A stretch of DNA of 64,000 nt from Acidobacteriota bacterium (GTDB lineage Bacteria > Acidobacteriota > Terriglobia > Acidiferrales > UBA7541): NCBI GenBank assembly GCA_003225295.1, contig QHYZ01000051.1, forward strand, positions 62,001-126,000, written 5' to 3'. A program made the translations under genes and the position numbers. Below are positions 1 to 64,000 of this stretch, piece by piece. Under the pieces are notes generated by a model. It had not been told where the DNA came from, ran no database searches, and was given only the letters and a program-made list of their open reading frames with translations. Position 1 is the first letter of the stretch. Each line of letters begins with the position of its first letter.

Positions 1-1
1 T

Positions 2-754
2 GAAGGCGTTGAGTACGTCCCCGAATTAAAGAAAGCATACACGTCGAACGCTGGCGACAACACCATAGGTGTGCTGGACCTTCGTCAGATGAGGGTAGTC
101 AAGAAAATTCCCACCGAAGCCAAACCGGACGGCAGCGCCTACGCTGCACCGTTCCACAAGCTCTACGTTTCCGATGAACGAGGCAAAGCGGAAGCCATCG
201 TAGATGTCCGCACAGATAATATCGTTAAGACACTCCACTTCGACAGTGAAACGGGAATGCCGCAGTACGATCCCGTCGCCCAGAGGGTTTACGTAAACCT
301 CCAGGACAAAAATATCTTCGCGGTCATCGATCCAGCTACAGATGAAGTCGCCGGCCGCTATCCGGTGGGGCGGTGCGCAGGGAATCACGGGATGACCCTT
401 GACCCAGAGCATCATCGTGCCTTCCTCGCCTGCGAAGGCAACGACTTGATGACGGTCTTTAATCTCGACACTCACCAACCCATCGCGTTCCTTCCGGTGG
501 CTGGCGGCCCGGATGTCATCAAATTCGATTCTGGACTCAGGCGAATCTACGTGGCCTGCTCGAGCGGAGCCATATCGGTATTCCAGATGGACGACCCCGA
601 TCACTACCGCAAGCTGGAGGATTTTCCGGTTCAAAAAAAGGTGCACACCCTGGCAGTGGACCCCGACACTCACCGTGTCTACGCGCCGGAGCAGGAAGCG
701 GACGGCAAAGCCGTGGCGCGCATGGTCGTATACGACGCCGTAATCAATCCGTAG
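2..754 (+). CDS. YVTN-type beta-propeller protein, C-terminal part (5' end outside window)
   Basis: The reading frame is open from the first bases and ends at 754, so only the C-terminal ~250 residues are present. It consists of 40-45 residue repeats of the YVTN/NHL-like kind, with short strands such as HKLYVSDERG, QRVYVNLQDKN, RRIYVACSSG and HRVYAPEQEAD spaced regularly, as in a multi-bladed propeller. Related proteins are usually exported, but the N-terminal leader lies outside the window. The substrate or partner is unknown. A decayed member of the same family lies 1.4 kb downstream (2102-2890). The first internal GTG at 71 is not the start, because the frame continues upstream with propeller-like residues (YVPELKKAYTSNAGDNTIG). 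Confidence 0.8.
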   Translation, partial: EGVEYVPELKKAYTSNAGDNTIGVLDLRQMRVVKKIPTEAKPDGSAYAAPFHKLYVSDERGKAEAIVDVRTDNIVKTLHFDSETGMPQYDPVAQRVYVNLQDKNIFAVIDPATDEVAGRYPVGRCAGNHGMTLDPEHHRAFLACEGNDLMTVFNLDTHQPIAFLPVAGGPDVIKFDSGLRRIYVACSSGAISVFQMDDPDHYRKLEDFPVQKKVHTLAVDPDTHRVYAPEQEADGKAVARMVVYDAVINP

Positions 755-823
755 CTGAACGCATCTCTCGATAAGGTGCATACCGGTTCCTTCGACGATC
801 CGGAGCGGAGCCACCGAATTACG

Positions 824-2089
824 ATGTTGACCATCGACGCAGCACCCGGCGCGCTCAAAGGACTGACGCGTGATGGATGGTTATTGTTCCTTACACGATT
901 CATACGCCTGTTCGCGTACGGGTCGTTATCCGTAGTTCTGGTCTTTTACCTAATCGCCTTGGGACTCAGCGAATCGCAAACCGGTATACTTCTCACCCTC
1001 ACGCTCGTCGGCGATGTTGTGGTTTCACTCTTTCTCACGACTCGGGCGGATCGGATGGGCCGGCGTCGCATGCTTATTGTTGGTGCCATTCTCATGGCGG
1101 CGGCAGGCCTAGCCTTTGCCTGCACCAAGAATCTTTTGCTCCTGATTATCGCCGGCACGATTGGCGTCATAAGTCCAAGCGGTAACGAAGTGGGCCCGTT
1201 TCTGTCGATTGAGCAGGCCGCGCTTTCTCATGTGGTTTCTCAGCAAACCAGGACGGAGGCATTTGCCTGGTACACGCTAACCGGATCGGTAGCCACGGCG
1301 ATGGGAGCACTATTCGGCGGGACGGTCACACATGCACTGCAAAGAACCACCTGGACGCCGGTGGGAACCTACCGGGTGGTGGTGGTTCTGTACTCGCTTC
1401 TGGGCGTTATCTTGGCGTATTCCTTTACTCGTCTCTCACCCGCGGCGGAAGTGAGTTTGCCGCAAGAAGGATCGGCTTTGCCCGGAACGATCGGGAGCTT
1501 CTTGGGGATCGGCCATTCCCGGCCAATGGTTATGAAACTTTCGAGTTTGTTCGCCCTGGACTCGTTTGCCGGTGGTTTTGTGGTGCAGAGCTTTGCGGCG
1601 TTTTGGTTCTACCTGCGATTCGGTGTAAACCCGGGAACACTCGGCGTCATTTTCTTTTGGGCAAATATCTTTGCGGGGATTTCCGCACTATTGGCGTCCC
1701 GTCTGGCCTCGCGCTTGGGCCTCATCAACACGATGGTGGTTACGCACCTCCCTTCCAACGTCTTGCTCATCCTTGTGCCACTAATGCCCAGCCTCTCGCT
1801 GGCGGTTTTGGTTCTTCTGGTGCGCTTTAGCATCAGTCAGATGGATGTTCCGACGAGGCAGTCGTACACGATGGCCGTGGTGCGCCCGGAAGAACGCTCG
1901 GCGGCCGCTGGAATCACTGGCGTCGCGCGAACGATGGGCGCTGCCATCAGCCCCTTGTTCGTGGGATTTATGTTTGCCCGGCCTTCTTGGATCAATGTGC
2001 CATTCTTCATCGCCGGCACACTAAAAATCATCTACGATCTGTTGCTCTATCAAGCATTCGTAGCAATTCGGCCGCCCGAGGAACGGTAG
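824..2089 (+). CDS. Major facilitator superfamily transporter
   Basis: About 421 residues with roughly 12 hydrophobic segments, the normal size for a drug/sugar-type MFS permease of the inner membrane. The loop between TM2 and TM3 carries the family's motif A, here GD...TTRADRMGRRR (about residues 63-83). A Gly/Pro-rich loop (GTIGVISPSGNEVGP) follows around residue 125. I prefer the ATG at 824, preceded by CGGAGCGGAG, over the in-frame GTG at 776, which would add 16 polar residues and has no visible ribosome site. The substrate cannot be read from the sequence. It follows the YVTN gene on the same strand after about 70 bp and may be co-transcribed. Confidence 0.85.
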   Translation: MLTIDAAPGALKGLTRDGWLLFLTRFIRLFAYGSLSVVLVFYLIALGLSESQTGILLTLTLVGDVVVSLFLTTRADRMGRRRMLIVGAILMAAAGLAFACTKNLLLLIIAGTIGVISPSGNEVGPFLSIEQAALSHVVSQQTRTEAFAWYTLTGSVATAMGALFGGTVTHALQRTTWTPVGTYRVVVVLYSLLGVILAYSFTRLSPAAEVSLPQEGSALPGTIGSFLGIGHSRPMVMKLSSLFALDSFAGGFVVQSFAAFWFYLRFGVNPGTLGVIFFWANIFAGISALLASRLASRLGLINTMVVTHLPSNVLLILVPLMPSLSLAVLVLLVRFSISQMDVPTRQSYTMAVVRPEERSAAAGITGVARTMGAAISPLFVGFMFARPSWINVPFFIAGTLKIIYDLLLYQAFVAIRPPEER

Positions 2090-2101
2090 CTGGTATACGA
2101 A

Positions 2102-2890
2102 CTGCCGGCGCCGTTGCGGCTCATTCAACGAACTCCGATGCCAGGTGTCACCGGTCGTATCGATCATTTCACGGCATTCCCGAAGCGCCGGCTGCTAATT
2201 TATGCCGCCTTGGGTAACAATTTGTAACAATTCAATGGAGATGGTCATACATTTGAGGCCAAGGTCGTTCAGAGCATCAAAGGGTGAACGAACCCCGTGG
2301 CGTACTCTATTTTCCCGGATTCGACAAGATCTTCGTAGCCAACGTGGGAGACGGAACGGTCTAGGTTATGACGGCAAGATATACGCTCTTTGCAAGGGTA
2401 GCGACTTCGGTGCGGAATCCGATACCGATAACCTTCGATGGGATGAGGATTCAAAACGGGTTTTGCCCGCGTCGTGGGCGGCATCGCTACGATTGGCGGC
2501 AACGGAAGCCCAAGTCGGGAAGGACCTCGGAGTCAAAGCAAACGATCTAGTGGCCCTCGATGAAGACGATCAGCGGCCCTTCGTTGTCACTCGGAGACCT
2601 CCGTTCGCACTGAAACTTGATACCAATACTCGTCAGGAGGTTGCAAGAGTCCCGGGGAGGGGGATCGTGCGACGATGTCTATTACGACGGGGGGCGCAGG
2701 CGCATTTATGCGCTCGCCGGCGAAGGATTTATCAGCGTGGTCCAACAAAATGACCCGGACGCTGTCCGCAAATATCCCCTCTCGAGTGGGCGTGCGCACT
2801 GGCATTTTCTTTGGAACGAGCTCGTACGTCGGCGTGTCGGCTTCGGGATTGGAACCCGCGCGAACATGGAACTATGGAGTGCCGGAATAG
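2102..2890 (+). pseudogene. Decayed YVTN beta-propeller gene (several frameshifts and stops)
   Basis: Pieces of one propeller protein can be read in order through all three forward frames: GVTGRIDHF...LLIYAALGNNL then stop (about 2102-2226); GVLYFPGFDKIFVANVGDGT then stop (about 2290-2364); YALCKGSDFGAESDTDNLRW (about 2388-2450); LVALDEDDQRPFVVTRRPPF (about 2549-2610); CDDVYYDGGRRRIYALAGEG and FISVVQQNDPDAVRKY (to about 2777); and a tail in another frame ending at the TAG at 2888. The order matches family members that begin 'RIDHF' and end with 'GEGFISV..QRD'. The leader is missing because the sequence begins just after the MFS stop codon. At least four frame changes make expression as one protein impossible. 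Confidence 0.85.
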
Positions 2891-2985
2891 AGTGTCAAAA
2901 GGCTAAGGCCCCGGCGGCCGATGAGCTTTCGGGACGATGGATTCGGCCCGATGAGCCGTCGAGCAGCCTGGCAAATCCAGGTTCC

Positions 2986-5208
2986 ATGAGCAACTTCTCC
3001 CGTAGCCAGCTCGGTTTAGTTTGCTGGCTTCTCAGTCTGTGTCTCTCGTTATTTCAACCGTCTGGCGCGAACGCTGAAACTCCATCCGCGAAGGGCGGGT
3101 CGGTTCGGATTAGTGCAGAAGCAACCCGCGTCAACCAAGCCCCAAAGCTCGACGGAACCCTGAATGACTTGCTTTGGCAATCGGCGAACCCCATCACTGA
3201 TTTTCGCCAGCGCGAGCCCCACGAAGGTGAGGCACCATCCGAGGAGACGGAAGTACGCATTCTCTACACTCAGCATGCCGTGTATTTCGGGATTCATTGC
3301 TTGGACTCCGAGCCCTCGCGGATCATCGCTACGGAACTTCGCAGGGACGTAAGCCAAGACTTGGACGACCACTTCGAAATCCTGATCGATTCAAACCACG
3401 ATCGCCGCGGAGCATACGTGTTCGAGGTCAACGCACTTGGCACCCAGAACGATGGTCTCATCGTGGAGGAGCAAGGCGGCACCGATAGAGGAGATTTCGA
3501 CCCGGGTTGGGACGGAGTATGGACGTCAGAGGCGCGCATCACTCCTGACGGATGGACCGCTGCAATAGAAATTCCATTCACCACCCTCAATTTCAATCAC
3601 TCAAGCGATGTGGTCTGGGGTCTGAATTTGAAACGCTTCATCCGTAGAAAGAACGAAGAAGACCTCTGGAGTGCTTACCGGCGAACTTTTGGGATCACCA
3701 AGGTCTCGGAAGCAGGAGAGCTGCGGGGCATCCAGGACATCGGAAGTGGACGACTCTTCACCGTGAAACCATACGGCCTTGCCGGGTATGACAAGCAGAC
3801 AGGGCAGGACTCCAAATTCCCGCTGACGGCCGGAGTCGATATTAAGTACGGCCTTACCTCAAACCTCGTCTTGAATCTCACGGGAAACACGGATTTTGCC
3901 GATACCGAGGTTGATCTCGAGCCTTTCAATCTGACGCCGTTTAAAGTCTTCATTCCGGAGAAGCGCCAGTTCTTCCTCGAAAACGCAGGGATCTTCAATT
4001 TCGATATCGGCGACCAGGATCAATTGTTCTTTAGCCGTCAGATTGGGATTGATCCAATAACCGGCCAACAGGTGCCCATCAATGGCGGAGCCAAACTGAC
4101 CGGGACATTTGGTCGGATGGAGGTGGGTATAATGGGCGTCAACACTCGTTCCAGTGGTCCAAATCCTTACGCAAACTATGCTGTCGCAAGACTGAAAGAG
4201 TCTCTATGGCTCGGTTCTTATATCGGTGTGATGGGCACAGATAAACGGTCAGGAAACGTACTTGACAGTTTCAACCAGACGGGAGGTGTTGACTCGCGAC
4301 TGGTCTTCTTCAAAGACTGGTTTGTTGACGCGCATGTGGCCGGAACCCGATCCCCTGGAGACCCTGGCGGGGCGAGCGATGTCGGGGCCTCGCTCTCGTA
4401 TCGGTCAAACTGGCTGGACGGGATCGTAGAGCGGAGAAAAATCGGGCCAAACTTCAACCCGGAGGTTGGTTTCATCGAAAGAACCGGCTCAAACGAAACG
4501 TACGGGGATTTTACCTTTAAGGTCAGGCCCCAGATCAGTGGCGTGCGCGAGTTGCAATTTGAGGGATTCATTCTCCATGCGCCCGATACGCGTAACGAAG
4601 TTTCGACGCAAGAATGGCAGGGCACGTTCCGGGCCGAGTTCAATAACGGGGCGTACACCGACAACGATATCGCGGACGTGTTCACGCAGCTGATTACAAC
4701 GCCCTTTCATATTTACAAGAACATGTTCATTCCGAACGGCATCTACCACTTCGCCCGTCATCAGCTTACCTATGGATCCGGGCAGGATCGCCGATTTACA
4801 TACAATTTCTTCGAACGCTTTGGCGGCTACTACGGTGGGACTCTGAATGAATTCCGTGTGCGGGCCAATTATCGCCCGACGGTCAAATTTTCGATCTCTG
4901 CTTCCGAGACCTGGAATAGATTTCGATTGCCTTTGCCTAACGGCAATTTCTCAGTACTGCTGGCAAGCTTGCAGGCAAACTACTCCTTCACTCGTTTTCT
5001 GACATTCACCAGTCTTCTTCAGATGGATACGTCAAACACGCAGGCAGTCAGCGCCAATCTTCGCCTAAGGTACAACTATCGCCCGGACAGCGACCTCTAC
5101 ATCATCTACAACGTCGGAACGCAATTCGCCAGTATCGCTCCGGCGAATCCCCCGCAAGTCCGCGAGACCCGATTTGCGGTGAAATATACCTACTCTTTCG
5201 CCCCGTAG
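2986..5208 (+). CDS. CBM9-like / DUF5916 outer-membrane protein
   Basis: About 740 residues from the ATG at 2986, where a Sec signal peptide begins (LGLVCWLLSLCLSLF, cleavage near SGANA-ET). The frame is open further upstream only because it overlaps the YVTN pseudogene. Residues ~40-215 resemble the family 9 carbohydrate-binding fold (PKLDGTLNDLLWQSA...; DDHFEILIDSNHDRRGAYVF; DGWTAAIEIPF). The remainder is Tyr/Phe-rich alternating beta sequence ending in YTYSFAP, typical of the DUF5916 outer-membrane barrel. Members are common in Acidobacteriota and Bacteroidota; some sit near peptidases or sugar genes, but no substrate is established. No operon partner is evident. Confidence 0.85.
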   Translation: MSNFSRSQLGLVCWLLSLCLSLFQPSGANAETPSAKGGSVRISAEATRVNQAPKLDGTLNDLLWQSANPITDFRQREPHEGEAPSEETEVRILYTQHAVYFGIHCLDSEPSRIIATELRRDVSQDLDDHFEILIDSNHDRRGAYVFEVNALGTQNDGLIVEEQGGTDRGDFDPGWDGVWTSEARITPDGWTAAIEIPFTTLNFNHSSDVVWGLNLKRFIRRKNEEDLWSAYRRTFGITKVSEAGELRGIQDIGSGRLFTVKPYGLAGYDKQTGQDSKFPLTAGVDIKYGLTSNLVLNLTGNTDFADTEVDLEPFNLTPFKVFIPEKRQFFLENAGIFNFDIGDQDQLFFSRQIGIDPITGQQVPINGGAKLTGTFGRMEVGIMGVNTRSSGPNPYANYAVARLKESLWLGSYIGVMGTDKRSGNVLDSFNQTGGVDSRLVFFKDWFVDAHVAGTRSPGDPGGASDVGASLSYRSNWLDGIVERRKIGPNFNPEVGFIERTGSNETYGDFTFKVRPQISGVRELQFEGFILHAPDTRNEVSTQEWQGTFRAEFNNGAYTDNDIADVFTQLITTPFHIYKNMFIPNGIYHFARHQLTYGSGQDRRFTYNFFERFGGYYGGTLNEFRVRANYRPTVKFSISASETWNRFRLPLPNGNFSVLLASLQANYSFTRFLTFTSLLQMDTSNTQAVSANLRLRYNYRPDSDLYIIYNVGTQFASIAPANPPQVRETRFAVKYTYSFAP

Positions 5209-5223
5209 TAGAAACACTACATT

Positions 5224-5525
5224 GAAAACAAAGAAGCAAGTGGTTGGGGCGCTCGGATTTCGCGTGTCCCCATTGTTTGACTGGTTGTAGCTGGGCCGCG
5301 GCGAAAACGGAAAGCCGCCTTCGAACGTCACGATCGAGTTCACCGTCCAACCGCCTAACGACGCATTCGCCAATCCCTGCAAACCACGAAGAAAACGCTT
5401 CCCGTGCCCAACTGGAAGCGCATAAGTTGCATTTAACAAGCAACCTGTCTGACGTCGAAACTACCAAAGCCCCAATCCGACCGCAGGTTGCCGGTCCGCT
5501 TTTCGATGTGGTCGCGTTGAGAGTT
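5224..5525 (-). pseudogene. Fragment of an Oar-type TonB-dependent receptor
   Basis: On the minus strand two frames together give RSDWGFGSFDVRQVAC followed by LNATYALPVGHGKRFLRG, then ASLGGWTVNSIVTFEGGFPF and SPRPSYNQSNNGDTRNP. This is the highly recognisable stretch of the outer-membrane barrel of Oar-like receptors ('SDFDVRHRFVLNATYALPFG...GGWQLNGI...GFPF'). A frameshift near 5436 separates the two halves, and neither the plug nor the C-terminal strand is present. It is a remnant about 100 codons long with no start of its own. Confidence 0.75.
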
Positions 5526-6595
5526 GCCTTCGTCGTGAATTCCCGTGACGGCTTCCGCGGGAGAACGCGAAACCCAAAGAACAAGTGTAGGCAAGGCTTG
5601 CCTACGGCGATGCGGCTTGAAATCGAGGGCCGCAAACAGCTGGACTGGGAAGAAACCGTTGTTGAGATTCCGGCCGCGGTGCCACAAATGCCCGAATTGC
5701 AAGTGGGACTTCACCCAGAAGAAGAAGAAGTGGTGCCCCGGATGTGACACGTTGTTCTTGATGGCGTCGGATATGTCCTCCGATTCCGAGCTCGCCGAAC
5801 CTTCAATTTCTGGGCCGGTGCCGTGACAGATGAGCAGTCAGAGGTAACTGTTTGTAATTTCACGGTGCCGATCGCAACGTTTGGGAACTCTCGGGAACTC
5901 TTATTGCACGCTAATCGCCCATGAATGGGTGCGACAGCAGGCTGGGATTAACTACGGGCCATGTAAGTCAGAACGTGGCGGTCAGGTGCGAGGGAACCAG
6001 GCATCGAAGATGACGCGTCATTGCGTTGGGGTATTGTCAATACAGGGTGTGTTGGATCGACCCAGCCAGGGCAAACTAGGACCAGTGAATATGCAGAAGT
6101 TATGCCTCCGCGCATTTGGCGATGAAAGTGCCCTATTGATCGTCGATTGTCAGGACGAGGGTGGGGGAGCGCACCAGTAAATGTCCACGACTCGTTTATC
6201 GACGTCATTCATCGCATCTCCTAATTGGGTTGGTGAGCGAGGTGTTTTCGACACGCCAAAGAGAGCATCAAGGTTGTAATAACGCCCTGGTCAGGCTAAC
6301 TTTCAATTAGGGCCTGCGGCCCGCGAAACTTCATGAAAATCGCTCGGGGCTCATTACGTTAACCCCTTTGATTTCAGCACACCCTGATTTGAGACCCAGG
6401 GTCTTTCGACTGTGTGCTTTGTAATAGGGCATGATGGCGGAGACAGGACCGTCTTGGAGGTTGGCTACAATGAGGCTATCGCCCCAGATCCACGCCTCGT
6501 CGGGGAGGACGCAAAGGCATTTATGGCCTCGCATTTCCGAGCCGGCGGCAAGGATTGGCAGTAGCACAGGTCGTTGGGTGGTGAATGATGAAGTC
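5526..6595. other. About 1.07 kb with no convincing gene
   Basis: No frame here has a convincing start, ribosome site and protein-like composition. One forward frame (about 5680-5760) contains CHKCPNCKWDFTQKKKKW then CPGC, a Cys4 zinc-ribbon spacing, inside an otherwise Arg/Ser-rich short ORF. It may be a remnant or chance. The last ~150 bp are presumably the leader and promoter region of the TPR/barrel gene at 6596. I found no good -35/-10 pair or sigma-54 element there. Confidence 0.5.
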
Positions 6596-8026
6596 ATGAT
6601 TCGAAGTTCTATTTTCTGTGTAAGTCTCGCGTTTGCCGCCATACTTCTCGCGGGAGAGGTCCAGCCCGCGCACGGTCAGGAAGGGCCCTCGGTCCAGCAG
6701 AGCATTGCTGCAGCACAGGCAGATCTGCGTCATCGGCGCTATTCGCAGGCGATACAAACACTGCAGGAAGCACTTAAACGATTTCCGGGGAATTCTCAGC
6801 TCCGGGTCGAACTGGGTAGGACCTATGTTTATGAGCGCCGAGACGGGCGGGCCCTGGAAATCTTCCGCGGGGTCCTGCGCGACGATCCCTCGAACCGAAT
6901 GGCAAAGATCGAGTTGGCTCGCCTGCTGAGTTTTCGCGAGAAATACGAGCCGTCAAATCAACTTTTCCGCGAGGTGCTTGCAGCAGATCCGAACGATGAG
7001 GCCGCGGCTATCGGGCTGGTACGAAATTTGCTACTTCAGAAAAGGAAAGACGAGGCCGGCAGCGAGCTGGAGCTAGCACTGGCCCGCCATCCAAACAGCA
7101 TTCGCCTGCAGGAGTACAAGGATGACTTACAAAAGAATCAACTACCGCTTCCGGAGGCCCATGAGATTAGCGCGCTAAACCGAGTTGAAGCGGATGCAAG
7201 CTACTTCAGCGATAACGCAGGAAACCGTGTCTTGAGTGCTGGACAGAGGTTGGATGTTGAGATGGGACGCCAAGTCACGAACAGTTTGCGCATCGATGAA
7301 AAATCTCTTTGGGTGAGCCAGGGCCCAAAAGCAAACATCTTTACCGTCAATGATGAAGGCCGGGTGCGGTTGGCGCGCTGGCTCTTCGTTGCAGGGGGAG
7401 CGGGGATCGTTCGCTTTGCTGACGATTCGAATCGGGCACTCTACCGCGGAACCTTGATTCTTCATCCGTTCCAGAGTGTTTGGCTGCAAGGAGGTTTCTC
7501 CCGGATTCCGATTACCCCGACTTTCCGGTCAACTCGGTTCGACGTGTTGGCGGAGGGTTGGTGGAGCCGGCTCGACTGGCAGCTGCGCTCCTGGCGGATC
7601 AGCGCCGATTTCTTCAAGCAGCACTTTTCCGACTCAAATCGAACCCAAAGAGAAGATGCTGAAGTGCTGCGGTGGATTGGAGTTTCGCATTTCGCTGTAG
7701 GACTGGGATACCAATACACGCATTCTTCATTCTCGCGGACATTTTCGCACGGCTATTTCAGTCCAAACCAATATCACAGTCACCTCGGACTTGGTGGATT
7801 CCGTTTTGCTGCAGGTAAAATCTACCGCGGCGAATTTATCGCGCAGTTTGGTGCCGAATCTTTGTTGCAAACCCCCTACCAGACTGCGTGGCAGACCACA
7901 GCGAAGAATCGCTTTATACTGGGAAGATGGGAGGTGGGCGCCGACTATACCTACTTCCACCTGGCTCAGCCCACGGGAGCATTCCGGGCGCAGGTGGAGC
8001 GCTTCAGTCTTGTGTACCATTTCTAG
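6596..8026 (+). CDS. TPR protein with C-terminal outer-membrane beta-barrel
   Basis: About 476 residues. A Sec signal peptide (IFCVSLAFAAILLAG..AHGQ) is followed by four to five TPR units (about residues 30-185, e.g. YSQAIQTLQEALKRFPGNSQ, ALEIFRGVLRDDPSN). A beta-rich domain of about 280 residues ends in FSLVYHF, a C-terminal aromatic typical of outer-membrane barrels. The architecture recalls exopolysaccharide export proteins of the PgaA/BcsC type, but no synthase gene is nearby, so this is only an analogy. I chose the ATG at 6596 because the leader begins there; GTG 6581 is an alternative. The gene is 57 bp upstream of the sigma-54 activator gene and probably in the same transcription unit as the signalling cluster. 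Confidence 0.75.
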   Translation: MIRSSIFCVSLAFAAILLAGEVQPAHGQEGPSVQQSIAAAQADLRHRRYSQAIQTLQEALKRFPGNSQLRVELGRTYVYERRDGRALEIFRGVLRDDPSNRMAKIELARLLSFREKYEPSNQLFREVLAADPNDEAAAIGLVRNLLLQKRKDEAGSELELALARHPNSIRLQEYKDDLQKNQLPLPEAHEISALNRVEADASYFSDNAGNRVLSAGQRLDVEMGRQVTNSLRIDEKSLWVSQGPKANIFTVNDEGRVRLARWLFVAGGAGIVRFADDSNRALYRGTLILHPFQSVWLQGGFSRIPITPTFRSTRFDVLAEGWWSRLDWQLRSWRISADFFKQHFSDSNRTQREDAEVLRWIGVSHFAVGLGYQYTHSSFSRTFSHGYFSPNQYHSHLGLGGFRFAAGKIYRGEFIAQFGAESLLQTPYQTAWQTTAKNRFILGRWEVGADYTYFHLAQPTGAFRAQVERFSLVYHF

Positions 8027-8083
8027 TCGGTCCTCACGAGGAGAGTTGGCTCGTATGGAGACTACAGGAATTGGGGTAAGGGC

Positions 8084-9448
8084 ATGGAGAAGCAACTCAA
8101 AATACTCGTCGTGGATGACGACAAATCCATTTGCCGCTGGTTGAATGCCGTTTTGACGGAGGAAGGCTACGTATGCTGCGCCGCGCGCAGTGTCGAGGAG
8201 GCCGAACCGCTCCTTCGTGAAAACCGGATCGATCTGGCGCTTCTGGATATCTATATTGGACAGGCCAATGGTCTCGAATTTCTGGAAAAACTGAAAACAT
8301 TGCAGCCGGAGTGTAAGTGTGTGGTGATGACGGCACATGCCAGCGTCGAGACCGTGGCTCGCTCCGTTGCAGGCGGAGCACTCGAATATCTCAGCAAGCC
8401 CTTGCTGATTGACGAACTGCTCGCCCTGTTGCGCAAGTTGCGAGCGTCGCGACACACACCCGCCTTTGCGCCGAAGGATACCTTCGGTCTCAAAACGGCG
8501 ATTGTGGGGCGCAGTCCGAAAATGCTGGAAGTATATCGGATCGTCGCGCGGGTCGCGCCCAGCACGGCCAACGTGCTCATTACCGGTGCGAGCGGGTCGG
8601 GAAAGGAACTTGTGGCGCGGGCCATTCATGAGCACAGCCCGCGCGCCAAGATGCCCTTCACACCTATCAACTGCGGGTCCTTCCCGGAGACAATCCTGGA
8701 AAGCGAGTTGTTTGGGCACGAAAAAGGTTCCTTCACCGGCGCCGACAGTCACCGCAGCGGGCTATTCGAGGCCAGCAACGGCGGCACGATTTTCCTGGAC
8801 GAGATCTCGGAGACCAGTCTGAGTTTTCAGGTGAAATTGCTTCGCGTTCTACAGGAGCAGAAGGTGCGACGCCTGGGGTCGAACACCCTTGTTCCTCTAG
8901 ACGTCCGGATTGTGGCTGCTACGAACAAGGATCTGAGCGCGCTTATCCGGGCAGGGCAATTTCGCGAAGACCTTTATTATCGCCTCAGCGTCGTCACCAT
9001 TCAACTTCCCTCGCTTGAAGAGCGTCCCCAGGACATTCCACTGCTCGTGCAGCATTTTCTGGAGCGCTTTAACCAGCGCAATGCGCGCCAAGTGAATATC
9101 AGCGAAGACGCTGTTTCGCTGCTCGCTTCCATGAGCTGGCCCGGTAACGTGAGGGAGCTCGAAAACTTTATCGAGCGACTGGCTATTTTCGCTGCGACCG
9201 AGGGAATCTCGTGCGAGGGAGTGGAACGCGAGCGAGCGCGGCGAAGCGAGGCAACTTCGGTCCCAGAGAACTTGACGTCAACGCTGACGGGCAAGCTGCA
9301 GGAAATGGAGCGGCAGGAAATCGTCCGTGTGTTGCGAGAATCACGTGGCAATAAGTCGCTGGCGGCGCGGAAGCTTGGAATTGAACGCAAAACCTTGTAC
9401 GAAAAGGCGCGCCGCCTGGCAATCGACCTGCAATCAGAAAAAACATGA
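8084..9448 (+). CDS. NtrC-family sigma-54-dependent response regulator
   Basis: 454 residues with the complete three-domain layout. The receiver has acidic residues at 11-13, the phospho-acceptor Asp55 (LLDIYIG) and Lys in YLSKPLL near 107. The AAA+ domain has Walker A GASGSGKE near 168, Walker B GGTIFLDEI near 236, and the sigma-54 contact loop GSFTGA near 214, where the usual GAFTGA has Ala2 changed to Ser. A Fis-type HTH ends the protein (SLAARKLGIERKTLYEKARR). It should activate sigma-54 promoters after phosphorylation, most likely by the CHASE2 kinase whose start codon overlaps its stop (ATGA at 9445). A candidate target promoter lies at 12930-12945. Confidence 0.95.
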   Translation: MEKQLKILVVDDDKSICRWLNAVLTEEGYVCCAARSVEEAEPLLRENRIDLALLDIYIGQANGLEFLEKLKTLQPECKCVVMTAHASVETVARSVAGGALEYLSKPLLIDELLALLRKLRASRHTPAFAPKDTFGLKTAIVGRSPKMLEVYRIVARVAPSTANVLITGASGSGKELVARAIHEHSPRAKMPFTPINCGSFPETILESELFGHEKGSFTGADSHRSGLFEASNGGTIFLDEISETSLSFQVKLLRVLQEQKVRRLGSNTLVPLDVRIVAATNKDLSALIRAGQFREDLYYRLSVVTIQLPSLEERPQDIPLLVQHFLERFNQRNARQVNISEDAVSLLASMSWPGNVRELENFIERLAIFAATEGISCEGVERERARRSEATSVPENLTSTLTGKLQEMERQEIVRVLRESRGNKSLAARKLGIERKTLYEKARRLAIDLQSEKT

Positions 9449-11862
9449 GCGATTCAGGAAAAGACCGCCCGCACCAGGTGCGCCGCCAGCCGGTGCACTG
9501 GCTGTTGCTGAATGTCTTGCTTCTGTCCATGGTCGGTGTGCTCAGCCTCAGTTATCCGGTGGAAGAACTTAGCCGGCGCGCGGGAGACTTCTATTTCCGG
9601 CTAAGGGAGAATCAGGGCACTTCGCCAGACGTGGCGCTTGTGTTGATTGACGACGCCAGTCTTGAACGTTACGGGCGATGGCCCTGGAAACGCTCGCTGC
9701 TCGCAAGAGTAGTAAGGGCGGCCAGCGCCGAGCGGCCCAAGGCGTTGGGCTTGGACATTTTACTCTCGGAACCCGAGGACGAAAGCGATGATCGCCAATT
9801 GGCGACGGCGCTGGAAGAGGCGGGGAACGCTGTTCTTGTGGGCAAGATCGGCAATTCACCTCAAGGGCACCTCTGGGTCGAACCGATGCCACTGTTCGCG
9901 GAGAAAGCCATTGCCGTGGGGCACGCTCAAGCTGCTCTGGGACCCGACAGTATATGCCGTAGCGTCCCGGTGCGGGAATTATCTCTCGAGGGCCCTCGCT
10001 GGGCGTTTGCGTTGGAAGTGGCGCGCGTTGCTAGAGGAGCGCCCCTCGAAGATGACGGGCGCGAGGTGCGAGTCGGAGGGCGACGCATCCCTGCGGTGCA
10101 GACGTCTTCTCACGCCGCGATTGCCGGCGCCGAGTTCGAATCGCCGCGTTTGCTGCTGATTGATTACCGCGGCCAAACAGCTCCCGGCGAGACGTCGCCA
10201 GCATTCTCCGCGGTCTCCGTCGTGGACCTACTGGAAGGAAAGACAGGCGGGCAACTACAAAGGAAAGCGGTGTTGATTGGATTCGGCTCCGCGGAAATAG
10301 GGGACCGCATCCCAACTCCAGTCAGTGGCAGACTGCCGATGCCCGGGGTGGAAATCCATGCCAATCTGGTCGATGCCATCCTTGCCGGAAGGAGCTTGCG
10401 CCCTCTGAATGGATGGCTAAGTCTTTTGCTTCTATGTATGTTCAGTTCCAGTTTCACCTTCGTGGTGCTGCGCTGGCCGGTCTGGAAGGGGTTGATCGCG
10501 CTCGCGGTATTACTCGCAAGTGGTCTCGTAGCGAGCTACTTGGCTTTTGCTTGGATGCATCTGCTGATCGGACTGGGACCACTTTTGTGTGCAGGTCTGC
10601 TGGCCGGCCCGTTGGCGCAGTTGCAGAACCTCGTCGTGGTGGACCAAGGCCTTACGCAGGGCCTTCGGCAACTACAACTGACGCTGAAGACGCCCGGCTC
10701 GGAAACAAGAGAAAGTCTGGCGGCGGCCTTGCGCGCAGAAGCGAAATCCGCGGAGGGAGACTTGCATTGGAAGGTGCATCTGCTTCGGCACCTGCAAGCG
10801 GAGCTGAGTTCGCTGTATGCGTTTGATGAAACCCTTCTGCAAGCGATGCAAGAGGGCTTGGCCGTCTTCGCATCCGATGGGCGGCTCATATTTCACAATC
10901 CACAGTGGCAAAGCTTCTGCGAAAAGCAAGGGTGGGGAGCGGACTCAAGTCTCGACAATTTCGTCGCAGGTCTCCGCGAGGCACCGTGGGGCGATATCCG
11001 CAAGTCACTGGTCACTCCTGGTGTGTGGCTCGATGCCGAGGTGAACCTAGGTCAGGGACTCTGGCAGTTGCGGGCTGTGAAACTCAAATCCACGTCGGCT
11101 GCTGACCCATCGGAAGTAGTCATGGTGGTCGCGACTGACCAGACGGTCAGGTTGGAACGAGATCGTGCGCGCGCGGAAGCGCTTGGCTTCGTTACTCACG
11201 AACTTCGTACCCCGCTCGTCTCGATACAAGGCTTCGCGGAGTATCTGCTCCGGTATTCGAAGGAACGCGCCAGCAGTGAAGCGGCCGCCACTATTTTCCA
11301 GGAGTCAGGCCGGATGGTAGCAATGATCAATACATATCTCGATGTGCTGCGGCTTGAGGCGGGGGCGCGCTCCATGCGCAAAGAGACCTTCCAGATCGGC
11401 TGCACGATAGAGCAAGTGGCACGGGTCGTTCAGCCTATCGCCCAGGCTTCTGAAATCAAGGTCCGAACTGAATTTGCTCGTTATTTACCGGCACTTCACG
11501 GCGATCCTCACTTGATCGAGGGCGCTTTACTGAATCTGGTAAGTAACGCCATCAAATTCAGTGCACGCGGAAGCGAAGTGATGCTACGAGCCCAGATTGA
11601 CGGAAACGGTGTCATACTGGAGGTGTGGAATCCGGGTCCCGTGATTCCGCCGCAAGAACTGGTTCATCTTTTCGAACCTTTCTACCGCGGAAGTGAGCAG
11701 GAAAACACGGCACGCGGATGGGGACTCGGGTTGGCCTTTGTCAAACGGATCGCCGAACAACATGGAGGAAAAGTTGAGGCCCGCAGCGATGCTAGTGTAG
11801 GCACATCTTTTCTTATTCGTCTGCCGGCAACTCGAGAGTTTTACAGTGAGGTACTTCAATGA
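9445..11862 (+). CDS. CHASE2-domain membrane sensor histidine kinase
   Basis: 805 residues. An N-terminal transmembrane segment (about 18-38) and an extracytoplasmic CHASE2 domain (about 40-320, beginning PDVALVLIDDASLERYGRW) precede three closely spaced transmembrane helices (about 325-395). A PAS-like region follows (about 455-560). The HisKA domain has the phospho-accepting His near 584 in GFVTHELRTPLVSIQGFAEY, and the HATPase domain has an N box NLVSNAIKFSA near 697 and G box GWGLGLAFVKRIAEQHGG near 758. All catalytic motifs are intact. Start and stop overlap the response-regulator and FecR genes by 4 bp, so this is a translationally coupled two-component operon. The signal is unknown. 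Confidence 0.93.
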   Translation: MSDSGKDRPHQVRRQPVHWLLLNVLLLSMVGVLSLSYPVEELSRRAGDFYFRLRENQGTSPDVALVLIDDASLERYGRWPWKRSLLARVVRAASAERPKALGLDILLSEPEDESDDRQLATALEEAGNAVLVGKIGNSPQGHLWVEPMPLFAEKAIAVGHAQAALGPDSICRSVPVRELSLEGPRWAFALEVARVARGAPLEDDGREVRVGGRRIPAVQTSSHAAIAGAEFESPRLLLIDYRGQTAPGETSPAFSAVSVVDLLEGKTGGQLQRKAVLIGFGSAEIGDRIPTPVSGRLPMPGVEIHANLVDAILAGRSLRPLNGWLSLLLLCMFSSSFTFVVLRWPVWKGLIALAVLLASGLVASYLAFAWMHLLIGLGPLLCAGLLAGPLAQLQNLVVVDQGLTQGLRQLQLTLKTPGSETRESLAAALRAEAKSAEGDLHWKVHLLRHLQAELSSLYAFDETLLQAMQEGLAVFASDGRLIFHNPQWQSFCEKQGWGADSSLDNFVAGLREAPWGDIRKSLVTPGVWLDAEVNLGQGLWQLRAVKLKSTSAADPSEVVMVVATDQTVRLERDRARAEALGFVTHELRTPLVSIQGFAEYLLRYSKERASSEAAATIFQESGRMVAMINTYLDVLRLEAGARSMRKETFQIGCTIEQVARVVQPIAQASEIKVRTEFARYLPALHGDPHLIEGALLNLVSNAIKFSARGSEVMLRAQIDGNGVILEVWNPGPVIPPQELVHLFEPFYRGSEQENTARGWGLGLAFVKRIAEQHGGKVEARSDASVGTSFLIRLPATREFYSEVLQ

Positions 11863-12692
11863 GACCTGTGGCAATTCGTTGCATCCTATTTTGCCCTTTG
11901 ATCTCCTGGTTGACTATCGCTATGGCCGTGGCCCAAGAGCAACAGCCGAGGATGCCTGCCGCTGCTGCGATAGCTGGAGCCACGATTGCCGCGTGGAGGG
12001 GTAATGTTCGTCTGAGCCTTCCGGACCAGTCGCCTACTAATCCGTCGCGTGGAGAGCAGCTTCCTCCAGGCACAATTCTTGACACAGGCAACGGCAGATT
12101 ACTTCTTCGCCTGAGCGACGGCAGTGAGGTGATGCTCAGGGCGCACACAAGATTGCGGGTGCAAGAACCTTCTTTGACTGATCCGAGTTACTTCCAATTG
12201 CTTCTCGGACGAATCCGTGCGCTCATCTACAAGCGGACAGGTGGCACCGTGCCGTTCGAACTCGGAACCCCCAGTGCCGTGATTGCCGTTCGCGGGACCC
12301 AGTTCGAAGTGGAAGTCAATGCGCACAACGTCACGGAAGTGGACGTGGTGGACGGACTTGTCGAGGTCTACGGACGGAACGCTACTGGAGGATCAGTTCT
12401 CCTGGAGCCTGGATTTTCTACCCGTGTTGGAATGGACTCTGGTCCAGAACTGCCGGAACCGACCAATGAAATGCGTCCCGAAGTGGAGAGGCCTGAACCC
12501 GGAGAAAACGAACTAAGTGGAAAGTCTGAGTTAGAGGGTGAATTCGAACGGGCAGAAGTAGAACTAGAAGTCAAGATAAGAGAATCAGCAGAAAAATGGG
12601 AAAGGATCGAGGCGCGCGAGATCTCTGAGCAGCCTGGGGTAGCAGGAGAGACCGACACCAAGCCCTCCAGGCCTGGTTCGGAACCATACTAA
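11859..12692 (+). CDS. FecR-domain exported protein with acidic tail
   Basis: 277 residues. The signal peptide ends near AMAVAQ-EQ. Residues ~45-180 form a FecR-type domain (LPPGTILDTGNGRLLLRLSD...; RTGGTVPFELGTPSAVIAVR; GTQFEVEV). The last ~90 residues are very Glu-rich, low-complexity sequence, probably disordered or partly helical. Unlike classical iron-regulator FecR there is no adjacent ECF sigma factor or TonB receptor. It is coupled by ATGA overlap to the CHASE2 kinase, and in acidobacteria FecR/CHASE2 pairs are common, which suggests an extracytoplasmic partner of the sensor. That role is inference. Confidence 0.85.
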   Translation: MRPVAIRCILFCPLISWLTIAMAVAQEQQPRMPAAAAIAGATIAAWRGNVRLSLPDQSPTNPSRGEQLPPGTILDTGNGRLLLRLSDGSEVMLRAHTRLRVQEPSLTDPSYFQLLLGRIRALIYKRTGGTVPFELGTPSAVIAVRGTQFEVEVNAHNVTEVDVVDGLVEVYGRNATGGSVLLEPGFSTRVGMDSGPELPEPTNEMRPEVERPEPGENELSGKSELEGEFERAEVELEVKIRESAEKWERIEAREISEQPGVAGETDTKPSRPGSEPY

Positions 12693-12929
12693 ATTCTGGT
12701 GGTTCGATTGGCGCATTTTTCGCCCCCAGGTCCCCGCTCCACGGGGCGAAACCGGACTGCTCGTCCAAATGCCCCGCGTCAAACTGCAGCTCTTTTGCGC
12801 CTTCGCACTGGAATTCCAGACCGGGAAGCGAGTTTGTACCCACCCAAGTGTGTGTCGAACGCACTCACATCCAAGGCCCTTGGCAACATCTAAATAATTC
12901 ACAATAAAGCACTTATTATATTTTTGGTT

Positions 12930-12945
12930 TGGTGCACTCATTGCA
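12930..12945 (+). promoter_or_regulatory. Candidate sigma-54 (-24/-12) promoter
   Basis: The sequence TGGTGCACTCATTGCA fits the sigma-54 consensus TGGCAYR-N4-TTGCW, with the GG and GC doublets at the required spacing and two mismatches in the -24 half. It would start transcription near 12956, just before a tiny membrane ORF (12958) and the LuxR-type gene (13122). A sigma-54 activator gene is encoded 3.5 kb upstream. The same bases also form an inverted repeat (GTGCA-N5-TGCAC), so a different DNA-binding protein could be the true ligand. Confidence 0.45.
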
Positions 12946-12957
12946 CTAGTTGACCGG

Positions 12958-13107
12958 ATGGTTGAGCTAGGCATGCGCAATATCGCTGGGCACACTATGA
13001 CGGCACGCAAGATGATCCTTCTTGCTTTGGCGGTCCTCGTACCTTGCGGCCTTTTGATTGTCGTAGTGAGGTGTGTTCTCAGATCAACTTGCGAGAGAGG
13101 TTTCTGA
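12958..13107 (+). CDS. Possible small membrane protein (36-49 aa)
   Basis: An open frame of 49 codons from ATG 12958, with internal ATGs at 12973, 12997 and 13012. It encodes one strongly hydrophobic segment (MILLALAVLVPCGLLIVVVR) preceded by Arg/Lys and followed by a short Cys/Arg tail. It ends 14 bp before the LuxR-type gene, whose ribosome site overlaps its stop region. A start at 12958 would be almost leaderless if the sigma-54 element is real, so 12997 is the more plausible start. No family is recognised. Single-pass small proteins next to regulators are common, but chance hydrophobic ORFs are too. Confidence 0.35.
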   Translation: MVELGMRNIAGHTMTARKMILLALAVLVPCGLLIVVVRCVLRSTCERGF

Positions 13108-13121
13108 AAGGAGCGCCTACC

Positions 13122-13703
13122 ATGAAAAATTTGGCACTTATTACCCGCGATCTCTATTACTTCTACGAAAAAAACACTGGCGTGTCCCATTTTCAAGTGG
13201 AGGCTACTCCGGACGGGCGGTTTCCCGTGGACCAGGCCGCCGGTCTGCTGGCGATCCACTGCATGGTCCTCGGCCATTCCCCGAGCGATTACGTGGTAAT
13301 GGTATCAGCCAAAAACGACGGTTTGAGAGGGCTGACCGAGAAAGCGGGAAAGCTTCTCCAGGCCGGACATTGTGTCAGCGGTCAACTCAAGCTCACTCGC
13401 CGGGAAGAAGAAGTGCTAGCCGGTATCATGCGGAGCCTCACCAATAAAGAGATCGCCGCCTCTCTGAATCTTTCTGAACGCACAGTAAAGTTCCATGTCT
13501 CATCGCTGTTCGCCAAGTTTCGCGTACGCGGGCGCATGGAGCTGGCGCGCGAAGCCGCTCGACACATCGCCGGATCGATGTCCAGGCCCTTGCCGATCGC
13601 GACCCGAAAGACCCGCTCCTACGCCCCGATTCCTCAGAGTTACAGCAACCCGGCCCGCAGCGCAGGCGTGGTTCCGCTGGCCAAGCGGCAAATGATGGCG
13701 TAA
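13122..13703 (+). CDS. LuxR-type helix-turn-helix transcriptional regulator
   Basis: 193 residues from ATG 13122, which follows a clear ribosome site (GAAAGGAG, 13106-13113). The N-terminal ~85 residues match no family I know. Residues ~88-145 are a typical LuxR/GerE domain (LTRREEEVLAGIMRSLTNKE, IAASLNLSERTVKFHVSSLF). The C-terminal ~50 residues are basic and Pro/Ser-rich. The N-terminal part lacks the receiver Asp pattern, so it does not look like a NarL-type response regulator. It lies downstream of the candidate sigma-54 promoter and may be the output of the CHASE2/NtrC pathway. Confidence 0.88.
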   Translation: MKNLALITRDLYYFYEKNTGVSHFQVEATPDGRFPVDQAAGLLAIHCMVLGHSPSDYVVMVSAKNDGLRGLTEKAGKLLQAGHCVSGQLKLTRREEEVLAGIMRSLTNKEIAASLNLSERTVKFHVSSLFAKFRVRGRMELAREAARHIAGSMSRPLPIATRKTRSYAPIPQSYSNPARSAGVVPLAKRQMMA

Positions 13704-13829
13704 TTCCAATTGCAGTATCAGGAGTACAGAACATTGAAAACAGATGAGCCGTGATCGCCTGCAACACCTGGCGCAAAATACTGAGGTGCTTTGATTCCGC
13801 CTGAAGCTGTTTCAATTGGCAAGCCGGGA

Positions 13830-14250
13830 ATGGAGACCGGCGCTCCAGGGCGCCCGGGGTTCGCGTCGAGGGTTTGCTGCCGAATCATCAAACGTTAGAG
13901 AGGGATCCTGTGTCATCACGTTGACGTCCAGCACGTCCGTAGAAACCCTGACCTCTTCCTTTGCGGTGGCAAGTTTCAGTTGTGGGTTGGCCGTCAAGGG
14001 TTCGCCATCGCGGACAATGAGCGGCTGATTCACGGCGGTCAAAGCCGGCCACAACTACCTTTAACGAATATTTGCCTGGAAGGACTTCAGCTGAACGACT
14101 CGACGATTTCCAATGAATCGCCGTCCTGTGCAGTTTTCAACAGAATTTTAGGCAAGGTCTTTGTAACGTGTGCGCCCTTTAGAGATGCAAGAGCAAAGGT
14201 CCCGGAAAAATTAGGAGCTTTCTGCAGTGCGGAAGTTGTGGCGACGAACA
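13830..14250 (-). pseudogene. Remnant of an Oar-type TonB receptor N-terminus
   Basis: On the minus strand successive frames give TFALASLKGAHVT, then LPGKYSLKVVVAGFDRRE, then EPLTANPQLKLATAKEEVRV and STDVLDVNVMTQDPS. This order (carboxypeptidase-regulatory repeat, then 'V.V' strand leading to the plug) is that of the N-terminus of acidobacterial Oar-like receptors. At least two frame changes and internal stops are present and nothing of the plug or barrel follows. It is a second receptor remnant, separate from the barrel piece at 5224. Confidence 0.55.
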
Positions 14251-14455
14251 GTGGGCAACCGATTGCTCAACCGTTTTCCTCATTACCGCCCCTTTGCTTC
14301 ACCGCGAAGTTACCACAGGTCACTACGTTCGCCATGTCGCGAAACCGAACATCAAGTCCACTGTCCGCTTTCCCGCTGGATTCTTTTTCGACGATTGCGG
14401 CACTAGTGGGCGGCATGCTGCCGGGCGAAAAATCTCAGACCATTCCCACCTTGTA

Positions 14456-14896
14456 TCAATGCGGCTTAAATGTCTTCCCGGTCTCAAGCAGCGTCTTCAG
14501 GCGGGAAAGAATACGTGGCCATCCATCGGCGCAGGCAGCATAGGTGGGGTCATCCTCGGCCCACTCGTCATGCGTCACTGTTACTTTGGTGGCTTCGGTC
14601 TCGGGCACCAGTTCGATAGTTGCGCGTGACGCCTTATCATTTTGGCCCATTGCGAAGGTGTATTGAAAGACTTTTGGCGGCTCAAACCGCAGGACCTTCC
14701 CTCGGACGTAGGTCACCGGCTTGCCATCGGGTCCCGCGCCCACCCATGCGAGCAAGCCACCAGGCTTAAAGTCCGCTTGAAGCTCAGCGCCCGAGAAGAT
14801 GATGCGGTTCGACTCGCGCGACACAAAGCCTTCCCACACCTTCTCCGGCGTGGCGGCAATGTAGAAGATATATTTCAGTTGCGCTTGATGGGCCAT
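14456..14896 (-). CDS. SRPBCC (AHSA1-like) family protein
   Basis: 146 residues, full length for the activator-of-Hsp90-like START/Bet v1 fold. It opens with a strand and the characteristic YIAATPEKVWEGFVSRES, continues with FKPGGLLAWVGAGPDGKPVT and RVLRFEPPKVFQYTF-like segments, and ends with the long C-terminal helix GWPRILSRLKTLLETGK. Such proteins bind hydrophobic ligands in a cavity; many are encoded beside an ArsR regulator, but none is present here. No signal peptide, so cytoplasmic. Function unknown. Confidence 0.9.
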   Translation of the reverse strand: MAHQAQLKYIFYIAATPEKVWEGFVSRESNRIIFSGAELQADFKPGGLLAWVGAGPDGKPVTYVRGKVLRFEPPKVFQYTFAMGQNDKASRATIELVPETEATKVTVTHDEWAEDDPTYAACADGWPRILSRLKTLLETGKTFKPH

Positions 14897-15089
14897 GATT
14901 GCTCCTGACTCTCCCGCGCCATCTTATATCCACAGGCAAAAACCCAACAAGGCAGTAGTGCCATCGGTTCTGCCTGATTGCTCGTATTACCTGAGATTTT
15001 ATAACCCTTTGTCCGATTACAGCTGCGTTTACCAGTGCACTGACAGTCTGGTGGTTAGGATGGGTGTATCTTGCAGCGAGGAGGTTGCA

Positions 15090-15614
15090 ATGCGGCGAAC
15101 ATATTTTTTCATTGTTGTGCTCTTCGGAATGGCAACGGCTACCTTTGCCCAGACGACTTCGTCAGACTCACAAACACTACAAGCGTTGCTGACCGAGATC
15201 CGACAACTTCGTCAGGACTTACAAGTTTCACTGACCAGAATCCAAAGCGCCCAAATTCTGCTATCTCGCCTGCAAATTCAGCAAGTGTCCGTTTCGCGTG
15301 CGTCGCAACACTTGGATGACGCACGCTCCAAACTCGCGGAAGTTCAGGTCGTCATTAGGAGTGAAGCGGCCGAAATCAAACATTACGAGGACAGTGGAGA
15401 CCACGCAGCGCAGGTCGAAGATGCGCTTAACCGCGCCAAGGCCGACCTCGAGGCCTCAACGATTCTTGCGCAGCAACGCCAGTCCACAGAAACGGATGCA
15501 GAACAGCAGATGCGAACGGAGCAGGACAAACTCGACATGCTCGAATCACGATTGGACGAACTCGTGGGAAAAATAGGGAGCCCGAGCGCGCAACCGGCAC
15601 GCGTTCCACGCTGA
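15090..15614 (+). CDS. Exported coiled-coil protein of unknown function
   Basis: 174 residues from ATG 15090, preceded by GAGGAGG at 15079-15085. The frame is open upstream to 14895, but that part has no protein character and the leader begins here. The signal peptide ends near TATFAQ-TT. The mature part is almost entirely helical heptads rich in Gln, Leu, Ala and Glu (LLTEIRQLRQDLQVSLTRIQ; TEQDKLDMLESRLDELVGKI), so a periplasmic coiled coil is expected. The short tail SAQPARVPR is unstructured. Similar small proteins are frequent in acidobacteria but have no assigned role. Confidence 0.75.
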   Translation: MRRTYFFIVVLFGMATATFAQTTSSDSQTLQALLTEIRQLRQDLQVSLTRIQSAQILLSRLQIQQVSVSRASQHLDDARSKLAEVQVVIRSEAAEIKHYEDSGDHAAQVEDALNRAKADLEASTILAQQRQSTETDAEQQMRTEQDKLDMLESRLDELVGKIGSPSAQPARVPR

Positions 15615-15905
15615 TTCGGTGAATTAGGCCCCAAAAGATTACGCTTTTGCGCTGGGCCTGGTGAATCGCGAAACTGGACAAGTCCCCGGTCCGCTTTCCC
15701 GCTGGAGCGCCGACCTACTGGCGTTCCTGAAAGGTGCAGCGACCACAGCGGCGGCGTAGTTGCAGGAACACATCGTCTTAACATTCCAGCCACACAAGTG
15801 TCATGGCGGTCCCGAGTCGCGGTAGGAAGCGATCTGTGTCCCTTCCTGCCGCAGCACCACCAAAAACCGGCGCACTGCTCCAAATCCTTCTTAAAGAGGT
15901 ACGAA

Positions 15906-16000
15906 ATGGATGAAGCCTCAGAAAGTCGACCCAGCGCCGACTTGTGGGACTATTTGGCGGCCGAGCGAACCTTTCTCGCCGGGGTCCGCACCGGTCGCTA
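15906..16000 (+). pseudogene. DUF202 (YidH-like) fragment
   Basis: A ribosome-site-like AAAGAGG precedes an ATG at 15906 and about 32 codons ending SADLWDYLAAERTFLAGVRT, the signature start of the DUF202/YidH membrane-protein family ('LA.ERTFLAW.RT'). After residue ~32 the frame becomes Arg/Ser-rich and none of the three expected transmembrane helices follows, so the gene is truncated. The surrounding 15615-16166 holds nothing else I can support. Confidence 0.55.
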
Positions 16001-16211
16001 TTGTCGGGGAAGAAGTCAACAGTCGTTACTACGAGTGCGCTGGGTTGCGCTGCAGAGGCTAGGAACAGCCTCAGCAGAAAATGTAAAAGGTGACGAAGGG
16101 CAAACTCGAAGTAACTCTGGATGGTGAAGCCCAAGCCGCTGATTCCGGACGTCCCAGCCTAGATACGTGTCGCTTTCTGTGAAACAATGCACTTCTCGCC
16201 AGGAGGACACT

Positions 16212-17591
16212 TTGTTTGGAAGAGTTCTTGTTCTTGCCGCCACGTTACTCGCTGCCCCTGCGGCTTTCGGCCACACCTATCCATCGCTGCCACAGAGTTT
16301 TCATGCCACGACGATTCACAGTCCGGAAGGTGCGGAGATCTTCGTGCGTTCCGGGGGAAGTGGACCTGTAGTTGTGCTGCTGCACGGATACGCGGAGAAC
16401 AGTGATTCCTGGGCACCGCTGGCGGCGGATCTGATGAAAGACCACACAGTCGTGGTTCCCGACCTTAGGGGCATCGGACGCTCGTCGAAACCAGAAACCG
16501 GTTATGACAAGAAAACCGAGGCCAAGGATATCCGGGCAGTTGTGACCGGGTTGGGGTATGACCGCACTTTCGTGGTTGCCCATGATATCGGGAACATGGT
16601 GGCCTATGCCTACGCAGCCATGTATCCAGATAAGGCAGAACGTCTGGTGGTAATGGACGCTCCGATTCCTGGGATTGAACCGTGGAGCGAGATCCTGCAA
16701 AGTCCTGGTGTCTGGCACTTCAACTTTCATGGGCCGGACGCGGAGAAACTGGTGGCAGGTAGGGAGCGCATCTATTTCGACCGCATATGGAATGACTTTA
16801 CAGGCGATCCAGGCAAGCCTGACGACGCCACCAGAAATTTCTTTGCTGCCACTTACGCCCAACCAGGTGGAATGCGGGCCGGGTTCGCTCAGTTCACCGC
16901 TTTCTCGCAAGATGCGAAGGACAACAAGGTCTTTGAACAAACGAAGCTGACTATGCCTGTGATGGCGGTAGGTGGAGAGAAGTCCTTCGGTCCCATGCAG
17001 GCTGTGATCATGCGTCATGTAGCGATCAACGTGCAGGAAGAGGTCGTCGCAGGCTCGGGACATTGGCTGATGGAAGAACGACCGGCTTACACAGTGGCGT
17101 TGATTCGTAAGTTTCTTGATGGTCCGCCGGTTGCTCATAACGTTGCAAGCACTGCTGACGGAGATGTAAACGAAGAACGACTTGCTCCCACAGAATACAA
17201 GTTCCCACAGGTAGGCAATCCGGGTACCGGAAGCTCAGGCGTCGGCGGAATCCAGACCGTTGTTCTGAAGGGCAATCCGGACCAAGCAGGCGTATACACC
17301 ATCATGCTTCGCGTGCCGGTGCATACACGCATCGCTGCGCACTCCCATCGTGACGACAGGGTTGCGACGGTAATCTCCGGCATATGGCATATCGGGTACG
17401 GCGATAAGTTTGACGAGGCGAAACTAAAAGCCCTGCCACCAGGCAGTTTCTATACAGAACCGCCATGTCGGAATCACTTCGCAGAGACTGGTGACGAACC
17501 TGTTGTCGTTCAAATCACCGGGTTCGGTCCGTCTTCCACCGAGTACGTGGATGTCACGCAGGATCCTCGTAAGCTAAGCAAGTCAAATTGA
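16212..17591 (+). CDS. Alpha/beta hydrolase (epoxide-hydrolase-like) fused to a cupin domain
   Basis: About 459 residues. I place the start at TTG 16212, which has AGGAGG five bases upstream and opens a signal peptide (VLVLAATLLAAPAAFG-H). An alternative GTG is at 16167. Residues ~30-300 are an alpha/beta hydrolase with oxyanion motif HGYAENSDSW, nucleophile-elbow Asp near 125 in VAHDIGNMVAYAYA (Asp instead of Ser, as in epoxide hydrolases and dehalogenases) and the base His near 284 in GSGHWLMEERP. Residues ~345-450 form a cupin with metal-ligand pattern H377-x-H379 (IAAHSHRDD) and a later His in PPCRNHFAETGDEP. The fusion of a secreted hydrolase with a cupin is unusual. Substrate unknown. 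Confidence 0.85.
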   Translation: MFGRVLVLAATLLAAPAAFGHTYPSLPQSFHATTIHSPEGAEIFVRSGGSGPVVVLLHGYAENSDSWAPLAADLMKDHTVVVPDLRGIGRSSKPETGYDKKTEAKDIRAVVTGLGYDRTFVVAHDIGNMVAYAYAAMYPDKAERLVVMDAPIPGIEPWSEILQSPGVWHFNFHGPDAEKLVAGRERIYFDRIWNDFTGDPGKPDDATRNFFAATYAQPGGMRAGFAQFTAFSQDAKDNKVFEQTKLTMPVMAVGGEKSFGPMQAVIMRHVAINVQEEVVAGSGHWLMEERPAYTVALIRKFLDGPPVAHNVASTADGDVNEERLAPTEYKFPQVGNPGTGSSGVGGIQTVVLKGNPDQAGVYTIMLRVPVHTRIAAHSHRDDRVATVISGIWHIGYGDKFDEAKLKALPPGSFYTEPPCRNHFAETGDEPVVVQITGFGPSSTEYVDVTQDPRKLSKSN

Positions 17592-17729
17592 ATCAGCGAC
17601 AACACGCGAACTAGAAAAGGTCGGTTGGTCTCAAGATTCGCACTGACGAACTTCCAGATTCATTAGTACCGCGTAACCGGACATCAACTGGACTCTAGTA
17701 CCCACTCTTCCGCTAGGCCGGTTGCGCGA

Positions 17730-18437
17730 TTACCAACCCAATTGGCGCATCCGCTCCAGGATGAGTCCGCTGTAGCGATTCATGCGATCGGGCCGTCGCT
17801 TCAGAGGCAACGGCAGAATTGCGGCGAGACGGGCCGACTGGTCCCGGTCGATATTCCGCGCCGATGTTCGGTAGCAGTAACGGCACGCCGCCTCCGCGCC
17901 ATAAACACCGGGGCCCCATTCGGCCACGTTGAGGTAGAGCTCCAGAATGCGCCGCTTGCCGAGGACCAATTCGGCAACCGGGACAAGCGTGAACTCGGCG
18001 CCCTTGCGGAGGATCGAGCGTCCCGTCCCGAAGAACAGGTTTTTTACGAGTTGCTGGGTAAGGGTGGACCCTCCGCGAATGCGCCGGCCTTCCATATCGT
18101 CTTCCGCTGCGATTTGGATCGCGTGCCAATCGAATCCATGATGCTGGTAAAAGCGCGCGTCTTCCGCGGCGATGACCGCGTGCTGGAAATCGGGCGAGAT
18201 TTGGATCAGCGGGACGAATTCGTACCGTTCGTGATACGGCGTGTGGTGAATCCACGCCTGCAAGCGGCGTTCCAAGTGCACCGCGGTGGTCGGTGGGTCG
18301 ATCCACCGGGCAGCCACGAGGAGCAGCGCAGCAAGCGACCAAAGAAGCGCCACTCCGATGAGAAAGCATCGAACGAAGGATCGGAGAGAGCCTTTCCTAT
18401 GCGGAGTCTTGGGGGTTGTGTCTGGATTTTCAGTCAC
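17730..18437 (-). CDS. mtgA: Monofunctional biosynthetic peptidoglycan transglycosylase
   Basis: 235 residues, the usual MtgA size. One N-terminal transmembrane helix (about 22-44) anchors a GT51 domain that polymerises lipid II into glycan strands. Conserved motifs are all present: catalytic Glu92 in AAEDARFYQHHGFDW, the RGGSTLTQQLVKNLFFG block, the KRRILELYLNVAEWGPGVYG block and a terminal ARLAAILPLP. No transpeptidase domain follows, so it is not a class A PBP. It stands alone, convergent with the hydrolase-cupin gene. Confidence 0.95.
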   Translation of the reverse strand: MTENPDTTPKTPHRKGSLRSFVRCFLIGVALLWSLAALLLVAARWIDPPTTAVHLERRLQAWIHHTPYHERYEFVPLIQISPDFQHAVIAAEDARFYQHHGFDWHAIQIAAEDDMEGRRIRGGSTLTQQLVKNLFFGTGRSILRKGAEFTLVPVAELVLGKRRILELYLNVAEWGPGVYGAEAACRYCYRTSARNIDRDQSARLAAILPLPLKRRPDRMNRYSGLILERMRQLGW

Positions 18438-18814
18438 ACTTCAGAATAATCGTTTGGGCTGAATTGACAATAGCGCTAGATTGGTCGGTTACCGGACATC
18501 TCTATGCTTTGCGGGGCCGATCCACCTGATTTCCGATTAGCGCTGCCGGCGCAACCGGTCGATGCAACGCCATCTAATCAGTTGATCCGACAGTACTTCC
18601 CCTGGAGAACCGATCTGTTTGGCTGTAATCGGTCAAAACCTAGCCAGGGTAGCGTTCCGGCTGATCTAACCTTGCGAGCGATTTTGGCTTTTGTTTTCAA
18701 TGCAAGGTGGGTTCGAGCTGAGTGTTGCGTCGACCCATTGAGACCACGGCGTTTATCAGACTTGAGCGTTCTTGACCAGTTTCAATGAATTCGTCGAAAA
18801 AATCGCGAGGGTCT
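18438..18814. other. Gene-free stretch between two minus-strand genes
   Basis: 377 bp upstream of mtgA and downstream of the hydrolase gene. A short forward ORF (18504-18788) is rich in Arg, Pro and Cys and has no ribosome site. I see no RNA gene, repeat or clear promoter. Confidence 0.4.
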
Positions 18815-19630
18815 TTACTTGGTGCAATACTGGTTCAGAAATCCGAAAACGTCTTCGGCCCAGACGTCGGATCCAAAGTAGCCAAAGCTGTGGCCGTCCC
18901 GAGGAGAGTCGCCGTAGGAAGGATAAATCTTCAGTTTGTACGTCTTGCCCACTTTGTTCATCTCTGCTGAGAGTGTGTTGCTCGGCGACAGGTCAAAGTC
19001 GTTAGCGGCTTGAAAAAAGAAGATTGGCGCTTTTGCATTTCGCACTGCGCGAGTCATGAGCGACTGTAACTCAGGTGCCTGAGCCCAACTCTGGGCTCCC
19101 CCCGCTGAATCGATCCCCGCACAATATCCTCCTCGTTCTACTCCCAGCACAGTTTCAATGCCACCAAACGAGTTTCCCGCCACTGCGATGCGATTCGGTT
19201 GCACGAAGTTCTGTTTTCGCAACCACGATAGGGCTGCTAACTGATCGTCCAGATGATCCGTCTCCAATAATCGCACCATCGTTGCGGCAGCCGCAGAGAC
19301 GCCTCCGGCTTTCTCGGCAGCCGCGATCTGATCGCCAATATACGGACCTGCGGAGGCACTCAATCCCTGCCCCCGCCGGTAAGGTCCAAGGAATACCCAT
19401 CCATGGCTTGCGAACACTGGACCGAGCGCGGCGAATGCCTCCTTACTCATCATGCCCGGCGCACTCCCGTGGTTATAAATAACTGCGGGAAAGGGTCCAG
19501 TTCCTTCGGGTTTATAGAGCACTCCGTGCAGAGTAATCTCTCCACTTGGAAATGTGACGGTTTCTGCCACCGCCAAAACTGACGGTAAAAGCAATAATGC
19601 GAACAGGGCGGAAAAATAAGGTTTAGTCAT
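18815..19630 (-). CDS. Exported dienelactone-hydrolase-like alpha/beta hydrolase
   Basis: 271 residues with a Sec signal peptide (SALFALLLLPSVLAVAE). The alpha/beta hydrolase core has the nucleophile elbow GNSFGG (Ser154), an acid in ANDFDLSP (Asp211 or 213) and His247 in RDGHSFGYFG, the expected catalytic triad order. The loop YNHGSAPGMMSKE after the third strand would form the oxyanion hole. The family includes carboxymethylenebutenolidase-like enzymes and esterases of broad range, so the natural substrate cannot be named. Likely periplasmic. Confidence 0.85.
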   Translation of the reverse strand: MTKPYFSALFALLLLPSVLAVAETVTFPSGEITLHGVLYKPEGTGPFPAVIYNHGSAPGMMSKEAFAALGPVFASHGWVFLGPYRRGQGLSASAGPYIGDQIAAAEKAGGVSAAAATMVRLLETDHLDDQLAALSWLRKQNFVQPNRIAVAGNSFGGIETVLGVERGGYCAGIDSAGGAQSWAQAPELQSLMTRAVRNAKAPIFFFQAANDFDLSPSNTLSAEMNKVGKTYKLKIYPSYGDSPRDGHSFGYFGSDVWAEDVFGFLNQYCTK

Positions 19631-19832
19631 TTTTGTATCAACCTAGCTCAGACCATCATTGCTCAAACCATCATTCATCGGTGCTTTGTGAACTTGGAAC
19701 TGATGCTCATGTTCGCTGAGGCCGACGAAATCTGCAAGCAAGCTTCCAAGGTCCCGAGTCGCCTCTCGGAAACTTGAAATCCACTTGTACGATGAGCGCG
19801 TTTAATCAAGAGTTTACGGCAATTCCTTCGAT

Positions 19833-20213
19833 TTATTTCTCACGTTTAAACCAGTCGCGAACATTCGCTAGATTTAGCCAACGCAGTAGAAGGAACCCAA
19901 GAAGGGCCCACGCTATTGCGATTGAATCGTAGAGGGCGACATTTCCGGACGGATGAATCAGGGTGACTAAATTGATGACGGAGAGCACAGAAACAACGAG
20001 GACAGAAATGCGAGCCCAATTCTGGCCCTTCCAGAAGAACCACAGGATCAAGTAACCGGCGACGGCAACCAAGAATTCCGCCCAAAGAGTCGTAGCAAAG
20101 TAGGGAGCTCTCTGCGGACTAAGAAAGCAGGTCAGGTTTAGGATTCCCATTGTGACAGTGACCGCTAACATGAAGCGAGGGCGCATAGTCCCGGAGTTTA
20201 TCCGATTCTTCAT
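19833..20213 (-). CDS. Small four-helix membrane protein
   Basis: 126 residues with about four hydrophobic segments (e.g. FMLAVTVTMGILNLTCFL; FLVAVAGYLILWFFW; ISVLVVSVLSVINLVTLI; SIAIAWALLGFLLLRWL). It ends with charged residues and looks like a genuine inner-membrane protein, but I recognise no family or conserved catalytic residue. It reads in the same direction as the DoxX gene located 170 bp upstream and may share its transcript. Confidence 0.65.
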   Translation of the reverse strand: MKNRINSGTMRPRFMLAVTVTMGILNLTCFLSPQRAPYFATTLWAEFLVAVAGYLILWFFWKGQNWARISVLVVSVLSVINLVTLIHPSGNVALYDSIAIAWALLGFLLLRWLNLANVRDWFKREK

Positions 20214-20385
20214 TCCACGCGGATAGGAACGAAACCTTTTGGCTTAGCCTTCGTGGCGGTCAGTGCCATCTGATAAATCATCTTGCCGGAGAAGTGGTTT
20301 TGGGCCCAGTTTGAGTTGCCCGGTTTGCCCGTTGCCAGAACTTAGAGGCAGTTACTTTCTAAGGTCGACGCGACCCTTGCTTGGC

Positions 20386-20766
20386 TCAAGCTGGCCGCGC
20401 CGCAAAAATGCCCGAAAAATTCTGCTTGTACCGGAAAAACACAATGAACCAAAGTACCGTCACTATAAGCGCCAGCGGCAGCCCTTTCGGGTCCATCAGC
20501 AAGTGATAGGCAAGGATGCTCACGATCACGGGCCCGAGAATCGTGAGAGCCAGCGGCACATAACGGTTGACGAGCAGCAGCACTCCACCAATGACCTGCG
20601 CCGCGCCGACCACGTACACGAAGTGAGATACGAAGAGCACGGTTAGAAATTGGCCGGCAGTTCCCGGCGGCATTTGCATCGGGAGGTACTTCAGAAACGG
20701 GTTCAGCCCAAAGACCACGAAAATCAGGCCCAGCAAAATCCGTGCAATCAACACTGCAATTTTCAT
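20386..20766 (-). CDS. DoxX-family membrane protein
   Basis: 126 residues from ATG 20766, which follows GGGAGAAG at the right distance. A TTG 18 bp further upstream is also in frame but would place that ribosome site inside the gene. Four transmembrane helices and the pattern ARILLGLIFVVFGLNPFLKY, then GAAQVIGGVLLLVNRYVPLA fit the DoxX/DoxD-like family, which has been linked to quinone or thiosulfate redox chemistry in some bacteria; no such context exists here. Cytoplasmic-membrane protein of unknown partner. Confidence 0.85.
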   Translation of the reverse strand: MKIAVLIARILLGLIFVVFGLNPFLKYLPMQMPPGTAGQFLTVLFVSHFVYVVGAAQVIGGVLLLVNRYVPLALTILGPVIVSILAYHLLMDPKGLPLALIVTVLWFIVFFRYKQNFSGIFAARPA

Positions 20767-21105
20767 TTTCGGTTCTTCTCCCAATCAATGGATGCACCAA
20801 GGGGCGGGAACGCTACGCGCCCCCGCGCCGCATTCTATGTCAAATGAACGATTATTGTGGAAGTTCGTACTAAAACTCATTTGTCCGAGAAGCGGGTTAG
20901 GACTTAGGCGATTACTTCCGGTTATGCCAACGATACACGCGGAACGTGCTGCGAGCGAACCGCCAACGGGCACGTGCTTGGTTGATTCGAACACCGCGAG
21001 CGTCTAACGTAATGAACGATGCATCTTGCTCAGCCAATTCTTCTGGCGTCGGACGGGTGGCCCAGATGCACTGCGGGGGTGCCGCACCCTTCGGTTTTAA
21101 TTGAA

Positions 21106-21834
21106 TTGACGACGAACACTCGTACGACGAGGACAGGCTTTTGTTTTCTCCGAGCTTGCGCGGTTGCGGCCTCGGTCGCGTCGGTCGCGGGCTCGACGCT
21201 TGCGCAGCAGGAGCAATCCGAGACGCAGTGGGAGCGGGAGCACGGAATTCAGCACGAGAAGAGGTTGCTCGACAACAAATTCGTGGCAGTAGAGCGGATA
21301 ACCTTCCCGCCAAACAACGAGGGCTTTGGATATGCGCGTGAGAGTGAGCCGGCGCGTATCGTCTTCCTGCGATTCCGGGCCGCTGAGCAGGATGCGACCG
21401 CATTGGGCGGTTGGCGGTTCGAAAAAGTGAGTTTCTTTTCGCGTGAGGCCGGGCGAATGATTGTGCCGCCCGGTGCCGGGGCATTTCGTCTTGTCAACAT
21501 TTACTTGAGTGACCAGCCGGAAAGGGCGCCCGTCGCCGATGACGCGGTGAAGCTGGACCCGAAGCACAACGAAGTGCTGCTGGAAAACAGCCGCATACGG
21601 GTGGTGCGGATTCATTTTGCGCCCGGAGAATCAGGGCCGATGGTGGATAAGCGGCCGCGCGTGATTATCGTGTTGACGGATTCGCATGCTACTGTGACGC
21701 TGCCGGACGGTCACAGCGAAGTGCGCGACGCGAAGGCAGGCACTGTATATTTCGGCAATGCGGGGCGGCAAGCGACGAACAATATAGGAACGACGCCGCT
21801 GGAAAATGTCGTGGTGGAGCTGAAGAGCAAGTAG
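21106..21834 (+). CDS. Exported cupin-like hypothetical protein
   Basis: About 242 residues from TTG 21106, where a Sec-like leader begins (Arg/Thr-rich n-region, then CAVAASVASVAGSTLAQQ). The frame is open back to 21019, but that part has no protein character. Two related halves of small beta domains are visible, the first including RLLDNKFVAVERITFPPN and the second VLLENSRIRVVRIHFAPGES, as in bicupins. The usual His-x-His metal ligands are not evident, so it may be a non-enzymatic cupin fold. The start assignment is uncertain because no ribosome site is visible. Confidence 0.65.
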   Translation: MTTNTRTTRTGFCFLRACAVAASVASVAGSTLAQQEQSETQWEREHGIQHEKRLLDNKFVAVERITFPPNNEGFGYARESEPARIVFLRFRAAEQDATALGGWRFEKVSFFSREAGRMIVPPGAGAFRLVNIYLSDQPERAPVADDAVKLDPKHNEVLLENSRIRVVRIHFAPGESGPMVDKRPRVIIVLTDSHATVTLPDGHSEVRDAKAGTVYFGNAGRQATNNIGTTPLENVVVELKSK

Positions 21835-22166
21835 CGCCTTATCTCAACCATCAAGCAACACGGCTCCGTGTGCCTCACGAGCAGCGTCCGCCGCCGGGCG
21901 GCTTCGTTCAAGTGGGCATCTCGTCAGGAAATCATATGGCCGGTTTTGACCTGACCACTGAGGCTTTAAGGCGATATGGGCTACTGGCCGATGGGCCGGT
22001 GCTCGGAAGGAAACGCGCGTCGCAATGTGCGAGGACTCCAACTACAGGATTCTGTAGGATTTATGGAAGGGATACCCGCCGTTTCGCATTGATTCGCAAA
22101 TGGGGAAAGGGTGAGACCAGCCACCTCATCCCCTTCACCCCAAGGGTACCTTTTTGGAGGTATCAA
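21835..22166. other. Intergenic region before the lipoprotein gene
   Basis: 332 bp. The forward frame is open but Arg/Pro-rich and without a start signal until ATG 22167. No RNA gene or repeat seen. It presumably carries the promoter of the lipoprotein gene. Confidence 0.4.
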
Positions 22167-22736
22167 ATGTGCAACTCTCAGGTCCATCGGAACTTCTGGC
22201 TCGCTTTGGCAGCAGCAGCTCTTTTGATTGTAGCGGGTTGCTCGAACAAGGCAACCAACGAACCCACGACCACCGCCAAGAAAGTCGATACAGCGAAGCC
22301 CGCGGCCACAGCAAAGCCTGCCCCTGTAGCCAACAAAGCATCGCAGCCAACCACGATGGTTACAGTCCCGAAAGGCACCGTCATCAGCGCCACGATGGGC
22401 CAAACACTAGCCACCGACAAGAACAAGGTCGGTGACACCTTCGCCGCCAGCCTCACCACGGCGATTCAGGTGGAGGGAAAGACCGTGATCCCGAAAGGTG
22501 CACACGTAACCGGCCGCATCGTCAAGGTCAAAAAGCACGAAATGAAGGTGATGCTCGCTTCGGTCGTCATCCACGGAAAGTCCTACCTGCTTGAGACCAA
22601 TTCGGTCCCGGGTTCGAAAAGCCAGGCCAAAGACACCGATAAGGCAAAGGCGAATAAGGACGTGACTCTCCTGACTGCCAAGAGTCAGCTCACGTTTAAG
22701 CTCGCGAAGTCAGTGACCATTCCGGTAATAGGATGA
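22167..22736 (+). CDS. Lipoprotein with a conserved beta domain
   Basis: 189 residues from ATG 22167, seven bases after GGAGG (22156-22160). The leader ends in the lipobox-like IVAGC-SN, so Cys near residue 24 should be lipidated. A Thr/Ala/Lys/Pro-rich linker (about 25-60) leads to a compact domain: VTVPKGTVISATMGQTLAT, KVGDTFAASLTTAIQVEGK, VIPKGAHVTGRIVKVKK. This 'pre-set scaffold, cost of changing surface properties' type of repeat is common in acidobacterial lipoproteins but has no proven function. Asp after the +1 Cys is absent (Ser), consistent with outer-membrane sorting. Confidence 0.75.
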   Translation: MCNSQVHRNFWLALAAAALLIVAGCSNKATNEPTTTAKKVDTAKPAATAKPAPVANKASQPTTMVTVPKGTVISATMGQTLATDKNKVGDTFAASLTTAIQVEGKTVIPKGAHVTGRIVKVKKHEMKVMLASVVIHGKSYLLETNSVPGSKSQAKDTDKAKANKDVTLLTAKSQLTFKLAKSVTIPVIG

Positions 22737-23084
22737 CTAGATAGGCTCTAACATCGCCGAGGCTCAGCCAGCGCAAGCTGATGCGAAGCTGGCTGGGATT
22801 CAATAAGCCAGCAAGGCCATCAAATCCTTTTTAGGGCGATTCCGGCTGTCTGGTTATGGCGGATTGAGTTCCAAGTACATTAATAAGCCGTGTCTCGGCG
22901 CTGCCGCTGCTTTCTAAGTTTTCGTTGGCTCCCTGGGCCAGCCGGTGCCAGCAAGATTTATTGGAGCGGTTGGACCGGCTGAATCCCGCGATTGGGGTGA
23001 TCTCCAAGCGAGGCCGGGAATACTTCCGGCAGTTACGAGGACAACCCGGAAGGTATTCCACATGCCCGAAAGTTCGCGAAACCG
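22737..23084. other. Degraded DNA between lipoprotein gene and recombinase remnant
   Basis: 348 bp with no intact gene. The right end probably still contains scrambled sequence of the tyrosine recombinase whose recognisable part begins near 23085. Nothing else supported. Confidence 0.4.
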
Positions 23085-23489
23085 CCCATTGGCCCCGGCC
23101 AGCCTTTTCCACTTCGACGGTAACGGCAATCAGGCATGAAGTTCCATTGGCTCCCGTGGTTGTGCGTGAACTTAAAAACCTCTATTCGCGTTCAGCAGAA
23201 CACTCTCAGACGCATTTGGTATTTGCCAGAAGCCAAGAAGGCGTTCCGCTCGCGGCGGAGTCACGCGCACGGCACGTTGTTGCATTCGCAAGGAACTCCT
23301 TTGAAAGTTGCACAGGCTCAGCTTGGGCATTCACATATGGCGACAACTTTGGAGATCTATACACACGCCAGTGGGAGTGCGCAGAGAGACGCTGTGAACC
23401 TGCTCGCAGAGCAATTGTTCCCGAATGTTCCCAAGTTGGAGAGTAGTGGAAGAACCGCAGGAAGAACCTCAACTGCTTCAGTGAGTTAG
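23085..23489 (+). pseudogene. Tyrosine recombinase (phage-type integrase) remnant
   Basis: The catalytic half of an integrase is readable in two frames: HEVPLAPVVVRELKNLYSRS (about 23133-23195) and, after a frameshift near 23240, SRRSHAHGTLLHSQGTPLKV then AQAQLGHSHMATTLEIYTHA. The second part contains the box II Arg-x-x-His region, the LGH motif and the nucleophilic Tyr in EIYTH. The N-terminal DNA-binding domain is missing. The stop codon touches the 3' end of the tRNA-Pro gene, which is where such recombinases normally reside after integration. Confidence 0.75.
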
Positions 23490-23566
23490 TGGTCGGGGCG
23501 CCCGGATTTGAACCGGGGACCTCCTGCGCCCAAGGCAGGCGCGCTACCAGGCTGCGCTACGCCCCG
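23490..23566 (-). tRNA. tRNA-Pro (anticodon TGG)
   Basis: Read on the minus strand, the acceptor stem CGGGGCG/CGCCCCG, D-stem GCGC/GCGC, anticodon stem CCTGC/GCAGG with loop CTTGGGC, a 5-base variable loop and T-stem CCCGG/CCGGG around TTCAAAT all pair. The anticodon at loop positions 34-36 is TGG, which decodes proline CCN codons. The CCA end is encoded (plus-strand TGG at 23490-23492). The 3' end abuts the integrase remnant. Confidence 0.97.
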
Positions 23567-23979
23567 ACATGAATTGCTTCATTCATTCTAAGCACTTTCC
23601 AACTTTACTGCTACTCCGATCCGTCGTGTTTGCCTCGACTGTGCCAAAATTGTGCCAATAGTTGCACTGGACCATCCGCGTGCCAGAATCAGCGCCCCAT
23701 TTCGGGCAATATACGCTCTCTGTGACCTACTCCTCGAATGGCATTTCGTATGGACGCAATCGCGTTTGGCTCAGCGATGATATCCTCAATTCCTTGCCGT
23801 ACCCATCTTGGAAGGGTAGAGTCTCGACAAACCAGATTTTTCTGACCGTTGTCTCTGCGAATAAGACAAAGAAAGTGAGTAGTACGGAGGCGGTCCATGT
23901 CTGGAGCGGATCTAGCAGCCAGATGGACTCAACTCCTTCCATGAGAATGCCGGTTCCGCGCTGAGCCCGCTAAGAACCC
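23567..23979. other. Gene-poor stretch upstream of the tRNA
   Basis: 413 bp containing the upstream region of tRNA-Pro. A forward frame at 23662-23964 (TTG start) is open for 100 codons but lacks a ribosome site and a recognisable family, so I do not call it. A short direct repeat TTGTGCCAA/CTGTGCCAA lies near 23640-23660. Confidence 0.4.
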
Positions 23980-24570
23980 ATGTCCCAACAGAAACGGCTT
24001 GCCACTGCAGCCGTCTTTTCGCATCCTAAGGCTAGGAGTCTTACCGTGAAGCGAGCCCTCTCTTGCGGAGCTTGGAGCGCTTGGGTTGTGATCGCCCTGC
24101 TGCCCACGGCAGGGCTCGCAAGCCCGCAGTCTTTGGGCGAAGTGGCGCGACGAGAGCGGGAACGTCGCGAGCTGGAGGGCAAGAAGTCCAAGAAGGTCTA
24201 CACCAATGACGACTTCCCGAGCATTGCAGCCGCCATGGAAGCGCCCAGCTCACGTGTGCTCGCTGCCGATAGCAAAGAGCCATCGGCAAAGGTCGACGAA
24301 GCGGAATTGGAGAAACAGTGGAGAAGGCGGTTTGCGGGAGCCCGTGGACGCCTGCACAAAGCTGAACTAGACGCCTGGCAGACTCGCATCAAGACGGTGT
24401 TCGTTGGCGGCGGAGGCATTTCGGGCCTGACCAGCGGAGCGGCCGTTCCCGTACAAATACAGGTGCGGGAGTTTGTGGAAACCGATGAGTTGCGCCTGGC
24501 GCGGAAGGCCCTGGACGATCTCGAAGAAGAGCTGCGTCACGCCGGTTTGCCGCCCGGTTGGGGACGCTAA
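23980..24570 (+). CDS. Exported hypothetical protein
   Basis: 196 residues from ATG 23980, or 174 from GTG 24046. The second start puts the hydrophobic leader (WSAWVVIALLPTAGLASP) closer to the N-terminus. The mature protein begins QSLGEVARRERERRELEGKK, a charged helix followed by VYTNDDFPS, a pattern I associate with small secreted proteins of acidobacteria. Its C-terminal half is helical and charged (LRLARKALDDLEEELRHAG) around a Gly-rich loop (FVGGGGISGLTSG). No enzyme motif. Function unknown. Confidence 0.7.
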   Translation: MSQQKRLATAAVFSHPKARSLTVKRALSCGAWSAWVVIALLPTAGLASPQSLGEVARRERERRELEGKKSKKVYTNDDFPSIAAAMEAPSSRVLAADSKEPSAKVDEAELEKQWRRRFAGARGRLHKAELDAWQTRIKTVFVGGGGISGLTSGAAVPVQIQVREFVETDELRLARKALDDLEEELRHAGLPPGWGR

Positions 24571-24898
24571 TCGGTCGCGAGACAAAGTTCCCATAAGGAA
24601 CAGGCTGCGGAAGCGAATTTAGCCAACACTGTCAGAGACTGACTGCATTGGCAATTTGAATTGCGAGCACCTTCGAGGTTTCGCCGTCAAGAAACTCCAT
24701 CGCAATGAACTAATCAGTTTGCGGCGATCAACGAAGTCCCCGATAGCTCCCAAAATGAAGAATGGCAAAGCAGGCCTCGTGATCGCCGCCGCTGGTGTTG
24801 GTTCCGCGTTCCTGCTGGACACCGTACCTCATTAAGCGGCCGGCTCGGTGAGCTGAACAATGCGCGCGCGAGGTGCGCGTGTGCGCAGTCCTCACAGC
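24571..24898. other. Probable decayed 5' part of the universal stress protein gene
   Basis: 328 bp between the preceding gene and the recognisable universal-stress-protein remnant. Stops occur in all frames and no start or ribosome site is visible. The sequence probably held the first part of that gene but is too altered to align by eye. Confidence 0.35.
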
Positions 24899-25470
24899 TC
24901 GCCCACACAAACGGATTCGATCTCAACATCATGCCCACACACGCTGGTCTCTTCCGCAGGACGCTGCTTGGTTCCACAGCAGCGAAGGTATTGAACGAAG
25001 CTGATTGTCCGGTATTGACCACGCAGCACGCGGAGACGATTTAAGCCAGACCGGTCGAACATCGGGAATGGGTCTGCGCCATTGGTTTGAACGCGGATTC
25101 TCCGAAGAGTTCTTCGGTTCGCCAGCCAAGCTGCGAAGGCTGTGCATGCGGATCTCACGCTCGTTGATGTGATTCCCGCAAGCGGTTCTGACCTGCCGAT
25201 TGAATTGGATTTGGAGGAGCGCCTGCAGTCGGCGAAAAAAGAGGCAGCGAGCCGGGGCATCGAGGAGTTGCAAAGCGCCGCTATTTCCCACGCACGGGTT
25301 AGCATCGCCATCGGACCGATTCGAGACATGTTGACCGAGGCCTCGCGCAGAATGCGAGCGGATTGCTGGTGATCGGAAGAAGTCCGCAGTCTGGCATGCG
25401 GGGTTGCTTGCGCGATCTCAGCTACGGAATAGCGCGTGACGCTCCATGTCCGGTGTTGAGCGTCTGGTAG
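24899..25470 (+). pseudogene. Two-domain universal stress protein (UspA-like), frameshifted
   Basis: Segments of a tandem UspA protein occur in order. The end of domain 1 is NGFDLNIMPTHAGLFRRTLL then GSTAAKVLNEADCPVLTT, stop near 25044. The start of domain 2 is VCAIGLNADSPKSSSVRQPS. Its middle is VIPASGSDLPIELDLEERLQ (25160 onward). Its end is LLVIGRSPQSGMRGCLRDLS then YGIARDAPCPVLSVW, stop at 25468-25470. The last piece carries the Gly-rich ATP-binding loop typical of Usp domains. Three frames are needed, so the gene is dead. It is the last decayed gene before the arabinose operon. Confidence 0.8.
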
Positions 25471-25511
25471 AGCGAGCGCCTGTCTCGCCGGTGCTGTCAG
25501 GTTCGAGGGCA

Positions 25512-27080
25512 CTAGTTGGCTTGCTGGGCCAAAAGTATCAACTTTGGCAGGACATCGCCCAACGGCGTGTCCTGCGGCCGGCCAAAAGAGAAATACAGCT
25601 TTTGATAGAGTGGATAGAGCGAGTTGTATACCCTTTGCGCCGCTGGTTCAGGCGAAAATATCGAGTGATCCGGGCAAATCTTATCTTGAGCTTCTTCCAC
25701 CGTCTTGAACGTCCCCGCGGCGAGAAAAGCGAAAATCGCGGAACCCAAACTGACGACACTCTTGCTCGGAACGAGAACCGGCCGCTCCAGCACATTCGCG
25801 TAGATTTGATTGAGCACGTTGTTTTTCTGCGGAATGCCACCAGCATTGATCACGCGCTTGATGTTCACACCATGCTCGGCCATGCGATCCAAGATGATCC
25901 GAGTATGGAAGGCAGTGCCTTCGATCGCCGCAAACAGTTCATCCTGGGCGGTGCTCTGCAGGTTCCAACCGAGGGTAATCCCTCGCAAATTCGGGTTTAC
26001 AAGAACCGTCCGGTCTCCGTTGTCCCAGGTCACGCGGAGAAGGCCAGTTTGTCCGGCGCGATAATTCTCGAGTCCACCACTGAGCGCCGCAACATCGGTT
26101 CCGGCTCGGACGGCAATTGCATGGAAGATGTCTCCCACGGCCGAGAGACCGGCTTCAATTCCAGTGCGGTGGGGATGCACGCTCCCCTGCACGACTCCAC
26201 AGACACCAGGAACCAGGTTTACCGACGGCGTGATGCCAATGATGCAAGTCGAAGTGCCGATGACATTCACCATGTCCTCGGTGCGGCAGCCTGCGCCTAT
26301 GGCATCCCAATGAGCATCAAACGCGCCCACGGGTATGGGAGTACCCGCCTTCAAGCCGAGCTCTTCGGCCCAGAAGGGAGAGAGACTGCCAGCAATGTGC
26401 TCCGAGGTTACATATTCGCCCTGCAGTTTCTCTCGCACTCCTGCAAACAATGGGTCGACGCTGACAAGGAACTCTTCTGAGGGCAGGCCACCAAGCTGCG
26501 GATTCCACAGCCACTTATGACCCATTGCGCAAACGCTGCGCTTTACTTCCCGCGGCTCGGTAATGCCGCAGAGAGTAGCGGCGATCATGTCGCAGTGTTC
26601 GAACGCGGACATGAATTCCGGGCGCTTCGCAGGGTTATGTCGCAGCCAATGCAACAGCTTTGAGAATCCCCACTCGGACGAATACACGCCACCGCACCAC
26701 TGGATGGCTTGCAATTCTTCACGATGTGCCGCTTCCGTGATTTCTGCTGCTTCAGTTTTGGCGCGGTGATCGCACCAGAGGTAGTATTCACCGAGCGGAT
26801 GTAGATTTTTCCCAACCGGAATCACAGAGGAGCCGGTGGTATCGACCGCCATCGCTTGCACTTGATCGCCGGAGACACGGGCCTTCTGTAAGGCTTCACG
26901 GGTGGCGATGGCCAAAGCGCGCATGTGATCGTCATGCGATTGCGTTGCATATTCAGGATCTTCGCGCTTGCGATGGAGCGGGTATTCCGCAAGCGCCGTC
27001 GCCAGTAGTCCGCGCTCGCTATCCACGAGGGAAACGCGAACGTTGAGGGTGCCAAAGTCCACTCCCGCCACAATTGCCAT
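25512..27080 (-). CDS. araB: Ribulokinase
   Basis: 522 residues from ATG 27080; the frame is open upstream but the FGGY-kinase fold starts at MAIVAGVDFGTLNVRVSLVD. It phosphorylates L-ribulose with ATP to L-ribulose 5-phosphate. Landmarks shared with AraB are VDTTGSSVIPVG, YLWCDHRAKTEAAEI, GGVYSSEWGFSKLLHWL, MGHKWLWNPQLGGLPSE, GAFDAHWDAIGAG, the ATP-site VIGTSTC and the late INAGGIPQKNNVLNQIYA. It is the last gene of the minus-strand operon that begins with araD, 34 bp after the isomerase. Other FGGY pentulose kinases are possible, but the araD partner and surrounding arabinosidases support ribulokinase. Confidence 0.92.
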   Translation of the reverse strand: MAIVAGVDFGTLNVRVSLVDSERGLLATALAEYPLHRKREDPEYATQSHDDHMRALAIATREALQKARVSGDQVQAMAVDTTGSSVIPVGKNLHPLGEYYLWCDHRAKTEAAEITEAAHREELQAIQWCGGVYSSEWGFSKLLHWLRHNPAKRPEFMSAFEHCDMIAATLCGITEPREVKRSVCAMGHKWLWNPQLGGLPSEEFLVSVDPLFAGVREKLQGEYVTSEHIAGSLSPFWAEELGLKAGTPIPVGAFDAHWDAIGAGCRTEDMVNVIGTSTCIIGITPSVNLVPGVCGVVQGSVHPHRTGIEAGLSAVGDIFHAIAVRAGTDVAALSGGLENYRAGQTGLLRVTWDNGDRTVLVNPNLRGITLGWNLQSTAQDELFAAIEGTAFHTRIILDRMAEHGVNIKRVINAGGIPQKNNVLNQIYANVLERPVLVPSKSVVSLGSAIFAFLAAGTFKTVEEAQDKICPDHSIFSPEPAAQRVYNSLYPLYQKLYFSFGRPQDTPLGDVLPKLILLAQQAN

Positions 27081-27114
27081 GGGATTAGTTATCCGCTCCG
27101 AACGAAATAAACCG

Positions 27115-28533
27115 TTACTCAGTGTGTGCGTACATGTCCCAGCCCAGATAGCGCGTGGTTGCTTCGTGCACAATCGGGGCGACGCTCGAAAAGTTCGCAG
27201 CGACGTGGTGTTCAAATCCTTTCTCGCAAATGTAGTGAAGAAGTCCTTGCAGTCCAGGGATCTCCACGACGCCAGCGCCGCCGAACGTCTCTAGGGGATC
27301 ATCCGTAAATCTTCCGCTGCCGGTATAACCACGGATTCTTCCCTGGACATCGTCGGTGGAAAATCGGGCAAAGCTCATGGCGCCGGACTTGACGCGTCCA
27401 ACACACGTGCCAAAGGTATTTTCCTTGCCTACAGTACCTGCGATGATTTCCTGGAAATCCATCTTCACGTCTTTGAAGAAATGTTTCGGCAAGTTGCTGC
27501 AATGAAAACACACGGCCTTGTTAGGATCGTTTCCGTAGTTGTTATTCCAGTCGAGCAGCGCGCTGGGCGTTTCCGAAGCCAGTTGTAAAGCGTGCATCCC
27601 GAGCACGCCGCAAACGTCAACTTCGCAGGCGCTTGAAAGCAGCGAATCGCTCATCATGCTCATGACTGTGCATGGAACGACTCCCAGGTTTTCTTCCAGC
27701 GAAGTCCAGCACTGAACCGCGCTGATTTGCACCTGTGCGCTTTTCATCCAGTCGTCGACAACCGCTCCGAGCTTGGCCATTTTGATGAGCGCCGCGTGGG
27801 GGATGTCGGTGGTCGTCACATAGGATTGTATGGACTTCAACTTTAGCAAAACGTGCTCATCGGTATCCTTCATGCGGCTGATGCGCCCCAGCACTTCGCT
27901 CAGGTCCAGCGTCTCTACGGAAATCCCGCTCGACTCCAGCAGTTTCTCGCTATAACGGACCGTATTAAACGCCGTCGGTCGTGCACCTAGCGCACCAATG
28001 CGCAAATTGCGCAGTCCCTTTACCACACGGCATACGCCCGCAAACCATTCCAGATCTTTCTTGAACTCCGGGGAATCTGGCGTCATGGTGTGCAAGGTTG
28101 TCAATGAATATGGAATTCCGAACTGGCGGAGGTTGTTACAGGCGGACATTTTTCCGCAGAAACTGTCACGCCGGTGCGTGATAGCCATTTTGCCAGGCGT
28201 ATCCGGCGTGGCTTGCACCAGCACCGGCACGTTCAATCTTGAAAGCCGAAGTGTGTCCGCGACGGCGCGCTCATCTCCGAAATTCGGCAGCGTGACGATG
28301 ACACCATCGATTAAATCGGCTTTGGATTTGAACAACTCCGCGCAGCGCTTTGCTTCTTCGTACGTTTCCACAGCCCCATGCTTGCTCTGCTCCGACCCGA
28401 GCACGACGACATCTACGCCTGCATTTTGCAATACGTGAATCATCTCTTCCCGGCCGGTCTTCGCCAAGTGATCGGGGAAAAATCCCCGATTCCCCACGAT
28501 CACGCCCATCGTCATCTTCCGCATGTTAGCCAT
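27115..28533 (-). CDS. L-fucose/L-arabinose isomerase-family ketol-isomerase (likely the L-arabinose isomerase of the operon)
   Basis: 472 residues from ATG 28533 (MANMRKMTMGVIVGNRGFFP). It has the layout of the fucose/arabinose isomerase superfamily: an N-terminal substrate domain with VVVLGSEQSKHGAVETYEEA, a second domain with LPNFGDERAVADTLRLS, and an acidic metal-site region SSACEVDVCGVLGMHALQL. The conserved FHCSNLPKHFF follows near the C-terminus. It does not read like classical E. coli AraA. Being placed between the symporter and araB, with araD in the same operon, it is the only candidate for L-arabinose to L-ribulose conversion. Catalytic Mn-ligand Glu/Asp residues are inferred, not proved. 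Confidence 0.82.
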   Translation of the reverse strand: MANMRKMTMGVIVGNRGFFPDHLAKTGREEMIHVLQNAGVDVVVLGSEQSKHGAVETYEEAKRCAELFKSKADLIDGVIVTLPNFGDERAVADTLRLSRLNVPVLVQATPDTPGKMAITHRRDSFCGKMSACNNLRQFGIPYSLTTLHTMTPDSPEFKKDLEWFAGVCRVVKGLRNLRIGALGARPTAFNTVRYSEKLLESSGISVETLDLSEVLGRISRMKDTDEHVLLKLKSIQSYVTTTDIPHAALIKMAKLGAVVDDWMKSAQVQISAVQCWTSLEENLGVVPCTVMSMMSDSLLSSACEVDVCGVLGMHALQLASETPSALLDWNNNYGNDPNKAVCFHCSNLPKHFFKDVKMDFQEIIAGTVGKENTFGTCVGRVKSGAMSFARFSTDDVQGRIRGYTGSGRFTDDPLETFGGAGVVEIPGLQGLLHYICEKGFEHHVAANFSSVAPIVHEATTRYLGWDMYAHTE

Positions 28534-28556
28534 GGTCGGTTCCGTCGCTTTCTCCT

Positions 28557-28778
28557 TCAGAGGCGGCCTTTTCCCGGCGCAAAATAAATGCTGTAAACAC
28601 CTCCGACCACCGCCAGTATCCCGCCCCACCAGACGTTCGCGTGCAAGCCATACAGCACAACCTGCTCTGCTGGCGGATGGAACAGTTCATACACACCTGC
28701 GCCGAAAATCAGCAGGCCATTGACGAGAAGTGACACTCCGATAAAAAACCATATAGAAAGCGAACCGCCAGTTTTCAT
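28557..28778 (-). CDS. 73-residue membrane protein in the arabinose operon
   Basis: Two hydrophobic segments (IWFFIGVSLLVNGLLIFGAG and GGILAVVGGVYSIYFAP) joined by a short loop YELFHPPAEQVVLYGLHANV. It starts 6 bp after the symporter stop and ends 23 bp before the isomerase, so it is embedded in the operon and translated with it. The ordered composition and tight spacing argue for a real gene. Similar small proteins accompany SSS symporter genes in some acidobacteria as I recall, but no role is known. It could be a symporter accessory subunit. Confidence 0.75.
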   Translation of the reverse strand: MKTGGSLSIWFFIGVSLLVNGLLIFGAGVYELFHPPAEQVVLYGLHANVWWGGILAVVGGVYSIYFAPGKGRL

Positions 28779-28784
28779 AGCGCC

Positions 28785-30488
28785 TCACCAAAAGACTACG
28801 TTAACCACCAAGAAGAGAACGGCAACCACTGAGGCCCAGAACCACGGCCGGTGGAACACCGTGACATACGACTCGGATGGAATATCCGTCACGCCGTAAA
28901 CCAAGCCCTTCAGTTCGGAGTCCGGTTTGGGCTTGGTGAGCATGCTCACAGCGATGGTCACCAACACGCAGACGACCCAGGACCACAGCGCCCGGTACAT
29001 GTTTTCCGCCATATCGCGCGCGTGCGCGGAAAGCGCGACGTAGCGCAACGCGGAGGGATCGACCTTGACCCATGCCCACATTCCGATTGAGGATAAGGTC
29101 CCGGCCAACAATCCCAGGAATCCGCCTGCGGGTGTCGCACGCTTCCACAACATTCCCAAAATGACTGTTCCAAATAGTGGTGCGATAAAAAAGCTGAAGA
29201 GCGCCTGAACATAGTCCATGATGCTTTTGAAATCCATTACTAGATAGGCCGTGCCCACACTGATAATCACTCCGACGATTGTGGACCAGCGGCCCATACT
29301 GACATAATGCTGATCGCTGCCGTCTTTGTTTATCAACGCACGGTAAATGTCGTATGTCCACACCGTAGTAAACGCACTCACATTGCCAGCCATCCCGGAC
29401 ATGAACCCCGCAATCAGGGCGGTAATTCCAAGTCCAAGCAAGCCCGGGCCGCAATATCGTGCCAGCATGAGGGGTAGGACTTCGTTGTAACTATGGCCGC
29501 CGGTCGCGAGGGCCTGCGCTTCGCCGGTCAGCTTCATGGGTAAAACCGCGAGAGCCAGCAAACCGGGGAGAATCACGATGAAGGGAACCATCATTTTAAA
29601 CCCTGCTCCGATAATCGGGGCCATTTTCGCGGCGCGAAGATCTTTAGCGGATAGCACTCGCTGCACCACCAAAAAGTCCGTGGTCCAATAACCGAAGGAA
29701 ATGATCGCTCCCAATCCGAAAACGATTCCCGTCCAGTGAATGCCCATCGGGTTATCGTCGAATCTGCCCAGCGTGCTCCAAAGGTGCGTGTACTCTGCGG
29801 AAGCGTTTGTCGCGATCCGTGCTTTTAATGCAGCCCATCCACCGGCATCGGCAAGTCCGAGTATGGGAATCAGCAGTGCCCCAGCCCAAATCAGAATAAA
29901 CTGCAAGACTTCGTTAAAAATTGCCGAGCGCAACCCGCCGAGCGAAACATAGATGGCAACTGTCAAGGAGGAAACCCAAATGCTGAAGTTGATGTTCCAC
30001 CCGAGAATAATCTTGAGGACCAGCGCCATCGAATACATGTTGATTCCACTCATCAGCACCGTCATCAGCGCGAAGCTGATGGACGATAGTGCGCGGCTCC
30101 CTTCTCCAAACCGAAGCTTCAAATAGCCCGGCACGGAATGCGTTTTAGAAATGTAGTAGAAGGGCATCATCACAAGGGCGAGGAACAGCATCGCAGGGAT
30201 TGCTCCGATCCAATACCAGTGAGCCGCCAGAATGCCGTACTGATATGCCGCGCCGGCCCAACCCATCAATTCCAGCGAGCCGAGATTGGCGGAAAGGAAA
30301 CTGAGCCCCGCGATCCAGGCAGTCATTTCTCTTCCGGCCATGAAAAAATCTTCGCCCGTATTCGACCGCTCCTTCAAGTAGAAGCCGATAGCAAGCACCA
30401 AAGCGAAATAGAAAACAATGATGACCAGATCAACTGTGGATAGACGTACAAGACGTGAAGCATCCGCCGAAGCAAATAGCAGCGTCAT
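28785..30488 (-). CDS. Sodium:solute symporter (SSS/SGLT family), probable L-arabinose importer
   Basis: 567 residues with about 14 transmembrane helices. The SSS signature region is present early: FYFALVLAIGFYLKERSNTG, then EDFFMAGREMTAWIAGLSFL and SANLGSLELMGWAGAAYQYG. Later segments include GINMYSMALVLKIILGWNIN, YVSLGGLRSAIFNEVLQF, the Na-site-like GLGITALIAGFMSGMAGNVS and FTTVWTYDIYRALI. It should couple Na+ entry to sugar uptake across the cytoplasmic membrane. Its ATG overlaps the araD stop by 4 bp, so it is translationally coupled to araD. Substrate specificity for arabinose is inferred from the operon only. Confidence 0.92.
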   Translation of the reverse strand: MTLLFASADASRLVRLSTVDLVIIVFYFALVLAIGFYLKERSNTGEDFFMAGREMTAWIAGLSFLSANLGSLELMGWAGAAYQYGILAAHWYWIGAIPAMLFLALVMMPFYYISKTHSVPGYLKLRFGEGSRALSSISFALMTVLMSGINMYSMALVLKIILGWNINFSIWVSSLTVAIYVSLGGLRSAIFNEVLQFILIWAGALLIPILGLADAGGWAALKARIATNASAEYTHLWSTLGRFDDNPMGIHWTGIVFGLGAIISFGYWTTDFLVVQRVLSAKDLRAAKMAPIIGAGFKMMVPFIVILPGLLALAVLPMKLTGEAQALATGGHSYNEVLPLMLARYCGPGLLGLGITALIAGFMSGMAGNVSAFTTVWTYDIYRALINKDGSDQHYVSMGRWSTIVGVIISVGTAYLVMDFKSIMDYVQALFSFFIAPLFGTVILGMLWKRATPAGGFLGLLAGTLSSIGMWAWVKVDPSALRYVALSAHARDMAENMYRALWSWVVCVLVTIAVSMLTKPKPDSELKGLVYGVTDIPSESYVTVFHRPWFWASVVAVLFLVVNVVFW

Positions 30489-31189
30489 TCCTTTGACCTC
30501 GCTTGCCCATAATAAGCTTCTTTGCCGTGCTTCCTCAAAAAATGCCGATCGTGGAGCGTCTTACTGACGGAGCTGGCGCGCGGATTGATCCCAATCGTGA
30601 AGTAAGCCATACGAGCGACAGCTTCGAGCATCCAGGCGTTTTCCGCTGCCTTCCGCGGGTCTGCGCCCCAGGCAAAAGGACCATGGTTGGCCACCAACAC
30701 TGCCGGGACAGCCTGGGGGTCAATTTGCTTGAACGCGCGAATAATCGCCACTCCTGTATTTGCCTCGTACTCACCCTTGATTTCGTCATCCGCCATGGAA
30801 TCGGTTAGTGGAATGGGGCCGTGGAAATAATCAGCGTGCGTAGTACCGAAACACGGAATCGGTTTGCGGGCCTGGGCCCAGGCCGTGGCGTATTCCGAGT
30901 GAGTGTGGGCAATCCCGCCGATGGAAGGGAAAGCGCGGTAGAGAGCAGCATGTGTGGGAAGATCCGAAGACGGCCGCAGGGTGCCTTGGACGACTTTGCC
31001 TTGCAGGTCGGTCACGACGAGATGCTCCGGCTTCATCGCCTCGTAGGGAACACCACTAGGCTTAATGACGATCAAGCCATCATCGCGGGCGATGCCGCTC
31101 GCGTTGCCAAAGGTCGAAAGCACTAATTCTCTTCGGACAAGATCCAGGTTTGCTTCCAACACTTGTTCTCGTAGCGCTGCTAACAGCAT
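30485..31189 (-). CDS. araD: L-ribulose-5-phosphate 4-epimerase
   Basis: 234 residues from ATG 31189, preceded by GAGGAGGG at proper spacing; E. coli AraD has 231. It is a class II aldolase/adducin-fold zinc enzyme converting L-ribulose 5-phosphate to D-xylulose 5-phosphate. Phosphate-binding GNASGI and KPSG loops are present. Zn ligands are His95 and His97 in GIAHTHSEYATAWAQA and His169 in VANHGPFAWG, and the catalytic-site Asp76 lies in RPSSDLPTHAALYRAF. It is the first gene of the arabinose operon. A LacI-type operator lies about 190 bp upstream, in the shared region with the divergent GH127 gene. Confidence 0.95.
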   Translation of the reverse strand: MLLAALREQVLEANLDLVRRELVLSTFGNASGIARDDGLIVIKPSGVPYEAMKPEHLVVTDLQGKVVQGTLRPSSDLPTHAALYRAFPSIGGIAHTHSEYATAWAQARKPIPCFGTTHADYFHGPIPLTDSMADDEIKGEYEANTGVAIIRAFKQIDPQAVPAVLVANHGPFAWGADPRKAAENAWMLEAVARMAYFTIGINPRASSVSKTLHDRHFLRKHGKEAYYGQARSKE

Positions 31190-31379
31190 CCGCCCGCGAC
31201 CCTCCTCGTAATAGGTATCGTTAGCGTAACCTGCAGTTTGGCGGGACCCGCGCCTTTCGCAGTGAAACAAGCGGTGATAATCATTGCCGGGAAAAAGGCA
31301 GCAATGAAGGCGGGATTCCTGGTCATGAATAGTCCTTGTGAAAGCATGAGTGCACCAAAATTCATGCCGGATGATTTAT

Positions 31380-31393
31380 GGTAAGCGTTTACC
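31380..31393. promoter_or_regulatory. LacI-type operator upstream of araD operon
   Basis: GGTAAGCGTTTACC, an imperfect palindrome with central CG, as recognised by LacI/GalR-family repressors whose hinge helices open a central CpG. It lies 190 bp upstream of araD and 240 bp upstream of the divergent GH127 gene. Its sequence is identical to the site at 53860. Confidence 0.75.
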
Positions 31394-31526
31394 ACCTAAT
31401 AGTCATCCTTGCAAGGAGTTTCGTCCCCTAAACCGAGATCGCTTCGTCTTGCCGGTGTTGGTTGACGTACGCGAACAGTTGCAGTCAGAGTCGCAGCTGA
31501 GCACCTTGCAATCCGCAGGGTTGCAT

Positions 31527-31540
31527 GGTAAACGTTTACC
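31527..31540. promoter_or_regulatory. LacI-type operator upstream of GH127 gene
   Basis: GGTAAACGTTTACC, a perfect 14-bp palindrome, 93 bp before the GH127 start codon and 134 bp from the araD-side operator. The two sites 147 bp apart (about 14 helical turns) could allow DNA looping. Confidence 0.78.
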
Positions 31541-31632
31541 TTATTTCATTTTGGTCTTCTTAAGCGGTGCGTTCAGAATCAGCCACGGCGCTGACCCTTG
31601 TCTCTCCTAAATGCAGTCCTGAGGAGGTTAAC

Positions 31633-33687
31633 ATGCCAAAACGATCGCAGATTTCGCGGCGGCAATTTGTAGGCTCTGCCCTCTCCGCGGCCACGGTGAG
31701 TTCCGTGCCTATCCCGAATTTCCTGCTGTCGTCATGGGGATACAGCCCGAACACGTCCAGTCTAGACTGGAAAGATGAGGGCATTCTTTTAGTTGATAAG
31801 TCACCCTACGCCAAGTTACACAACGTTCCAGTGCGCGCGGTCACGATCTCTCAAGGGTTTTGGGGAGCGCGCCGACAGACCAATGTCGACAAGAGCATCC
31901 CGTCGATGGAGAGGCTGCTCGAATCCAATGGGCGGATGAATAACTTCTTGCGGCTTGTAGGTAAGAGTGATGCTGCGCAGCGCGGGCCGGTTTACGCGGA
32001 CTCCGATGTGTATAAGTGGACAGAGGCTGTGGCCTTCGCGTTACAGTCCGGTGATCGACCTGAGCTGCACGCGTTGGCGGACAAGATCATTAAGGAAGTC
32101 GTTGAAGTTCAAGAACCTAGCGGCTACCTCAATACGTACTACGTTGGTGAGCGGGCGAAGGATCGCATGGCACCTGACGTGCAACGGTGGGGCCATGAAC
32201 TCTACAACCTCGGCCACATGATCCAGTGCGCGATTGCGTTTTATCGCGCGACTGGCGACCGCACCTTGCTGGACGCCAGCATTCACTTCGTCGACGGCTA
32301 CCTGTTGCCCAATTTTGGCCAGGGAGGCGATAAAAAGCCAATCCTTTCCGGGCATCCAGAAATTGAACTGGCGCTTATCGAGCTTTACCGCACGACCGGA
32401 GACAAGCGTCATCTCGAACTAGCGGGCTATATCCTCCAGGGTGACGATCGCATCAAGCTACCGCAGCGTGGCTATGTTTATCACTTCAGCGGAATTCCTT
32501 TCACGTCGCGCACACACCTCGAAGGCCATGCTGTACGTGCTATGTACGCCTGTTGCGGCGCCACCGACTATTACCTCGAAACCGGTGACCAATCGTACTG
32601 GAAGACTCTCAACCTACTTTGGGACGACTTAGTGTCGGCCCAAATGTACGTGACGGGCGGAGTCGGAGCGCGCAGCCAAGGCGAAGCTTTCGGCGATTCC
32701 TATGAGCTACCGAATTCCACCGCTTATGGCGAGAGCTGCGCGGCCATAGGCAACATGATGTGGAACTGGCGTATGCTCGCAGCCACCGGGGACGCGAGAT
32801 ATGCCGATGTCGTCGAGCGTGCCTTGTATAACGGCATCAATTCCGGCATGTCGCTCGATGGAACGCTGTATTGTTACCGCAATCCGTTGGGATTCGACCC
32901 GTCAGGCGGCGATCAAATTCGCCATCCGTGGTACGACACGACGTGCTGCCCTCCGAACCTGGAGCGCACCTTCGCTTCCTTGCCCGGCTATTTTTACAGT
33001 ACCAGCAAGGCCGGACTCTATCTGCACCTGTACGACAATGCGCAGCTTGATTGGCATCTCGAGGATGGAACCGGCCTGAAGGTTGTGCAGAAAACAAACT
33101 ACCCGTGGGATGGCGCCGCGGAGATTACTGTCACGCCGGCCAAGCCCGCGGAGTTCACGTTTTATCTCCGTATTCCCGGGTGGTCCGACGGAACGCAGGT
33201 GACGATCAACGGCAAGCCAGTCTCTGGAGCGACTCCGGGACAGTATCTCGCGTTGCGACGCCGCTGGTCGCCCGGCGATCTCATTGACGTGAAGTTCGGC
33301 ATGACTCCGCAAGTGATCGAAGCAAACCCCCGTGTGGTGGATGATTATGGCCGCGTGGCGGTTCAGCGGGGTCCGCTCGTTTACTGTCTCGAACAACTGG
33401 ATCAGCCGGAGGGCGTGCCTTTGTTTGATGTTTCTCTGGATATACGCCATGAGCCCTCATCAAAGTTTCACGAGGAGTTTCATGGCGATTTGCTAGGGGG
33501 AATCGTGGTGCTGAAGCACATGGGAGCGATCTACGAGAAATCTGCTTCGCATAGCGCTCTATACCGTCCGTACACTGCCGATGTGCCAAAGGCCAAGCAA
33601 GTGGAGCTCAGGTTTGTGCCTTATTACGCGTGGGCGAATCGGGCGGCCACGCCGATGCAAGTTTGGACGCCTATTCTACGGTCGTAG
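31633..33687 (+). CDS. GH127-family beta-L-arabinofuranosidase
   Basis: 684 residues from ATG 31633, seven bases after GAGGAGG. The N-terminus SRRQFVGSALSAATVSS is a twin-arginine leader. The (alpha/alpha)6 barrel and C-terminal beta domains follow. Zinc-site residues of GH127 are visible: Glu367 and Cys369 in AYGESCAAIGNMMWNWRM, and Cys438/Cys439 in WYDTTCCPPNLERTFASLPG; in the characterised Bifidobacterium enzyme the first cysteine of such a pair is the nucleophile. Expected activity is release of terminal beta-L-arabinofuranose from plant glycans or glycoproteins. It is divergent from araD, with two LacI operators between. Confidence 0.9.
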   Translation: MPKRSQISRRQFVGSALSAATVSSVPIPNFLLSSWGYSPNTSSLDWKDEGILLVDKSPYAKLHNVPVRAVTISQGFWGARRQTNVDKSIPSMERLLESNGRMNNFLRLVGKSDAAQRGPVYADSDVYKWTEAVAFALQSGDRPELHALADKIIKEVVEVQEPSGYLNTYYVGERAKDRMAPDVQRWGHELYNLGHMIQCAIAFYRATGDRTLLDASIHFVDGYLLPNFGQGGDKKPILSGHPEIELALIELYRTTGDKRHLELAGYILQGDDRIKLPQRGYVYHFSGIPFTSRTHLEGHAVRAMYACCGATDYYLETGDQSYWKTLNLLWDDLVSAQMYVTGGVGARSQGEAFGDSYELPNSTAYGESCAAIGNMMWNWRMLAATGDARYADVVERALYNGINSGMSLDGTLYCYRNPLGFDPSGGDQIRHPWYDTTCCPPNLERTFASLPGYFYSTSKAGLYLHLYDNAQLDWHLEDGTGLKVVQKTNYPWDGAAEITVTPAKPAEFTFYLRIPGWSDGTQVTINGKPVSGATPGQYLALRRRWSPGDLIDVKFGMTPQVIEANPRVVDDYGRVAVQRGPLVYCLEQLDQPEGVPLFDVSLDIRHEPSSKFHEEFHGDLLGGIVVLKHMGAIYEKSASHSALYRPYTADVPKAKQVELRFVPYYAWANRAATPMQVWTPILRS

Positions 33688-33789
33688 GGAATCCCTGCAC
33701 TCTTACGCGGACGAGGGCTGCATCGATCTCTTACCCGGAATGGGTGCGCCGATGCGCATGATGGAACGGCTGGGCCAGGGTCGACGGCC

Positions 33790-35640
33790 TTAGCCTCCTA
33801 CGTTGTGGTAGAGACGGTAGGGCTCTTCACCGATTGCCGCAAACGGACGAAATGTGATTTTCCCAGCGTCACTTTGCACGAGCCAGTCTTCTGAAGACTG
33901 AGAAGCGGTCGAAGCGGCGAGGAGTTGCGCACGGGAAAAGTTCGAGGGCAAATTCCCGACACCAAAGAGTGCCAGCGGCCCTCGCAGCAGTGCCACGATC
34001 CGTGGGTTCTCCGGATCCACCGCTTGAAGACAGAGCGGCATCCCAATTTCAAAATCCACTCGGTCGCCATTTTTCCAAGTGCGAGACAGTTCAAAGAACT
34101 TTCCCGCGACGAGATCACCTTCCACACGCTTGCCGTTAACCGAAATACGCGTTTTTGTGTCCGCCCATGCCGGAACGCGCAAGTGCATCGCGAACATTTC
34201 CGGACGCGCCATGTCCAACTGAAGCTGGATTGTATTAGTTGTGGGGTACCTGGTTTGCTGCGTCAGAGTGCAATGCGTGCCGCCTTGCACCCACCTGACA
34301 CGAGAAGGAAGGAAGAGATTGACATAAATACCTTCTTTGGCTGGGTAATAAGAACTGATGCCGTAATCGGCGGTCAACTGTGGGAAAGTGCCGGAGCAGC
34401 AAGGCCATTTATCTTTGTAATAGACTTTTTTGGCGCCCACACTGTTGTAATCGGAATAGTAGAAGCTGGTGCCGTCAGCGAGAAGGGGCTTGGTGCCCGC
34501 GACCGTGTTGTACAGCACCTGTTCCATGTTATCCCCGTAATGAGAGTCGCGCGTCACCCGCAACAGATATCGCGTGATCTTGAATTGTCCGTAGGCACCA
34601 CACGGGGTTTCAAAGCTGGAGCGAGTCTTGCCCAGACTCTCGGCAAGCAGTCCCTTCCCAGGTTCCACAAACGCTTCGTCTGGCCCCCATCCTCCTGTTG
34701 CGTAACTTTGTTCCTGAACCATACGCAGGCCGTTCGCGGCAGCGCGGAGGTATTTTTCATCACCGAGAACCAAATAAGCCTGCATAGCAGAACTCAGTGT
34801 ATTGACGTGACTGTAGGCGTGCTTGCCGGGAAGGGCGTTGTGATTTTGCGCCAGAGCATCGTAATACTCCTGATAGATAAATCGCTCCCCCAAATCGCGG
34901 TAGCGCTTGTCGCCGCTGCGCTGATAGGCAAGAAAGAAATTCTCGGGCAAGGTGTAGGTTTCATCCCATGTATAGGCGATGGTCTTATGCGGTCGAGCTT
35001 CCTGCTCGGTCCGGCTCAGGGCCTTCTCCGGGAGATGCGGCAACACTGCATCAGTAGCTCGCTTGAGCACATCCAGTGCGATGGGGTCCGCCGCAAATTC
35101 ATGAGCATCGATGAGGCCACAGCAAGTCTTGTCAAAGGTATAGCCCGGCAGGCGGTAATCGACGTAGAACCTCCCGGTAGGCTCTACCGTCTCGGCAAAA
35201 GCGCGCACCAGGCGATGAACTTTTTCCTGCGTCGCTTTTGATCCTGTCACGGCGTAGGCGCGAGCCAATCCGGAAACGTATTGACCGAAGGAATGCCCGG
35301 CAATGAATGCATGAAAATTATCCTTCTCGTTAAAGTCGTCGGCATCATCATACCACCCGCCCAGATCGTGGCCTGGTGCCGGCAACCCTTGACGTTTCCG
35401 AAAGGGTTTCAGTAAACCGTCTTCATCGAGATTGAGGAACAACTTATGGTTCTCGTCGAACTGTCTCCGGAAGGGTCCGTCAAGCAGCTGTACCTGCGAG
35501 TAACCGAAAACCGAAAGTTGAGGAGTGATCGAAGCCGTTACCGAGGGGCGCGCCCACCCCCGGAGAGAACGCACCCCGATTAGACCTGTCGTGGAAATCG
35601 CCGCTGATTTGAGGAACTGGCGCCGGGTCTTAGTTTTCAC
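33790..35640 (-). CDS. Second GH127-like (DUF1680) glycosidase
   Basis: 616 residues with a twin-arginine leader (MKTKTRRQFLKSAAISTTGL). It shares the fold and landmarks of GH127/GH146-type beta-L-arabinofuranosidases: GGWYDDADDFNEKDNFHAFI, HSFGQYVSGLARAYA, a Glu-x-x-Cys in RSSFETPCGAYGQFK (about Glu345, Cys348) and a Cys-Cys pair in KDKWPCCSGTFPQLTADYG (about 414-415). The spacing E-x-x-C rather than E-x-C and the 'PCCSGT' version place it in a different subfamily from the 31633 gene. The last part is a C-terminal beta domain. Convergent with that gene; an imperfect operator lies at 35726. Confidence 0.85.
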   Translation of the reverse strand: MKTKTRRQFLKSAAISTTGLIGVRSLRGWARPSVTASITPQLSVFGYSQVQLLDGPFRRQFDENHKLFLNLDEDGLLKPFRKRQGLPAPGHDLGGWYDDADDFNEKDNFHAFIAGHSFGQYVSGLARAYAVTGSKATQEKVHRLVRAFAETVEPTGRFYVDYRLPGYTFDKTCCGLIDAHEFAADPIALDVLKRATDAVLPHLPEKALSRTEQEARPHKTIAYTWDETYTLPENFFLAYQRSGDKRYRDLGERFIYQEYYDALAQNHNALPGKHAYSHVNTLSSAMQAYLVLGDEKYLRAAANGLRMVQEQSYATGGWGPDEAFVEPGKGLLAESLGKTRSSFETPCGAYGQFKITRYLLRVTRDSHYGDNMEQVLYNTVAGTKPLLADGTSFYYSDYNSVGAKKVYYKDKWPCCSGTFPQLTADYGISSYYPAKEGIYVNLFLPSRVRWVQGGTHCTLTQQTRYPTTNTIQLQLDMARPEMFAMHLRVPAWADTKTRISVNGKRVEGDLVAGKFFELSRTWKNGDRVDFEIGMPLCLQAVDPENPRIVALLRGPLALFGVGNLPSNFSRAQLLAASTASQSSEDWLVQSDAGKITFRPFAAIGEEPYRLYHNVGG

Positions 35641-35725
35641 AGTGAATCCTCCTGAGCTTGCTTGCGGGAGTGCCCCTCAGAGTCTGGGGCGCTCTGCTAA
35701 CAATCCGCCGGGCGCCCGAATCTCA

Positions 35726-35737
35726 GCAAGCGTTTTC
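35726..35737. promoter_or_regulatory. Weak LacI-type operator upstream of second GH127 gene
   Basis: GCAAGCGTTTTC matches 9 of 12 positions of the local operator GTAAACGTTTAC and keeps the central CG. It lies about 87 bp upstream of the minus-strand GH127-like start and 67 bp upstream of the plus-strand TPR gene start. On its own it would not be called. Confidence 0.4.
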
Positions 35738-35803
35738 TCGCACGAGTTACGTATAGCGCGCGAGAGACTCCCCGTCAAACACTTGCTGCAATCGATTTCT
35801 TAA

Positions 35804-37333
35804 ATGAAGTATGCTGTCGTTGCACAGATGCGACGTCCGCTGGTATCCATTAAGAGGTCCGTTGGTCTCGCCATTCTTCTGCTTGCTTGCCGTTCTTTGG
35901 CCTTTTCCCAAATCCAGGAAAGTCAAGTCGAGCCCATTAGCTCGGCCTTGCGAGCCGGAGAATTTGACAAGGCCGTGGAACTGAGTCGATTCGCGCTAAA
36001 AGCGTCGCCAAGCAATGCACAATTATGGACCCTGCAAGGCATTGCCTATGCCGGGAAAGGTGACGGCAAGCAAGCTCTGACGTCATTTCAGCGAGCGCTT
36101 AAGATTTCCCCAAACAATATTGCGGCTCTGGCTGGGGCCGCTCAGATTGAGTACCAAGAGGGGAACCAGAGTGCCATGCCACTGCTAAATCATCTGCTGC
36201 AATTGCGTCCAGCAGATCCCACGGCCCATGCCATGCTGGCCGTGCTGGAATACCGGCAGGGACACTGCGGTGCGGCGGTTCCACATTTCGAAAAAGCTGG
36301 CCAGCTGCTCGACACTCAGCTCGACGCCTTGCATGCTCTTGCCACCTGCCTCGTAAGACTCAAGCGACTCGATGACGCGGCAGCGACTTTTCAGAGGGCT
36401 GTGGCACTTCACCCGGACGATCGGCGGGAACGTCACCTCCTAGCATCCATTCAGCTTATGGCACACAAGCCCGAGGACGCACTTTCCACGCTGCGGCCGC
36501 TGCTGGAGACCAAGGAAGTGGATGCCAACACCCTGCAGCTTGCTTCGACTGCCGCGGAATCCGCTGGAAACACGCCCCAGGCGGTTAGTACGCTTCGGCA
36601 AGCTCTCTTGCTCGACCCGCGAAACGTCAGCCTATATCTGGATTTTGCCAATATTTGCTTTGCGCACGAATCGTTCCAGGTCGGTGTTGATGTGATTAGC
36701 GAAGGATTGATGCTGCAGCCAAGCGCTGAGGAACTCTATGTGGCACGCGGAGTCCTCTACGCGCAGCTGGCACAATACGACAAAGCGGAGGCTGACTTCG
36801 AGAAAGCATACGACTTGAACCCGAATCAGTCTTTGAGCGCTGCCGCTCAAGGCCTGGTGGCTGTGCAGGCGAATGATCTCGATCACGCGCTGGCGTCGAT
36901 ACAGTCAAAACTGGCACGAAATCCGAACGACCCGCTCCTGCTCTACTTGCAGGCAGATGTACTCTCGCAAAAAGGGGTTGATCCTGGTACACCTGAGTTT
37001 CAGCTCGCGATGCGCTCGGCAAGGAGGGCGGTCACCTTGCAGCCCGCACTTGCCGCGGCTCGCGCCGTCCTGGCCAAACTGTACATGCAAACCGGGGCCT
37101 ACAAGGAAGCGATAGAGCAGTGCCGGAAAGCTCTGACCAGCGATCCGAAAGATCAAACCGCTGTGTACCGTCTGATCCAGGCGTTGCGGAAAACCGGACA
37201 GAAAAAGGAGATTCCTGAATTGCTTCAGCGTCTCGCCCAGCTTCGCGAACAAGCTACGCAAGAAGAAAGAGAGCGCTACCGCTACAAACTCTTTGAACAG
37301 GACGCCCCGGGGCAGCAGCCGACGCAGCCATAG
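35804..37333 (+). CDS. Exported TPR-repeat protein (partner of the following CRTAC1 gene)
   Basis: 509 residues. A Sec signal peptide (SVGLAILLLACRSLAFSQ) is followed almost entirely by 34-residue TPR units, about 12, such as LWTLQGIAYAGKGDGKQALT, AELYVARGVLYAQLAQYDKA and AKLYMQTGAYKEAIEQCRKA. The tail is charged and Gln/Pro-rich. No enzyme domain. It sits 122 bp before a CRTAC1 gene on the same strand, the same order as the pair at 60522-62120, so the two kinds of protein probably work together. Likely periplasmic or outer-membrane-associated scaffold; function unproved. Confidence 0.8.
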   Translation: MKYAVVAQMRRPLVSIKRSVGLAILLLACRSLAFSQIQESQVEPISSALRAGEFDKAVELSRFALKASPSNAQLWTLQGIAYAGKGDGKQALTSFQRALKISPNNIAALAGAAQIEYQEGNQSAMPLLNHLLQLRPADPTAHAMLAVLEYRQGHCGAAVPHFEKAGQLLDTQLDALHALATCLVRLKRLDDAAATFQRAVALHPDDRRERHLLASIQLMAHKPEDALSTLRPLLETKEVDANTLQLASTAAESAGNTPQAVSTLRQALLLDPRNVSLYLDFANICFAHESFQVGVDVISEGLMLQPSAEELYVARGVLYAQLAQYDKAEADFEKAYDLNPNQSLSAAAQGLVAVQANDLDHALASIQSKLARNPNDPLLLYLQADVLSQKGVDPGTPEFQLAMRSARRAVTLQPALAAARAVLAKLYMQTGAYKEAIEQCRKALTSDPKDQTAVYRLIQALRKTGQKKEIPELLQRLAQLREQATQEERERYRYKLFEQDAPGQQPTQP

Positions 37334-37381
37334 CCGCAGCACGCTAGGACTTTAGGACTTTCGCTTGGCCCGCCGAACTTT

Positions 37382-37397
37382 GAGAAAATGTTTACTC
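37382..37397. promoter_or_regulatory. Weak operator-like palindrome upstream of CRTAC1 gene
   Basis: GAGAAAATGTTTACTC resembles the local LacI operators (AAAA/TTTAC halves), but the centre is TG instead of CG. It lies about 60 bp before the CRTAC1 start at 37456 and would separate its regulation from the TPR gene if real. Confidence 0.35.
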
Positions 37398-37455
37398 AAC
37401 CTGGGCTACAAGCGACAGTCGCACTGGCAACACACAAAAGAGGAAAGCTATCGGA

Positions 37456-39222
37456 ATGACCTGCACGCGCCGCACCTTTCTGCGATTTTCGCTCGTATCG
37501 GCGGTCTCCATGACTGCCAAACAGGCATTTGCGCAAGGTGTAGCGACTCACAAGGCTAAGCCCGTGGTACGGCACGCCCCTTCTGGCCGCCCTTTCAACG
37601 CGCACTTTGTCGACGTAGCGGCCGCTGCCGGACTGAGTGCGCCGACAATCTACGGGGGCGTAGAGAGTAAGAAATACATTTTGGAATCTACCGGCTGCGG
37701 ATGTGCATTCATTGACTACGACAACGACGGCTGGTTGGATATATTTTTGCTTTGTGGCACTCGTATTGAGGCCGCTCCCCCCGCAGCGACTAACCGCCTG
37801 TACAAGAACAATCGCGACGGGACGTTCACGGACGTTACCCAAAAGGCGGGTCTCCATGCCATTGGTTGGGCTTCCGGCGTCTGCGTCGGGGACTACAATA
37901 ACGACGGATTTGAAGACATGTTCTGCACCTACTTCGGACAAAACATTCTGTACCGCAACAATGGTGATGGCACCTTCACCGATGTGACGAAGGCTGCCGG
38001 GCTGTTGAACGATCAACCGAGGTGGGGCGCGGGATGCAGCTTCCTGGACTACAACCGTGATGGGCACCTTGACTTGTTTGTTTCGAATTACGTCCGTTTC
38101 TCTATTGAACATGCACCGGTTCCTGGAGAGAACACGAATTGTAATTGGAAAGGAATTCCCGTCGAATGCGGGCCGCGCGGGCTTCCAACAGGATGGCACT
38201 CACTCTACAGAAACAACGGTGACGGAACGTTTAGCGACGTCAGCCAGCTGGCAGGCATCGCGCGGGCTACACAATGTTATGGCATGACTGTGGTGGCGGC
38301 GGATTTGGACGAAGACGGCTGGCCAGACATTTATGTTGCTTGCGATTCCACTCCTAGTCTGCTCTTCATGAACAACCATGATGGAACGTTCCGCGAAGAG
38401 GGAGTGTTGCGAGGCGTAGCCCTCAGCGACGACGGAGAAGAACAGGCGGGGATGGGGGTTGCGATTGGCGACTATGACCTCGACGGACATCTGGACCTTT
38501 TCAAGACGCACTTCGCGGATGACGCCAACGTTCTCTACCACAACGATGGTAAGGGAGCTTTCGACGATGTTACCCGCGCTTCTCGCGTTGGAGTGGAGAC
38601 ACGCTATGTCTGCTGGGGCGCCGGAATAGTCGATCTCGATAACGATGGTTGTCCGGACTTGTTCATGGTCACAGGTAACGTTTACCCGGAGGTTGAGCGA
38701 AAACTGCCGCAATACCAAAATAAAACACCTCGGGCAGTGTTTCGCAATCTCGGCAACAGCACTTTTGAAGAGTTGATCGACGCTGCGGGCCCTGGAGTTG
38801 CTGAGGAGCACTGCAGCCGCGGATGTGCCTTTGGGGATTTCGACAATGACGGTGACGTCGACATACTCATCGTAAACTTAAACGAGACTCCCTCACTGTT
38901 ACGCAACGATCTCATCGGGAATCAAAACTGGGTAAAGGTAAAACTTGAGGGTGTTAAGTCCAATCGGAGCGCGATCGGTGCCCGGGTTCTTGCCCACTAT
39001 GGCGGGAAAACGCAGGCCCAGAGCGTTCTAAGCCAGTGCAGTTTCTATTCTTGTAACGATCCCCGCTTGCACTTCGGGCTCGGAACTCATACGACTGTCG
39101 ACCTGGAAGTGCGCTGGCCCAACGGCATGGTTGAAGTATTTAAACGCATGCCGGTGAATCGATTGGTCACCCTGCGAGAGGGAGCAGGGATGGTGCAAAA
39201 CCGTGGCTGGTTGAAGTCGTGA
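37456..39222 (+). CDS. CRTAC1-type FG-GAP/ASPIC repeat protein (1 of 3)
   Basis: 588 residues. Twin-arginine leader (TCTRRTFLRFSLVSAVSM) followed by seven FG-GAP/VCBS calcium loops of the form DxDxDG: DYDNDGWLDIF, DYNNDGFEDMF, DYNRDGHLDLF, DLDEDGWPDIY, DYDLDGHLDLF, DLDNDGCPDLF and DFDNDGDVDIL. These predict a seven-bladed propeller with Ca2+ in each blade. The C-terminus is an ASPIC/UnbV module (LEGVKSNRSAIGARVLAHYG, LHFGLGTHTTVDLEVRWPNG). Such proteins are known in animals as cartilage acidic protein and in bacteria mostly as uncharacterised exported proteins. The gene follows a TPR gene and precedes a TonB receptor, so a role in glycan binding or capture is a fair guess only. Confidence 0.85.
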   Translation: MTCTRRTFLRFSLVSAVSMTAKQAFAQGVATHKAKPVVRHAPSGRPFNAHFVDVAAAAGLSAPTIYGGVESKKYILESTGCGCAFIDYDNDGWLDIFLLCGTRIEAAPPAATNRLYKNNRDGTFTDVTQKAGLHAIGWASGVCVGDYNNDGFEDMFCTYFGQNILYRNNGDGTFTDVTKAAGLLNDQPRWGAGCSFLDYNRDGHLDLFVSNYVRFSIEHAPVPGENTNCNWKGIPVECGPRGLPTGWHSLYRNNGDGTFSDVSQLAGIARATQCYGMTVVAADLDEDGWPDIYVACDSTPSLLFMNNHDGTFREEGVLRGVALSDDGEEQAGMGVAIGDYDLDGHLDLFKTHFADDANVLYHNDGKGAFDDVTRASRVGVETRYVCWGAGIVDLDNDGCPDLFMVTGNVYPEVERKLPQYQNKTPRAVFRNLGNSTFEELIDAAGPGVAEEHCSRGCAFGDFDNDGDVDILIVNLNETPSLLRNDLIGNQNWVKVKLEGVKSNRSAIGARVLAHYGGKTQAQSVLSQCSFYSCNDPRLHFGLGTHTTVDLEVRWPNGMVEVFKRMPVNRLVTLREGAGMVQNRGWLKS

Positions 39223-39291
39223 GCTAAAGACGCCAGATTTGCGGGGATCCGTCCTCCCACCACTCCATAATGCAAAAGTGCTAGGAAAACC

Positions 39292-39320
39292 TTGACAGCT
39301 TATTTTGAGTGGTATATATG
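39292..39320 (+). promoter_or_regulatory. Sigma-70-type promoter of TonB receptor 1
   Basis: A perfect -35 TTGACA (39292-39297) is followed by TATATA/TATATG (39313-39320) at 15-17 bp. Transcription would start near 39326. The LacI operator begins eight bases further on, the position expected for steric repression. Confidence 0.6.
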
Positions 39321-39333
39321 TCCCTGCAAACGA

Positions 39334-39345
39334 GAAAACGTTTAC
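39334..39345. promoter_or_regulatory. LacI-type operator of TonB receptor 1
   Basis: GAAAACGTTTAC, differing from the consensus GTAAACGTTTAC at one base, 49 bp before the start codon and directly downstream of the promoter. Confidence 0.7.
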
Positions 39346-39393
39346 ACAAAGTGATACATAAATGTTTGCTCGCGATATAGGGGGTGGAGGCAC

Positions 39394-42300
39394 ATGCGAT
39401 CGAAATCGGCTTCCGCTATTGGCCTGTCCATTCGGCTGCTCATCGCCTTTCTACTGACGACTGGCTCGGCTTGGGCTCAGTTTACGGCAAGTATTCAAGG
39501 AACCGTAACCGATCCAAGTGGTGCTGCAGTCGGGCAAGCGAAGGTCACCATTGAAAACGTTGAGACGCATATTTTGGGGACGACTACTAGCAATGCCGAA
39601 GGAGAATACCGGTTTCTGAGTCTCGCCCCAGGTTCCTACAAAATATCGGTTGAGGCTGCGGGCTTTTCCACGGTTCGCACGACCGTCACTCTTGAGACGA
39701 ATCAAAATCTAAGCGTACCTATCGCGCTAAAAGTTGGCGCGGCGACCGAAGTAGTGACGGTCACTGCTGAAAATCCACTCGTGAACACTACCGAGACGCG
39801 GAATCAAATGACGCTCGAAACTCAGGAGCTGTCCTCTCTGCCCATGGCGGGCCGCAACATGCTATCTCTTATCAGCTTGGCTCCTGGCGTCTCGGGACTA
39901 GGGCTCGCCGGCGGGCCCGGCGTGTCTTCGGGCACGCCTGGAACCGGAGTAGACAATTACTCGACGGAGACTGCCGTTGATGTCAGTGTCAACGGCCAGG
40001 GAACGGTAGCGAACATGTGGATTGTCGATGGGCTTGATGTCACCAGCGCCATTCGGCAGGGGGTCTTGAATCTCACGCCCAACCCCGACGCCATTCAGGA
40101 AACGAACATTCAGGTCAACACGTTTTCCGTGGGATATGGACGCGGGAGTGGCCTTCAAGTTGCGCAAACGACAAAATCTGGTGCGGATCAATTCCACGGC
40201 TTGGCCAGCGACTATTTCAACTACCAATCAATGTATGCGAAATATTCCTTGCCTGGCGAGGACCACCCGTACAATGCATTCCACAGCAACAACTTCTCCG
40301 GAGCGATTGGCGGTCCCATCATTCCCCACCACCAATTTTTCTTCTTTTTTGCCGTCGAACCGCTACGTTCCTCAGCATCCACGGGCAACCAAGTTCTCAC
40401 GTTTCCCGACGCACAGTTTGCAGCTTTTGCCCAAGCCAACTTTCCGAGCACTTTTGGAACCAAAATCTTGAATACGTACAAGCCTTCTGGCGCGACGGTC
40501 AGTGGCGTATCGAAGACCGCCAACGACATTTTCCCGGGTACGTGCGGAACGGCCGCGACAAGCAATTTGCCTTGTGCAACTCCGATGATTGACACCGGAA
40601 TATTCAATTCCAGTAGCTTCCGCAACGGCGACCAGTATTTTATTCGCGTTGATAAGGCTTTTAAAAATGACCGTATTTATGGGAGTTTCTTCCGAACACT
40701 TCTGCACAATGGCGGGCCCAACGTGATCCCTCAATTTACGACCACCAACCACACCACGCAGCGGGCCTTTCAAGCGAACTGGGCGCACACGTTTAGTTCG
40801 ACAACGTTGAATGAAGCCATCTTTGCCCAGAATCGCATCGAGGGTTTTCTAGGTGAAACCGGGGATTTCACCATTCCTGGAATCGGTGTAAGCGGTCAAA
40901 ACGTCGGATATGGCGTCGGCTTTGCCCAAGGCGATTTTATCCAGCATAACTATCACTGGCGCGATGTTCTGACCCATGTGCGGGGAACTCACGTGTTGAA
41001 GGTAGGCTACGAAGGCTGGTTTGGAGACGATGTGGAGCCGTTCCAGGGCCCGTGGTCGCATCCGGGATTCAGTTTCGACAATTTGTTGCAGCTGGCGCAA
41101 GATGCACCTACCACCGAAGGTGGGGTGATGTACAACCCCATCGCGGGACAGCAACAACTCTGGAACTGGAACGCTGCTTCCAAAACGTGGGGTCTATTTG
41201 CGGAGGATACCTGGAAAGCGCGACGCAATCTAACGTTGACACTTGGCTTCCGTTTTGATGATCAGGGGAACCCGTATTCGCGTTCAGACGCCACGGTTTT
41301 TGGCAACTTTATTCTTGGGACGGGGTCAACCTTCCCGCAGCGGGTGGCTAATGGTATAGCCAAGCCCTCGAAGCAGGCGGTAAATCATTCTCCCAAAGCC
41401 TATACTCCACGCATCGGCGCGGCGTGGGATATCACCGGAAAGGGTGACTGGTTGTTACGCGGCGGATTCGGTATGTATTCCAACTGGCTCACCCCCGCCA
41501 ACATCCAGGAAGAATTTCGCGGCAATCCACCGGGTCTAATCCTGCCTACGTTTTTCTCGGGAAATGCACCTGCCAACCGACCGGTTTTTGTCCAAGGTAC
41601 CAGTAGCAAGCCCCCGTTTGGGTTCCAATTCCCTCAACTGGCAGGCACGGCCTTGTGTCCTGCAGCCCCCTGTCTGGACGCTGCGGGAGGAATTCCGGGC
41701 GCAGGCTTGACGATCGGGGGAATCGACCCGAATATAGTTTCTCCTACCGCATACATTTATGCGGCCGCCCTCGAACACAGAATTGGTGGCCACTTTGTTG
41801 CCGCCATGCTTTATAGTGGATCTCACACCGCCAACCTTGTTGGGCTCGGCAACGCAGGAGGTCAAGTTTCCTATGGCGTGGACATCAATGCCTTGCCGGG
41901 CGACTTGATCGGGAAGCCAGCCAACTCCGCTCCGACGCGACTCAATTCGAGTTTTGGCGCGATTAACTATACTCAGAATGATCGCGTAGCGAACTACAAC
42001 GGTGTAACTTTTGACTTGAGAGGCAGAGTCACGCGTGGCTTCTTTGACATATCTTACACGCGCTCCTCTTCTAAGGATGACGCCGGCCGGTATCCGACCG
42101 CACTGAATCCTCACCAGTACTATGGACCCTCCCCTTGGGACGTTCCCAACCGAATCTCCCTTGGCTTCAACTATGAGCTACCAGGCCTATATAAGGGTTC
42201 GGGTGCGGTATGGAAATTGACGGCGGGATGGGGACTCAGCGGGACGAGCATCTACCAGAGTGGATATCCTTTCACAGTGTTCACCTCTGCCTCGTTTTTT

Positions 42301-42687
42301 AATTCAGTTCCAGGGGACTACAATGCCGACGGAGATCACTTCGACTTTCCAAACGTGACCAGTTATCGGCAATCGACGTCGCGGAGCGCTTATATCACTG
42401 GCGTCTTTACGCCCGGACAGTTCACAGCACCCACGCCAGGCAACGAAGGCAACGAAAAGAATAACGGATTCCGCAATCCGCCCTTTGTGCAGACGGATCT
42501 GAGTGCTTACAAAAACACACACATAACGGAGAGGCTCAATCTGCAACTTCGCTTTGAATTCTACGACCTTTTCAACCATCCCAATTTCCAGAACATCCAG
42601 GGTGATTTGTCCGCTGGAAATTTTGGCCGGGTGACCGGCCAAACACTACCGAGGTGGTGGCAGCTAGGCGCAAAGATCACGTTCTGA
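39394..42687 (+). CDS. Oar-type TonB-dependent receptor 1
   Basis: 1097 residues. Signal peptide (LSIRLLIAFLLTTGSAWAQ), then a carboxypeptidase-regulatory-like domain (about 28-110: SIQGTVTDPSGAAVGQAKVT; GEYRFLSLAPGSYKISVEAA). The TonB plug runs to ~260 (LSSLPMAGRNMLSLISLAPG; GQGTVANMWIVDGLDVTSAI; TFSVGYGRGSGLQVAQTTKS). The 22-strand barrel includes GGPIIPHHQFFFFFAVEPLR and ends RWWQLGAKITF with the C-terminal Phe of outer-membrane proteins. It should import a TonB-energised ligand, here plausibly arabino-oligosaccharides. No SusD gene follows. Ribosome site GGTGGAGG at 39382-39389. Confidence 0.92.
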   Translation: MRSKSASAIGLSIRLLIAFLLTTGSAWAQFTASIQGTVTDPSGAAVGQAKVTIENVETHILGTTTSNAEGEYRFLSLAPGSYKISVEAAGFSTVRTTVTLETNQNLSVPIALKVGAATEVVTVTAENPLVNTTETRNQMTLETQELSSLPMAGRNMLSLISLAPGVSGLGLAGGPGVSSGTPGTGVDNYSTETAVDVSVNGQGTVANMWIVDGLDVTSAIRQGVLNLTPNPDAIQETNIQVNTFSVGYGRGSGLQVAQTTKSGADQFHGLASDYFNYQSMYAKYSLPGEDHPYNAFHSNNFSGAIGGPIIPHHQFFFFFAVEPLRSSASTGNQVLTFPDAQFAAFAQANFPSTFGTKILNTYKPSGATVSGVSKTANDIFPGTCGTAATSNLPCATPMIDTGIFNSSSFRNGDQYFIRVDKAFKNDRIYGSFFRTLLHNGGPNVIPQFTTTNHTTQRAFQANWAHTFSSTTLNEAIFAQNRIEGFLGETGDFTIPGIGVSGQNVGYGVGFAQGDFIQHNYHWRDVLTHVRGTHVLKVGYEGWFGDDVEPFQGPWSHPGFSFDNLLQLAQDAPTTEGGVMYNPIAGQQQLWNWNAASKTWGLFAEDTWKARRNLTLTLGFRFDDQGNPYSRSDATVFGNFILGTGSTFPQRVANGIAKPSKQAVNHSPKAYTPRIGAAWDITGKGDWLLRGGFGMYSNWLTPANIQEEFRGNPPGLILPTFFSGNAPANRPVFVQGTSSKPPFGFQFPQLAGTALCPAAPCLDAAGGIPGAGLTIGGIDPNIVSPTAYIYAAALEHRIGGHFVAAMLYSGSHTANLVGLGNAGGQVSYGVDINALPGDLIGKPANSAPTRLNSSFGAINYTQNDRVANYNGVTFDLRGRVTRGFFDISYTRSSSKDDAGRYPTALNPHQYYGPSPWDVPNRISLGFNYELPGLYKGSGAVWKLTAGWGLSGTSIYQSGYPFTVFTSASFFNSVPGDYNADGDHFDFPNVTSYRQSTSRSAYITGVFTPGQFTAPTPGNEGNEKNNGFRNPPFVQTDLSAYKNTHITERLNLQLRFEFYDLFNHPNFQNIQGDLSAGNFGRVTGQTLPRWWQLGAKITF

Positions 42688-42854
42688 GCAGATTTCGCCT
42701 GAGCAACATGACGAGGACCAGTGTCCCACACCCCGGACGGTGGTCCCTAAGTTCCGGGATCGGCCAGTGGCACACTCTACGGTCATGTGGGTCTTGAAAC
42801 GAATGGATGTGATTGTCCACGGTGATTGCCCGAGAATTCCCACATTGCATCCAC

Positions 42855-44285
42855 TTATGGACGCAGCATCCTATAAAGCACGCTACCGTGTGATGGTAGC
42901 GTGACTGTGATTGAATCGGCTGGGCCCATATCTTTTAGTTTCCACAGGTCCCGCACGAGGTACGCTGTTCCTGCGAGACCTAAGTCTCTCCACGGGAACG
43001 TGAGTGTTTCGGTTGCATCCCCGAGGTTGAAGATGGCCAGATAGTAGCCTTTTCTCGAAGCGGGCTGGGCAAGCCAAACAACAGCATTACCTGTTACGAT
43101 AACTTGACGATTACCTGTTGAGTGCTGATCGACTGCGAGCACTTCTGCGTTGGTGAGCAACGACGCGGTCCAGGGGTCGCCTGCGGTTAGGTCGCCGCCG
43201 ACCATCAGAGGCGAACGAAACATAGACCAGAGTGTCATCAAGGTGCGCTGTTCATCATGCGTGAGCCGCGTGCCGCGTGGCCTTCCCCATCCAGGCGCGG
43301 GACGAAGCTGGCCGATCGGCAACATATCTCCGTCCGGCCAGTGTCCCGGTTCGGATAGTGCCGCCCACTTAGCGGCATTCGCAAATTGATCGCCGATACC
43401 CTGGGGGTAGTTTTTGTCACTGTGCCACAGGTCCCATATGTCATCGGAAATGCGCCACATTTGCGCGTACTTGCGCAGCTCCTCTGCTTTTTCCAGAGGA
43501 GCCGGACCGGGCGAGAGGCTCAATACAATGGAGTGGCTGGCTTTGCTGAGCGCCGTGCTCAGCGCGCGAATTTCCTCGCCTTTGTAAGGGTGGCTGCTGA
43601 TGCAATCCACTTTGATAAAATCCACTCCCCAGCTTGCATATAGCTGGGCGATGGAATCGTAGTAAGCTTGCCCTCCCGGATTGCCGGCATCTACACCGTA
43701 GTTGTCGTAATTCCAGGGACACGTATCGGAAGTGTTAGCAGCGTCGGCTGCGTAGTATGTCGACCCCGCAATGGGCAGATTTTTTTCGACGGCCGCCTTG
43801 GGAATGCCCCTCAGAATGTGGATGCCGAATTTCAGACCGAGGGAGTGCACGTAGTCAGCTAACGGCTTGAAGCCGTCGTTGTTCGCAGCCGAGGAAAAGC
43901 GGCTTGTCGGAGGCATGTAGCGACCAAACTGGTCCATGGTGTATTGAAACGTCTTCGAATTGCCTTCCGCCACCGGATTGGTGACGTACCACTCGGCGTC
44001 TACCACCACGTACTCCCAGCCATAAGGTTTCAGGTGAGTGGCAAACCAATCGGCATTGGCTCTGAATTCCGCTTCATTGATGGTTGTTCCATAGCCATCC
44101 CAGCTATTCCAGCCCATGGGCGGCGTCTCCGCCAACATAGTGGGTTGATCAGCCCCTCGAAGAACTTCCTTTACAAGGCACGTGGCTCCGAACACTAAAA
44201 AAAAGGCAAATGCCAGTCTGCGCGAGATGAGGCGAATCTCCATAACCCTGGATCTCTTTCTTCCTAGGGCGGGTATCGTGTCCAT
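42855..44285 (-). CDS. GH27-family glycosidase (alpha-galactosidase or beta-L-arabinopyranosidase)
   Basis: 476 residues from ATG 44285, which has AAGGAG upstream; an alternative ATG at 44243 starts at the leader itself (LISRRLAFAFFLVFGATC). The GH27 opening PPMGWNSWDGYGTTINEAEF leads to the barrel. The nucleophile is Asp227 in VDFIKVDCISSHPYKGEE and the acid/base Asp282 in MWRISDDIWDLWHS. Galactose-specific enzymes normally have a D-D pair before C-W in the second strand (IDDCW); here it reads VDAEW (Asp96, Ala97, Glu98). Together with the arabinan context this favours an L-arabinopyranose-directed enzyme, which is an inference. No clear LacI operator was found upstream. Confidence 0.85.
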   Translation of the reverse strand: MDTIPALGRKRSRVMEIRLISRRLAFAFFLVFGATCLVKEVLRGADQPTMLAETPPMGWNSWDGYGTTINEAEFRANADWFATHLKPYGWEYVVVDAEWYVTNPVAEGNSKTFQYTMDQFGRYMPPTSRFSSAANNDGFKPLADYVHSLGLKFGIHILRGIPKAAVEKNLPIAGSTYYAADAANTSDTCPWNYDNYGVDAGNPGGQAYYDSIAQLYASWGVDFIKVDCISSHPYKGEEIRALSTALSKASHSIVLSLSPGPAPLEKAEELRKYAQMWRISDDIWDLWHSDKNYPQGIGDQFANAAKWAALSEPGHWPDGDMLPIGQLRPAPGWGRPRGTRLTHDEQRTLMTLWSMFRSPLMVGGDLTAGDPWTASLLTNAEVLAVDQHSTGNRQVIVTGNAVVWLAQPASRKGYYLAIFNLGDATETLTFPWRDLGLAGTAYLVRDLWKLKDMGPADSITVTLPSHGSVLYRMLRP

Positions 44286-44769
44286 CTGCTTTCTCCTTGC
44301 GAGTCGTCCGTAATCGTCCCCAAATCTGGCCGGACATGCAACCGAAACTCGCCTGCTGTCCAAATCGCTAGGTTCAGAAGGAAAGTAGTAAGGCGCTAGC
44401 CATCAAAATTGCGCTACCACGACGCGAAAAAGACTACCACTCCTTCATTTCAAGAAGGATGGACAAGAAGGCACAATCTTCGCAATGCCGAATGCAGCGT
44501 GTGCAAGCGGGCGGTCTCCAGAATCCATCCCGCGAGTTTTGTTGCACGTTGCAACGATATGGATACATTGTCGGGTGGCTAAATTTCATTGGCGATCAAA
44601 GTGTCGCTCAATTTAGGGTTCGGAGAAAAGGGGAGCTTCTGAACAAATGCGAGTGATTCAACGCATCGAAATATGCAAGAACTTGATCCTTCGGCAACCG
44701 AGTGCGCATCGCGCTTTGCAATCTGCTTTGTAGAGTTGTCGTTTGCGCAGCAGAATGCAGCTTTTCCGG
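44286..44769. other. Intergenic region upstream of GH27 with an inverted repeat
   Basis: 484 bp between the GH27 start and the GH43 stop. It contains a perfect inverted repeat GTTGCA-CGT-TGCAAC at 44541-44555, a possible operator of another regulator, and a shorter palindrome GGCGCTAGCC near 44390. I see no copy of the GTAAACG operator, no RNA gene and no ORF worth calling. Confidence 0.45.
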
Positions 44770-45855
44770 TTATTTTTGTGCGTTCGCCGGAGCCCCTTCC
44801 AGCGCGGCGTGCGGCCAATCACTCGTCCAATCAATCGTCGAGACGTGTAAGCGAGGTTTTCCGGTTTTACCGTCGTAGGCATGGAACACCATGATGTCCC
44901 CGCCGGGTTGTTGCAAAATGGATTCACCGCCGGGGCCCAACCAAAGTTGATTGCCTGCAAGCAGTGGCGTTCCCCCGCCTTCCAGCATTGGCTTGCCGGC
45001 AGCGTCCACGTACGGCCCGATAACATTGTGTGAGCGGCCGACCATCGTTTTGTAATTGCTCTTCACGCCTCGGCAACACAGATCGAACGAAACGAATAGA
45101 TAGAAGTAATCCCCGTGATGCACGATGAACGGAGCCTCGATGGCTTGCCAATCGTCAGGCAAATGGGGCGGGCGAAGCGCCGGATTTTCCGGGCGTGCCC
45201 GCTTTGCTATGGAATAGAGTTGGGAGTCCTCGTCGGCAAGCTTGCCTGTTTGCGGATTAATTCGCCGCATCTTGATGCCGCTCCAGAAGCTGCCGAAGCT
45301 CATCCACACACGAGCCTCCGAGTCGGCCACAATATTGGGGTCAATGGCGTTAAAATCATCTTCCTCCCGGGAACGAAGAACCAGTCCTTCGTCCACCCAC
45401 TTGAAATCCGGACTGTTCGGATTCAGAGTCTTATTGGTCACCAAAGCGATGCCGGAGGTGTTCTTTCCGAATACTGAAAATGCGTAATAAACGTGGTATT
45501 TTCCGTCGAAGTAGGACTCGTCCGGAGCCCACAGATCCTTGGTTTGCGGGCTTTCCTTTTTGATCCAATCGGGTATGCTTTGAAAAACAAAGCCGCAACG
45601 CATCCAGGTGTGCAAGTCCTTCGAACACCGGATCGGAAGCTGGCCCGGGGAAATCTTCTCTGTAACCGTGCCGAACAGATACCACGTGTCGGCTTCCTTA
45701 ATGATCGATGGATCGTGCACGCCATCCACGTCACCTTCCACGTGAATGACTGAGGGCGTTCCTTGGGGCGGTGTTTGACATTTCGAGGCGGCAGCCGCAG
45801 CCAACAGCATGGCCATGGCCAGTGATCTGCTCTCGATCGATATCTTCATTGCCAT
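44770..45855 (-). CDS. GH43 endo-arabinanase / arabinosidase
   Basis: 361 residues with a Sec leader (SRSLAMAMLLAAAAASK). It is a single five-bladed GH43 propeller with the three catalytic acids in place: Asp48 in GVHDPSIIKEADTWYLFG (general base), Asp172 in FNAIDPNIVADSEARVWM (pKa modulator) and Glu240 in WQAIEAPFIVHHGDYFYLF (acid). LWAPDESYFDGKYHVYYAFS and FDLCCRGVKSNYKTMVGRS are typical of the alpha-1,5-L-arabinanase subfamily. No carbohydrate-binding module. It is divergent from the GH51 gene, with one operator between. Expected product: short arabino-oligosaccharides. Confidence 0.9.
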   Translation of the reverse strand: MAMKISIESRSLAMAMLLAAAAASKCQTPPQGTPSVIHVEGDVDGVHDPSIIKEADTWYLFGTVTEKISPGQLPIRCSKDLHTWMRCGFVFQSIPDWIKKESPQTKDLWAPDESYFDGKYHVYYAFSVFGKNTSGIALVTNKTLNPNSPDFKWVDEGLVLRSREEDDFNAIDPNIVADSEARVWMSFGSFWSGIKMRRINPQTGKLADEDSQLYSIAKRARPENPALRPPHLPDDWQAIEAPFIVHHGDYFYLFVSFDLCCRGVKSNYKTMVGRSHNVIGPYVDAAGKPMLEGGGTPLLAGNQLWLGPGGESILQQPGGDIMVFHAYDGKTGKPRLHVSTIDWTSDWPHAALEGAPANAQK

Positions 45856-45979
45856 TCCCTATTCCGTGTGTTTCATCCAGCCGAGAAACATGAGGATCAC
45901 TATTGCTGCGTCCGCGGCACGACGTATCCCTCGGCGTTTTCCTTCCTGGAAGCTGCTACAGACGATAGCAAAAATGGAA

Positions 45980-45991
45980 GCAAACGTTTAC
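45980..45991. promoter_or_regulatory. LacI-type operator between GH43 and GH51
   Basis: GCAAACGTTTAC, one base off the consensus, 36 bp before the GH51 start and 125 bp before the divergent GH43 start. It could control both. Confidence 0.68.
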
Positions 45992-46026
45992 TATCTCCGC
46001 CAGCCTGTTATAGGAGGTGCGGACCG

Positions 46027-47679
46027 ATGCGACGCCGCGAGTTCCTGTACGACGGTTTAGCTGGCGCGTGCACCCTGGCATTCGCCAAATGCTCAGCCCC
46101 GAAGGCTATTTCCTCTGTGGATTCACGAATCGAAATCCTCATCGGAGAATCACTGGGCACGATTTCCCCCGACATTTATGGCCATTTTACCGAGAATCTA
46201 GGTGGTGTAATCTACGACGGCATGTGGGTCGGCGAAAACTCCAAAGTGCCCAACATCGACGGAATCCGCACGAAGCTGATTGAAGAAATGCGCAAAATCA
46301 AGGCCCCGGTAGTCCGTTATCCGGGCGGCTGCTTCGCCGACAGCTACGACTGGCGCGATGGTATTGGCCCGGCCGACAAACGTCCTCGGCGCACGAATTT
46401 CTGGAGCGACGGTGAAGAGAGCGGGGCACCGACAAGCCATAAGTACGATCCGAACCAGTTCGGAACGAATGAATTCGTCCATTTTTGCAAGCTTATCGGG
46501 GCTCAACCCTATCTGGCCGCCAATGTGCGCAGCCTTTCGGCCGGAGAATTTTACCGTTGGGTGGAATACTGCAACTCTCCAGCAGGCGCCACGACCCTGG
46601 CGGACATTCGAGCTGCTGCCGGATATGTGGAGCCCTTCAACGTTCGGTTTTGGGGCGTCGGCAACGAGTCTTGGGGGTGTGGAGGGAACTTCACTCCGCA
46701 AGAATATGCCAGCGAATTCCGCAGATTCACCACTTGGGTCCCACACTATGGCCAGCGGCTGTTCTTCATTGCGTCGGGACCTAACGTCGATGATTGGAAT
46801 TGGACACGCGGCTTTTTTGAAGAGATTCTGCGAAAGGGAAGGTCGCCGCTCCGCTCGATCTACGGCATCGCCCTACACCACTACGCCTGGAATGTAAGCC
46901 GCGGACGGACCCAGGACTGGGTACAAGGCAAGGGCGATGCTCTCAAGTTCGACGCCGTAGAGTGGTATGAGCTGCTGCGCGAAGGGGAGCGCATGGAATC
47001 GCTCATCAACGGGCATTGGCATATCATGGGAGAAGCCGATCCGAGCCATGCCGTCAAACTTATCGTTGATGAGTGGGGACCCTGGTATCGCCCCGGCAGC
47101 GAAGTAACTCCAGGCGACCAACTGGAACAGGTTCCTACTTTGCGGGACGCGGTGTTTAGTGGAATGACCCTGGACATCTTCAACCGTCATCCGGAGAAGG
47201 TCGCCATGGCCAACTGCGCCCAGCTCATCAATTGCCTCAACAGCTTGTATTTGGCTCACGAAGACAAGTTTTGCGTCACGCCCGTAGGCCATGTATTTGC
47301 CATGTATGCCGCGCATCAAGGCGGACAGGCTGTGCGCACGATGTTCAGCGCGCCCACGATCAGTTATGACCGGGATGGAAAGCCGGCGGCATTTTGGGGT
47401 TTGCAGGGATCGGCTTCGCTTCACGACAAGGACCTCGTGCTGACGGTCGTGAATCCAGCGATCCGCGATCCGCGCGAAGCGGAGATCGTCATTCGTGATG
47501 CACGAATCAAGGTGGTCGTTGGGACAACACTGACGCATCCTGACATTCACGCGCACAACACTTTTGAGCGGAAAGAGGAAGTATTTCCCCAAACAAAGCC
47601 TTTGCCGGTTTCATCAGGTACGCTTACACACACTTTCCCGCCAGCGTCCGTCTCCAGTCTTGTGCTAACTCTTGCATAG
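46027..47679 (+). CDS. GH51 alpha-L-arabinofuranosidase 1
   Basis: 550 residues from ATG 46027 (ribosome site TAGGAGG at 46011-46017). The frame is open upstream to 45868 but crosses the operator. Twin-arginine-like start MRRREFLYDGLAG. The clan-A barrel has substrate residues in GHFTENLGGVIYDGMWVG and RYPGGCFADSYDWRDGIG, acid/base Glu214 in GVGNESWGCGG and nucleophile Glu349 in LIVDEWGPWYRPGS. A C-terminal beta-sandwich ends at SVSSLVLTLA. It should remove terminal alpha-L-arabinofuranose from arabinan or arabinoxylan oligomers. Confidence 0.93.
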   Translation: MRRREFLYDGLAGACTLAFAKCSAPKAISSVDSRIEILIGESLGTISPDIYGHFTENLGGVIYDGMWVGENSKVPNIDGIRTKLIEEMRKIKAPVVRYPGGCFADSYDWRDGIGPADKRPRRTNFWSDGEESGAPTSHKYDPNQFGTNEFVHFCKLIGAQPYLAANVRSLSAGEFYRWVEYCNSPAGATTLADIRAAAGYVEPFNVRFWGVGNESWGCGGNFTPQEYASEFRRFTTWVPHYGQRLFFIASGPNVDDWNWTRGFFEEILRKGRSPLRSIYGIALHHYAWNVSRGRTQDWVQGKGDALKFDAVEWYELLREGERMESLINGHWHIMGEADPSHAVKLIVDEWGPWYRPGSEVTPGDQLEQVPTLRDAVFSGMTLDIFNRHPEKVAMANCAQLINCLNSLYLAHEDKFCVTPVGHVFAMYAAHQGGQAVRTMFSAPTISYDRDGKPAAFWGLQGSASLHDKDLVLTVVNPAIRDPREAEIVIRDARIKVVVGTTLTHPDIHAHNTFERKEEVFPQTKPLPVSSGTLTHTFPPASVSSLVLTLA

Positions 47680-47808
47680 CCTGGAGGTAGATTGCCACGA
47701 ATGAGGGGAACTGGCTGCTCCGAGATGCATGCTGGGTCGCGGCCGAGGTGTCCTTTCATCGGAGCGCGGCGGCAACAATTTTGCGCCGAGCTTGCGCGCG
47801 GGGTTGCT

Positions 47809-50800
47809 TTAGTCGCGTTGGCTTTTCGGTTGAGGCGGGTTGCCGGAGCGATTGGCGAGATTTCGCCGCATTTCTTCCACGTCACTCGTCTCGCTCTCAA
47901 GGCGCGTGAAGGAATCCAGAGCTTTGCGGCTGTCCTCCACTTTGCCAAGCCGCCGGTACACTTGGGCCAGAACGTAGTAATACGAAGACGCTCGAGCATT
48001 TAATGAAATGGCTCGGTTCAGAGCATCGACAGCATCAGTCAGCCGTCCCTGGGCCTCCATAGCCTTTGCCTGTTGGAACCAGGCGCCATCCGACTTAGGG
48101 TCAAGCTCCTGCGCCGCGCGGGCATACGAGAGCGCCTTTTCGGAATCGCCTTTCCGATTGTAAAAGGCGCTGAGGTTCACATGGGCCGACACGAACTTTC
48201 CCTTCCTCGCCTCGTTGATTGCAATAGCTTTCTCATAACTCGCGATAGCTCCGGCCCCATCGCCTAGAGCCTCTTGAGCAAAACCCAGACCATCCAAACC
48301 TTCCACGTACGAAGGGTCGATTCGGAGTGCCGTTTCAAATTCCTTTCGCGCAGCGATCCAATTATCCTGGACGGAAAATAGTTTGCCCAAGTTGAAATGT
48401 AACTCAGCGGATTGCGGGTCATACCGGATTCCCTGCTCGAACTCCGTCTGCGCGGCGGCGAACCTTCCGATAAACATCAGATCGCGACCAAGAATTTTGT
48501 GCGCCTCAGCATTTTCGTTGTTGAGTTGCAGCGATTTCGCGAGCGCCTGAATGGATTCACCGACCTTTCGCTGGGCGAACAGACTGTAGCCCAGGGCGTA
48601 CCAACCCCAAGACGCTTTCGGGTGTTCTTGGACATAAGCAGCAAGGAGCGGCTCAACCTCCTGGAATCGTCCCGCACGGATGTAGCTCTCGAATTCGGTG
48701 ATGCGTTGAGGGTCGCCCGCAGAAACAGCGTCTCTCGATAACGCCTGGACTTTTTCTCTGGCGAGTACGTCCCCGGGATTCAACTCCAGTGCCTTCCGGT
48801 ACGCCGCGGAAGCACCTTGAGCATCACCTTCTTTTTCAAGAACCACTCCCCAAAAATGCTCGGCGTCTGAAGACTGGGGCTGGAGCTCAAGCGCGTGCCG
48901 AAATTTGGCGGCTGCTTGATCCAACTCGCCCCTATCCAGCGCGACACGGCCTTCCGCGATATCCAAGTCAGCGTTCTGCTTGCGGTCGTCGGAAGCGTCC
49001 AATTCGCGGCTCTTCTGCAACTCAGACGCGGCCTCATCCTTTCGCCCTGCCCTCGCCAGAGCCAGTCCAAGCTGATAGTGAGCTCCAGTACTCTGGGACT
49101 CAAGCCGTACCGCTTCTCGAAGCTCCCCGATGGATTCCTCCACCTTCCCGTCGCTGAGAAGTGCCTTGCCCAAATTAAGGTGCGCTGGCGCAAAGGTTGG
49201 CTCGCTCACGATCACTTTGCGCAACTGCTCGATTTCTTTGGCCGGCCCGTAGCTCGGATCCCCGCCGTAGGCCACGGCCAGATTGAATTGCGCTTTCAGC
49301 AGTCCCGGCGTGAGCGCTACGGCCTTCCCGAGCTCCAGTACTGCTTCTCGACTGTCAGTGGAAATGAGGGTTGTGCCAAGATTCGCGTGCGCGTCAGCGA
49401 AATCGGGTCGGATGCGCAGAGCCTCACGAAACTCGGCGATAGCCGCTTTGTCCTCGTTGTCCTGTGCTAGCACCAGCCCCATGTTGTTGTGTGCATCCGC
49501 GAAGTCCGGGCGCAGCCGCACGGCCTCGCGGAACTCCGCCAGAACCTCCTTGCTGTCTGCACCCTTGCGCCCAAGCAGAAGTCCGAGCATGTTGTGTGCT
49601 TCGGCGCGATCCGGCATCGCCGCCAACGCTTCGCGAATACCAGCGACCGCCATATCCCAATCAGGGGTGGGACCGGATGAAGTGGGGAGGTTGAGCCCGA
49701 CCTCGAATTGCGCCAGCGCCTTATCGAGATTTCCCGTGCGAAGAAAAACAGTTCCGAGATCGATGTATGTCGCGGGGAAGGCTGGCAGGAGCGCAATCGC
49801 GCGTTGCAGGTCCCGTCGTGCGTCCTCTAATTGACCCGTTTCGCGCAGAGCAGTTCCGAGAAAGGCATAGCTAGCGCCTGCTGCGGGATCAAGCCGAACA
49901 GCCTCTTGCAGCTCGGATATGCCTTTGGTTCTCGAACCGCTGTACCACAGCGCAACGCCAAAATTGTAGTGCGAGTCAGAAAGGTCCGGTCGTAGCGCAA
50001 CGGCACGCGCCAGGTGGACCAGTGCCGAAGGCAAATCTCCCTGCTGGCCCAATATGAAACCGAGCAGATTCTGAGCCTCAGCTTGACTGTCATCTTTACT
50101 CAGGGCTTCGCTAAGCAGTCTTTCGGCTTCTTTTAGGTCGCCCCGTACGGCAGCTTGCTGTCCACGCTTGTAGAGGTCATCCGCCAGACTAGCCGCAGGC
50201 TGGCGTGGCTTACGCACCGATGCGGCCTGCTGTTTCAACGCCAAGCCAAGCGCGTAATAGGCTTCGTGGAACTTCGGATCGATGCGCACTACACTCTCAA
50301 ACGCTTGGATTGCGCCGGGGAGATCCGCGCTCTGGTTTAGAGTCTGGCCTAACACATACTGAACATTGGCGTCGTTCGGCTCGCGCTGGGCGACATATTG
50401 CACATACAAGAGAGCGCCTTTGGCATCACCCGTTTCCCTAAGAGCGACGCCCAGATTCATGTGCGCCACTAGATTGTCCGGCTCAAGCGCGAGGGCCTTT
50501 TTAAAGACCGCAACCGCTTCGGCCATGTCGCCATTTTTGGCTAACGCCGATCCCAGATTTGTGCATGCCCGCGCGTATTTCGGGTCAAGCGAGATGGCCT
50601 TTCTGAATTCAGCGACGGCCCCGGGCAAGTCGCCTTTCTCTAATGTAGCGACACCCAACCAGTTGTGCGCCTCGGCGGAGGCGGGGCCTATTTTCACCGC
50701 GCGCTGAAAGGCTTCGAGGGCGTGCGGGTAATCGTTGCGATCCCAATATGCCAGGCCAAGCTCGACATAGAGCTTGGGATTGTCAGCATGTTGTTTTATC

Positions 50801-50925
50801 TCATCCTGAATCTGGCTGACCGATACGGGCGTACTCTTACTTAGCTGCGCCCGGCCAGGCAGGATTGAACCCACAACGAAAACGACGAGTCCAAGAGTTC
50901 GATTCACTTTCGGTCGACTGTTCAT
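47809..50925 (-). CDS. Large exported TPR-repeat protein (1038 aa)
   Basis: A signal peptide (TLGLVVFVVGSILPGRAQ) is followed by roughly 25 TPR units across the whole length, many close to consensus (AHNWLGVATLEKGDLPGAVA, AHMNLGVALRETGDAKGALL, AHNNMGLVLAQDNEDKAAIA, AHANLGTTLISTDSREAVLE). A short basic tail ends the protein. No other domain. Unlike the other two TPR proteins in this locus it has no CRTAC1 neighbour. It lies between GH51 and the divergent LacI gene, with 184 bp separating it from the latter. A scaffold for outer-membrane or periplasmic proteins is likely, with no direct evidence. Confidence 0.85.
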   Translation of the reverse strand: MNSRPKVNRTLGLVVFVVGSILPGRAQLSKSTPVSVSQIQDEIKQHADNPKLYVELGLAYWDRNDYPHALEAFQRAVKIGPASAEAHNWLGVATLEKGDLPGAVAEFRKAISLDPKYARACTNLGSALAKNGDMAEAVAVFKKALALEPDNLVAHMNLGVALRETGDAKGALLYVQYVAQREPNDANVQYVLGQTLNQSADLPGAIQAFESVVRIDPKFHEAYYALGLALKQQAASVRKPRQPAASLADDLYKRGQQAAVRGDLKEAERLLSEALSKDDSQAEAQNLLGFILGQQGDLPSALVHLARAVALRPDLSDSHYNFGVALWYSGSRTKGISELQEAVRLDPAAGASYAFLGTALRETGQLEDARRDLQRAIALLPAFPATYIDLGTVFLRTGNLDKALAQFEVGLNLPTSSGPTPDWDMAVAGIREALAAMPDRAEAHNMLGLLLGRKGADSKEVLAEFREAVRLRPDFADAHNNMGLVLAQDNEDKAAIAEFREALRIRPDFADAHANLGTTLISTDSREAVLELGKAVALTPGLLKAQFNLAVAYGGDPSYGPAKEIEQLRKVIVSEPTFAPAHLNLGKALLSDGKVEESIGELREAVRLESQSTGAHYQLGLALARAGRKDEAASELQKSRELDASDDRKQNADLDIAEGRVALDRGELDQAAAKFRHALELQPQSSDAEHFWGVVLEKEGDAQGASAAYRKALELNPGDVLAREKVQALSRDAVSAGDPQRITEFESYIRAGRFQEVEPLLAAYVQEHPKASWGWYALGYSLFAQRKVGESIQALAKSLQLNNENAEAHKILGRDLMFIGRFAAAQTEFEQGIRYDPQSAELHFNLGKLFSVQDNWIAARKEFETALRIDPSYVEGLDGLGFAQEALGDGAGAIASYEKAIAINEARKGKFVSAHVNLSAFYNRKGDSEKALSYARAAQELDPKSDGAWFQQAKAMEAQGRLTDAVDALNRAISLNARASSYYYVLAQVYRRLGKVEDSRKALDSFTRLESETSDVEEMRRNLANRSGNPPQPKSQRD

Positions 50926-51109
50926 CGATCCGGGTCCAACTTTCTCTTACCTAACTAACAAACCAACAAGGTTATGGTCAATGTAGCACACCTCTCTCTC
51001 CCGGTGAGCGGTTGTCAGGCAAGGGCAGGGAATCGCACGAATCGCACGAGCACCTAGTCCCGTCGTCCGAACCGTGTTAGCCTGCTTATCTATATGAGTC
51101 TCTAAGTCA

Positions 51110-52141
51110 GTGCGGACCAAAGAGCAAGCCTTGAATATTCATGAGGTCGCCAGGCGCGCCCGCGTGTCCACCGCGACTGTATCTCGCGCCATCAACCGAG
51201 TTCCTACGGTCAATCCGAAGCTAGCACAGAGAGTGTGGAACGCGATCGAGAAGCTCGGTTACTATCCCAATACGCAGGCGCGAGCCTTGGTGTCTGGGCG
51301 CAGCAGGATATTCGGACTCATTGTCTCGGAACTTACCAACCCGTTCTTCCCCGAAATCGTCCAAGTCTTTGAAACCATTGCAGTTCGCCATCATTACGAG
51401 ATTCTGTTGACCTCCACGATGAACGACCCGGAGCAAATGGAGAGTTCCGTCCGCCGAATGATCGAACGGCAGGTCGAAGGCGTCGCGGTCATGACTTTCG
51501 GCATGGAGGAGGCGTTGCTGGAAGACTTGAAGCTAAGGCAGGTTCCTCTCGTTTTTGTCGATGTTGGCCCGCGTCGTCCCCGAGTCAGCAATCTGCGGGT
51601 AGATTACCTGAGCGGCATTCGCCAGGCGGTTCAGCACGTGGCTGCGCTGAGACACGAGAGGATTGCCTTCATCACCGGACCTCACACACTCAAGTCAGCC
51701 ATGGCCAGAAAGCAGGCCTTCCTGAAATCAATGAACGAGATCGGACGGGACCAGGATATGGACCTGATCGTCGAAGGGAACCACACCATGGAGGGAGGCC
51801 GGCTGGCTTGTGGGCAATTGTTGGCTCAAGCCAAGAAGCCGACCGCAATTCTATGTTCAAATGACATGACCGCGATCGGAGTGATGAGGAAATGCTATGA
51901 GGATGGCATATCGATTCCGCACGATCTCTCGGTGGTTGGATTTGATGACATCCGCCTGGCGCAATTCATGCTCCCGGCCCTCACGACCGTGCAAATGTCT
52001 CAAGCAGAGTTAGCGCGGCTGGCCTTCGATGCGCTGCTCGCTGAAGTGGAACGTGAAGAACCGCTTTCTGAAGGGTCCGAATATGTGCTGAAGACGGCGC
52101 TGATCACGCGTGAATCAACGAGCATCTGTGGAGTACGCTAG
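51110..52141 (+). CDS. LacI-family transcriptional regulator, probable arabinan-locus repressor
   Basis: 343 residues from GTG 51110; TTG 51131 is an alternative. The N-terminal HTH is textbook LacI: NIHEVARRARVSTATVSRAI, with hinge helix QARALVSGRSRIFGL whose Leu would insert at a central CpG. The periplasmic-binding-protein-like effector domain follows (LIVSELTNPFFPEIVQVFET; ERIAFITGPHTLKSAMARKQ; AILCSNDMTAIGVMRKCYED; LSVVGFDDIRLAQFMLPALT). The recurring GGTAARCGTTTACC sites in this window, all with central CG, are its obvious targets. No such site is seen before its own gene. The effector is presumably arabinose or an oligosaccharide; unproved. Confidence 0.93.
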   Translation: MRTKEQALNIHEVARRARVSTATVSRAINRVPTVNPKLAQRVWNAIEKLGYYPNTQARALVSGRSRIFGLIVSELTNPFFPEIVQVFETIAVRHHYEILLTSTMNDPEQMESSVRRMIERQVEGVAVMTFGMEEALLEDLKLRQVPLVFVDVGPRRPRVSNLRVDYLSGIRQAVQHVAALRHERIAFITGPHTLKSAMARKQAFLKSMNEIGRDQDMDLIVEGNHTMEGGRLACGQLLAQAKKPTAILCSNDMTAIGVMRKCYEDGISIPHDLSVVGFDDIRLAQFMLPALTTVQMSQAELARLAFDALLAEVEREEPLSEGSEYVLKTALITRESTSICGVR

Positions 52142-52176
52142 AAAACGCTGTCCACATTGACAGACATCGGTTGCAC

Positions 52177-53808
52177 TCACGCCGACCACTGAATCACGGT
52201 GTACGAGCGTGCGGGTACTTCAAACCTGGTTCGGCCGGCCACCGTGGACGGTTTGCCAAAATCCTGTGGCACCACCTTCCGCGGGGATTCGAAGGTGTTG
52301 AATGCCTTCAGATCAGTTCCGGTCAGGACCGCGGAGACCAGCACTTGTCCTGGCGCCTTGTCCTGCCAATTGATTTCGACGACGTGCGGCTTCGAAAGGT
52401 CACGATTTAGAACAAAAATCCCGACCTTTCCATCCTGAGGATTAGTGGTCGCGGCGACGTCCACGTAGGGAACCTGACCCATTCGCACAACTTCATACGT
52501 CGGCGACTCCACCAAGGCCATGAGCACAGAACCGCGAGCATACTGAAGCGCCCAGTTATAAGGATAGTAGATGGTCTGCTGGAGCAAACCGGTCGCATTG
52601 GTCGATATTGGCGCAATAACGTTGATTAACTGAGCCAGGCACGCCAGCTTAACGCGATTCGCGTTGCGCAGCAGAGAATTGAGCAGGCCACCAACAAGCA
52701 AAGCGTCCTCCAGGTTGTAGACCTCCTCAAGCAAGTGAGGCGCTTCCTGGTGATGTCCGTTCGCGTGATCGCCGTTCCGGGCTCGATACCACACGTTCCA
52801 TTCGTCAAAAGACAACCACAACTGTTTCGGCGAACGCTTATGTCCACGCACGAGATCACAAACCGCGAGGGTCTCCGCGATTTGCTGTTCCATACTGAGG
52901 TTCATCGCGAGGAATTTTGAACTATCGCCGCCGGTGTCCGCTGGAGCGTTAGTGAAATAGCGATGTAGGGAAAGACCGTCGACGTAGTCGTAGCATTGCT
53001 CCAAAACCTCGCGGTCCCACTCAAGATAGGTGGGCATGAAAGGCCCGCTTGATCCGCAAGCAATTAATTGAAGAGCAGGATCAACGTAGCGCATCTGCCG
53101 GGCGGCGTCCTGAGCCTTCATGCCATACTCAGTCGCGGTCATGTGGCCTATCTGCCAAGGGCCGTCCATCTCGTTACCCAGACACCAGCGCTTCACCTTA
53201 TAAGGTTCCGCGACGCCGTGCTTGCGGCGGAGATCGCTCCACTTTGTTCCCTGATCCAGGTTGCAATATTCGACCAGAGCAGCTGCCTCTTCAGGAGTTC
53301 CCGTCCCAAGATTGAGGCCCATCAAGGGCTCAGTGCCGACAGCCTTACACCACGCCATGAATTCATTGGTGCCGAACTGATTGGTGTTGATGGCATTCCA
53401 GGCCTTGTCAAGCACGCGAGGACGGCTTTCCTTGGGACCCACGCCGTCGAGCCAATTGTAGCCCGAAACGAAATTGCCACCGGGATAACGAACGATGGGG
53501 ACTCCCATCTGCCGGATTTCACTGATGACGTCTTTGCGAAACCCATTGGCTTCGGATAGCTTCGAACCTGGATCGTAAACGCCCTCGTAGATCGCACGAC
53601 CCAGGTGCTCGAGAAATGAGCCAAAAAGATTACGGTCGAGCGGAGCAACGACGCGACGGGAGTCCAGGTAAACACGGACTATATCGTCGGTGTTCGGAGG
53701 CGAGGTTTGAGCGCTCCGGAAAGCGCTGCCAAACAAAGAACTCACACCCCACGCCACTCCTGCTTTCGCAGTCTGATGCAAGAAAATACGTCTATCAGCG
53801 GAAAACAT
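52177..53808 (-). CDS. GH51 alpha-L-arabinofuranosidase 2
   Basis: 543 residues with a twin-arginine leader (DRRIFLHQTAKAGVAWGVSS). GH51 landmarks: FGSFLEHLGRAIYEGVYDPG, RYPGGNFVSGYNWLDGVGP, acid/base Glu213 in WCLGNEMDGPWQIGHMTATE and nucleophile Glu336 in LWLSFDEWNVWYRARNG. The C-terminal beta-sandwich is complete (NRDLSKPHVVEINWQDKAPG). Its barrel differs clearly from the 46027 enzyme (shorter loop after the first glycine-rich motif), so the two are ancient paralogues, probably with different linkage preference. A LacI operator lies 52 bp upstream; the gene is convergent with the LacI gene. Confidence 0.93.
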   Translation of the reverse strand: MFSADRRIFLHQTAKAGVAWGVSSLFGSAFRSAQTSPPNTDDIVRVYLDSRRVVAPLDRNLFGSFLEHLGRAIYEGVYDPGSKLSEANGFRKDVISEIRQMGVPIVRYPGGNFVSGYNWLDGVGPKESRPRVLDKAWNAINTNQFGTNEFMAWCKAVGTEPLMGLNLGTGTPEEAAALVEYCNLDQGTKWSDLRRKHGVAEPYKVKRWCLGNEMDGPWQIGHMTATEYGMKAQDAARQMRYVDPALQLIACGSSGPFMPTYLEWDREVLEQCYDYVDGLSLHRYFTNAPADTGGDSSKFLAMNLSMEQQIAETLAVCDLVRGHKRSPKQLWLSFDEWNVWYRARNGDHANGHHQEAPHLLEEVYNLEDALLVGGLLNSLLRNANRVKLACLAQLINVIAPISTNATGLLQQTIYYPYNWALQYARGSVLMALVESPTYEVVRMGQVPYVDVAATTNPQDGKVGIFVLNRDLSKPHVVEINWQDKAPGQVLVSAVLTGTDLKAFNTFESPRKVVPQDFGKPSTVAGRTRFEVPARSYTVIQWSA

Positions 53809-53859
53809 ATCTGTATTCTCCTCGCAGGTGAAGCTATGGCCCGTTCTGCACGGTCTCCC

Positions 53860-53873
53860 GGTAAGCGTTTACC
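53860..53873. promoter_or_regulatory. LacI-type operator of GH51 gene 2
   Basis: GGTAAGCGTTTACC, identical to the araD-side operator at 31380, 52 bp before the minus-strand GH51 start. Confidence 0.75.
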
Positions 53874-53940
53874 ACGGGTCCGCGACCATGGCAAGCTGCA
53901 TATCGCGATCATCCTGTGTCTCCCCATCAAGGGGTTGGCT

Positions 53941-54219
53941 CTAACCCATCGTGTAGTAGTGCTGCGCCATCCCAGTGAGGCCGGTTTTTTCCGTCACATC
54001 CGTGAATGTGCCCTCGGTGTTTTGATGATAAAGACGGTTCCAAAACCTGGGATCGGACTTGTCCGGGAGCTTGCCATCCGGCATCGGATCGTCGATCCTC
54101 GCTCCGTTGGTGAAGAAGATATCCAGCCGCCCGTCGTTGTCATAGTCGAGGAGGGCTACCCCGGCTGCGGCAGCGACCACGCCGACGAAAAGTCCAAATG
54201 ACACCGCCCAGTGACGCAT
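53941..54219 (-). pseudogene. Truncated CRTAC1-type gene (N-terminal 92 codons)
   Basis: A leader (AVSFGLFVGVVAAAAG) runs directly into one FG-GAP calcium loop, VALLDYDNDGRLDIFFTNGA, and the conserved [20 protein letters not shown] of CRTAC1 proteins, then stops after QHYYTMG. The intact family has seven loops and an ASPIC domain, none of which follow; only 130 bp remain before GH51 gene 2. The operator at 53860 lies in that gap, so the deletion or insertion may have brought the GH51 promoter here. A short functional product is unlikely. Confidence 0.75.
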
Positions 54220-54557
54220 GTGAACATCTCCGCATAGCTGGACTATCGAATCTCCGCCTGGCTAGAATTCCTTTGTTTTCATGCCATCAAAAAGTTGATT
54301 GGTGGGCGAGTCCGGCCTGAAGTATGCCGGTGCTAAATCATAGTCAGGCCGCCCCAGGCCTCGCATAATAGCGCATGATCGGGATAGCGCCGAAGCAAAT
54401 CGTCCCAGGGGCACATCGCCCCATTACCATGACCCCAATCCTGCAGCTACCCGGGCCGCGGTTGATCAATGGCGGGTACCTTCCTTAAGCCCTCTGGAAA
54501 TCCCTTACGATGGACCTCGCTTGCCCGCAAAAATTTCTTTGCGTTCAAAAAATCTTC
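54220..54557. other. Gene-free region before TonB receptor 2
   Basis: 338 bp upstream of the receptor promoter. No ORF, RNA or repeat that I can support. Confidence 0.4.
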
Positions 54558-54586
54558 TTGACACGAGCTTTCAGGAGGAGTAAGAG
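54558..54586 (+). promoter_or_regulatory. Putative sigma-70 promoter of TonB receptor 2
   Basis: TTGACA at 54558-54563 with a poor -10 (TAAGAG, 54581-54586) at 17 bp spacing. Like the receptor 1 promoter, it is followed at once by LacI-type operators. The weak -10 makes the call tentative. Confidence 0.4.
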
Positions 54587-54603
54587 TGCCCCAACGCTTT
54601 CTG

Positions 54604-54617
54604 GGAAAACGTTTACC
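54604..54617. promoter_or_regulatory. LacI-type operator A of TonB receptor 2
   Basis: GGAAAACGTTTACC differs from the perfect palindrome by one base and lies 210 bp before the receptor start codon, just downstream of the putative promoter. It is the first of two adjacent sites. Confidence 0.72.
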
Positions 54618-54618
54618 G

Positions 54619-54631
54619 GCAAGCGTTTAGC
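54619..54631. promoter_or_regulatory. LacI-type operator B of TonB receptor 2
   Basis: GCAAGCGTTTAGC lies one base after operator A, so the centres are about 14-15 bp apart. It is a weaker match with the central CG kept. Overlap with site A means both cannot easily be fully occupied side by side on one DNA face. Confidence 0.5.
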
Positions 54632-54826
54632 GTGAACCTGAATCCTTGCGTGAAGAACGATCGAAATGGAGCTGGACAGAGCGAATGGAAAGTTCTGAGG
54701 ACTGGCCCTAGTTTCCAGGGTCGGAACAACTTCCGAAGCCAACGTTTGCAACCGTTCCTGGCAAATCCATTATTGAGGTTGCACGACGGATTGAGGTTGC
54801 GCGCTGAAGTTTGGGGAGGCGTAAAG

Positions 54827-57800
54827 ATGAAACGGCCATCAACTGTCGTCCCGTTTCTGTTGTCTGTTTTGGTCGCGTTCAGCGGGCACAGCCTGTACGC
54901 TCAGTTAGCTGACCGGGCTGAAATTACAGGCATCGTCACCGATACGAGCGGAGCCGCAGTTCCCGATGCCAAAGTGTCGATCATCAACCAGGATACTGGC
55001 GCGAAAATTGTGGTGGGCACGAACAGTGCCGGCAACTACAGCACGCCGCCACTGCCTATAGGTACGTACACCATCGAGGTGGAAAAAGAGGGCTTTAAAC
55101 ATGCCACCCACCCGGGCATCGTGCTGAGCGGCGCGCAGAGTTTCCGCCAGGATGTGAAGCTCGAAGTGGGTGCGGTGACCCAGTTCGTCGAGGTCGAGGG
55201 CGGCTTAGAGCAGATTAACACCGAGAATGCGACGGTGTCTCACACGATCGGTTCCACCTACTATCGCGATCTCCCCGCCGTGATGGGAGCTGACATCCGG
55301 CTGGCCGAATCCCTGCTGCAATTGCAGCCTGGCTTTGTGCCCATGCAGCCGAACGGTGACGCGATCTTCCGCGGCAGCCAATTTACCTCCCGAATCAACG
55401 GCGGCCAGACCATGGCCACAGAAAATTGGTTTGACGGCGCGGCCTTCGGTTATGCGGAAGGTCATCAGGGGACGCAGGAGAGTTCGGTACCCTACCCCTC
55501 GGTGCAAGAAATGACGGTCGTCGAGAATACCTTTTCAGCGCAGTATGGGCACACCAGCGGTGGTTTTATCACCTATGCCACGAAATCTGGCACCGATAAA
55601 CTGCACGGCAACGTATACAATTTCCTGACCACTGACAAACTGGACGCGGCGAATTTCTTCTTGCGCAAGCGCCTTCCCCTTACTCAGGATAACTGGGGGG
55701 CTGCCGTGGGCGGGCCGGTTCCCAAGATTACCTGGGGGGGCAAAACGTTTTGGTTCGTCAACGTGGACGGTCTCGATTACCACAGCACGGTCAACACCGG
55801 CTTCGTCAACACTCTTCCGACTATGGCCCAGAGGCAAGGCGACTTCAGCGGGACTGGGCTTCTGGACACGACGAGTGTCGTAGGTCACGATGCGCTGGGC
55901 CGCCCCATTTACCAGGGCGAAATCTTTAATCCTGCCACTACGCGGCTGGTCAACGGCGTACCTGTTCGCGATGGCTATGGATTTGACCCCACCACCGGGC
56001 TCCCCATTGCAGGTCAGGCTAACGTCATCCCGGCCAACGACCCGCTACGGAGCTCGTTGGCGGCCTTTACGATTCCCAACATCCCGGCGCTCGACCGTGA
56101 CACGCTGAGGGCCAACGGCTTTGGCGGGAACTCGGACGACAATAACAAGATCGACGTCAGAACTTGGCTGTTCCGTATCGATCATACGTTCAACAACAAA
56201 TTCTCGATCAGCAATACCTACTACCAGAACAATCGGCCTCGGACGGCTCACTGTGGCGGGCCGGAGGGCTGCACCACAGTGCATAACGGACAGACGGATT
56301 CTGCGGCGAACGACACGTACATCGGCCAAGGATTCTTCCAGCGCATCACCAACCATTTCGAACACCTGCAGATGAACTGGGTGATCAAGCCGAACCTCTT
56401 CAATCACACTACGCTGGCCTACGACCGCTGGCACATGCAAGGCAACCAGTTATCCGGAGGAGTGGGTTGGAATCAGAAGCTCGGACTCGGCTTGCCCAAT
56501 CAGCCCGTATTCAACGGCGCCGGCTTTCCTCAACTTTATTTCAATGGCACGATTGGATACACCCACTACGGCACGCCTTGGGCGAGCGGCGGGAGCGACA
56601 TCAACAATCGCTATCAATTTCTCGACGACATCACTTGGATTACCGGTAAGCATACGATCAAGGCCGGAGTGGAATTCCGCTATATGACCTTCCCGCAAAC
56701 CGGCTGGGCCGTGAACACCGGCGGCAACTTTAATTTCAACCAGGCCGAAACTGCTGGCTATGATGTGTCGGGCGCACAGTGTGCAGGAGGTTGCATTTTG
56801 AACAGTTCGACCGGGAACGAGTTCGCTTCCTTCATATTGGGCCAGGTGGACAGCGCCAATTTCTCCGCACCGTTCAGCTATATGCCCAAGATGAAGTATG
56901 GCTCTCCCTGGATCAACGACGACTTCAAGTTGACGCCCAAGCTCACCCTGACCTTCGGTCTCCGATTCGACTGGCAATCAGGGCTGTCGGAGCAGCATGG
57001 AAAGTTTTCCACATTCGATCCTACCGCCGCTAACCCTGTCGGCCATCTTGGCGCGACGGTATTTGGCAGCAGCAAGGCCATTGGGAACAGCAGTTGGAAT
57101 GTCGGTCCACGCTTCGGCTTTGCCTACCAGATCAAGAACAAAACCGTCATCCGCGGGGGCTACGGGATGTACTATGCCGGCGCGCAGGCGGACTCGTGGG
57201 ATCCCTACCCTGTGGACGGTTACCAAACCAACCCGACGGCGCCGAATATCACCAACGGGCGATTCCCGGCGTTCTATTTCAACGGGACCCAACCTTGTCC
57301 GACTCAGGTGACAACGCAAAACGTTTCCTGCGGATGGCCGACAGGCTCTATCGTCCTCCCGCCTCAACTGCGGGCCGACGTGGCGAATCGCGGAAACCCC
57401 GTAGGTGTGGATCCCAAGACTTACACCATGCCCCGGTATCAGAACTGGTCGATCTCGTTCCAACGCCAACTGACCGAAAACATGGCGATCGATATCGCTT
57501 ATGTAGGTAACCACGGGACGCGGCTGATTGATGGCCGCAGCGCCGCCGGAGTATACGACAACATGAACCCCGGCAGCGTGCTCGCTTTGGGAGCGGGCGT
57601 TCTCGGGGCGGGCTTCACCGACGGTGTGCCTGACGCGACAGCGGCGGCGGCTGGATTTACGACTCCCCCTTATCCGGGGTTCTCGGGAACAGTGGCCCAG
57701 TCCTTGCGATCGTGGCCGCAGTACCAGCAGATTAACTGGCGCTATTTCCCTTTGGGCAATAGCCACTACAACGCACTCCAGGCTTCCTTTGACCGGCGCA

Positions 57801-58510
57801 TGAGCCACGGCCTGCAGCTCCGTGTTGCTTACACCTATTCCAGGCTGATGAACAACGGCTCGGAAACCGGGTTAGGTGCCGGTGGCCCTCCGGTGCAGAA
57901 TCCGAGCGATATGCGCAATCTTTATAGCGTCAGCTCCGACGACGTGCCAAACATATTCACGTTCGGCTGGGTTTACCAGTTGCCCTTCGGCAAAGGCAAG
58001 CCGCTCGGAAGGAACGCGTCGGGGGTTTTGGATAAGGTCATCGACAATTGGCAAATCTCGGCGACGCAGACTTACCAATCTGGGAGGCCGCTGTCCATCA
58101 CGACTGCGAACAATCTTGGCGGGTACCTCTTCAACTATGCAAAGTTTCCCAATAAAGTCGGGAACGGACTGACGGGAACGTTTAAGGATCCGGCCACCGA
58201 TAGCTATCTCAACCAGGCAGGATGGACCGACCCTGGCGCGCTTGCTTTTGGTAACGCTCTCCGCCAGGATGAGAACGTTCGCGGTTTTCGGTACTTCAAC
58301 GAGGACTTCTCTATCTTCAAGGACACTCACTTCGGCGAGGGCCGATACGTGCGGTTCCAAGCCGATGCAGGCAATGTTCTCAACCGTGTTTTCTTCTGCC
58401 CCGTGGATCAGTTCTGGTTGCCCAATAACGGCAACTCCAACTTTGGCCACACCGGCAGCCAGTGCAATATACCGAGGCGAGTCCAGCTCGGGCTGCAGAT
58501 TTTCTTCTAG
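54827..58510 (+). CDS. Oar-type TonB-dependent receptor 2
   Basis: 1227 residues from ATG 54827 (GGGGAGG at 54813-54819); the open frame further upstream includes the operators and is not coding. Signal peptide VPFLLSVLVAFSGHSLYAQ. Carboxypeptidase-regulatory-like domain about 28-115 (EITGIVTDTSGAAVPDAKVS; GNYSTPPLPIGTYTIEVEKE). Plug to ~280 (NATVSHTIGSTYYRDLPAVM; NTFSAQYGHTSGGFITYATK). Barrel with typical late motifs (MAIDIAYVGNHGTRLIDGRS; VPNIFTFGWVYQLPFGKGKP; QTYQSGRPLSITTANN) and the C-terminal RRVQLGLQIFF. Longer than receptor 1 with different external loops, so probably a different ligand. Followed convergently by the CRTAC1/TPR pair. Confidence 0.92.
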   Translation: MKRPSTVVPFLLSVLVAFSGHSLYAQLADRAEITGIVTDTSGAAVPDAKVSIINQDTGAKIVVGTNSAGNYSTPPLPIGTYTIEVEKEGFKHATHPGIVLSGAQSFRQDVKLEVGAVTQFVEVEGGLEQINTENATVSHTIGSTYYRDLPAVMGADIRLAESLLQLQPGFVPMQPNGDAIFRGSQFTSRINGGQTMATENWFDGAAFGYAEGHQGTQESSVPYPSVQEMTVVENTFSAQYGHTSGGFITYATKSGTDKLHGNVYNFLTTDKLDAANFFLRKRLPLTQDNWGAAVGGPVPKITWGGKTFWFVNVDGLDYHSTVNTGFVNTLPTMAQRQGDFSGTGLLDTTSVVGHDALGRPIYQGEIFNPATTRLVNGVPVRDGYGFDPTTGLPIAGQANVIPANDPLRSSLAAFTIPNIPALDRDTLRANGFGGNSDDNNKIDVRTWLFRIDHTFNNKFSISNTYYQNNRPRTAHCGGPEGCTTVHNGQTDSAANDTYIGQGFFQRITNHFEHLQMNWVIKPNLFNHTTLAYDRWHMQGNQLSGGVGWNQKLGLGLPNQPVFNGAGFPQLYFNGTIGYTHYGTPWASGGSDINNRYQFLDDITWITGKHTIKAGVEFRYMTFPQTGWAVNTGGNFNFNQAETAGYDVSGAQCAGGCILNSSTGNEFASFILGQVDSANFSAPFSYMPKMKYGSPWINDDFKLTPKLTLTFGLRFDWQSGLSEQHGKFSTFDPTAANPVGHLGATVFGSSKAIGNSSWNVGPRFGFAYQIKNKTVIRGGYGMYYAGAQADSWDPYPVDGYQTNPTAPNITNGRFPAFYFNGTQPCPTQVTTQNVSCGWPTGSIVLPPQLRADVANRGNPVGVDPKTYTMPRYQNWSISFQRQLTENMAIDIAYVGNHGTRLIDGRSAAGVYDNMNPGSVLALGAGVLGAGFTDGVPDATAAAAGFTTPPYPGFSGTVAQSLRSWPQYQQINWRYFPLGNSHYNALQASFDRRMSHGLQLRVAYTYSRLMNNGSETGLGAGGPPVQNPSDMRNLYSVSSDDVPNIFTFGWVYQLPFGKGKPLGRNASGVLDKVIDNWQISATQTYQSGRPLSITTANNLGGYLFNYAKFPNKVGNGLTGTFKDPATDSYLNQAGWTDPGALAFGNALRQDENVRGFRYFNEDFSIFKDTHFGEGRYVRFQADAGNVLNRVFFCPVDQFWLPNNGNSNFGHTGSQCNIPRRVQLGLQIFF

Positions 58511-58642
58511 GTAGGCCACACGCCTGGCTGACCGACGTGGTAGGTGGCCCGTAAAGAGCTGGCCGTCCAAGGGCGAGTCTCGCACTGTGAAAGAACAACG
58601 CTGTCGGCCAACCGGAAGTGTCCGGGCGGCGGAGGCAGCTAT

Positions 58643-60517
58643 CTATCGCTTGCCAAATTTCTCGCCTCGAATTATGCCCTGGCCTTCTTGGACCACGAGC
58701 AGTTGATTGGCGCTGACGTTCTTGAACGATTCCAACAGACCCAAAGGCCATCGGACCTCGACCAAGTCCGCCTGGCTCGCCCGGCTGAGCCCAAAATGCA
58801 GGCGAAAGTCATTTTGGGACATGTAACTGGAACCACTCATTACCTCATTTATTTGAGAGTGTTGGCCAGTAACCACTCGCACGCGAGCGCCAACGGCGCT
58901 GCGATTGGACTTGGTTCCGATGCATCTGACCTTCAGCCAGTTGTTCCGTGAGAGGCAATCATTACGGAGCAGCGAGGGAGCCTCGTTCATGTTGATAATT
59001 GCGACGTCCACATCTCCGTCGTTGTCGAAGTCGCCGAAGGCAGTCCCGCGGCTGCTGTGTGGCTGAGTCACAGCCGGTCCAGTGGCCGAGGTAACATCTG
59101 TAAAGCTCCCGTTGCCGAGGTTTCTATAGACAGTCTTTCCCTGCTTGAATGTTACGTGCAGCCTCTTACTGTCGACAGTGGGGAAGACATGGCCGTTCGA
59201 CATGAAGATATCCGGCCAGCCGTCGTTGTCGAGATCAAAAAGGCCTACTCCCCATCCCAGGTACTTCGTATTGATGCCCAGCCCGGCCTGAAAGACAGCG
59301 TCATAGAAAGTGCCGTCGCCGTTATTATGGTATAGATTCGCGGTCTGGTCGGCGTAGTTGGTCTTGACGATATCGAGCCAGCCGTCGCAGTCGTAGTCGC
59401 CAACTCCCACACCCATGCCGCCCTGCGCCGTCCCATTCTCATTAAGCGCGCAGCCGAGCTCGGCTCCCAGCTCTTCGAATGTCCCATCTTGATTATTGTG
59501 ATAGAAACGGCTTGGCACGGAATCGCACGCCACGTAAATGTCCGGCCAGCCGTCGTTGTCAAAGTCCGCCGCACACACGCCTAGTCCGTAGGATCCCACT
59601 GGTACCCACTGATCGCTGACAGATATCGGCGCCACGGGCCCGCGCGGGATCGTCACACCCGAGCGCTCGGAGACATCCTCAAACGTTCCGTCGCCGCGAT
59701 TGTGGTACAAGATGTTTGTCCCCCCGCCCATCCCTTGCGGCCCGCACGCGACGGACAAGCCATAATATCTGCAGTACTGGTTCTCGCCGGGTTGCGGTGC
59801 CCCTTGAGGATTCAAATTGACATAGTTTGCAACAAACAGGTCGAGGTGGCCGTCACGGTCGTAGTCTACAAAACAGCAACCGGTGTTCCACCGTCGCGCT
59901 GGACCGTTCTGCTCAAGGCCGGCCTTTTGCGTAACATCGGTGAACGTCCCGTCTCCGTTGTTGTGGTAAAGGACGATTCCACCCCAATAAGTCACGACCA
60001 GATCGTCATATCCGTCGTTGTCATAATCTCCGACGCAGCACCCTTGGCCCCATCCCGATCGAAGCAGTCCAGCTTTCTCCGTTACGTCCGTAAAGGACCC
60101 ATCGCGGTTATTGTGAAACAAAAAGTTCGAAGGTTGATGTTGCGGCGAGATGCCCTCAAATCTCGTCCCATTCACCATAAAGATGTCCAGCCAGCCATCG
60201 TTGTCGTAATCGAAAAGGGCAACACCACATCCCGTTTCCTCCAGGAGCCAGCGCTTGTGGGTGCCACCGCCGAAAACATTGATTGCTCGGCCTAAGCCAG
60301 CCTGAGCGGCAACGTCTGTGAAATGAAATCCCGTCACATGGTCTGCGCTGCTCGCGGGTTTCCGGCTGGCAGGTGATGCCGACGATCTTTGAAGTGTCGC
60401 GGCATCACGCAGTCCTCTTAATAGGATGGACGCGGGCACTGCTGAGCCCAACCAGCCAAGTTGACGGAGAAACTCGCGCCGTGATCCTGAAAGGTTGCTG
60501 CGTTCGCAAAGGCTCAT
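58643..60517 (-). CDS. CRTAC1-type FG-GAP/ASPIC repeat protein (2 of 3)
   Basis: 624 residues. Twin-arginine leader (GSRREFLRQLGWLGSAVPAS). Seven calcium loops: DYDNDGWLDIF, DYDNDGYDDLV, DYDRDGHLDLF, DFDNDGWPDIY, DYDCDGWLDIV, DLDNDGWPDIF and DFDNDGDVDVA, separated by the repeated [11 protein letters not shown] phrase. An ASPIC/UnbV domain closes the protein (IGTKSNRSAVGARVRVVTGQ; LHFGLSRASQADLVEVRWPL). It begins 4 nt after the TPR gene stop, so the pair is translationally linked. Its similarity to the 37456 protein is high along the whole length. Confidence 0.88.
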   Translation of the reverse strand: MSLCERSNLSGSRREFLRQLGWLGSAVPASILLRGLRDAATLQRSSASPASRKPASSADHVTGFHFTDVAAQAGLGRAINVFGGGTHKRWLLEETGCGVALFDYDNDGWLDIFMVNGTRFEGISPQHQPSNFLFHNNRDGSFTDVTEKAGLLRSGWGQGCCVGDYDNDGYDDLVVTYWGGIVLYHNNGDGTFTDVTQKAGLEQNGPARRWNTGCCFVDYDRDGHLDLFVANYVNLNPQGAPQPGENQYCRYYGLSVACGPQGMGGGTNILYHNRGDGTFEDVSERSGVTIPRGPVAPISVSDQWVPVGSYGLGVCAADFDNDGWPDIYVACDSVPSRFYHNNQDGTFEELGAELGCALNENGTAQGGMGVGVGDYDCDGWLDIVKTNYADQTANLYHNNGDGTFYDAVFQAGLGINTKYLGWGVGLFDLDNDGWPDIFMSNGHVFPTVDSKRLHVTFKQGKTVYRNLGNGSFTDVTSATGPAVTQPHSSRGTAFGDFDNDGDVDVAIINMNEAPSLLRNDCLSRNNWLKVRCIGTKSNRSAVGARVRVVTGQHSQINEVMSGSSYMSQNDFRLHFGLSRASQADLVEVRWPLGLLESFKNVSANQLLVVQEGQGIIRGEKFGKR

Positions 60518-60521
60518 GAAA

Positions 60522-62120
60522 TCAGTCGGGTAACAGCAATCGGAGCTTCAAGTCGGTCTGAGAACTCCGCTCTGCTTCCAGCTTGCGTGACTCGGCAAAC
60601 TGATTATCCGATTCTGCGGTTTTGCCTAGACGGCGAAACAACAATCCGAGCTGATAGTGGGCTTGTACGGACCCGGAGTCGAGCGAGATCGCGCGTTCGA
60701 GATCTTGTTGAGCTTCGTCATAGTTGTGCTGCCTTAAGAGTATGCTCCCGAGCTTGACGTACGAAGGCGCGTGCCGGGGATGGCCCTTAAGCAGATCGCG
60801 AAACACCGCGACAGCCCGATCGTCCTGGCCGAGGGCGTCATAAGTAAGGCCCAAGTAGTAGGAAGCCGCAACCTGATCGGGCTGCGCTCGCAGGCTTTGT
60901 CTGAGCGAGGACTCGGCCTCAGCGTACTTGCCTTGCAGGTAGTCCACTGCCCCCATCGAGTATTTCAGGACGGCATCGTGGGGATGCTTTTGCAGAAGCC
61001 GCGCGAAAAGCGACGCAGCATTGGAGAGGTTGCCTTGAGCGACGTTGGCGGAAGCCAAAACATAAACGTACGGATCCCGCTCTGGTTTCAGGGCGGCGGC
61101 TTTTGCGAGCGCAGGCAAAGCATCCTCTAGCAGATTGCGTTGCAAGCACACTTTTCCGAACTCGAATAAGATTTCGGGGTCTTCAGGAGCCAGTTGTTTC
61201 GCCGCGACCAGGAACGCCAAAGCCTTCTCCGTATTTCCTTGCCGCTCCGCGATCTCGGCAAGGCTCTGGTCACAGTCCGCGCACGCGGGGTTCAAATCGA
61301 GCGCGCGTTGAAAGTTCTGCTCTGCCCGGTCCAGAATTCCGAGGGACATGTAACTTTTTCCAAGCTTGAAGGCGAGTGTGGAGGAGGGATGCGCGGCGAT
61401 TTTTGCTTCTTCGGCTTCGAAAATTTGTTTCGCCTCGAGGGTCATACCGAACATCGCCAAAACATTGCCAAACTCAAGCGACGACTCATCGGACGGCGCG
61501 GACAACTGCTCCCAGTTACGAGCAAGAGCCTCTAGCTCTTCCTGTCTTCCTAACGAACCATAGTCCGTGGCCAGCAACAGGATACCGTCATCGGACCCGC
61601 TCAATTGAGCCACGATTGGGCCCGCCGCATCCAAGGATCGCCGATAGTTATGAAGAGATGCTTCAACCTTGGCCAACTCGAACCGAGCGTTAAAGTTCCC
61701 GGGATCGAGTCGCACAGCTTCCTGAAAGCTTTTCCTCGCCAACTCGGGTTTACCCTGCAACAAGCACGCATTCCCCAGACTCGTTCGAGCACCCACCAAA
61801 TGAGGATTGAGCGCTAGGGCCTGGGTCAGAAAGCTCGCGCTCTCTTCATACCTGCCCTCCTGCAGCCGAATTGTACCCAGCATCGCAAAAGCCAGCGCTC
61901 GCGTGGTCGGATTTCCCAGCGCCTGGCGCGCTTCGGTTTCCGCCTGGTCCACTTGTCCCTGGCTCAGGAGGCGCGCCGCCATCTCAATATGGTTGAGTTG
62001 TGCCAAGCCGATGCTTGGCAAGATCAGAAGTGCAAGACACAGTTTGTACCAGTGGACTGCGGGCCTAACCCGGCAAGCGCAGTGCCGAAGGATCTCTGTG
62101 CGTTCACCAAAACTGCGCAT
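60522..62120 (-). CDS. Exported TPR-repeat protein (partner of CRTAC1 protein 2)
   Basis: 532 residues. A leader (LCLALLILPSIGLAQ) is preceded by a basic stretch, and then about 13 TPR units cover the rest (FAMLGTIRLQEGRYEESASF, GARTSLGNACLLQGKPELAR, QNFQRALDLNPACADCDQSL, ASYYLGLTYDALGQDDRAVA). The arrangement TPR then CRTAC1 with a 4-nt gap repeats the 35804/37456 pair. Divergent from the third CRTAC1 gene, with 169 bp between. Probable exported scaffold. Confidence 0.85.
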   Translation of the reverse strand: MRSFGERTEILRHCACRVRPAVHWYKLCLALLILPSIGLAQLNHIEMAARLLSQGQVDQAETEARQALGNPTTRALAFAMLGTIRLQEGRYEESASFLTQALALNPHLVGARTSLGNACLLQGKPELARKSFQEAVRLDPGNFNARFELAKVEASLHNYRRSLDAAGPIVAQLSGSDDGILLLATDYGSLGRQEELEALARNWEQLSAPSDESSLEFGNVLAMFGMTLEAKQIFEAEEAKIAAHPSSTLAFKLGKSYMSLGILDRAEQNFQRALDLNPACADCDQSLAEIAERQGNTEKALAFLVAAKQLAPEDPEILFEFGKVCLQRNLLEDALPALAKAAALKPERDPYVYVLASANVAQGNLSNAASLFARLLQKHPHDAVLKYSMGAVDYLQGKYAEAESSLRQSLRAQPDQVAASYYLGLTYDALGQDDRAVAVFRDLLKGHPRHAPSYVKLGSILLRQHNYDEAQQDLERAISLDSGSVQAHYQLGLLFRRLGKTAESDNQFAESRKLEAERSSQTDLKLRLLLPD

Positions 62121-62289
62121 GTTTGTTCATAATAGCAATCCGCCACAACCTGGGCAACTTCTGAAACTTGTGAGCCTACGAGCACACGAAAGTATTGTGA
62201 GCGTGCACCCGCCGGTGTAAATTCTCTTGTCTACCAGGTCGCGGTATTCTACGAAAGTCGTGCAGCTATCTGGGGAGCTCCACAGCTTA

Positions 62290-64000
62290 ATGCTCAAAAG
62301 AGGGCCGCACATCCCTTCGCGCCGTGCCTTCCTGAAGCGTCTGTCCGCAGCGCTCGTTGCCGGCCATCTGCCACGCTTCCCATGGTCATTCTGCCTTGCA
62401 ACCCCTCAAAGCGGTGGCAAGTTCCCGTTTGCGCTTGTCCCCCCTTCGGTGAGCGGGATTAGCTGGGTACACCACAATGGGCGCTCCCCAGAGATGTACC
62501 TGCCGGAAACTGTGGGCGCTGGGTGCGCATTCATCGATTATGACAGCGACGGCTGGATGGACATTTTCCTGGTCAACAGTGGCAAGTGTGATTTCTTCGA
62601 CCCCCAGCCACCCCTCCGCAACGCGCTATACCGGAACAACCGCGACGGAACATTCACTGACGTAACCGAAAAGGCCGGGGTCGGCGGCAGCGGGTATGGC
62701 ATGGGCGTAGCGGTCGGCGATTACGACGGCGACGGCTTGCCCGACCTCCTCGTGACACAATACAACGGCGTGATTCTCTATCACAACAACGGTGACGGCA
62801 CGTTCACCGATGTGACCCGCAAAGCCGGCCTGCCCACTAAGGGCTGGGCATCGAGTGCGGTCTGGTTTGACTATGACAACGACGGAAAACTCGACCTCTT
62901 TGTCTGCCGGTTTGTGGATTTCGACAAGTCCAAGAACAAGTTTTGCGGCAACCGTGAGAGCGGTGACCGCTACTACTGCATCCCGCGCGTTTACGACCCA
63001 ATGCCCAGCTGGTTGTTCCACAACAATGGCGACGGCACTTTTACAGACGCCAACAACGAGTCTGGGATCTCGAAGTCTTTCGGCAAGGCTTGGGGCGTAG
63101 TCGCCTGCGACATCAATAACGATGGGTATATGGATCTATTTGTTGCCAATGACACGGTGGCGAACTTTCTATTTGTTAATCGCGGTAATGGAAAATTCGA
63201 GGAAATAGGCTTGCAGTCCAACGTGGGCTACAGCGTCGAGGGGCGCGCCCGGTCCGGGATGGGCGCGGACTCCGCCGACTACGACCAAGACGGCTGGATG
63301 GACCTGTTCGTCACTAACGTAGATCAGGAGATGTATTCCCTCTACCACAACAATCGCGATGAGACCTTCGACGATATGGCTATCCCTTACGGCATCGGCA
63401 AGGTCACGCTGCACATGAGCGGGTGGGGCGTGAAATTCTTCGATTACGACAACGACGGCACCGCCGACCTTTTCCTGGCGAACGGCCACCCTGACGACAA
63501 AATCCAGCAGCATTCCAGCGAAGTGAAATACCGCGAGCCTATGTTGCTCTTTCACGGCACGGGAAGGGGATTCGAGAACGTGACGGCCGGTAGCGGCCCC
63601 GTTTTCTCAAAACCGTATGCAGCGCGCGGCATGGCGGTGGGCGATTTCAATAACGACGGCGCCCTCGATGTGCTGGTCGCAATCAACAACGGATCGCCTC
63701 TGCTACTTAAGAATCAGGTTGGCCGGCTAAACCATTGGTTGGGTGTGAGACTGGTCGCGAAGCGAGCCAATCCTGACGCCGTGGGCACGCTGATTACCTG
63801 GCAAGCCGGAGACCTGAAGCGGTCACACTTCAAGACGGGGGCGGGAAGTTATCTGGCCTCTCACGATCCACGTGTGGTGTTGGGCATTGGCAGACGTACC
63901 CAGATCGACTGGGTGGAAGTCAAGTGGCCGCTGCCAAGCGGCCGCCTGGAACGCTTCACCAATCTGCCCCTCGATCAGTACATCACACTGGTGGAAGGGC
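62290..64000 (+). CDS. CRTAC1-type FG-GAP/ASPIC repeat protein (3 of 3), 3' end outside window
   Basis: 570 codons present from ATG 62290 (GGGGAG at 62272-62277), still open at the window end. Twin-arginine leader ([20 protein letters not shown]). Seven calcium loops: [66 protein letters not shown] and [11 protein letters not shown]. The ASPIC/UnbV module is present ([40 protein letters not shown]), so only a few residues may be missing. It is less like the other two in its N-terminal ~50 residues ([20 protein letters not shown]). Divergent from the TPR gene. Confidence 0.88.

Follow-up and report, generated by a model that had tools for sequence, protein, structure and literature searches.

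The gene for tRNA-Pro(TGG) studied here (positions 23490..23566, minus strand, located with ARAGORN) appears to be an integration hot spot that mobile elements would have entered from both sides. The boundary on its 3' side is real and ordinary. What is unusual lies 5' of the gene, where the same tRNA is targeted by elements that bring the front half of the gene and a promoter. We give this two-sided explanation as a whole a probability of about 0.78.

The window is the entire stretch of 64,000 nucleotides analyzed, which equals C129:62001-126000 of the genome called G000 here, a draft assembly of 8.13 Mb in 385 contigs from a soil acidobacterium, with 67 hits to the phage integrase family; other G numbers denote relatives. 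Two types of integrase are distinguished, and elements with either type target the tRNA: IntA is the tyrosine recombinase type of the 3'-side elements, and IntB is a second integrase family, belonging to the 5'-side elements.

The IntA remnant and the 3'-side island

The sequence-only reading had described a frameshifted tyrosine recombinase abutting the 3' end of the tRNA, and this description is confirmed. The open reading frame at 23136-23489 ends with a TAG stop codon (23487-23489) immediately beside the TGG, the complement of CCA, that begins at 23490. Taken alone, this frame matches the PF00589 profile only at positions 134-169, with 25.9 bits against a cut-off of 27.1. Its nature is better seen by comparison with G034, in which an IntA relative stands at the same place by tRNA-Pro and has a whole catalytic domain (PF00589, 102 bits). 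Positions 23072-23263 match residues 156-216 of this relative (56%) and positions 23262-23456, in another frame, match residues 241-305 (89%), with an E value of 3e-44 for both pieces; approximately 24 residues between the pieces and the N-terminal half of the protein are missing. Given the two frames and the missing parts of this alignment, the IntA remnant (23072..23484, plus strand; 85% over query 240-307) has undergone a frameshift, an internal deletion, and truncation. In relatives the IntA gene ends a few bases earlier, and it is because of the frameshift that the stop codon in the window lies exactly at the tRNA. G022 had been considered as an example of an intact IntA and was dropped, its IntA tail passing into other DNA within 300 bases.

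An island had also been proposed to extend leftwards from the tRNA, with a direct repeat of the tRNA 3' end at its other limit, and such a repeat was indeed found. Inside the 64,000-nt window, a pattern search for the tRNA 3' end (29 nt, up to three mismatches; 0.00 occurrences expected by chance) returned one occurrence and no second copy. Across G000, the first 26 bases recur at C129:50931 (two mismatches) and C134:882 (three mismatches), while a reversed control pattern of these 26 bases gave zero matches. The former site (C129:50931-50976) is a decayed copy of the tRNA-Pro 3' half. It forms a direct repeat with the tRNA, lies 34.56 kb to the left of it and 11 kb to the left of the window, and corresponds to 47 nt of tRNA sequence, CCA through anticodon loop, with 87% identity. 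Its counterpart at the tRNA, the near attachment site, comprises the 47 nt of the 3' half at 23490..23536 (plus strand). Half-copies of the tRNA-Pro 3' part are likewise present in G010 (two), G017, G027, G006, G007, G002, and other genomes, and they end at about the same place as the C129 copy.

The DNA beyond the C129 copy resembles the arms found in G006, G007, G010, G017, and on contig C134 of G000 (78-84% over 76-85 nt), and it also matches the arm of G024 over 53 nt. In G006 and G007, an IntA tail stands opposite this arm, on the other side of the half-copy. Since the arm at C129:50931 is the arm of these IntA half-copies, the far site pairs with the IntA type.

A comparison of relatives at tRNA-Pro, as the earlier reading had proposed, points the same way. 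G027 is collinear with G000 between -70406 and -35210 (counted from the 3' end of the tRNA), that is over approximately 35 kb and with 49-94% protein identity, so that synteny stops near the C129 copy. Only 7.6 kb separate the tRNA of G027 from a half-copy of its own, next to which an IntA-like tail is found, and the intervening DNA differs from that of G000. The same left chromosome is thus followed by other DNA before the tRNA. The far 3'-half copy, the IntA arm, and this alternative occupancy in G027 together argue for an old 3'-side island of 34.56 kb (C129:50977-85489), bounded by the tRNA and the 3'-half copy, to which positions 1..23071 of the window belong. As in other tRNA islands of the 3' type, the tRNA and a 3' fragment are in direct orientation with the fragment on the 3' side, an integrase is located at the tRNA end (though IntA is a pseudogene only), and the island is replaced at the same site in a relative. 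Excision of the island is not expected, because its integrase is broken. The island may also be composite, arising from one old element or from a stack of them. The G+C content of 0.53-0.58 is flat over the boundary and neither supports nor weakens the island reading.

The least unlikely alternative is that the C129 copy stems from an unrelated insertion and that the 34.56 kb do not constitute one IntA-type island. The modest identity of the copy (only 87%) and the occurrence of other copies and tandem-like junctions in G000:C134, G010, and G027 speak for such an origin; however, the arm beside the C129 copy belongs to IntA elements, and the remnant at the tRNA is of that type too; we therefore regard this alternative as improbable.

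The cargo of the left island includes ChrB, an AcrB-type pump with its adaptor, a DUF1259 protein, and a transporter. In G000 this cluster (C129:53440-67222) is located 3' of tRNA-Pro, and in G017:C41 (L048) it occurs inverted on the 5' side; part of it adjoins IntB in G032 (L084).

The 5' flank and its counterparts in relatives

At 23567..23704 (minus strand), the window contains a tRNA promoter (TAGAAT, 23590-23585) and an IntB 3' tail facing the tRNA. This stretch of 137 nt, read together with the relatives, is the probable remnant of a 5'-side element. The flank at 23569-23704 resembles the sequence between IntB and tRNA-Pro in G029, G022, G032, G018, G003, and G035, as well as the flank in G021. 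Blastn with the first 20 nt of the flank omitted yielded identities of 79-90%, the best match being G021 (90%, E 2e-32), with G029 at 81%; the 5' flank also matches an attP-like junction in G032 (L084) at 83% over 175 nt. When the best tRNA-Pro locus from each of 30 of the 61 genomes (L012-L041) was clustered by single linkage, 15 of the 30 5' flanks fell into the cluster of the window and 6 of the 30 3' flanks into the IntA cluster. A direct repeat of TGTGCCA (23639..23658), recognized by eye, is a candidate arm-type site of IntB.

The window holds no credible match to the IntB protein. Displaced tRNA-Pro 5' halves were likewise absent from G000 in a search with a 38-nt pattern (up to three mismatches) and from a looser scan of 60 kb to the right of the tRNA plus 20 kb of C350. 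The right side of the window thus lacks the displaced 5' fragment at the far end that marks a 5'-type tRNA island, and for this reason we class its 5' side as a remnant only.

Relatives contain the full arrangement. In G003, the IntB gene (389 aa; PF00589, 54.7 bits) is located approximately 100 bp upstream of tRNA-Pro, and a perfect 42-nt 5' half of tRNA-Pro, oriented like the resident gene, is found 93 kb to the right of the latter, which provides both the displaced 5' fragment and the integrase on the 5' side of the tRNA. The displaced half is preceded by an arm ("...gttggagtcg") and followed by a promoter with TTTAGAAT, and rph comes 11.6 kb further; the resident and the displaced promoter share this sequence at an equal distance from the tRNA. 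Joining the G003 flanks by script restored an intact tRNA-Pro(TGG), as judged by ARAGORN. Beside IntB, the element encodes VirD4-, VirB11-, VirB4-, VirB9-, and VirB6-like proteins and a RepB primase, and these gene matches supply the integrase, the coupling protein, and the T4SS ATPases of an ICE. G035 has the same layout as G003, with the displaced 5' half on contig C104 together with rph, and nth 13 kb further. In G032, two junctions show the order arm, 5' half, promoter, IntB tail. Judged from these arrangements, the conjugative elements that carry IntB in the relatives supply the tRNA 5' half and its promoter. A 5' fragment in G054 was dropped as evidence because it sits at a contig end. 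A further observation in G035 (L078:4394-17533) is that homologous genes for a coupling protein, an ATPase, and a primase occur on both sides of tRNA-Pro, with a different integrase on the left.

One could instead suppose that only the 3' side has been invaded, in which case the tRNA would have kept its native promoter in the 5' flank, and the resemblance of this flank to IntB tails would stem from shared chromosomal ancestry. The lack of both a 5'-half copy and an IntB reading frame in G000 agrees with this proposal, yet the likeness continues past the promoter into the end of the IntB gene in G018, G022, and G029. Moreover, the flank in G009 and G010, likely the native one and recognizable by nth, falls outside the cluster of the window flank, and the junctions in G032 place the same flank next to different DNA and a tRNA fragment, with the tRNA 3' half missing. 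We consider invasion of the 3' side alone to be quite improbable. Still less credible, to the point of being nearly negligible, is a recombination-prone chromosomal zone whose tRNA fragments come from errors or assembly breaks: the assemblies are drafts and the G054 fragment lies at a contig end, but the fragments end in the anticodon stem-loop, are flanked on either side by long stretches of non-tRNA DNA, and are accompanied by arms and integrases that recur.

The sequence-only reading had assigned the arabinan locus, to the right of the tRNA, to the chromosomal side, an assignment contradicted by the IntB tail on the 5' flank and by the relatives. In G029:C331, the tRNA and the IntB tail lead to the equivalent of G000 +40571 within 428 bases, and the DNA from +214 to +40571 is absent; G008 keeps G000 +41412 onwards approximately 3.3 kb to the right of its own tRNA. 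It follows that the arabinan locus lies inside an insertion of 40.36 kb, which occupies 23705..64000 of the window and reaches to about C129:126061. The ends of this insertion show chance-sized matches only, and no repeat marks its end. The native right neighbors nth, rdgB, and rph adjoin tRNA-Pro in G009 and G010; in G000, rph is on C350, and C129 runs for 60 kb to the right of the tRNA without nth-rdgB-rph. As a marker of the right side, nth-rdgB-rph is usable for distances and is on another contig in G000 and many other drafts. Where tRNA and rph share a contig, they are separated by 1.5 kb in G009 and G010, 3.5 kb in G016, 4.2 kb in G023, 4.8 kb in G019, 6.6 kb in G007, 9.1 kb in G027, 30 kb in G034, 70 kb in G011, 105 kb in G003, and 115 kb in G031; in the other genomes they are on different contigs or one is missing. 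Parts of the arabinan block also occur in G028 on two contigs (C55 and C57; L207, L208), in changed order and each with a tRNA-Pro 3' half-copy.

Side preference of the two integrase families

Matches to IntB with an E value of 1e-20 or better are present in 14 of 36 genomes of the genus, some at only 28-34% identity. Of 20 fetched loci, 10 belong to the close IntB clade (at least 60% identity) and have a full tRNA nearby, and IntB is on its 5' side in nine and on its 3' side in one; the 5'-side tRNAs are Pro, Arg-TCT, and Ala-TGC. In a tree of 20 integrases, in which some branches are long and the deeper joins unsure, nine IntB rows are grouped (100/100), eight of them on the 5' side, and all six IntA-type rows are on the 3' side.

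The GTDB collection extends this sample to 79 loci that encode IntB relatives, all titled Acidobacteriota or groups within; these loci are not independent of each other and include genomes already used. A downstream tRNA on the same strand, i.e. with IntB on the 5' side, occurs at 42 of the 79 loci, 27 times as Pro-TGG, and a tRNA on the opposite strand (3' side) at 23. The remaining 14 have no full tRNA: three end too soon, and the other 11 comprise six with a 5' half, three with a 3' half, one that is unclear, and one with neither. The half-tRNAs at these loci end in the stem-loop. Among 10 IntA-type loci run through ARAGORN, nine have a tRNA, with the integrase always on its 3' side (9/9), and this distribution differs from the 42 of 65 on the 5' side in the IntB family (Fisher p 0.00025). 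A rough yardstick for 42/65 is Islander, which counts islands rather than integrases and for which a 5' fragment is given in 159 of 3919 islands (PMC4383910). Front-side invasion of tRNAs, rarely reported in bacteria, looks common in this group. The side of IntB is not fixed, as the 23 loci on the 3' side demonstrate; one of these integrases is 87% identical to the IntB of G003. This 87% identical integrase is encoded in G029 (L104:2560-2960) on the 3' side of tRNA-Ala, and the other flank of this tRNA resembles an IntB-type promoter.

Fragments of tRNA-Arg(TCT) were tallied with queries in eight genomes chosen mostly for their IntB relatives (G000, G023, G005, G035, G007, G024, G033, and G003). 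A manual count of 50 partial rows gave 30 5'-type and 20 3'-type fragments, or 24 and 16, respectively, at 88% identity or more; G000 alone accounted for 21 and 10. In 13 G000 contigs with 5' halves that were inspected, the clear ones end in or by the anticodon stem-loop and have non-tRNA DNA on both sides. Rows read by eye yielded six clear 5' and three clear 3' fragments in eight further genomes of the genus (at least 85%) and fragments of neither type in 12 genomes from other families of the class. The roughly twenty tRNA-Arg 5' halves of G000, spread over many contigs (L187-L199) and cut at the anticodon stem-loop, outnumber the 3' halves. A second doubly used tRNA occurs in G005:C236 (L107, L174), where tRNA-Arg(TCT) is flanked 3' by an IntA-type gene and 5' by an IntB gene.

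The two halves of tRNA-Pro(TGG) also differ in variability. Across 30 loci, the 5' 41 nt occur in five variants (26 loci being identical) and the 36 nt of the 3' end in 10. The differences in the 3' part are mostly paired T-stem changes between species, with very little variation in the 5' half. The displaced 3' half in G017 is of the G000 type and the resident 3' half differs. The variation of the 3' half fits replacement by incoming elements.

Proposed mechanism and biological meaning

The anticodon stem-loop of the window's tRNA (23525..23538), at which displaced 3' halves end and 5' halves begin, is the putative crossover region for both types. IntA-type elements would recombine in this stem-loop and carry the tRNA 3' half, and would thus settle on the 3' side. 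One old element of this kind, or a stack, could have produced the 34.56 kb island on the left, which no longer has a working integrase. IntB-type elements may use the same stem-loop, carrying the 5' half, a tRNA promoter, and IntB, and would thereby settle on the 5' side; insertion there would displace the native 5' half and its promoter far away. Of such an element, the window would retain only the promoter and the IntB tail. The tRNA of the window is probably a chimera, to which a 3'-side element contributed the 3' half and a 5'-side element the promoter together with the 5' half. The repeat, the arms, the flanks, the alternative occupancy, and the displaced 5' halves of relatives are observed; we infer that strands are exchanged in the stem-loop, in what order the events took place, and that the arabinan locus arrived by way of a 5'-side element.

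Several features recall known systems. As in the islands described by Islander, a tRNA and a displaced fragment are in direct orientation, with an integrase at the tRNA and an anticodon-type site; unlike the islands as presented in that account, one family here acts mostly from the 5' side and one tRNA is shared by 3'- and 5'-side elements (PMC4383910). Archaeal pTN3-like integrases are described as using the tRNA 5' half and parting the tRNA from its own promoter, and the use of the 5' half is characterized in a review as seldom met in bacteria (PMC8371274, PMC5495485). IntB shares both properties with the pTN3-like integrases; in contrast to the pTN3 integrase gene, which according to these sources is split by integration, the IntB gene is whole and ends approximately 100 bp before the tRNA, being intact beside the tRNA in G003 and G035. 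The element of G003, with VirD4, VirB11, VirB4, VirB9, VirB6, and the RepB primase beside IntB, is similar to ICEs of the T4SS type; what differs is that in G035 one tRNA lies between two homologous gene blocks whose integrases are not the same. Tycheposons, which are tRNA-linked integrative elements that reshuffle islands, are in that respect like the present elements. Provision of tRNA function from an element with its own promoter is also a feature of tRNA-dependent lysogeny, in which, as outlined there, a whole phage tRNA replaces a broken one, (PMC10865867), whereas in the present case one half is exchanged and the gene reconstituted.

Integration on the 5' side is already known and rare; what is new is a family that mostly does so and one tRNA that serves both types. 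A literature search covering titles and the openings of abstracts returned no report describing islands on the 5' side of tRNAs in Acidobacteriota or a single tRNA exploited from its two sides. More generally, we are inclined to think, with rather less assurance than for the tRNA studied here, that a recombinase clade of Acidobacteriota enters anticodon stem-loops either way and mostly replaces the 5' half and promoter, that essential tRNAs, with 3'-side elements at the same genes, become two-sided patchworks, and that cargo such as the arabinan and metal-efflux genes crosses from one side to the other.

Islands are usually sought 3' of tRNA genes, since an insertion there leaves the tRNA with its own promoter. 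If a 5'-side family is common, an essential tRNA would be run from the promoter of a mobile element, and surveys of islands in soil acidobacteria that look only downstream of tRNAs would miss large conjugative elements together with their cargo.
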